IMG/VR virus record: IMGVR_UViG_3300006790_000110
Location: 1-24,101 of that record
Length of the DNA: 24,101 nt
Origin: a virus
Strand: one strand, 5' to 3'
Numbering within the stretch: the stretch's first letter is position 1; the number at the start of each line of letters is the position of its first letter. This document shows, piece after piece, positions 1 through 24,101 of this stretch. The notes beneath the pieces were generated by a model. That model saw nothing but the letters and a program-made list of their open reading frames with translations. It searched no databases and was not told the DNA's origin. The translations under genes and the position numbers were made by a program.

Positions 1-603
1 GCAGTGCATGTGCAAGAACTCACAGTTGATCCCCGTTTGCCTGTCTGCCTTGCCGTTGACTTCGGATACAGGAACCCTGCTGTCCTGTACTTTCAACATG
101 TGCCCTTCTGCAAGCAACACGGCACAAAGAACTGCATACACATCATTGATGAAGATCAACCTTCAAACTGCAGCACAAGGCAACTTGTTCAACTGATTGA
201 AGACAAGTGCAAGCGCAAGGCCTTCAGAAGGGGCATTGCGTATGTTGACCCTGCAGGGGCTGCTGCATCAATCGTTGAAGGCTATTCTGATGTCAGCCTG
301 TTGAAGGGGGCAGGGTGGAAAGTTGTTGCCACCTATGATCCGAGAAAAAGGTGGATTCCCTACGGGATCGATCAAATACGTCTGAAACTGAAGCCACACA
401 ACAGCCCTGCAGAACTGTACATTGACAAGGCCCTGAAACATGAAAGGGGCATCACAAGAAGTCTGCAGGCTTCAAAATATCCTGACAAGCAGGCAGGCAC
501 ACAGGCAAACATTCCCTTGAAGTGTGGAGTGTATGATCATGCCCGTGATGCCCTTCGGTATGCTGTCATTGGTCTTGAAAACAAGGGGGTCAAAACACTG
601 TGA
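1..603 (+). CDS. terL: Terminase large subunit, C-terminal nuclease domain (5' end outside window)
   Basis: This is the end of the large terminase, the motor that pumps DNA through the portal and cuts it. The reading frame is open from base 1, so the N-terminal ATPase domain lies upstream of the window. Only the RNase H-like nuclease domain is seen. Its three acidic metal-binding positions fit the sequence: Asp in VDFGYRNP (residue 20 of the visible frame), Asp in YVDPAGA (residue 83) and the C-terminal DHARDALRYA block (Asp 179 and 183). A GTG at base 4 is not a credible start. The stop overlaps the next gene's GTG. The family call is firm; which acidic residues are catalytic is inferred from the family pattern. 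Confidence 0.92.
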   Translation, partial: AVHVQELTVDPRLPVCLAVDFGYRNPAVLYFQHVPFCKQHGTKNCIHIIDEDQPSNCSTRQLVQLIEDKCKRKAFRRGIAYVDPAGAAASIVEGYSDVSLLKGAGWKVVATYDPRKRWIPYGIDQIRLKLKPHNSPAELYIDKALKHERGITRSLQASKYPDKQAGTQANIPLKCGVYDHARDALRYAVIGLENKGVKTL

Positions 604-1298
604 TTGTGACACTGCAGCAGGCAAACGCGGCCTGCAATCTTGCTGCCAGGTGGTATGCAGAGAGAAACAACAGACCTTTTGAAGGGTGGGGCAGTGACTG
701 CACTGACCGCTCCAAAATGCCGTGGTTTCTGGACTGCATGAACAAGGCCTGCCTTCTGCTTGCCTTTGAACAGGGCACTGCCTTTGCTGCCCTGTGGGGG
801 CGTTGCATGCAAGAAACAGGGGCTGCCTGGTATGATCAAGAACAGAAGTCAGATGAAGAGTGTGAAAGGTTGTACGGCTATCAGACAAGCACGGGGCAGA
901 ACCTTGGCAACACTGAACCGGGTGATGGGGCACTGTTCAAGGGCAGGGGTGTCATTCAACTCACAGGGCGCGCAAACTATGAAAAGGCACAGGCAAGGTT
1001 CAATGTGCCCTTTGTGACTGAACCTGACCTTGTCATTGAACCTGTGAACGCTGCCCGGATTATTGTTTGGTACCTTGTAGAAGAAATGCCTGCAAGGCAC
1101 GGGTGGAACACTCCCTACCCCTGGTTGATTGACAGTGACCTGTCCCTTGAAGAGAAAACCTACAGGGTCAGTGCTTGTATCAATTGGGGCTTCTTTCAAC
1201 CCTGGAATAGGCACCCTGCCAAGGAGCAGATTCACGGTTGGCCTGAAACTCTGATGTATGCACAGGCAATGTCTGACATCATAGGCTTGAAGCCATGA
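600..1298 (+). CDS. GH19 chitinase/lysozyme-type endolysin
   Basis: A 232-residue enzyme predicted to cleave the glycan strands of peptidoglycan for host lysis. The GH19 signature is clear: MQETGAAW around residues 70-77, with Glu72 as the probable catalytic acid, then GDG (108-110), FKGRGVIQLTGR (113-124) and ANY. There is no signal peptide or separate cell-wall-binding domain, so export would need a holin. The GTG start overlaps the terminase stop (GTGA), with AAGGGGGT about 12 bases upstream. The setting is odd: it sits between terminase and methyltransferase, about 19 kb from the membrane-protein cluster that probably contains the holin. A virion-associated role is possible but less likely without fused structural domains. 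Confidence 0.85.
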   Translation: MIVTLQQANAACNLAARWYAERNNRPFEGWGSDCTDRSKMPWFLDCMNKACLLLAFEQGTAFAALWGRCMQETGAAWYDQEQKSDEECERLYGYQTSTGQNLGNTEPGDGALFKGRGVIQLTGRANYEKAQARFNVPFVTEPDLVIEPVNAARIIVWYLVEEMPARHGWNTPYPWLIDSDLSLEEKTYRVSACINWGFFQPWNRHPAKEQIHGWPETLMYAQAMSDIIGLKP

Positions 1299-2377
1299 AC
1301 CCCCTGAAAGACATGAATCCCCTGTTGTTTGAAGGTGACTGCCTTGAACTGATGCAGTGCCTGCCTGACTGTTGCATTGATGCAGTTGTCACTGACCCAC
1401 CCTACGGGCTGTCCTTCATGAACAAGGGATGGGATCATGCAGTGCCCCCTGTGGCAGTGTGGCAAGAATGCTTCAGGCTGTTGAAGCCTGGGGGGCACCT
1501 GTTAGCGTTTGCGGGCACAAGGACACAACACAGGATGTGCTGCAACATTGAAGATGCAGGCTTTCAGATCCGTGACATGATTGCATGGGTGTACGGTTCA
1601 GGCTTCCCAAAAAGTCATGACATCAGCAAGGCAATTGACAAGGCAGCAGGGGCAGAAATTGAATATGTTGCACATCCTGCCTATGCAAAAAACAACGGCA
1701 ACAAAGCCAAGGGCAAGTTTGGTCAATGCAACAGAAAGCATGACATCAGGTGCATACCTGTGCCAACAACAGACATTGCAAAACAGTGGCAGGGGTGGGG
1801 CACTGCCTTGAAGCCTGCCTTTGAACCTGTAACGGTAGCAAGAAAGCCCCTTGAAGGCACAGTTGCAGAGAATGTGTTGCAGTACGGCACAGGGGGCTTG
1901 AACATTGACGGCAGCAGGATTGATTCACCTGACAACCCTGTCAACAGGTACCCTTCAAACTTCATTCATGACGGCAGCCCTGAAGCAGTGGCACCCCTGC
2001 AGGGCAATCAGAGGTTCTTCTACTGTGCAAAGGCAGATCAAGCAGACCGTGATGCAGGCCTGTCAAAGGCAATCAGCACAGGCCCTGAAAGAAGCAACAG
2101 AGAAGACATTGACAACCCCTACATAGGCACAAGATCCCCTGCAAGGAACAATCACCCCACAGTCAAGCCCCTTGCCCTGATGAAGTACTTGTGCAGGCTT
2201 GTCACACAACCAGGGGGCGTTGTTCTTGACCCCTTCATGGGTTCAGGCACAACAGGCAGGGCTTGCCTTGAAGAAGGCTTCATTTTTGTGGGCATGGAAA
2301 AAGATCCTGAGTACTTCAAACTTTGTCAGCAAAGGGTGACAAGGGTGCAGTTGCCCTTGTTTGGGGGGCTTCTGTGA
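1295..2377 (+). CDS. Site-specific DNA methyltransferase (N6-adenine or N4-cytosine type)
   Basis: A 360-residue S-adenosylmethionine-dependent DNA methyltransferase of the N4/N6 methylase family. The catalytic motif DPPYG is at residues 34-38. The cofactor-binding motif DPFMGSGTTG is near the C-terminus (about 312-321), preceded by HPTVKPLALM. Motif IV before motif I is the beta-class order. The region between, about 110-240, would contain target recognition; the target sequence cannot be read from it. DPPY indicates an exocyclic amine target (N6-A or N4-C), not 5-methylcytosine. The ATG overlaps the endolysin stop (ATGA); a second ATG lies six codons in. A nuclease gene overlaps the 3' end, so the pair could protect phage DNA from host restriction or form a small modification/nuclease module. 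Confidence 0.9.
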   Translation: MNPLKDMNPLLFEGDCLELMQCLPDCCIDAVVTDPPYGLSFMNKGWDHAVPPVAVWQECFRLLKPGGHLLAFAGTRTQHRMCCNIEDAGFQIRDMIAWVYGSGFPKSHDISKAIDKAAGAEIEYVAHPAYAKNNGNKAKGKFGQCNRKHDIRCIPVPTTDIAKQWQGWGTALKPAFEPVTVARKPLEGTVAENVLQYGTGGLNIDGSRIDSPDNPVNRYPSNFIHDGSPEAVAPLQGNQRFFYCAKADQADRDAGLSKAISTGPERSNREDIDNPYIGTRSPARNNHPTVKPLALMKYLCRLVTQPGGVVLDPFMGSGTTGRACLEEGFIFVGMEKDPEYFKLCQQRVTRVQLPLFGGLL

Positions 2378-2871
2378 GCAAGTACGAAGATCTTTTTGCC
2401 CTTCAAGCAGAAGCAGCAGGCCTGACCTTTGAACGGCAGGTCAGGTTGATACCTATTCAGAGAACAAAGCCCTTGCACAAGAACAAAGACCTGAAGACAA
2501 GGCACAAGGTTGACTTCTTGTTCAGGTCTGCAGGCATTGTTCTTGAAGTGCAAGGGGGCACATGGTCAGGGGGCAGACACACCAGGGGCAAGGGGTATGA
2601 AGGGGATTGCCTGAAGCAAGCCCTGTTGCAACTTGAAGGGTTCACAGTGTACTATTGCACAGGGTCACAAGTAGAGTCAGGGCAAGCAATTTCATGGGTC
2701 AGGGAAGCGATAGACAATGACAAGAAAAGCAAGACCCCCTGCTGCTGCAGTGGCAGAAGCAAAGAAGATGTTGAAGTGGCGCGACAAGTACGGCAGAAAG
2801 CAAGTCAAGGGTGCGACAAGGGTGGGGTGGACAAGGGCACAACAACTTGCCAAGGGGCGCGCCCTGACTGA
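2374..2871 (+). CDS. PD-(D/E)XK superfamily (Vsr/DUF559-like) endonuclease
   Basis: A predicted small DNA nuclease. The likely core is VDF (Asp47) followed by LEVQG (Glu58-x-Gln60), then GGTWSGGRHTRGKGYE (61-76). This resembles the short phage endonucleases of the Vsr/MutH-like restriction fold. I chose GTG 2374, which overlaps the methyltransferase stop (TGTGA) after a G-rich stretch; an upstream TTG at 2323 would lie inside the methyltransferase and adds residues that do not match the family. The recognisable domain ends near residue 117. The last 50 or so codons run over the next gene in another frame and are Cys/Gly/Lys-rich without family character. The substrate is unknown; the methyltransferase partner suggests restriction-like or mismatch/junction cleavage. 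Confidence 0.7.
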   Translation: MSKYEDLFALQAEAAGLTFERQVRLIPIQRTKPLHKNKDLKTRHKVDFLFRSAGIVLEVQGGTWSGGRHTRGKGYEGDCLKQALLQLEGFTVYYCTGSQVESGQAISWVREAIDNDKKSKTPCCCSGRSKEDVEVARQVRQKASQGCDKGGVDKGTTTCQGARPD

Positions 2872-3112
2872 AGCCACAGTCAGGAGAATGGCAGCCTTTC
2901 AACGACACAGAAAGAATGCAGAAGTTGATGACAGGTACAAAGGGACACCCTGGAAGGACAGGGGGCGCGTTGCCTGGGGCACCTGGGGCGGTACAAGCGG
3001 GGTCAACTGGGCAATCAGAACTGTCAAGAAGTGGAACAGAGAAGACAAGCAGAAGGCAGCAAAGAAACGTCAGAACAAACGGGCACAAAGAAGAAGGAAG
3101 CGGCAAAGATGA
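2717..3112 (+). CDS. Small basic phage protein, function unknown
   Basis: A very basic 131-residue protein. It contains a segment that I recognise as recurrent in phage head-region genes: a helical part around GWTRAQQLAKGRALTEATVRRMAAF, broken here as GWTRAQQLAKGRAL (about 38-51) plus TVRRMAAFQRHRKN (55-68), followed by PWKDRGRVAWGTWGG (78-92). No catalytic motif is visible. The C-terminus (about 105-131) is Lys/Arg/Gln-rich and could bind DNA or RNA. ATG 2717 has AGGGA 11 bases upstream. The gene starts inside the 3' part of the nuclease gene, overlapping it by 155 bases, and its stop overlaps the portal ATG (ATGA). Packaging or head-assembly accessory is possible by position only. Confidence 0.7.
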   Translation: MTRKARPPAAAVAEAKKMLKWRDKYGRKQVKGATRVGWTRAQQLAKGRALTEATVRRMAAFQRHRKNAEVDDRYKGTPWKDRGRVAWGTWGGTSGVNWAIRTVKKWNREDKQKAAKKRQNKRAQRRRKRQR

Positions 3113-4431
3113 ACATCACAAGTGAAATGTTGCAGGCCCTTGTCAGGTCACAGGAACAGACAGACCGCCGTGAATACGTTGCAGGCCTGCTTGACATCTT
3201 CACAGGTGATTGGGGGCACCTGCTTGACGCTGAATTGCAGAAGTTGTTCCTGCCTCAGACGTATGAAAGGCTTGCACTCAGGGCTGACACTTCAATCAAT
3301 GTCTTCAAGCAGGCTGCAGAACAGATCGCTGCAATCTATTCACGGCAGGTGACAAGGACAATTGACAATGACCCTGCCCCCTTTGACGTGTTTGCAGATC
3401 TTGACATGGCTTTCTTCTCTGCAGACCAAACTGCCTTTGTGTGTCAAGAAGTCTTTGTCAGGCCTTTGTATGACCCTGACAGGGGTGTCATCACAGTTGA
3501 CCTGTTGACCCCTGACAGTGCCTGGGCAATGCCTGCAGACCTTGACCCCCTGGGCCTGAAGTTCCTGATGTATCAAAGGGGTGAACAGTATGTTGTGTGG
3601 ACTGCAAGCAATTTTGCAGTGTATGACAGAGACTTCAACCTGTTGCCTGACCCTGACAACCCTGACCACGTCAACCCTTTTGGTGTCATTCCTTGGGTCT
3701 GCATTCACAACAAGTACCCTGCTGACGGGCAGGTGTTTCATGAAGGGCAGTCTGAACAACTAAGGCAGGCAACGTTGTCAACAGGCATTCAGAAGACAGA
3801 CCTGAACCACATTCAACACCTGCAGTCATTCAAGCAACTTGTTGGCATAGGCTTTGATGACAGTGACAAAGCACAGAAGATGTCAGACCCTGCTTCAATC
3901 CTGACCGTTGACAACCCGGGTGCTTCTGTCAGTGTTCTTGACATGCAAGCAAACATCAAAAGTCATCTTGATGCAGTGCTTGAAGCAAGTTCAGTGACTC
4001 TGAATCAACTAGGCATCAGGCCTGAAATGACAAGGGGCACCCTGTCTGCATCTTCAGGCTATGCCCTGACAATTCAACTGCACAACCTTGAAAGGCAGTG
4101 GGAACAAAGGCGAAACCTGTGGAGACTGTACGAACAACGTTTCTATGATGTTGCCCGCCTTGTGTGGCAGGCCTTCACAGGTGAAGCACTGCCTGAAGGC
4201 AAAGTGCAGGTTGAATATCAACCCCTTGGCCCTGGTGCCAACCTTGTTGAACAGGTCAACACCTTTGCAGTTGCTGTCAGGGAGAAACTGTTGTCAAGGC
4301 AGCATGCAATGCAACAACTGTGGGACATGACACAGGAACAGGCAGAAGCAGAGATTGCATTGATTCAACAAGAAGAAGTTGCCCTGATGCAACCCCTGTT
4401 GCCCTTGACAGGCCTGTCTGATGTCAATTGA
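3109..4431 (+). CDS. Portal protein
   Basis: A 440-residue portal protein, the dodecameric ring at the capsid vertex through which DNA is packaged. It fits by position (after terminase, before the gp7-like minor head protein), by length and by sequence character: an N-terminal helical segment with YSRQVTR, a central beta-rich part with DLLTPDSAWAMP and YVVWT, and a C-terminal helical wing with SSGYALTIQLHNLERQW and a Gln/Glu-rich end. I placed the start at ATG 3109 because it overlaps the upstream stop (ATGA) and has GGAAG 8 bases upstream; the open frame extends to 3031, but that 26-residue Lys/Gln-rich extension lies inside the preceding gene. The gene overlaps the next one by 11 bases. Confidence 0.88.
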   Translation: MNITSEMLQALVRSQEQTDRREYVAGLLDIFTGDWGHLLDAELQKLFLPQTYERLALRADTSINVFKQAAEQIAAIYSRQVTRTIDNDPAPFDVFADLDMAFFSADQTAFVCQEVFVRPLYDPDRGVITVDLLTPDSAWAMPADLDPLGLKFLMYQRGEQYVVWTASNFAVYDRDFNLLPDPDNPDHVNPFGVIPWVCIHNKYPADGQVFHEGQSEQLRQATLSTGIQKTDLNHIQHLQSFKQLVGIGFDDSDKAQKMSDPASILTVDNPGASVSVLDMQANIKSHLDAVLEASSVTLNQLGIRPEMTRGTLSASSGYALTIQLHNLERQWEQRRNLWRLYEQRFYDVARLVWQAFTGEALPEGKVQVEYQPLGPGANLVEQVNTFAVAVREKLLSRQHAMQQLWDMTQEQAEAEIALIQQEEVALMQPLLPLTGLSDVN

Positions 4432-5278
4432 CAGCCTGACAGAAACAGCAGAAGAACAAGTCAAAAGGATTGCAAGGCAGTACAGGAAACAACTGCCTGA
4501 CTTGCGTGACTTTATACTGCAGTGGATACGAGACAACAGACAGGCTGACGGGCTGTTGCGCTCACAAGTCAGCCTTTCCCTTGTGTATGCCCTGATTGAT
4601 CGGGCAGGGACTAAGAAATACTTTGACTTTGACCCTTTCTTGAACCTTGCGACAGAGACAGCCCTACAGAAGTTGAAGGGATTGGGGATTGAATACACAG
4701 GGGGGCTTGAAACGCCTTCAATCAGGGGGCTTGAAGCAGCCCTTGCAGGTGAAGGGGTTGCTTTTCTGGAACAACAACAGGCAGCCCGTGACACTGCAAC
4801 CCTGCAGGTTGCAAGGGTCAGAGACAACATTGCAGCACAGGTGCAGCAGGTGTTGCTTCAGATGCAGGTTGTGCCCACCCCTTTGACAGTGGCAGCAGCA
4901 CAAGTGTCTGCAGTCAGCAACCTGTCACAGGGTCAGGCTGAAACGATTGTCAGGACAGCCTTGTCAGGGCAGGTGCAGTCAATTCAGAATGCAGCAGGGG
5001 CAAGGATGGAGCAGGCAGGCATTGATGTCTTGTACCTGTATTCAGGCCCTGATGACAACCTTGACAGGCCCTTCTGTGATGTCTGTGTTGGTTATGCCTT
5101 CACAAAAAAGCAGATTGCAGCCCTGAACAACAACCAGGGCCTTGCAGTCACTACACACTGTGGCGGATACAACTGCAGGCATGAATGGGTGCCTGTGCCT
5201 GTCACCTTTGTTGAACGTCAGAACATACCCCTTGCCACAGGTGACTTGATAGGCAGGGCAAACAGGGCTGCAAGATGA
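4421..5278 (+). CDS. Minor head protein, SPP1 gp7-like head morphogenesis
   Basis: A 285-residue minor capsid/head morphogenesis protein of the SPP1 gp7 type, which associates with the portal and is packaged in small numbers. The C-terminal signature is typical: RPFCDVC (about 218-224), then ITALNN-like QIAALNNNQGL and HCGGYNCRHEWVPV (about 246-259). The two Cys pairs plus His could bind metal. The first 200 residues are mainly helical and Gln/Ala-rich. The ATG lies 11 bases inside the portal gene, and the stop overlaps the following ATG, so translation is probably coupled. Portal followed by a gp7-like gene, then scaffold and capsid gene is the SPP1-style head order. Confidence 0.82.
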   Translation: MSIDSLTETAEEQVKRIARQYRKQLPDLRDFILQWIRDNRQADGLLRSQVSLSLVYALIDRAGTKKYFDFDPFLNLATETALQKLKGLGIEYTGGLETPSIRGLEAALAGEGVAFLEQQQAARDTATLQVARVRDNIAAQVQQVLLQMQVVPTPLTVAAAQVSAVSNLSQGQAETIVRTALSGQVQSIQNAAGARMEQAGIDVLYLYSGPDDNLDRPFCDVCVGYAFTKKQIAALNNNQGLAVTTHCGGYNCRHEWVPVPVTFVERQNIPLATGDLIGRANRAAR

Positions 5279-5736
5279 TCAAGATCCCAAGGAACATACA
5301 ACTGCCGATCCCTGAAGAACTGTCACCTGACACTGCCCTTGCAATCGTTGAAGTTGCAGGGTCAACAGGTGTTGCTGCTATCAAGACAAGAACACGGGCA
5401 GGCAGGGGCATTGATGACAACAAGATGAAGACACCTTCAAAGACTCCGAACGAGCAAGGCACCTATTCAAAGGCCTACAGTGACAAACGGGCTGACAGAA
5501 GGGTTGACATCAGGGATCTGACTTGGACAGGGGCAATGGTTCAGGGTGTCATTCTTGACAGGATAGAAACCACACAGACAGGGGCGCGGGCAGTCATCAC
5601 AGTCACAAACGATCAAAAAGAAAAGGCTGCCTTCAATCAGGTCATGTCACCCTGGTTCGGTATCAGCCCACAGGATGAACAGGCAATCCTTGCCGTTGCA
5701 GAAGCAGAACTGCAGAAGTTGCTTTCACAGGCATAA
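5275..5736 (+). CDS. Possible neck or tail-completion protein
   Basis: A 153-residue protein I do not firmly recognise. The segment IKTRTRAG (about 36-43), YSKAYSDKRADRR (63-75) and VDIRDLTWTGAMVQGV (76-91), followed by a beta-rich stretch and PWFGISPQDEQAI, resembles phage proteins with a '...S/T-G-x-M/L...' core such as HK97 gp10-like or tail-completion families. This is an impression from pattern, not an established match. It is the last gene of the first head block: its ATG overlaps the upstream stop (ATGA), and its TAA is directly followed by a strong stem-loop. The expected place for a gp10-like protein is after the capsid gene, so the location is a reason for caution. Confidence 0.6.
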   Translation: MIKIPRNIQLPIPEELSPDTALAIVEVAGSTGVAAIKTRTRAGRGIDDNKMKTPSKTPNEQGTYSKAYSDKRADRRVDIRDLTWTGAMVQGVILDRIETTQTGARAVITVTNDQKEKAAFNQVMSPWFGISPQDEQAILAVAEAELQKLLSQA

Positions 5737-5772
5737 AAAAGCCCCTATTCAAGGGGTTGAACAGGGGCTTTT
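5737..5772 (+). terminator. Strong stem-loop, probable bidirectional terminator or processing site
   Basis: AAAAGCCCCT (5737-5746) pairs perfectly with AGGGGCTTTT (5763-5772). Inside this, after one A/C mismatch, TTCAA (5748-5752) pairs with TTGAA (5757-5761) around a GGGG loop. The A-run on the left and T-run on the right make it terminator-like on both strands. The T-run is only four bases, so termination may be partial. It begins right after the TAA of the preceding gene. No convincing promoter is seen in the 47 bases before the scaffold gene, which suggests partial read-through, attenuation or RNA processing that sets a different dose for scaffold and capsid. Confidence 0.8.
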
Positions 5773-5819
5773 CAGATTGTACTGATGCCCTGAAACAATA
5801 GCACATGAAGGGTCACACC

Positions 5820-6275
5820 ATGACAGAGAAAACCAAAGAAGAAGAAGTGTTGAATCAACTTGCTGCCTTGTTCCTTGATGATGAAGAACAACCTGCAGAA
5901 GCCCCTTCAGAAGCCACAGAAGGGACAGAACAACCTGCAGAAGGGGCAGGGGTTGATGTTGCAGCCCTGCAAGCAGAGAATGAAGCCCTGAAGGCACAGT
6001 TGCAGGAATACACAGAACAGGCAGGCAAGTTGCTTCAAGCCCGGGTGAAGAACTTGTCAGACAAGAAGAAGGGCAAGATGCAAGATCTTTTTTCAGCCTT
6101 GAAGGCTGACAACCCCTTGCAACAACTTTCGATTTTGCATACAATTCAGGGTGCTACGTCTGCACCTTCAGTAGACAATGCAAGGCACAGTGCAAACAGT
6201 GTCAGCACCAAACCAAAGAACCTGAAAGAATTGAGGGGCAACCTGAAGAAGATTCTTTCAAATGCCAACAAGTAG
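5820..6275 (+). CDS. Scaffolding protein
   Basis: A predicted 151-residue scaffold that organises capsid subunits into the procapsid and is then lost. The evidence is context (directly before the major capsid gene) and composition: a highly acidic, Pro/Glu/Ala-rich N-terminal half, a coiled-coil segment VDVAALQAENEALKAQLQEY (about 45-64) and a short basic helical C-terminus (NLKELRGNLKKIL) like the coat-binding tails of other scaffolds. I chose ATG 5820, which has AAGGGT 7 bases before it; an in-frame ATG at 5805 lacks a ribosome site. It is the first gene after the stem-loop. No protease motif (Ser-His) is visible. Confidence 0.75.
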   Translation: MTEKTKEEEVLNQLAALFLDDEEQPAEAPSEATEGTEQPAEGAGVDVAALQAENEALKAQLQEYTEQAGKLLQARVKNLSDKKKGKMQDLFSALKADNPLQQLSILHTIQGATSAPSVDNARHSANSVSTKPKNLKELRGNLKKILSNANK

Positions 6276-6286
6276 GAGTGTGAATC

Positions 6287-7333
6287 ATGGCAACTGAAAC
6301 ACTGACAAGCCTTGCGAATGGCTTGCGTCAGAACTATGGCAATGAAATTGTCATGTCCCTGGTAGACAGTGGCGGCAGTCACCTGAAAAGCATTGTGCCC
6401 CCCAATTCTGTCATTGGCAGACTCTCTGTCAACAACAGGATCTTCTTTCAGGGCATGGGTGCAGACAGGGGTGGACGGTACGCTGCACAGTTCCCTGTGT
6501 ACTACTCTGCAGGGGCTGCTGCATCCTATGCGCAGGGTGATGCCTACCCTTCTGCAACAAATGTCAGCATTGCACAGGCACTTGCAGAATGGGCGCGGTA
6601 TTGGATCCCTATGGAAATGGACGGGCTTGCAATCCATGCTGCACAAGGCAACTCTGTTGTCGGTGACTTGGACAGCATTGCACTTGAGTTTGAACTGAAA
6701 CTGAAGGCCCTGTTTTCTCGCCTTGAAAATGACCTTGTCAAAGCACAGTCAGGAAACAACCTTGCAGGGGTCAAGACTTGGATGACAAACACAGGCACCT
6801 TTGAAGGCCTGTCTTTGACAAACTCATGGTGGCAGCCTGCGATCAAGGATGCTGCAACCAATCCCATCACTCGGGCAATGATCCGTGAAGTGTTTGCACA
6901 ACTTGCCGATCAAAATGCACGGCCTAACGAGATCTGGTGCAGCAGAACGCAATACAACAAGATTGCAGAAGTGCTTGGCAGTGACATTCAGTATGTTGAA
7001 GTGCAGAGTGTTGAAGGCTTGATCCGCACCTTCACCCTTGACGGGGTGCCTGCCTTCCCGATTGACAGCATGGAGCCTTCAGGCAATGCAGTGAACGATG
7101 AAGTCTGGTTCATCAACACTGACATGATGTCACTGCATTTTCTGCCGCAAGACACCCCACAGACAGACGTTGAACTTGAAACAATGCCTGCTTCTTTTGA
7201 AGGGTACCCTGTGGGCGTGAAAGCCATTGATCCGGGTCATGATGCAGAGTCAATGATCATCAAGTGCTACCCTCAACTTGTGTGCAAGAATCCAAGTCAG
7301 TTTGGTGTCATTTTTGATCTTGCTACTAGCTAA
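6287..7333 (+). CDS. Major capsid protein (HK97-type fold expected)
   Basis: The 348-residue shell protein. It is recognised by position after the scaffold, by size, by an excellent ribosome site (TAGGAG 9 bases before ATG) and by character: an N-terminal arm, RYAAQFPVYYSAGAA (about 64-78), a long acidic helix around DSIALEFELKLKALFSRLENDLVKA cut here as DSIALEFELKLKALF, the WCSRTQYNKIAEVLG segment and a beta-rich C-terminal P-loop/A-domain region (FPIDSM, GYPVGVKAIDPG). There is no long N-terminal delta domain and no adjacent protease gene, so assembly probably relies on the separate scaffold. Fold assignment is by family analogy. Confidence 0.85.
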   Translation: MATETLTSLANGLRQNYGNEIVMSLVDSGGSHLKSIVPPNSVIGRLSVNNRIFFQGMGADRGGRYAAQFPVYYSAGAAASYAQGDAYPSATNVSIAQALAEWARYWIPMEMDGLAIHAAQGNSVVGDLDSIALEFELKLKALFSRLENDLVKAQSGNNLAGVKTWMTNTGTFEGLSLTNSWWQPAIKDAATNPITRAMIREVFAQLADQNARPNEIWCSRTQYNKIAEVLGSDIQYVEVQSVEGLIRTFTLDGVPAFPIDSMEPSGNAVNDEVWFINTDMMSLHFLPQDTPQTDVELETMPASFEGYPVGVKAIDPGHDAESMIIKCYPQLVCKNPSQFGVIFDLATS

Positions 7334-7359
7334 GACACAACAGAAAAGGAGTCAAAACA

Positions 7360-7737
7360 ATGGCTGTTTCACTTGCTAAGGTGGAGTCACAAGAAGACTA
7401 CACAGGGATCGGCAAACTTGTTGATCTTCAAATGGCAGTTGTCGACACAGACGGATCAATTTCCTATGAAGCAGGGGGCGTTGAACTTGACCTTGCATCA
7501 TTCTCTGACAACCTTGTGACAGGTGACTTGCTTGCCCTTCACGGCTATGTCAAAGGGGCAGTTGCAGAAGCCAATATTGTGGATTACAAAGTGAAGTACA
7601 ATCACTCCACAAACAAAATGCAGTTGTTCATGCTAAGAACTGCAGCAAACGGGGGCACTGCTGAACCCGGAACAACCACAATCACAACAACCTTCAGGCT
7701 TGTCTTGTTCTTTGTTGAACCAGGCACAAACGCTTGA
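7360..7737 (+). CDS. Probable capsid decoration or minor structural protein
   Basis: A 125-residue, beta-rich protein directly after the capsid gene with a very strong ribosome site (AAAAGGAG). It has the shape of a family I recognise downstream of many major capsid genes: a middle Gly-Tyr segment (HGYVKGAV), VKYNHSTNKMQLF (about 79-91), and near the end TTTITTTFRLVLFFVEP. Such proteins are thought to decorate or stabilise the shell, but the specific role is inferred from position. There are no membrane segments or catalytic motifs. The 26-base gap upstream holds only the ribosome site. Confidence 0.6.
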   Translation: MAVSLAKVESQEDYTGIGKLVDLQMAVVDTDGSISYEAGGVELDLASFSDNLVTGDLLALHGYVKGAVAEANIVDYKVKYNHSTNKMQLFMLRTAANGGTAEPGTTTITTTFRLVLFFVEPGTNA

Positions 7738-7772
7738 TGTTGATGTTGTAATTTTGCAAAGGGGGTCAACAA

Positions 7773-8219
7773 ATGCAAAACGAACAACTGCAGAAACTTG
7801 ACGGGCTTGCCCTGTCTGACTACCTCAGAACACTGCCTGCCACTGTCCACAGAGAAACATGTGAGGACATTGCAGGGTGGGTTGACTTGTCAACCTGGTG
7901 TGAACTTGAAGAACCTTTTCAGACCTACGTTGCATGGGGCATTGAAGGTGAATCAGGTTCCTATGGCAACGGCAGAACGTTTGCCCTTGAGATAGTCGGG
8001 CAGGGTGTGACCCTGATGCAGGGCTTTGACAGAAGAAACAGAAGGGTCAAAAAGACCTTTGAACCGGGTGAAATTGTGGTCATGCGGGCAGGTGAAGCCC
8101 GGGTCACTTTCAAGACATACGGCCCAGGGTCTTCAATGGCATCAGACAGGGGCAAGGTGAAAGAACACAAGCCTGAACCTGTTGCAGTTGTTACCAAAAA
8201 GACAAGGCAGAAGAAATGA
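7773..8219 (+). CDS. Unknown protein of the capsid-tail region
   Basis: A 148-residue protein that I do not recognise. The middle is likely beta-rich (TFALEIVGQGVTLMQGF, FEPGEIVVMRAGEARVTFKTYG), and the C-terminus is Lys-rich (VVTKKTRQKK). There are no Cys clusters or membrane segments. The ribosome site is AAAGGGGGT, 8 bases before ATG, the same G5 variant used elsewhere in this window. The stop overlaps the next ATG (ATGA). Its place between the presumed decoration gene and the head-tail joining genes suggests a structural or assembly role, with no direct evidence. Confidence 0.65.
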   Translation: MQNEQLQKLDGLALSDYLRTLPATVHRETCEDIAGWVDLSTWCELEEPFQTYVAWGIEGESGSYGNGRTFALEIVGQGVTLMQGFDRRNRRVKKTFEPGEIVVMRAGEARVTFKTYGPGSSMASDRGKVKEHKPEPVAVVTKKTRQKK

Positions 8220-8941
8220 ATAGGGCGGGTCAAAGGGGCACAGTTGTCAGGGGTGAACAGGATGCCCTGCACTATAGGCTGATGATTGATGACTCTGAAG
8301 CCACTCTGACAGCAGCAGAGGTTGCAGTGCTTGATACCAACGGCAACACCCTTGTTGCAAGGACATCAACAGGGGTGACAATGTCAGGGGCTGTTGCCAC
8401 CTATTCAAGAACATGGTCTGCAAGTGTCTTTCAAATTGAAGATGCCTTCAGGGCTGTCTTCTACCTCACAAGCGGCGGCGTTGAATACACAAGGTCACTG
8501 TACTTTGACGTGGTTTTCAGGGCCTTCAACAGTCAGTTGACTGACAGTGACATCACTGATGTCAATCCCTACATTCAGACCCTGTCAGGGCAATCAAGCC
8601 TTGCCACCTTCAGGCGTGAAGCATGGAGAATGATCAGTGACACCTTGCGACAACGTCTGCAGGACAGGGGCAACAGGTCTGTCAACCCGGGCAATGTCTT
8701 TTATCCTGAACAGTTCTTCAATGCACACAGACTGCTGACAATGTCACGTTTCTACTTTGCCACTTCCTTCAGTTCTGCAGGGTCTGAAGACTGGGACAAG
8801 TACCTTGCCCTTGAAGCACAGGCCTTTGCTGCCATTGATGCACAACTTGCCAAGGTTGACGTTGACCTGTGGCCGCAGGATGGGCGTTTGGAGCCACAGG
8901 AAAGGGGCAGAAACTTCAACGGGGTGTCACTAGTCAGATGA
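8216..8941 (+). CDS. Probable head-tail adaptor (connector) protein
   Basis: A 241-residue protein with two visible parts. Residues 1-105 look like a small beta-sandwich (YRLMIDDSEATL, YSRTWSASVFQIED, SLYFDVVFRAF). Residues 110-230 are helical (LTDSDITDVNPYIQTLSG, FRREAWRMISDTLRQRL, FFNAHRLLTMSRFYFATSF, DWDKYLALEAQAF). The helical part looks like connector/adaptor proteins that bind under the portal, such as those of SPP1 gp15 or HK97 gp6 type; that comparison is by pattern and position. The start overlaps the upstream stop (ATGA), and the 3' end overlaps the next ATG by four bases. Adaptor is the best guess; a tail-connector role is the alternative. Confidence 0.6.
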   Translation: MNRAGQRGTVVRGEQDALHYRLMIDDSEATLTAAEVAVLDTNGNTLVARTSTGVTMSGAVATYSRTWSASVFQIEDAFRAVFYLTSGGVEYTRSLYFDVVFRAFNSQLTDSDITDVNPYIQTLSGQSSLATFRREAWRMISDTLRQRLQDRGNRSVNPGNVFYPEQFFNAHRLLTMSRFYFATSFSSAGSEDWDKYLALEAQAFAAIDAQLAKVDVDLWPQDGRLEPQERGRNFNGVSLVR

Positions 8942-9351
8942 CCTTTTCAACTGCCATGAACAGCCTGAAGACTGCCGTTGAAGCCACAGGCTTGACAGCA
9001 ACTGCAGGCACCTTTGACAGCACCCTGCAAACTGCTTCAAGGGTCAAGTATGATGGTGCCTACATGTTCAGGGTTGAATCAGGGGCTGCCTTGTATCAAG
9101 AACTGAAACTGTCACCTGAAGCCTTCAGTGTGACAATCACCCTTGAAATAGGCACAACCTTGAAGTCAGGTGAATCCTTTGAAGATGCACAGGCAAGGGC
9201 CTTGTTGCGCTCACAGAAGGCAATTGAAGCCCTGATTGCAAACAATCATACTGACGTTGTCAACATCACCAGGACAGGCACAAGCACAGTGCTTGTCAAT
9301 GACAGGCAACAGGTGACTCTGCAGCAGTTCACTTTGATCTTTCAGGAGTAG
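8938..9351 (+). CDS. Probable tail terminator or tail-completion protein
   Basis: A 137-residue protein located directly before the tail tube gene, where siphoviruses keep the tail terminator, the ring that caps the tube and docks it to the head. It has an alpha/beta pattern: an N-terminal helix (FSTAMNSLKTAVEATG), strands (AYMFRVESG, FSVTITLEIG), a helix (EDAQARALLRSQKAIEAL) and C-terminal strands (VVNITRT, VTLQQFTLIFQE). That order fits the lambda gpU/SPP1 gp17 type of fold, but I cannot confirm it. ATG 8938 overlaps the upstream stop (ATGA); the open frame extends 23 codons further up inside the preceding gene and that part is ignored. Confidence 0.55.
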   Translation: MTFSTAMNSLKTAVEATGLTATAGTFDSTLQTASRVKYDGAYMFRVESGAALYQELKLSPEAFSVTITLEIGTTLKSGESFEDAQARALLRSQKAIEALIANNHTDVVNITRTGTSTVLVNDRQQVTLQQFTLIFQE

Positions 9352-9356
9352 AAAAC

Positions 9357-9497
9357 ATGACAGACAGGGGCAGACATGACAGGCCATGGGCGCGGGCAAT
9401 TGTGATTGAATCACCCCCTGCCCCTGCAGTTGAACAAGACCCTGCAGCAGAAGAAGAACAACTGCCTGCAGATGATGCTGAAACTACAAAGGAGTAG
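9357..9497 (+). CDS. Small acidic/proline-rich protein (46 residues)
   Basis: A short gene filling the gap before the tail tube gene. It begins MTDRGRHDRPWARAIVIE, then becomes Pro/Ala/Glu-rich (SPPAPAVEQDPAAEEEQLP) and ends DDAETTKE. Support: a consensus-like ribosome site (AGGAG, 8 bases before ATG), snug fit between neighbours (5 bases after the upstream stop, 5 before the next ATG), and codon use that follows the window's habit (GAA for Glu, GCA/GCC for Ala, T before G). The sequence suggests a flexible tail or peptide. The function is unknown; position hints at tail assembly. Confidence 0.6.
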   Translation: MTDRGRHDRPWARAIVIESPPAPAVEQDPAAEEEQLPADDAETTKE

Positions 9498-9502
9498 AGA
9501 CA

Positions 9503-10942
9503 ATGGCAGGAAACTACAAACGCGCCGCGCTTGGATTGATCGGCTTTGTACCTGAAGTCAACCAGGGATATTCACCTTTTGAACAGTCAAGCAAGTCTTC
9601 AGGCAACACAACAACTTCACTTGTGATTGAAGTGACTTCAAGCACTTCTGCCCTGTACCCTGCAGGCCTTGCTGATGCAACAGCCCGTCAGAACTTTCTT
9701 GCAGACTACTTCAACGGGCTTTCTGTGTACCTGCCTGACAGTGAAGAACATGCATACATCACTGACACTGCCTATGTTGAAGCAAGTTCTGCCCTGACTC
9801 TGACAATCACCCCTGCCCTGGCAGCAGCAAGGGACAGTGCAACCTTCTATATTTTCGGCAGGTTGCCTGCAACGTCTGACTTCACGGTAGGCAAAGAAAA
9901 CCTGACGCGCCTTGACTTCAGAAGGGGTTCATGGACACCCCCAAGCAACCTGAAGGGATTGTCACAGGTTGAAGGTTCGATTGAAACTGAATTGCTTGGA
10001 CTTGAGACCCCTATTTCAGGGGCAGGGGCAACTGTCACCCTTGACAGGTATTCACACTTGTTGAGTGCAGTGGGCACAAGGTCTGCACATGTTGCTGACA
10101 CAGTGCAGGCAGGGTCAACCACAACAGCAATCAACCTATCAACTTCAGAAGCAAACGTGTTCAGTGCAGGTGATGCTGTCTTGATTGAAGGTCAGGTTGC
10201 CTATGTCACAGAAGCAACAGAAAGCCCGTCAGGTGACACAATCATCATTGCCCCTGCCTTGTCTGCCACCCCAACAGCAGCAGAACCCTTTCATGCAGGT
10301 GAAAAGTTCACCCCTGATGACACAGGGCAACTGTCTCTGACAATGGTTGAACTGATTGACGATCAACTGATTCAACACAAGGGCTGCATCATCAATGTCA
10401 GCCTGGCAAGTCAGTTCAGTCAGACCCTGACCATGACAGTTGAAGCCACAGGTGAAGACTTTGAACTGACTGACTCCTTCACGATTGCAGGCAACATTCC
10501 CCTTGCAAGCAAGAACAGCACACCCCCTGCCCCTGTGAAGTTTGTGCAGGGTCGGGCTTTCTTTGGAAGCACTGAACTTGACTGCAGCAACGTTGACTTC
10601 AACTACAACATTGAACGCTCTGTTGTCAGAGACACAGGTGACAGTGACACTGCACAACAGTCTGTGTTTGTCACAGGGCGCGCCCCTTCTGCAGGGGTGT
10701 CCTTCAGGAACAAAGCAAAGACCTTCAAGGACACCACAGAAGCAAACGGCACACAGGCCCGGCTTCTGCTGCAGTTTGGCAATGAAGCAGGCAACACTGT
10801 TGCAATCATAGGCAATGCACAACCTTCTGACCCTGCAACATACGGGGACAATGAAGGCATCAGCACTTATGATGCAACGTTTGCCTTTGTCGATGATGAA
10901 GTTGCAACGACTTACAACAAGGCGTTCTTCTACCGTTTCTAA
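9503..10942 (+). CDS. Major tail (tube) protein
   Basis: A 479-residue, beta-rich protein, the probable subunit of the tail tube. Support: location just before the tail chaperone pair and tape measure, strong ribosome site (AAAGGAG), and segments typical of siphoviral tube proteins such as FRRGSWTPPSNLKGL (about 134-148), GLSQVEGSIETELLG and TLDRYSHLLSAVG. It is about twice the length of lambda gpV, so extra surface domains are likely; the stretch about 195-260 (repeated Ser/Thr/Ala with VLIEGQVAYVTEA) may be an inserted beta domain. A 250-codon open frame on the opposite strand (10981-10229) is a shadow and is not annotated. Confidence 0.75.
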   Translation: MAGNYKRAALGLIGFVPEVNQGYSPFEQSSKSSGNTTTSLVIEVTSSTSALYPAGLADATARQNFLADYFNGLSVYLPDSEEHAYITDTAYVEASSALTLTITPALAAARDSATFYIFGRLPATSDFTVGKENLTRLDFRRGSWTPPSNLKGLSQVEGSIETELLGLETPISGAGATVTLDRYSHLLSAVGTRSAHVADTVQAGSTTTAINLSTSEANVFSAGDAVLIEGQVAYVTEATESPSGDTIIIAPALSATPTAAEPFHAGEKFTPDDTGQLSLTMVELIDDQLIQHKGCIINVSLASQFSQTLTMTVEATGEDFELTDSFTIAGNIPLASKNSTPPAPVKFVQGRAFFGSTELDCSNVDFNYNIERSVVRDTGDSDTAQQSVFVTGRAPSAGVSFRNKAKTFKDTTEANGTQARLLLQFGNEAGNTVAIIGNAQPSDPATYGDNEGISTYDATFAFVDDEVATTYNKAFFYRF

Positions 10943-10967
10943 CCTTTCAACGTGAATGGGGGTCAAC

Positions 10968-11519
10968 ATGTCACGTTTCACACTTCAATCCTTGCGCAAC
11001 ACAAGAATCAGGCTTGTCAGCAAGTTTGATCCGGCTATTGATTGGGAAGCAATGTCTGCACAGGGCATTGCCTTTGATGACTATGATGCCAGGAAGCACA
11101 GTGACAAAGTTGTTGTGTTGCCTGATATGAAGGCCCTTGCTTTCTGGTGTCACAGTCCAACAGTCAGGGAAAGAATCACTGCTTTTCAGCAGGCAGGAAT
11201 TGAAGTGGATTCAGAGTCTGGTGTTCAGTACATAGGTGCAGCGTCAACTTCTGCACTGTATGCACCGGGCAACGGGGCACTTGTTGGTCTGACCCTCGCT
11301 TGCAAGTGTCTCGCCTATCTTGTTATTGACAGCATTGACAGTGTCACAGTCACCCCCTTCAAACAGGTCAACAAGTACGGTCTGAAACAGGTGACACAGG
11401 CAGCCCTTGAAAGCATTGCCCCTGTTGTCAATCATGAAGTCAGCATTGATGACCTTGACCCCCTGTTGATTGAAATAGGGGGTTGTTTCCTGAATGAAGA
11501 CAGTGAAACGGGAAACTGA
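10968..11519 (+). CDS. Tail assembly chaperone, zero-frame product (lambda gpG-like role)
   Basis: A 183-residue protein between tail tube and tape measure, where tail assembly chaperones sit. They coat the tape measure and recruit tube subunits. I do not see strong sequence identity to a known family; the assignment rests on position and on the frameshift signal at its 3' end. ATG 10968 is preferred over ATG 10956 because GGGGGTC lies 4 to 5 bases before it, the same ribosome-site variant as at 7773. The final codons read ...GAA ACG GGA AAC TGA, so a GGGAAAC slippery heptamer ends exactly at the stop codon. Most ribosomes should stop and yield this short form. Confidence 0.75.
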   Translation: MSRFTLQSLRNTRIRLVSKFDPAIDWEAMSAQGIAFDDYDARKHSDKVVVLPDMKALAFWCHSPTVRERITAFQQAGIEVDSESGVQYIGAASTSALYAPGNGALVGLTLACKCLAYLVIDSIDSVTVTPFKQVNKYGLKQVTQAALESIAPVVNHEVSIDDLDPLLIEIGGCFLNEDSETGN

Positions 11520-11555
11520 TTGAAGGCCTTGAAGCGGCTTTCTTTTGGCCCTTCA
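11510..11555 (+). promoter_or_regulatory. Predicted programmed -1 ribosomal frameshift signal
   Basis: The heptamer GGGAAAC (11510-11516) is in the right phase (G GGA AAC) for a -1 slip, and the zero-frame stop TGA follows at once (11517-11519). After slipping to GGG AAA, reading continues CTG ATT GAA into the downstream open frame. Four bases later a hairpin can form: TGAAGG (11521-11526) with CCTTCA (11550-11555), continued by CC (11527-11528) with GG (11547-11548) across one bulged C. Lambda G/GT uses the closely related GGGAAAG at the same genomic position. What is seen is the signal; efficiency is unknown. Confidence 0.8.
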
Positions 11556-11926
11556 TGAAAGAACAGCACAACCTGCAGAATGACTGTTCAGTCTGCAAAA
11601 CAGATGAACACGTTGCCACCCTGTGGGGGTGCAGGGGGCCTTCACCTGAAAGGGGTGGCTTTGTGTATGACATAGGGGGCAGGCCTTGCAGAAGGTGCCC
11701 CCTGTCCTTGTTGAAGCAGGAAACTGTTCAACATGCCTTGCGACTCTACAAAGCCTACAAACGCGGGCACCTTGTGTCAGCAGGCAGCCTTGATGAACAG
11801 CCTGCACTGTATTGTGAAGTCATGTATACTTGTGAAGCCCTTGAAGTTTCTGCTGCAAACTGGGACATGAAGCAGAGTCAAGAAAAGGCAAACAAGAAAA
11901 CAAAGGCAATGAAGCAAAGGTCTTGA
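11516..11926 (+). CDS. Tail assembly chaperone, -1 frame extension (lambda gpT-like role)
   Basis: A 136-residue segment, predicted to be made only as a fusion of about 319 residues with the upstream protein after the -1 slip at 11510-11516. The frame is open from 11507. A free-standing start at ATG 11555 is unlikely because the bases before it are pyrimidine-rich with no ribosome site. The junction would read SETGNLIEGLEAAFFWPF. The extension holds five Cys in the order C-x2-C (DCSVC), C (LWGC), C-x2-C (PCRRC), which might bind zinc, then helices (QETVQHALRLYKAYKRG, DEQPALYCEVMYTCEALE) and a Lys-rich tail. The stop is 3 bases before the tape-measure ATG, as expected for the GT product. Confidence 0.75.
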   Translation: MIEGLEAAFFWPFMKEQHNLQNDCSVCKTDEHVATLWGCRGPSPERGGFVYDIGGRPCRRCPLSLLKQETVQHALRLYKAYKRGHLVSAGSLDEQPALYCEVMYTCEALEVSAANWDMKQSQEKANKKTKAMKQRS

Positions 11927-11929
11927 ATC

Positions 11930-14731
11930 ATGGCAACACAACCCCTTCAGATCCCCATCCTTGCTGACATTTCAGGTGCCCTGCAGGGCTTCAAGAAACT
12001 TCAACAGAATGCAAAGAAGTCTTTCAGCAAGATAAGCAGAAGTGCAGGCAACCTTGCAAACATTGTCACAGGCTTCAGTTCTGCCGTTGACCTTGCCAAG
12101 GGAAGCCTTGACGGGCTTGAAAGAAGCCTGCAGGCCCTGGTGAAGACAGGTCAACAGATTGAAAGGGCAAAGTTCTTCAACGTACAAATTGAAGATGCAA
12201 AGGCCCTGCAGAAGCAATTTGATGGGGCAATCAGCAAGGCAACAGCCTTCAACACCCTGATTGAACTGCAGGCTGCAGGCATAGGCAAAGAACTTGCCCC
12301 TGCCATTGCACAGGCATCAAGGGCACTGTCTTTTGTGGCAGGCTTGCCAAGGGCAGAGATCCTGCAGCAACTGACTTCAGGTGAAGTGTCTGATGACATC
12401 TTGCAAAAGATAGGGGTCAGGGCAGGTGAACTTGCCCTTGCCACCCAACAAAGGGCAAACGCCCTTGACAGAGAGTTGACCAAATATGACAGGGTGAAGA
12501 TTGCCCTGGCATTGATCAACAAGGGCGCGACAAGGTTGGGCACAACCCTTGAAACGATTGCAGGCAGAGACATTGTCAACCCCATCACCAAACTGAAGAA
12601 CAGCCTGCAGGATCTTGTGTTTGGTGTACTTCGCACCATTGCCCCTGAAGTCAACAAGATCATCAAGTCAGCAGGGGGTGTTGACGGGCTTGTCAAAAGG
12701 ATTGAAGGCTTTGTCAAGAACAGCCTGTTGCCTGCCATTCAAGACCTTGTCAAGCAAGTCAAGAAAGCCCTGAAACAGATTCAAGATGAAGCAAAGTCAG
12801 GGGGCAAGTCTTTCTTCTCTGTCTTCACTTCAAGGATGTCTGAAGCAGTGTCAGAAGGCATTCTGAAGGGCATTGTGATTGCCACAAAGAAGGGGGCAAA
12901 AGGCCTTGCACAGTTTGTTGCAGCACAGTTCACAAGTTCAACTTCACTTGCTTCTGCAGACTTTCAACGACGTGAAGAAGCAAGGTTGCGAGCAGCAAGG
13001 CAGGCTGCAAACAGAGTCACAGGCACTGCATCAGTCACAGGCAGCCTGATTGTAGGAGGCACAAAAGGCGGCAGGCGGGGTGTGTCAAGGGCTGCACAGG
13101 AAATTGCAGCAGAACGGGCTGCCCTGGCGTCAGAAGCCCGCGCCCTGACACGCAACTTTCTTTCAACTGCCCTTGATGCCCTTTCAAACTTGGGGGGCAC
13201 CATTTCCGGGGTCTTTTCAAGCCTGAAAGACTTGCCTGAAAAGGCAAAAGTATTCCTTGCCACCAAACAGACAAGGGAAGCCCTGTTGTCTGTGGTCAAG
13301 GACATTGACAAGCCCCTGCTTCAACAACTGCAGTTGATACGAAACAACACCAAACTGACGGATCAACAGAAACAGGCTGCAGTCATTTTTGCAATTCAAA
13401 GCAAGGCAGGCCTTGATGATGCCCGGGAATACCTCAGGAATCAGCAAGTTGTGACTTCAGAACTGAAGGCTGCAAACAGTTTCTTGACAAGCAATGCACA
13501 ACAGGCAGCCCTTGCCAAACAAGAAAACGACAAAACAACAGACCTGACAACAAGCCTGAAAAGACTTGAAGCACAACTTGAAGTGCTGTTGATACGCCGC
13601 GCCAAACTTGAACAGCAGATTGCCACAGGGCGCGGGCTGCAGGTTGTCAGGGCGCGGGCACAACTTGCAATCACAGACCAACAGATCAAGCGGGCAGGTG
13701 ACTTTGCACAAGCCTATGCTAGGCAGAACGCCCTGCAGAAGACAGCACTGTCATTTCAACGATTGCAAGGAGACCTTGAACGGCAACAGGAAATTGAAAG
13801 ACTCAACAGGCAGTCAAGGCAGATTGCAGCAACTGCCAAACTGAACACCCTGTCACTGCAGGGGCAACTGCTGTCAGCAAAAGGCTTCAGTGCCCAAGCA
13901 AGCCTGATTCAGCAGGAAATACAGGGCAAACGTCAGATTGCAGACCTTGATGCAAAGATCTTGCAGACACAACAGGCAATTCAGAAGGTGACTCTGCAAG
14001 CAGCAGCAGACAGGTTGAAGGGCAACAAGGCTGCAGCAAGTGCAGCAGAACAAAGGGTTGCAGCCCTGAACACACAGAAGACTGCCTTGCAGGAACAAAG
14101 GGATCTGCAGGTTCAGATTGCAGCGCAACTGACAAAGAATGCAGAACAGGCAACGACCTTTGCAGGGGGCTTCAGACAGGCCTTTGCAGATGCAGAGAAT
14201 GCAGGCAGAAACTTTGTCAATGTGTTGGGTCTGCAACTTGGCAACCTGTCAAGAAGTGCAATTCAGTTTGCCACTGACAGCCTTGTCAAGCTAGGTGAAG
14301 GCCTGGGGCAACTTGCACAGGGCCTGAAGGGCTTTGACCTTGGGGCTGACTTCAGGCAGCGGGCTTTGTCTTTTCTTTCAGATCTTGCCGTTCAACTGGG
14401 CAGTTTCTTTGTCACGGCAGGCACAGGGCTTCTGCTTGCAGGTGATGTTGCAAGGGGGCCTGCTTTGATCGGCATAGGGGCAGCCCTTGCCACAGGTGGG
14501 GGCTTTGTGAAGGCCTTTGCAGGGGGCACAGGGGCAGCAACTGCCACTGCAGGCATCAATGCAATCAGGCAGTCACCTTCTGCAGCCCCTACTCGGCAGC
14601 AACAACAACAGACAACTGAAACATTCATCCTGTTCAACAGGGCACCTTGGTCACTTGGCACCCCAGAACAGGAGTTCAGACAGTTTCAGGCATGGAAGAA
14701 CAGACAGTCACGCACAATAGGGGGCAGATGA
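11930..14731 (+). CDS. Tape measure protein
   Basis: A 933-residue protein, the largest gene in the window, which sets tail length and is ejected with the DNA. It is mostly predicted helix with long Ala/Gln/Lys/Leu-rich coiled-coil stretches (about 520-760, for example LERQQEIERLNRQSRQIA). A hydrophobic segment runs at about 818-875 (DLAVQLGSFFVTAGTGLLLA, then GPALIGIGAALATGGG), as usual in tape measures. It begins with the structural-gene style MATQPLQIPILADISGALQG and ends TETFILFNRAPWSLG plus a basic tail. At about 1.5 angstrom per residue the tail would be near 140 nm (inference). ATG 11930 follows AAAGG. No lytic transglycosylase or peptidase motif was noticed. Confidence 0.88.
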   Translation: MATQPLQIPILADISGALQGFKKLQQNAKKSFSKISRSAGNLANIVTGFSSAVDLAKGSLDGLERSLQALVKTGQQIERAKFFNVQIEDAKALQKQFDGAISKATAFNTLIELQAAGIGKELAPAIAQASRALSFVAGLPRAEILQQLTSGEVSDDILQKIGVRAGELALATQQRANALDRELTKYDRVKIALALINKGATRLGTTLETIAGRDIVNPITKLKNSLQDLVFGVLRTIAPEVNKIIKSAGGVDGLVKRIEGFVKNSLLPAIQDLVKQVKKALKQIQDEAKSGGKSFFSVFTSRMSEAVSEGILKGIVIATKKGAKGLAQFVAAQFTSSTSLASADFQRREEARLRAARQAANRVTGTASVTGSLIVGGTKGGRRGVSRAAQEIAAERAALASEARALTRNFLSTALDALSNLGGTISGVFSSLKDLPEKAKVFLATKQTREALLSVVKDIDKPLLQQLQLIRNNTKLTDQQKQAAVIFAIQSKAGLDDAREYLRNQQVVTSELKAANSFLTSNAQQAALAKQENDKTTDLTTSLKRLEAQLEVLLIRRAKLEQQIATGRGLQVVRARAQLAITDQQIKRAGDFAQAYARQNALQKTALSFQRLQGDLERQQEIERLNRQSRQIAATAKLNTLSLQGQLLSAKGFSAQASLIQQEIQGKRQIADLDAKILQTQQAIQKVTLQAAADRLKGNKAAASAAEQRVAALNTQKTALQEQRDLQVQIAAQLTKNAEQATTFAGGFRQAFADAENAGRNFVNVLGLQLGNLSRSAIQFATDSLVKLGEGLGQLAQGLKGFDLGADFRQRALSFLSDLAVQLGSFFVTAGTGLLLAGDVARGPALIGIGAALATGGGFVKAFAGGTGAATATAGINAIRQSPSAAPTRQQQQQTTETFILFNRAPWSLGTPEQEFRQFQAWKNRQSRTIGGR

Positions 14732-15564
14732 TGGGCCTGGGCAATCCCCCTTGCTTTGTAGGCAAGGTCAACATCACGTCAGAAAACAATGAATTGTATT
14801 GGTCAGAACAAACGTCAGGGGCAAACAACACAAGCCTGAACATTGCAGAACTGTACCCTGAAGCCCTGGCAACAGAAATATCAACTGCAATGACTTCTGC
14901 AAGCGTTGCAGGCAATGCCTATGCCTGCACCTTTGACCCTTCAACAGGGAAGTACACCATTGAAAGAACGTCAGGCACTGAAGACTTTGCCATTGATGCA
15001 AGGACATCACAGGCAGGCAATGCATGGATAGGTGGAACAACTGACTCAAAAGGCAACACATGGTCAACTGAACAGTACGGCCCTTTCACCCTTGGGTGGG
15101 CAGCAGCAACAGCCCTGACAGCCTATGCAGAAAGCCACACAAGCCCACAGGTGTCAGGGGCAGTGTGGTTTCCTTCACAACCTGCACAGGATGACAATGG
15201 GGGTGCTGACAATGCCCTTGTCACACAGGCTGCTGCAATGGACGGCACACAGGTGACCTATACCTTCACACAGTGGCAGACAAGCAATGAAAGCAAACAC
15301 TTCCCTCACTACCTTGACAAGAATCAGACAAGAACATGGGTGTTTAGGTACATCACACAGGCAAGCAGGGATCAATTCATTCAGTTTTGGGGTGCTTATG
15401 CAAGGTCAGGGGGCGCGTTCAAGTTCTTTCCTGACTACTCTGCAAGCACGTTCTATGAATACAAACTGACCCTTGAATCCTGCAGAGAACGCACCTTCAC
15501 AGAAAGAACAGTGCAGGGGTACCCGTACTATTCAGGCACCTTGTCTGCAAGGGGTGCAGAATGA
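14728..15564 (+). CDS. Probable distal tail or tail-tip structural protein
   Basis: A 278-residue protein directly after the tape measure, where distal tail proteins usually lie. The N-terminal part holds a pattern seen in several phage tail proteins: VNITSENNELYWSE (about 14-27), LNIAELYPEALATEISTAM (38-56), then YACTFDPSTGKYTIERTSG, a strand-rich domain. The C-terminal part (WVFRYITQASRDQFIQFWG, FKFFPDYSASTFYEYKLTLE) resembles domains that measure a displacement against the tail tip. I place the start at ATG 14728, overlapping the tape-measure stop (ATGATG) with AGGGGG upstream; the longer frame from 14647 lies inside the tape measure gene. The function is by position and pattern. Confidence 0.65.
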   Translation: MMGLGNPPCFVGKVNITSENNELYWSEQTSGANNTSLNIAELYPEALATEISTAMTSASVAGNAYACTFDPSTGKYTIERTSGTEDFAIDARTSQAGNAWIGGTTDSKGNTWSTEQYGPFTLGWAAATALTAYAESHTSPQVSGAVWFPSQPAQDDNGGADNALVTQAAAMDGTQVTYTFTQWQTSNESKHFPHYLDKNQTRTWVFRYITQASRDQFIQFWGAYARSGGAFKFFPDYSASTFYEYKLTLESCRERTFTERTVQGYPYYSGTLSARGAE

Positions 15565-18005
15565 CAGCCCGAGACTATGCCCTGTTGATTGATATTTACG
15601 GCAGTGACTATGCCCTGTGCAGTCATGCTGTCTGCAAAGGTCAACAGGCCTTTGCAAGCAATGACAACACCCTTGTCAGAGTCTCTGCCCCTGTACCTTC
15701 AGGGTTGACAGTAGGTGTTGACCCCTACACAGGGCAGACTGACATGGGGGGCACAACCCTTCAACTCACACACTGCCCTGAACTGTTGACGGCACAGGCA
15801 ACAGCCCCTGTCAGCACCCTGCTTCAGGAAATGACAGACAGCAGCACAACAGTCAGGGTGCCTTCTGCAAGTATCTACACAATCCCCGGGTACCTGTGGG
15901 TTGAACGTGAAGCAGTGTATGCAACGTCAAGTGCATCAGGGGCAGGGTATGATGACATTACAGTCACCAGGGCAGCCCTTGGCACAACAGCAGAACAGCA
16001 CCCTGCAGGATTCAATGTGTACGGCAAGAATCCCCTGTTGCTAGGTAGAAAGGTTGTGCTGTCATGGCTTGCCCTTGATGATGTCAGCAGTGCAACTGTC
16101 CGTTTCAAGGGGTACATTGAAAACCTGCAACAGAACGGGCAAGGGGTCAGAGTCTCGATTGTTTCAGGGCAACAGTTGATCAATGACAGACAGGCCTTTG
16201 CAGGTGACTTTGCAGGGGGTGCCTTGCGTCAGGGTCTGTTGTATCCCGGTGGGGCAAACACCCTGCCCCCTGGTGTGTCAACAAATGCAGAAGACATCAC
16301 AGTCAGACTGAAAGACAAGGCAACACCCTTTCCTTCACATGGCTTCAGAGGGGGTGCCTACTTCCCGGCCTATGTCAGGATCAACAATGAATTGATCAAG
16401 TACCAATTCACACAACACCCCTTGTTCAGTTTTGAAGTGTCAGGTGTTTCAGGGCAGACCTTGACCCTGACACAGACTGCAGACAGGGCAGGTGATGCAA
16501 CCCTTGTCAAGGCAGGTGATATCATTGACTTGACAGACTCTGCAGGTGCCCTGCTGACAGGGGGTGAAGGCCTGCAGGTTGTGAGTGTTTCCACCCCTGC
16601 AAGCAGAACTGCCACCTTCACGATCAAGCACAACGGCAACCTGACTGTCTCTGCAGGGGATCTTGTGTCTGGTGTATATCAGCAGATGATACTTGATCCC
16701 CACATGGTCAGGGCAGTTGACAGCAGCATTGCAGAAACACACAAGGCAGAAGCACAGGCAACAGAAGTCAGAAGGATTGAACAGGATGCCCTGTTGCTGT
16801 TGCGTCAGATCTTGTTCAGTCTTGAAGGGGCAGGCAGCAACGGCCCTGATTCAGGCTTGTATGATGTGTTGCCTTCACCCTGGGGGCTTGGGTTCACAAC
16901 TGCAGAAGTTGACAATGACAGCCTTGATGCACTTGCCCCCTTCAGTAGCGTCAGAAGGTACTATCTTGACGCGCCCTTGAAGGTCAGTGACCTTGTTGAA
17001 TGGCTGTCAATTGAATTGAATTGCTTTCTTGTGTTCTGTGAAGATGGACTGTTGAGGGCAATCACAAGGGGTGATGTGTACCCCCTTCAGGGCACAAGTC
17101 ACACTGTTGGGGCATCACAACTGAACAGGGAAGAAGTGCCTGCCTTGTTCGTTGACCTGTCCCTTGTGAAGAATGCTGCCCGGCTTGAAACTGACTTCAA
17201 CATTGACGGGCAGGCAACGCGGGCAGTCAACTTGATTGAACGGGAGTCAGTGTCAATGCACGGTCAACTTGACTTGACCCTGTCTGACCCCGGATTGACA
17301 ACGGCAGGGGGTGCTGCAGTCATCATTCCCTTGTTGACTTCAATTCTCAAGGCAAGGTCAAGACCCCTTGCAAGGTTCAGTGTGAAGGTGTTGTTGCAGC
17401 CTGCAACAGCCTTCAGGCCGGGTCAGGTTGTGTCATTCACTCTGCCACACTTTGCCAACCTTGAAGGGGACACGGGCTTCACAGGTGCCTATTTTGAGAT
17501 CTTGCGCGCGCAACCTGCAGACAGCACAGGCCTTGTTGAACTTGAACTGTTGCAGAAAAGACAGCCTGCCAACCTTGGCCGGGTCTGTTTTGCAGGGGTG
17601 GTTGCTAGCGTTTCAGGGGCAGTGTTGACCCTTGAAGCAGCATCAGTGACACACTTTGCCCCTGCTGACCCTGACATTGAACCAGGGGGCAACGCGGGCA
17701 CTGAAGATGTTGACTATTTCTTGCCTGATGACACTGTGACAGTGTGGGACAGCAGCAGCCTTGGGGGCACTATCAACACACATGATGCAACCCTTGTTGC
17801 CGTTGACACTGCAGCAAAGACCCTTGAACTTGATGCCTTGCCTTCAACATGGACAATTGCAGCAGGTGACATTGTCAGGCTTGACAGGTGGCAGGATGTC
17901 GGCAGCAGTGCAAACGCGGCAGAACGTCAGGGCCTGTACATTGCCCTTGCAGATGCAGGCACTGAAACATTGAACGGGGATGACCCCTACAAATGGGGGG
18001 TGTGA
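15561..18005 (+). CDS. Tail hub / central tail-tip protein
   Basis: An 814-residue protein, the second largest here, at the position of the tail hub or host-contact base (lambda gpJ, gp27-like). The content is beta-rich with small repeated beta segments (for example GQTLTLTQTADRAGDATLV, VSAGDLVSGVY). The region about 455-490, YYLDAPLKVSDLVEWLSIEL and NCFLVFCEDGLLRAIT, and the segment around VNLIERESVSM with KVLLQPATAFRPGQVV (about 555-625) are what one expects in hub domains binding the tube. ATG 15561 overlaps the upstream stop (ATGA). No peptidoglycan hydrolase or depolymerase motif is visible. Homology is not established here; the call combines order, size and fold character. Confidence 0.65.
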   Translation: MTARDYALLIDIYGSDYALCSHAVCKGQQAFASNDNTLVRVSAPVPSGLTVGVDPYTGQTDMGGTTLQLTHCPELLTAQATAPVSTLLQEMTDSSTTVRVPSASIYTIPGYLWVEREAVYATSSASGAGYDDITVTRAALGTTAEQHPAGFNVYGKNPLLLGRKVVLSWLALDDVSSATVRFKGYIENLQQNGQGVRVSIVSGQQLINDRQAFAGDFAGGALRQGLLYPGGANTLPPGVSTNAEDITVRLKDKATPFPSHGFRGGAYFPAYVRINNELIKYQFTQHPLFSFEVSGVSGQTLTLTQTADRAGDATLVKAGDIIDLTDSAGALLTGGEGLQVVSVSTPASRTATFTIKHNGNLTVSAGDLVSGVYQQMILDPHMVRAVDSSIAETHKAEAQATEVRRIEQDALLLLRQILFSLEGAGSNGPDSGLYDVLPSPWGLGFTTAEVDNDSLDALAPFSSVRRYYLDAPLKVSDLVEWLSIELNCFLVFCEDGLLRAITRGDVYPLQGTSHTVGASQLNREEVPALFVDLSLVKNAARLETDFNIDGQATRAVNLIERESVSMHGQLDLTLSDPGLTTAGGAAVIIPLLTSILKARSRPLARFSVKVLLQPATAFRPGQVVSFTLPHFANLEGDTGFTGAYFEILRAQPADSTGLVELELLQKRQPANLGRVCFAGVVASVSGAVLTLEAASVTHFAPADPDIEPGGNAGTEDVDYFLPDDTVTVWDSSSLGGTINTHDATLVAVDTAAKTLELDALPSTWTIAAGDIVRLDRWQDVGSSANAAERQGLYIALADAGTETLNGDDPYKWGV

Positions 18006-18006
18006 C

Positions 18007-18684
18007 ATGGCAATCACAAGCCTTTTCAAGGTACTTTCCTTTGACAGTGTTGAAGCAGGTGACAACATCCTTGAAACGTGGTTGACAAGGGCCTTTCAAG
18101 CAGTCAATGCCCTTTATGAAGGGACAATTGACTCTGCAGCGGTAGGCAAGACAGCAGGCAGTCAACTGTGGGAAGGTCACGATCATGGCCCTGGGGGCGG
18201 CCCTGCAATGCAAAGGGGGTGCCTGTATAGCATTGACGGGGGCAGCAGTGCCCTGTTCACCCTGGCATTGACGGCAAAGACACCGCAAGACATGACCTTT
18301 GACCAATGGTACACAATCCCCGGGTACTTTTCTGATGTTGGCAGGTTCTTTGTCAGTCCAAGGGTCACAGGGCCTTTGCAAGTGTGGGTCTGCTATGATT
18401 GTGTTGACAGCCCTGTGATTGTCAAAGCCCGTGAAGCAGCAGCAGCCCTGTCAGACCCTGACCCTGTGGGGGCAATCGTGCCTGTCACGCTAGACAAGAC
18501 AACAGACAGTGCAGAGTCACCAACCTATCAATGGGCCTTGCTTCAAATGCCCTGCAGCCCGGGCAGGATGAATGCCCTGCAGATTGAATGTGAAAGTGAA
18601 ACAGATGCAACCTTTCAGGTGTATTCAATCGTGATTGCAGAAGTTGAAGGCCTGACTGTCAACAGCAAGGGGGTCAGGTTGTGA
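18007..18684 (+). CDS. Tail appendage protein, paralog 1 of 3
   Basis: A 225-residue protein, the first of three tandem genes sharing an N-terminal module. The shared part here is FQAVNALYEGTID (about 30-42), then GHDHGPGGGPAMQRGCLYS (57-75). The His-x-His in GHDH may bind metal, as is common in phage fibre and appendage proteins, but this is not shown. The rest is beta-rich (LQVWVCYDCVDSPVIV, ATFQVYSIVIAEVEGL) and likely forms a jelly-roll-like domain. I chose ATG 18007, which follows GGGGGG and lies one base after the tail hub stop; the upstream ATG 17980 is inside that gene. Receptor binding or tail decoration is the likely role. Confidence 0.6.
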   Translation: MAITSLFKVLSFDSVEAGDNILETWLTRAFQAVNALYEGTIDSAAVGKTAGSQLWEGHDHGPGGGPAMQRGCLYSIDGGSSALFTLALTAKTPQDMTFDQWYTIPGYFSDVGRFFVSPRVTGPLQVWVCYDCVDSPVIVKAREAAAALSDPDPVGAIVPVTLDKTTDSAESPTYQWALLQMPCSPGRMNALQIECESETDATFQVYSIVIAEVEGLTVNSKGVRL

Positions 18685-19391
18685 GTATATATAGGTGGTT
18701 TTCAGAACTAGTGAATGAAATGACTGTAGGGCAACAGTGGCTTGACTCTGAAGTGCTGTTCAGGGTCACAAGTCAGGTCAACGCCCTGTATGAATTGATT
18801 CTTGACAAGCCTGCACCAGGGGCAACAAGTCAGGGCATTCAGGGTCATGACCACACAAGCACACAAGGGGGCAGGACAGTTGCTAGGGGCACCCTATACA
18901 GTGCAGGGGCAGGCAAGCAGCAACTGTTCAAGTTTGAAGGCCCGGGGTCAGGGGTGTGGGGCAATGCAGACAATGCAAACACAACTGCCCGTCAAAGGTC
19001 AGTGACTTTCAAGGCCTATTGTTCAGGCACAAGCACAGGTTCTTCATCACCCTACACAACCCCTGTTGCCTGGTGCAGTTTGCGTTTTCAGTTTGAAACA
19101 CATGGAACAGCAAGGGTCATTTCTGTCAGGTTGCAGAACAGCACCCTGACAAAGACTTCTGACGTTGTGACCTTCAACATTCCGGGCAGCACAGGCATCA
19201 TTTCAAGCAGTCCACCCTTGCTTTTGACTGAAGTGCCTATCACTGCAGGGTGGAATGACTTTGTGCTTGAACTGATGTCAGATCATGATTCACCGATTGT
19301 CTACACAACACATGTTGCCTTGCTTGAAGCAGCAGATGAAGATGGGTGCTATGAAAGCAGCACAGGTGTTTCACCCTTGGGGGGTCTGTGA
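18681..19391 (+). CDS. Tail appendage protein, paralog 2 of 3
   Basis: A 236-residue protein with the same N-terminal module as its neighbours: VNALYELILDKPAPGA (about 33-48), then GHDHTSTQGGRTVARGTLYS (55-74). The C-terminal two thirds is beta-rich and differs from the other two (for example FKAYCSG, RVISVRLQNSTLTKTSDVVTF, ITAGWNDFVLELMSD), as expected if the variable part contacts the host or another virion protein. GTG 18681 overlaps the previous stop (GTGA) after AAGGGGGTC. The unusual run GTATATATAGG just after the start is AT-rich compared with the neighbourhood. Its 3' end overlaps the next gene's start by one to four bases. Confidence 0.6.
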   Translation: MSIYRWFSELVNEMTVGQQWLDSEVLFRVTSQVNALYELILDKPAPGATSQGIQGHDHTSTQGGRTVARGTLYSAGAGKQQLFKFEGPGSGVWGNADNANTTARQRSVTFKAYCSGTSTGSSSPYTTPVAWCSLRFQFETHGTARVISVRLQNSTLTKTSDVVTFNIPGSTGIISSSPPLLLTEVPITAGWNDFVLELMSDHDSPIVYTTHVALLEAADEDGCYESSTGVSPLGGL

Positions 19392-20080
19392 TGTCGTTTG
19401 TCACTTCAGGCTTTCAGGCCTTGAAATGGTCACTGTATCAGATTGCAAGGCCGGGCAAGTTTGTCCTTGCAAGTTCACTTTTTCACAACATCAATGGGCT
19501 GTTTGAAGCAGTCACAGGCAAGCCTGCACCAGGGGCAGGGGTGCAGACTGTGGCAGGGCACAACCACAGTCTGCAAGGGGGCTTCCCTGTCTTTCGTTCC
19601 TATGTAGGGGGCTTTGATACAGGGGAGTCCATAGGCTACACACTGACAGGGGTGTCTGCAGTGGCAACCCCTGTTCCCCTGTGTGACAAAAGTCCTGCCT
19701 TCAGGGCATACGTCAACCCTGCAGTCACTGACCTGCTTGCAGGCCCACCCACCCTTGAATGCAAGGCGTATGTCATTCTGACAAATGCAGGAGGCACTTC
19801 TTCTGACTTCAAGTTCACCTTGCGCAACATTGACAACGGCACAAACAGCACAACCACAACAGAGACAGTGCCTTCAGGCACAACTGTCAGCAAATGGATT
19901 GACATTTCAGGGGTTGATGTTGGCAAGGGTGGCTGGGTCGGGTATGATCTTCTTGGGGGGTTCACAGGCACAAACGGCACGATCATTGTGACTGCCTGCA
20001 TTCTTGCAGAGACACAGGCGACAGTGACAACATCAACAGGGGTGAAGTATGACAGTGCAACTGCCACAACCAGACCTTGA
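19391..20080 (+). CDS. Tail appendage protein, paralog 3 of 3
   Basis: A 229-residue protein, third of the tandem set: FHNINGLFEAVTGKPAPGAG (about 31-50), then GHNHSLQGGFPVFR (56-69). Here Asp of GHDH is replaced by Asn, while both His remain. The C-terminal part is Thr/Gly-rich and beta-like (FTLRNIDNGTNSTTTTE, GTTVSKWIDISGVDVG, TIIVTACILAETQATV). ATG 19391 has GGGGGG about 7 bases upstream and overlaps the previous TGA by one base (TGATG); a GTG three bases earlier is the alternative start. The next small gene starts inside it, 32 bases before its stop. Same predicted role as its paralogs. Confidence 0.6.
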   Translation: MSFVTSGFQALKWSLYQIARPGKFVLASSLFHNINGLFEAVTGKPAPGAGVQTVAGHNHSLQGGFPVFRSYVGGFDTGESIGYTLTGVSAVATPVPLCDKSPAFRAYVNPAVTDLLAGPPTLECKAYVILTNAGGTSSDFKFTLRNIDNGTNSTTTTETVPSGTTVSKWIDISGVDVGKGGWVGYDLLGGFTGTNGTIIVTACILAETQATVTTSTGVKYDSATATTRP

Positions 20081-20219
20081 AGCGACCCTGACACAGATTG
20101 ACAGGGCAACTGAAGACTTCATTGACTTCTTGAAGGTGCAGAGTGAAACGTTGCAGGCCCTGGTGACTGCTTCAGGCACTTATGATGCAGTTGAACACTG
20201 TGCCCTTGAAGAAGAATGA
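20049..20219 (+). CDS. Small acidic helical protein (56 residues)
   Basis: A short gene between the third tail paralog and the membrane-protein cluster. It starts MTVQLPQPDLEATLTQIDRA and continues as one amphipathic acidic helix (TEDFIDFLKVQSETLQALVT), ending HCALEEE. Support: AGGGGTG four bases before ATG 20049, overlap of 32 bases with the upstream gene in another frame, an ATGA overlap with the next gene, and codon choice typical of the window. Without it, 135 bases here would be empty in an otherwise gapless operon. The function is unknown; position suggests a lysis or virion accessory role. Confidence 0.6.
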   Translation: MTVQLPQPDLEATLTQIDRATEDFIDFLKVQSETLQALVTASGTYDAVEHCALEEE

Positions 20220-20593
20220 AAACAGAATGGGTTGAAATGGTTGCAGACCAATTGAAACAGTCTGCAGTCAGACATGCACAACAGGACGGGTTGATTGTGG
20301 ACATCAGAGACAGGGTGGCAAGAATAGAACAAGACCTGCTGCACTTGCGCGAACAAACGCGGGCACAGGATCAAACACTGCAACGAATAGCAGAAGCAGC
20401 ATCACCTTCACAACTGAAAGACCTTGTTGCCACTGTTCAGAAACATGAACAGACCCTTGCCCGGATCATGGTGGCAGCCGTCGTTGCACAGTTGCTGTTT
20501 GCGCCTATTGTGGCAGGCCTGGTGTCTGTCTACATGCAACCAAAGAAGGCAGCAGTGACTGCCCCTGCCCCTGCCAAGGGGGTGCGCCCATGA
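20216..20593 (+). CDS. Coiled-coil membrane protein, XhlA/holin-like
   Basis: A 125-residue protein with a long N-terminal helical, coiled-coil region (about 25-82, including VDIRDRVARIEQDLLHLREQ) and one membrane segment near the C-terminus (84-107, IMVAAVVAQLLFAPIVAGLV), followed by a short Ala/Pro/Lys tail. This order, coiled coil then a C-terminal membrane helix, is that of hemolysin XhlA-type lysis accessories, which help a holin. It is the first of four consecutive small membrane proteins. The ATG overlaps the upstream stop (ATGA). A lysis role is inferred from architecture and neighbours. Confidence 0.6.
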   Translation: MKTEWVEMVADQLKQSAVRHAQQDGLIVDIRDRVARIEQDLLHLREQTRAQDQTLQRIAEAASPSQLKDLVATVQKHEQTLARIMVAAVVAQLLFAPIVAGLVSVYMQPKKAAVTAPAPAKGVRP

Positions 20594-20892
20594 AAGAAGT
20601 GCTTGCAGAACTGTTTTCTGACGTTGACGGGCTGTCACCTTCTGAGGTGATGGGCTTTGTTTCAGGGGTGGCAGGCATAGTGCTTGCCTTTATGAAGAAC
20701 AATCAGAGTGCAACAGTGCTTGCCTTTGCAGCGGGCTGTTTTGGACTCAACAAGGCAGCAAGTGCAGTTGTGAAGACACAACAGTCAAAGGCAGTGCAGG
20801 TTGCCATGAAACAGCCTGCCCCTACCCCTACCCCTGCAAACATCAAGACAGGGCCTTCTGTGCCTGTCACAGACCCTGCAAAGGGGGTGTGA
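20590..20892 (+). CDS. Probable holin (two membrane segments)
   Basis: A 100-residue protein with two hydrophobic segments, about 19-35 (EVMGFVSGVAGIVLAFM) and 41-61 (ATVLAFAAGCFGLNKAASAVV), separated by the short polar turn KNNQS, then a hydrophilic Pro-rich C-terminus (PAPTPTPANIKTG, PSVPVTDPAKG). Size and the hairpin layout fit a class II-type holin, which would open the inner membrane to the GH19 endolysin. No family match is claimed. The ATG overlaps the preceding stop (ATGA), and AAGGGGGT upstream is the ribosome site. Confidence 0.55.
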   Translation: MKEVLAELFSDVDGLSPSEVMGFVSGVAGIVLAFMKNNQSATVLAFAAGCFGLNKAASAVVKTQQSKAVQVAMKQPAPTPTPANIKTGPSVPVTDPAKGV

Positions 20893-21191
20893 TGACTGCA
20901 AAGACCTGGTTGATCATTGCAGGTGTCCTTGTTGTGGCAGGTTTTCTTTTTGGGGGTGTCCTGTTTGGCTTGTTTGGTGCTTCTGCAACTGCTGCTGCAG
21001 TGCAAGTTGCAAGACGTAGGCAGAAAAAGCAACTGCAACAAGAACAACAGATTGAAGATGACAAGAAGAAGAGAATTGAACAGATTGACAGAGACATCAA
21101 ACATGAAGCCCGGATCATGCACAACAAGACAAATGCAGAACTGAAACAGGACATCTTGAAAGACCTTGATGACCTTGACCCAAGGCGTTGA
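20892..21191 (+). CDS. Membrane-anchored coiled-coil protein, possible inner-membrane spanin
   Basis: A 99-residue protein: a long hydrophobic region (about 6-39, WLIIAGVLVVAGFLFGGVLF and on), a basic cluster (ARRRQKK, 40-46) and a highly charged coiled coil to the C-terminus (QEQQIEDDKKKRIEQIDRD and on). N-terminal anchor plus coiled coil resembles i-spanins (Rz). However, the Arg/Lys cluster after the membrane part and the 34-residue hydrophobic length would also fit a two-helix hairpin with the coil in the cytoplasm. ATG 20892 overlaps the previous TGA (TGATG), after AAGGGGG; a GTG three bases earlier is an alternative start. Confidence 0.55.
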   Translation: MTAKTWLIIAGVLVVAGFLFGGVLFGLFGASATAAAVQVARRRQKKQLQQEQQIEDDKKKRIEQIDRDIKHEARIMHNKTNAELKQDILKDLDDLDPRR

Positions 21192-21192
21192 C

Positions 21193-21513
21193 ATGAACAA
21201 GACCATTGCAGCCTTGACCCTTGTTGCCTTTCTTTGTGCCCCTGTGGCGCGGGCTTCTGATGTTTGCTTCACCAGGGCACAGGCTCTGAAGGTGTCAAAG
21301 ACTCTGAAGGCCTGCAAGGGTGACAAAAAGAAACACAAGGTTGAACTGCAGGCCTTGAAGGCACAGTGCAAGTTGCAGATTCAGGGGGCGCGGCAGGACT
21401 GCAGAAAGCCCCCTGCAGTGCATCCTGCAGTGTGGTTTCTTGCAGGGGCTGTTGTCACAGGGGTTGCTGTTGGTGTGATTGTTTGGCAGGTGTCTGTTCT
21501 TGATAGGCCTTGA
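21193..21513 (+). CDS. Secreted protein with C-terminal membrane anchor, possible spanin
   Basis: A 106-residue protein with a clear signal peptide (MNKTIAALTLVAFLCAPVARA, about 1-21; cleavage after ARA is likely), a helical periplasmic part with four Cys (spacing x15, x17, x10) and a basic turn KGDKKKHK, then a C-terminal membrane helix (about 77-102, AVWFLAGAVVTGVAVGVIVW). Signal at one end and inner-membrane anchor at the other is the layout of unimolecular spanins, but the Cys in LVAFLCA is preceded by AFL, not a good lipobox, so outer-membrane lipidation is doubtful. ATG 21193 is one base after the upstream stop. It is the last plus-strand gene. Confidence 0.6.
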   Translation: MNKTIAALTLVAFLCAPVARASDVCFTRAQALKVSKTLKACKGDKKKHKVELQALKAQCKLQIQGARQDCRKPPAVHPAVWFLAGAVVTGVAVGVIVWQVSVLDRP

Positions 21514-21754
21514 CAAGGCGTTGCAGAAAGGGTTGCTGCCTTGCAATGTCAGCCCTGATTGATGCCAGGGGCGCGCGCCCTTGAAGCACAGGCAGGTACA
21601 GTTGACTTTCCCTGTTCCTTTCCCACACACACTTCAACCAGACAATTGAATTGTATGCCCTTTCATCATCATGGTCACAGACACATTGCACATGTGCAGT
21701 GTGCAGGTCAGGGCACATCGACCACAGGCAGGCCTTCAACAGGGTGACATTCAT
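21455..21754 (-). CDS. Unknown protein, last gene of the minus-strand operon (99 residues)
   Basis: I do not recognise this protein. It appears real: its ATG overlaps the stop of the upstream gene (ATGA on the minus strand), and its codons follow the window's habit (AGG for Arg, GAA for Glu, CTT or CTG for Leu). Visible parts are an N-terminal Cys/His-containing stretch (CPDLHTAHVQCVCDHDDER, about 14-32), a middle VWLKCVWERNRESQLYLP-like segment and a helical end (SIRADIARQQPFLQRLVKAYQ). The Cys/His set might bind metal. No ribosome site is evident, so it would depend on translational coupling. Its last 59 bases overlap the plus-strand secreted-protein gene tail to tail. Confidence 0.55.
   Translation of the reverse strand: MNVTLLKACLWSMCPDLHTAHVQCVCDHDDERAYNSIVWLKCVWERNRESQLYLPVLQGRAPLASIRADIARQQPFLQRLVKAYQEQTPAKQSHQQQPL
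21507..21543. repeat. Nested inverted repeats at the convergence of the two operons
   Basis: GCCTTG (21507-21512), CAAGGC (21514-21519) and GCCTTG (21538-21543) mean that the middle arm can pair with either flank, giving two mutually exclusive hairpins. The second could be extended by GCA/TGC inside the loop. The site lies at the plus-strand stop codon and within the convergent minus-strand gene. No T-run follows on either strand, so this is not a standard intrinsic terminator. It may still end or pause transcription, or be chance. Confidence 0.35.
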
Positions 21755-22275
21755 GACAAATCAAACAACATGGGTTGTCTGTTGTCTTTTTTGCTTTCTT
21801 TGATGACTTCAAGTTCTTCATATTCAACCTTTTCATTGAGTGTCTTTGCCCACCTATACTTTGCAGAGAACACTGCATCTTTGTTTTTTTGGTGGTCGTT
21901 TCTTTTCCATGTGCCCCTGACCTTTGTTTCATATTCAAGTACCCACCCTGCCCCCTTCAGTGAACTGCCTGACTCTTCTGTCAAGGTATATGTTTGAATC
22001 CTTCTGAACCCCATTTCCTTTGCAATCCTAGCAGCAGCCCCAAGCAAAAAAGAACAGGCATTCTTGCAACCATTTGTTGCAACCCTTGACACTTCAATCA
22101 CATCAGGCAGGTCACAGGCACGCGCACAGGGTCTGTTCATGATTGCCACACCAACAAGTTGACCATTCTTGACAGCCCCTATGCTGTACCTGTGCATGAT
22201 GACAGGGGCATGATGCCTGTGAAGTGCTGCAATATATTCGTTTGCCTTGTTCAGGGTCAAAGGTATGACTTTCAT
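21751..22275 (-). CDS. XF1762-family / Mom-like GNAT-fold protein
   Basis: A 174-residue protein that I recognise as the phage XF1762-type family: LNKANEYIAALHRHHAPV (about 8-25), HRYSIGAVKNGQLVGVAIMN (28-47), RPCARACD, EVSRVATNG, KNACSFLLGAAARIAKEMGF (71-90), then RIQTYTLTEESGSSLKGAGW. It is a compact GNAT-like fold related in pattern to Mom of phage Mu, which modifies adenine in DNA to block restriction. Whether this protein modifies DNA is inference. The family core ends near residue 115; the C-terminal 55 residues (VRGTWKRNDHQKNKDAVF onward, ending QPMLFDLS) extend it. It is coupled to both neighbours by ATGA overlaps. Confidence 0.75.
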   Translation of the reverse strand: MKVIPLTLNKANEYIAALHRHHAPVIMHRYSIGAVKNGQLVGVAIMNRPCARACDLPDVIEVSRVATNGCKNACSFLLGAAARIAKEMGFRRIQTYTLTEESGSSLKGAGWVLEYETKVRGTWKRNDHQKNKDAVFSAKYRWAKTLNEKVEYEELEVIKESKKDNRQPMLFDLS

Positions 22276-22712
22276 TTCTGCCCCCTGATGCTGTCCTTGT
22301 GCCTGATGACATTGTTTGCCTGCAGCAGGCCTTCTTCAACAGCCCGTTCAAAGCATTCAGAGTGCAAGACAACAAAGTTTGAAAAGTCACGCCCCCTTCT
22401 GTCACGCCAAAAATACCGCGCCCCTGGTGCAGAACAGATGTCACAGTGATGTTCAAGGATGATGTTTTCATCTTGTGCCTTGCACTGTTGCTTGTACTTC
22501 TGCCGTTGCCTTTCCCTTTCCACTGCTTTGTAGGTTGTTTGATAGTATTTTCTAGCCTTTGCCTTTGTGCATTCTCTGCACAGTGTGGCATGCCTTGTCA
22601 GGCCCTTTGTGGTGTGCCTGTAGAAGTCAGCACAGGGCAAGAACTGCTGACAGCCCTTGCACCATTTCTGCCCTGCATCAAGTTCTGCAATCATTTTCTC
22701 TGAAGGAATCAT
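22272..22712 (-). CDS. Double zinc-finger protein, endonuclease VII-like N-terminus
   Basis: A 146-residue protein with two Cys-rich parts. The first (about 17-50) is CKGCQQFLPCADFYRH, then LCREC and a basic helix KARKYYQ. This is the pattern found at the start of many phage endonuclease VII and HNH proteins. The second (about 90-120) is CDIC, then VVLHSEC, which gives four possible zinc ligands but lacks the His-Asn-His nuclease residues. A regulatory or DNA-binding function is therefore as likely as cleavage. I chose ATG at 22712, with AAAGGA about 8 bases upstream; the longer frame begins at a TTG at 22730. It overlaps the upstream gene by 35 bases and the downstream gene by four. Confidence 0.65.
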   Translation of the reverse strand: MIPSEKMIAELDAGQKWCKGCQQFLPCADFYRHTTKGLTRHATLCRECTKAKARKYYQTTYKAVERERQRQKYKQQCKAQDENIILEHHCDICSAPGARYFWRDRRGRDFSNFVVLHSECFERAVEEGLLQANNVIRHKDSIRGQK

Positions 22713-22908
22713 TGTGTGTGTCCTTTTCAATCAGAAGGGTTGTGTGTGTTTTGAAGTGTGCCTTGATGATGCCCCCTGCAACAGGCAGAGTCAGGGCAAA
22801 CAAAGGGCCTGTGACCCTGTCACCTGCAAGGGCGCGATCAATCAGACACCAGGCAGCAACAACTTCTGCCCCTGTGAACTGCCCCTTGAAGACAACTTCA
22901 AGTTTCAA
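22678..22908 (-). CDS. Unknown protein after the helicase (76 residues)
   Basis: A short protein that I do not recognise. It is supported by codon use like the neighbours and by close packing: it begins 11 bases inside the helicase 3' end and ends 35 bases inside the zinc-finger gene. The main body (LEVVFKGQFTGAEVVAAWCL, then IDRALAGDRVTGPLFALTLP) looks like a small alpha/beta fold; the C-terminal Thr/His/Asp-rich end overlaps the next gene. The start is uncertain. TTG 22908 has AGGG about 9 bases upstream; TTG 22932 is eight codons earlier. No ATG is available. The function is unknown; position suggests a replication accessory. Confidence 0.5.
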   Translation of the reverse strand: MKLEVVFKGQFTGAEVVAAWCLIDRALAGDRVTGPLFALTLPVAGGIIKAHFKTHTTLLIEKDTHNDSFRENDCRT

Positions 22909-24101
22909 TGAACCTGCCCTGTTCAGGTTCAAACGTCAGAAAGCAGGTGCCTGTGGGGCCGTTTCGTTGTTTGGCAATGATCAACTCTGCTTCATGTGGC
23001 TTCTGCTTGTCTGTGTCTTCACCGTTGTAAACAGCATCACGATACAAGAACAGGATCTTGTCAGCATCCTGTTCAACTGCCCCTGATTCACGCAAGTCAG
23101 AAGGCAGGGGGCGTTTGTCTTTTCTCTTTTCAACGTCTCTGTTCAACTGTGAAAGGACAATCACAGGGCTGTTGTTTGTCCTTGCCCATTCTTTGCAGGC
23201 CTTTGACATGGCAGCAACTTCAAGTTGCCTGTTTTCAAACTTGCTGCCCCTGTTCAGGCCGGGCACAAGTTGCAGGTAGTCAATGACAGGCACCCTGCCC
23301 CTTGACCTGTGCAGCATTTCATTCAGGGTCAGGTTGCCCCTGTCTTCAAGGCGTAGGTTCATGCTGTCATCAATGTGACTGACTGCCTGTGTGTATCGTT
23401 TCAACCTTTCAGAAGGGGTCAGGATGTCAGACCCTGGGATCCCTGCAAGGATTGCAAGGCACCTGTCAAGAATCTCTGCCTGCCCCATTTCACAACTGTA
23501 GAAGTCAACAGGGCGTTGAAATGACATTGCAATTGCAAGGCACAGTGCAAAGGCTGTCTTGCCCATGCCAGGGCGCGCTGCAAGGACAATGAGTTCTCCA
23601 TCACGGAAGCCCCCTTGCAACATGTTGTTCATCCTGCCCCATGTTGTTTTCAGGACATGCTTCTGTGGGATCCCGATTGATTCAACAAGGTGAAGGAACC
23701 TTCTCTGCAACAGGTCACAGAAAGTGTGTTCTTCTGCAGGGGCAGTTGTTGGCAGTTTCAAGATGACATCTTGCACTTCACCAGGGGTCAGGCCCTTCTG
23801 CACTGCTTCAAAGACAAGGCGTTGACGGGCAAGGCCTGCAAGAATGTTGACCACAGGAATGAAGGTCTGTGCAGTTGCCCCTTGTTGTTGTTTGGCATGC
23901 AGAAGGTCAAGGGCTGACAGCAGATACTTCTGCAGCCCTTCAGGGGCATCAATCCTTTCAATGATCTGAATTGCATCTGTCTGTCCCTGACTGACACAAT
24001 TGAAGATGAACTGTGCATGTGTACTGTTGAAAAGGGCAGGCCCGAAACTGCCCATTGCAGTCATGATTGTGGGGGCATAGGTAGGTTCAAGCAGGGCTGC
24101 A
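22898..24101 (-). CDS. DnaB-type replicative helicase (5' end outside window)
   Basis: A hexameric helicase that unwinds the replication fork. The P-loop (Walker A) is ARPGMGKTAFAL, about residues 163-174 counted from the ATG at 24064. The Walker B strand PVIDYLQLV is at about 259-267, and the late motifs include SQLNRDVEKRKDKRP and AKQRNGPTG, all in RecA-like DnaB order. The N-terminal part (about 1-110) is the helical primase-interacting domain. The frame stays open from 24064 to the window edge and reads AALLEPTYAPTI, which fits the usual DnaB N-terminus, so the true start lies outside. It is the first gene of the minus-strand set seen here. Confidence 0.88.
   Translation of the reverse strand, partial: AALLEPTYAPTIMTAMGSFGPALFNSTHAQFIFNCVSQGQTDAIQIIERIDAPEGLQKYLLSALDLLHAKQQQGATAQTFIPVVNILAGLARQRLVFEAVQKGLTPGEVQDVILKLPTTAPAEEHTFCDLLQRRFLHLVESIGIPQKHVLKTTWGRMNNMLQGGFRDGELIVLAARPGMGKTAFALCLAIAMSFQRPVDFYSCEMGQAEILDRCLAILAGIPGSDILTPSERLKRYTQAVSHIDDSMNLRLEDRGNLTLNEMLHRSRGRVPVIDYLQLVPGLNRGSKFENRQLEVAAMSKACKEWARTNNSPVIVLSQLNRDVEKRKDKRPLPSDLRESGAVEQDADKILFLYRDAVYNGEDTDKQKPHEAELIIAKQRNGPTGTCFLTFEPEQGRFIET

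Follow-up and report, generated by a model that had tools for sequence, protein, structure and literature searches.

Context-dependent codon bias is well documented (Moura et al., 2007, PMC1952141; Tats et al., 2008, PMC2585594; McVean and Hurst, 2000, as cited in PMC1952141). Discrimination between the last base of a codon and the first base of the next (N3-N1) is weak in bacteria, avoidance of UA extends to all domains, and rejection of CpG together with an excess of CA/TG is a trait of higher eukaryotes (PMC1952141; PMC2585594). A genomic signature has also been described in phages (Deschavanne et al., 2010, PMC2917420). Their median values are close to 1.00 for CpG and 0.77 for TpA, and a family at CpG 0.82 was called low (PMC11409064). 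Joint suppression of CpG and UpA is known as a pattern of eukaryotic mRNAs and of RNA viruses (Simmonds et al., 2013, PMC3829696).

The DNA analysed here, called the window in what follows, is a 24.1 kb uncultured-virus record (IMG/VR IMGVR_UViG_3300006790_000110, 1..24101). This phage, with a GC content of 51%, has a terminase fragment, a GH19-like lysin, an N6/N4 DNA methyltransferase, an SPP1-type portal, an SU10-type capsid protein, tail genes, a Mom/XF1762-like protein and a DnaB helicase. Compared with named phages, its portal, capsid and tail proteins had no match, and TerL and the GH19 protein had weak matches only.

Third bases of codons across the window

A preliminary description, made from the letters alone, had noticed that in the portal gene (3109..4431, + strand; SPP1 Gp6-like, Pfam PF05133) codons ending in a pyrimidine switch from C to T when the next codon begins with G. 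Its counts were correct to within one codon: 93 such codons precede a G, with 8 ending in C (about 90 and 7 had been reported), and 37 of the first 45 that precede another base end in C (36 reported). For the entire gene the C:T ratio is 8:85 before G against 106:31 otherwise (106/137 C; Fisher p = 7e-27). That genes of both strands behave alike, as had been asserted, holds for 30/30 tested ORFs, with p from 5e-4 to 2e-50; a few of these ORFs are alternative or doubtful frames, and a curated gene list gives the same result. As a case in point, the DnaB-type helicase at the far end (22898..24064, − strand) shows the same switch as elsewhere, with C:T at 6:70 before G and 104:24 otherwise. When the choice of pyrimidine is tabulated gene by gene against the following base, the dependence is thus significant well beyond the portal gene. 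Pooled over 30 curated genes of both strands, C:T stands at 153:1313 when the next base is G, at 1024:59 when it is A, at 458:261 when it is C and at 399:239 when it is T, so that C closes 10% of pyrimidine-ending codons with a G to follow, 95% with an A and 63% with a C or T.

The observation is therefore confirmed, genome-wide. Its interpretation, avoidance of CG across codon borders with C preferred elsewhere, is partly supported. Avoidance of CpG is real at the borders (159 boundary CG observed against 726 expected from synonymous-codon shuffles, z = −32; rho 0.26 for the genome, 0.21 at boundaries), but the grammar is not bound to them. A preference for C elsewhere is evident before A, where it is mostly avoidance of TpA, since TpA is as depleted as CpG (boundary TA: 60 against 521 expected in the same shuffles, z = −30); before C or T it falls to the 63% given above. 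Leucine is indeed written CTT before G in 202/234 cases. Outside this context leucine is mostly CTG or TTG, and CTT takes their place before G; because CTC is rare in every context, the word avoided here is TGG/CCA, not CpG. The words CTTGA, which had been attributed to CpG avoidance, are as abundant as claimed (181 on both strands, against 46 expected from base composition and 90 from a dinucleotide Markov model). Since the CTT switch is avoidance of TGG/CCA, CpG avoidance alone is insufficient to account for them.

Words of double-stranded DNA

Over the whole window (1..24101), TpA (rho 0.24) and CpG (rho 0.26) are depleted to the same degree, and CA/TG exceeds expectation (1.68). The depletion is even, varying in 2 kb steps from 0.18 to 0.37 for CpG and from 0.11 to 0.34 for TpA. 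Several trinucleotides are also avoided, with CTC/GAG at 0.20 of expectation, CCA/TGG at 0.32, TCC/GGA at 0.43 and TTA/TAA at 0.14; CCT/AGG, TCA/TGA and GAA/TTC are favoured. Within genes, CG and TA stand at 0.21 and 0.11 across codon positions 3-1, at 0.20 and 0.15 across positions 2-3, and at 0.46 and 0.57 across positions 1-2. The 693 bases of noncoding DNA contain 8 CG, where about 43 are expected, and 9 TA. CpG and TpA are self-complementary and therefore uninformative about the strand, so that the strand test rests on trinucleotides: counted on sense strands only, trinucleotide bias follows that of the reverse complements with r = 0.90. Its presence inside codons, at positions where it changes amino acids and in noncoding DNA, together with the strand symmetry of its trinucleotide part, makes the grammar a feature of the DNA sequence itself. 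Its target is DNA words, not codons and not one strand, and it is most visible at third bases because those are free to change.

Proteins bear its mark. In alignments with two contigs of a sister lineage (L020 and L015, of lineage B below), arginine is found in the relative only at 103 positions and in the window only at 56, while cysteine (32 window-only against 10 relative-only), histidine (22 against 8) and glutamine (156 against 99) are gained, three residues with codons that begin with TG or CA. Stop codons between 3109 and 24064 are nearly all TGA, in line with TpA avoidance, and TAA is retained by the capsid gene, the tail-type gene at 9503-10942 and the gene at 5275-5736.

Avoidance of restriction sites was considered as a cause and rejected: the depletion is not confined to sites of four to six bases, with all 16/16 NCGN contexts at 0.07-0.49 of expectation and all 16/16 NTAN contexts at 0-0.57. 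Avoidance of particular sites, AGCT (4 against 87 expected) and GGWCC, comes in addition to the grammar. Selection against CpG and UpA in RNA was discarded as well; it would fit the joint depletion, but there is no sense-strand specificity, as the correlation with reverse complements makes plain. Selection of codon pairs at translation, through context effects on the ribosome, can draw on the avoidance of NNU-ANN pairs in all domains, which is attributed to translation (PMC2585594). It is disfavoured and extremely improbable: noncoding DNA, codon positions 1-2 and 2-3 and reverse-complement words all have the bias, and the gene most relaxed of all is that of the capsid, whose expression is presumably high.

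This gene, which codes for the SU10-like major capsid protein (6287..7333, + strand), has a CpG rho of 0.40 and uses AGR for 4/12 of its arginine codons. Taken together with the main tail-type gene (9503-10942), AGR amounts to 12/28 against about 70% elsewhere (p = 0.005), and this lean toward CGN hints that host translation prefers CGN. The capsid proteins of the window and of lineage B are 92-93% identical, but the same codon is used at just 37-38% of conserved residues, and the capsid gene contains CpG 26 times in the window against 123-125 times in that lineage.

Sister lineages and strain differences

The window belongs to lineage A, with contigs L003-L007, L012 and L013, all uniform in CpG (0.24-0.29) and TpA (0.23-0.29). 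Three sister lineages, with amino-acid identities of 76-78% in TerL and 86-93% in the major capsid protein, follow other rules, each lineage being uniform in its own. Lineage B (L008, L010, L011, L014-L017, L019-L021) has CpG at 1.5-1.6, TpA at 0.4-0.5 and AA at 1.6-1.8; lineage C (L018, L022, L023, L227, L246) has CpG at 1.3 and TpA at 0.4-0.46; lineage D (L233, L234), seen from contigs of about 5-6 kb only, has CpG at 1.25, TpA at 1.58 and CpA at 0.65 (CA/TG is 0.65 in whole loci of both contigs), nearly a mirror image of A. Homologous genes are colinear in the stretches compared, TerL identity between lineages is 72-83%, and in an unrooted TerL tree of few sequences A and D group together (support 0.994). 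Site avoidance, compared in the window, L008/L021, L022 and L233/L234, is also distributed by lineage: GGWCC is avoided in A, B and C, AGCT in A, CCAGG in B (0 against 25 expected), and GGCC and CCGG in D. According to contig names, A and D occur together in dataset 3300025093, and A and B in dataset 3300007234. The signature thus differs radically among lineages of one phage family. As phages so alike in their proteins obey divergent, in one case nearly opposite, rules, the cause of the grammar can change quickly in evolution, and it is testable.

The strength of the rules can be expressed as the information that the two preceding bases carry about the next one. In lineage A it amounts to 0.19-0.25 bit per base; 167 unrelated phage contigs reach at most 0.125, with a median of 0.038. 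The background is non-random: DnaB-bearing IMG/VR contigs make up nearly all of it, and many had been preselected for low CpG at one motif, so that the comparison should be conservative for CpG. Lineage C has a grammar of ordinary strength (0.05-0.07 bit). Among unrelated phage contigs, L153 has the dinucleotide pattern of the window in attenuated form (CpG 0.52, TpA 0.45, CA 1.67, GC 0.53) and has an XF1762-like gene, with a trinucleotide pattern unrelated to that of the window, and two others, L084 and L087, have TpA above 1.3.

What maintains such a grammar can be approached by counting synonymous C/T differences between the window and strains that share about 95.7% identity with it. Sites before C or T, themselves touched by the trinucleotide rules, served as the neutral reference. 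Before G, 47 C/T differences are found, where selection or fixation bias predicts 51, hypermutable CpG 271 and suppressed mutation 17; before A, 42 are found, against 29, 119 and 11, respectively, a count above the prediction from selection (p = 0.03). One-sided mutation models are rejected for pyrimidine sites before G in lineage A, both in their hypermutable (p = 2e-63) and in their suppressed form (p = 3e-9). A two-sided fixation bias with S about 2.5 (2.4-2.8), similar for CpG and TpA and due to selection or to an equivalent biased repair, fits best. In lineage B the same test places the differences between the predictions from selection and from hypermutability, an intermediate result which indicates that the method does not return selection by default. 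Deamination of 5-methylcytosine, with the CpG hypermutability that goes with it, is discarded on these counts, 47 differences before G where 271 are needed, and TpA is equally depleted.

A mutational signature of host replication or repair, altering rates both ways at CpG and TpA in the absence of selection, would fit the strand symmetry and the noncoding depletion. It would also accord with the intermediate counts of lineage B and with the view that phage signatures generally follow the host (PMC2917420, for temperate phages). We consider it distinctly unlikely, however, because its one-sided versions are rejected in lineage A and its two-sided version needs several coordinated changes of rate.

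Candidate causes and known counterparts

In the reading that we retain, with about an even chance of being right, the switch is what shows most plainly of a word grammar that runs through the whole double-stranded genome and is set by the intracellular environment. The results above establish that CpG, TpA, a few trinucleotides and their complements are avoided as DNA words, to an extreme degree and differently in each lineage, and that in lineage A a two-sided fixation bias, not CpG hypermutability, keeps this up. Beyond them, each lineage would have adapted to a different intracellular nucleic-acid environment. This environment would most simply be a different host, its repair, restriction or nuclease make-up setting the signature; that of the window lineage would penalise CpG and TpA words.

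A host-imposed environment is the simplest reading of the cause. In its support, the XF1762/Mom-like gene (21751..22275, − strand; NF045478, E 9e-47), absent from L012 and L013, which are 95% identical to the window, is already written in the grammar (CpG rho 0.16). A donor with the same grammar would account for this most readily; the alternative is loss from the other strains. The gene is cleanly inserted, with 4-base overlaps on both sides, and its flanking genes abut in L012 and L013. As a cause of the signature it was rejected, near-identical strains without it having the signature all the same. Against a host-imposed cause stand the CGN lean of the capsid and tail genes, the over-represented TpA of lineage D (1.58), a feature rare in any genome known to us, and the outcome of host searches. 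An RpoB motif written in the grammar had six matches among the genomes of 84,980 species, none with the signature; this single pattern has limited power, with a chance of matching the true host estimated at roughly 0.3. Aligned with the same genomes, the capsid found no relative. In IMG/VR, a DnaB motif in the grammar retrieved just the phage family of the window and one phage devoid of the signature, and a looser one gave 116 usable phage loci, none alike. The cyanobacterial HIP1 site, taken as a possible hint of the host, has zero counts in A, C and D and 7 in B. Since no host with the signature was found in about 85,000 species searched, the grammar could not serve for host linking, a use that had been put forward for testing.

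Selection specific to the phage, by a nuclease-like or restriction-like defence with very short targets, purging words independently of the signature of the host, must be weighed at this point. It would agree with the lack of a signature-bearing host in these searches, with a fixation bias of like size for CpG and TpA, with a capsid gene that leans to CGN as if host codon preference were ordinary, and with a signature about twice as strong as that of any unrelated contig. Nevertheless it is unlikely: CpG-rich or TpA-rich lineages are present in the same datasets, the avoided trinucleotides fit no single short target, and lineage D favours TpA. Moreover, we know of no defence that has dinucleotide targets in DNA.

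The phage might also encode its own dialect. The N6/N4-type DNA methyltransferase gene (1295..2377, + strand; PF01555, E 3e-32) overlaps by 4 bases, at 2374-2377, the gene of a predicted Vsr-fold PD-(D/E)XK nuclease (2374..2871, + strand), an assignment made from alignment, a structure model (pLDDT 68, core 80-95) and Foldseek. The resemblance is weak by score, with matches to I-Bth0305I, NGO0050, AbaSI, PvuRts1I and E. coli Vsr at E-values from 1.6e-3 to 0.1. The arrangement is found in all four lineages, and the methyltransferase gene evolves faster than the portal gene, with about 58% identity to lineage B where tblastn gives a full-length alignment. The nuclease frame has a 3′ extension into the next gene in lineage A and a stop after 116 residues in lineage D. 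L234 has a second methyltransferase gene, with an SPPY motif, ahead of the conserved one (2477-3319, + strand), which its sister L233 lacks. Immediately upstream of the portal gene, the window codes for a very basic protein of 131 residues (2717-3112, + strand), kept in all four lineages with 77-79% identity to lineage B.

In E. coli, biased repair shifts oligonucleotide counts. If the methyltransferase and the putative nuclease, or similar functions, repaired or cut mismatches with a context bias proper to each lineage, a two-sided substitution bias would be expected, and close relatives with opposite grammars would find an explanation in an overlapping gene pair that all four lineages possess and that is less conserved than portal and capsid. 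This is improbable, however: the fold is predicted, with matches at E 1.6e-3 or worse, an N6/N4 methyltransferase is no obvious partner for CpG or TpA, and lineage C has the cassette but a grammar of ordinary strength. A bolder version, in which the phage machinery would drive its own DNA toward one grammar and disfavour DNA written in another, so that relatives from the same water would diverge to opposites while keeping their proteins, seems to us very improbable.

Whatever the cause, this family is a natural experiment, with capsids 86-93% identical, colinear genes and four signatures, two of which are almost each other's reverse, and with substitutions in one lineage that look like selection on two-letter words. 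Short-word signatures are a means of assigning viruses to hosts, and as a rule they are regarded as host-inherited and slow to change. If the host is the cause, as in the reading that we retain, such a family offers a measure of the pace at which a signature is replaced once the host has changed; if it is not, host prediction from signatures fails for these phages, and bacteria would have to harbour an unknown force that acts on CpG and TpA. In either case, a phage jointly suppresses CpG and TpA at the DNA level, a pattern otherwise discussed mostly for eukaryotic mRNAs and RNA viruses. Leaving aside the 2024 survey of Forni et al., we know of no prior description of this strength, of this action on DNA in a phage, or of near-inversion among close relatives.

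Set against known systems, the window resembles each of them in part. With the suppression of CpG and UpA (PMC3829696) it shares joint depletion, excess of CA and UG and a selection-like substitution pattern, but it is a double-stranded DNA phage, and its bias is strand-symmetric, extends to noncoding DNA and has trinucleotide rules. Vertebrate-type 5-methylcytosine deamination also yields low CpG and high TG/CA; here, however, TpA is equally low and CpG is not hypermutable to the required degree. In the very-short-patch repair cassette Dcm-Vsr of E. coli, the genes for a methyltransferase and a Vsr-fold nuclease overlap; the overlapping pair of the window would be comparable, its nuclease being a predicted and at most distantly Vsr-like one, but its methyltransferase is of the N6/N4 type, not 5-methylcytosine. 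As in the genomic signature of phages, short-word usage is constant from end to end and common to close strains; by contrast, values of 0.26 and 0.24 depart from those of that literature, and similar genomes usually share their signature, which the relatives do not do here. Codon-context bias, finally, has the third base set by the first base of the next codon, avoidance of UA, and species-specific rules that follow the dinucleotide bias of the genome; the dependence on the next base is found here gene after gene, but this phage nearly excludes CpG and TpA at 51% GC and has close relatives that are nearly inverted. The phenomenon is of a known kind, context-dependent codon bias or genomic signature, and is here extreme in strength and lability.
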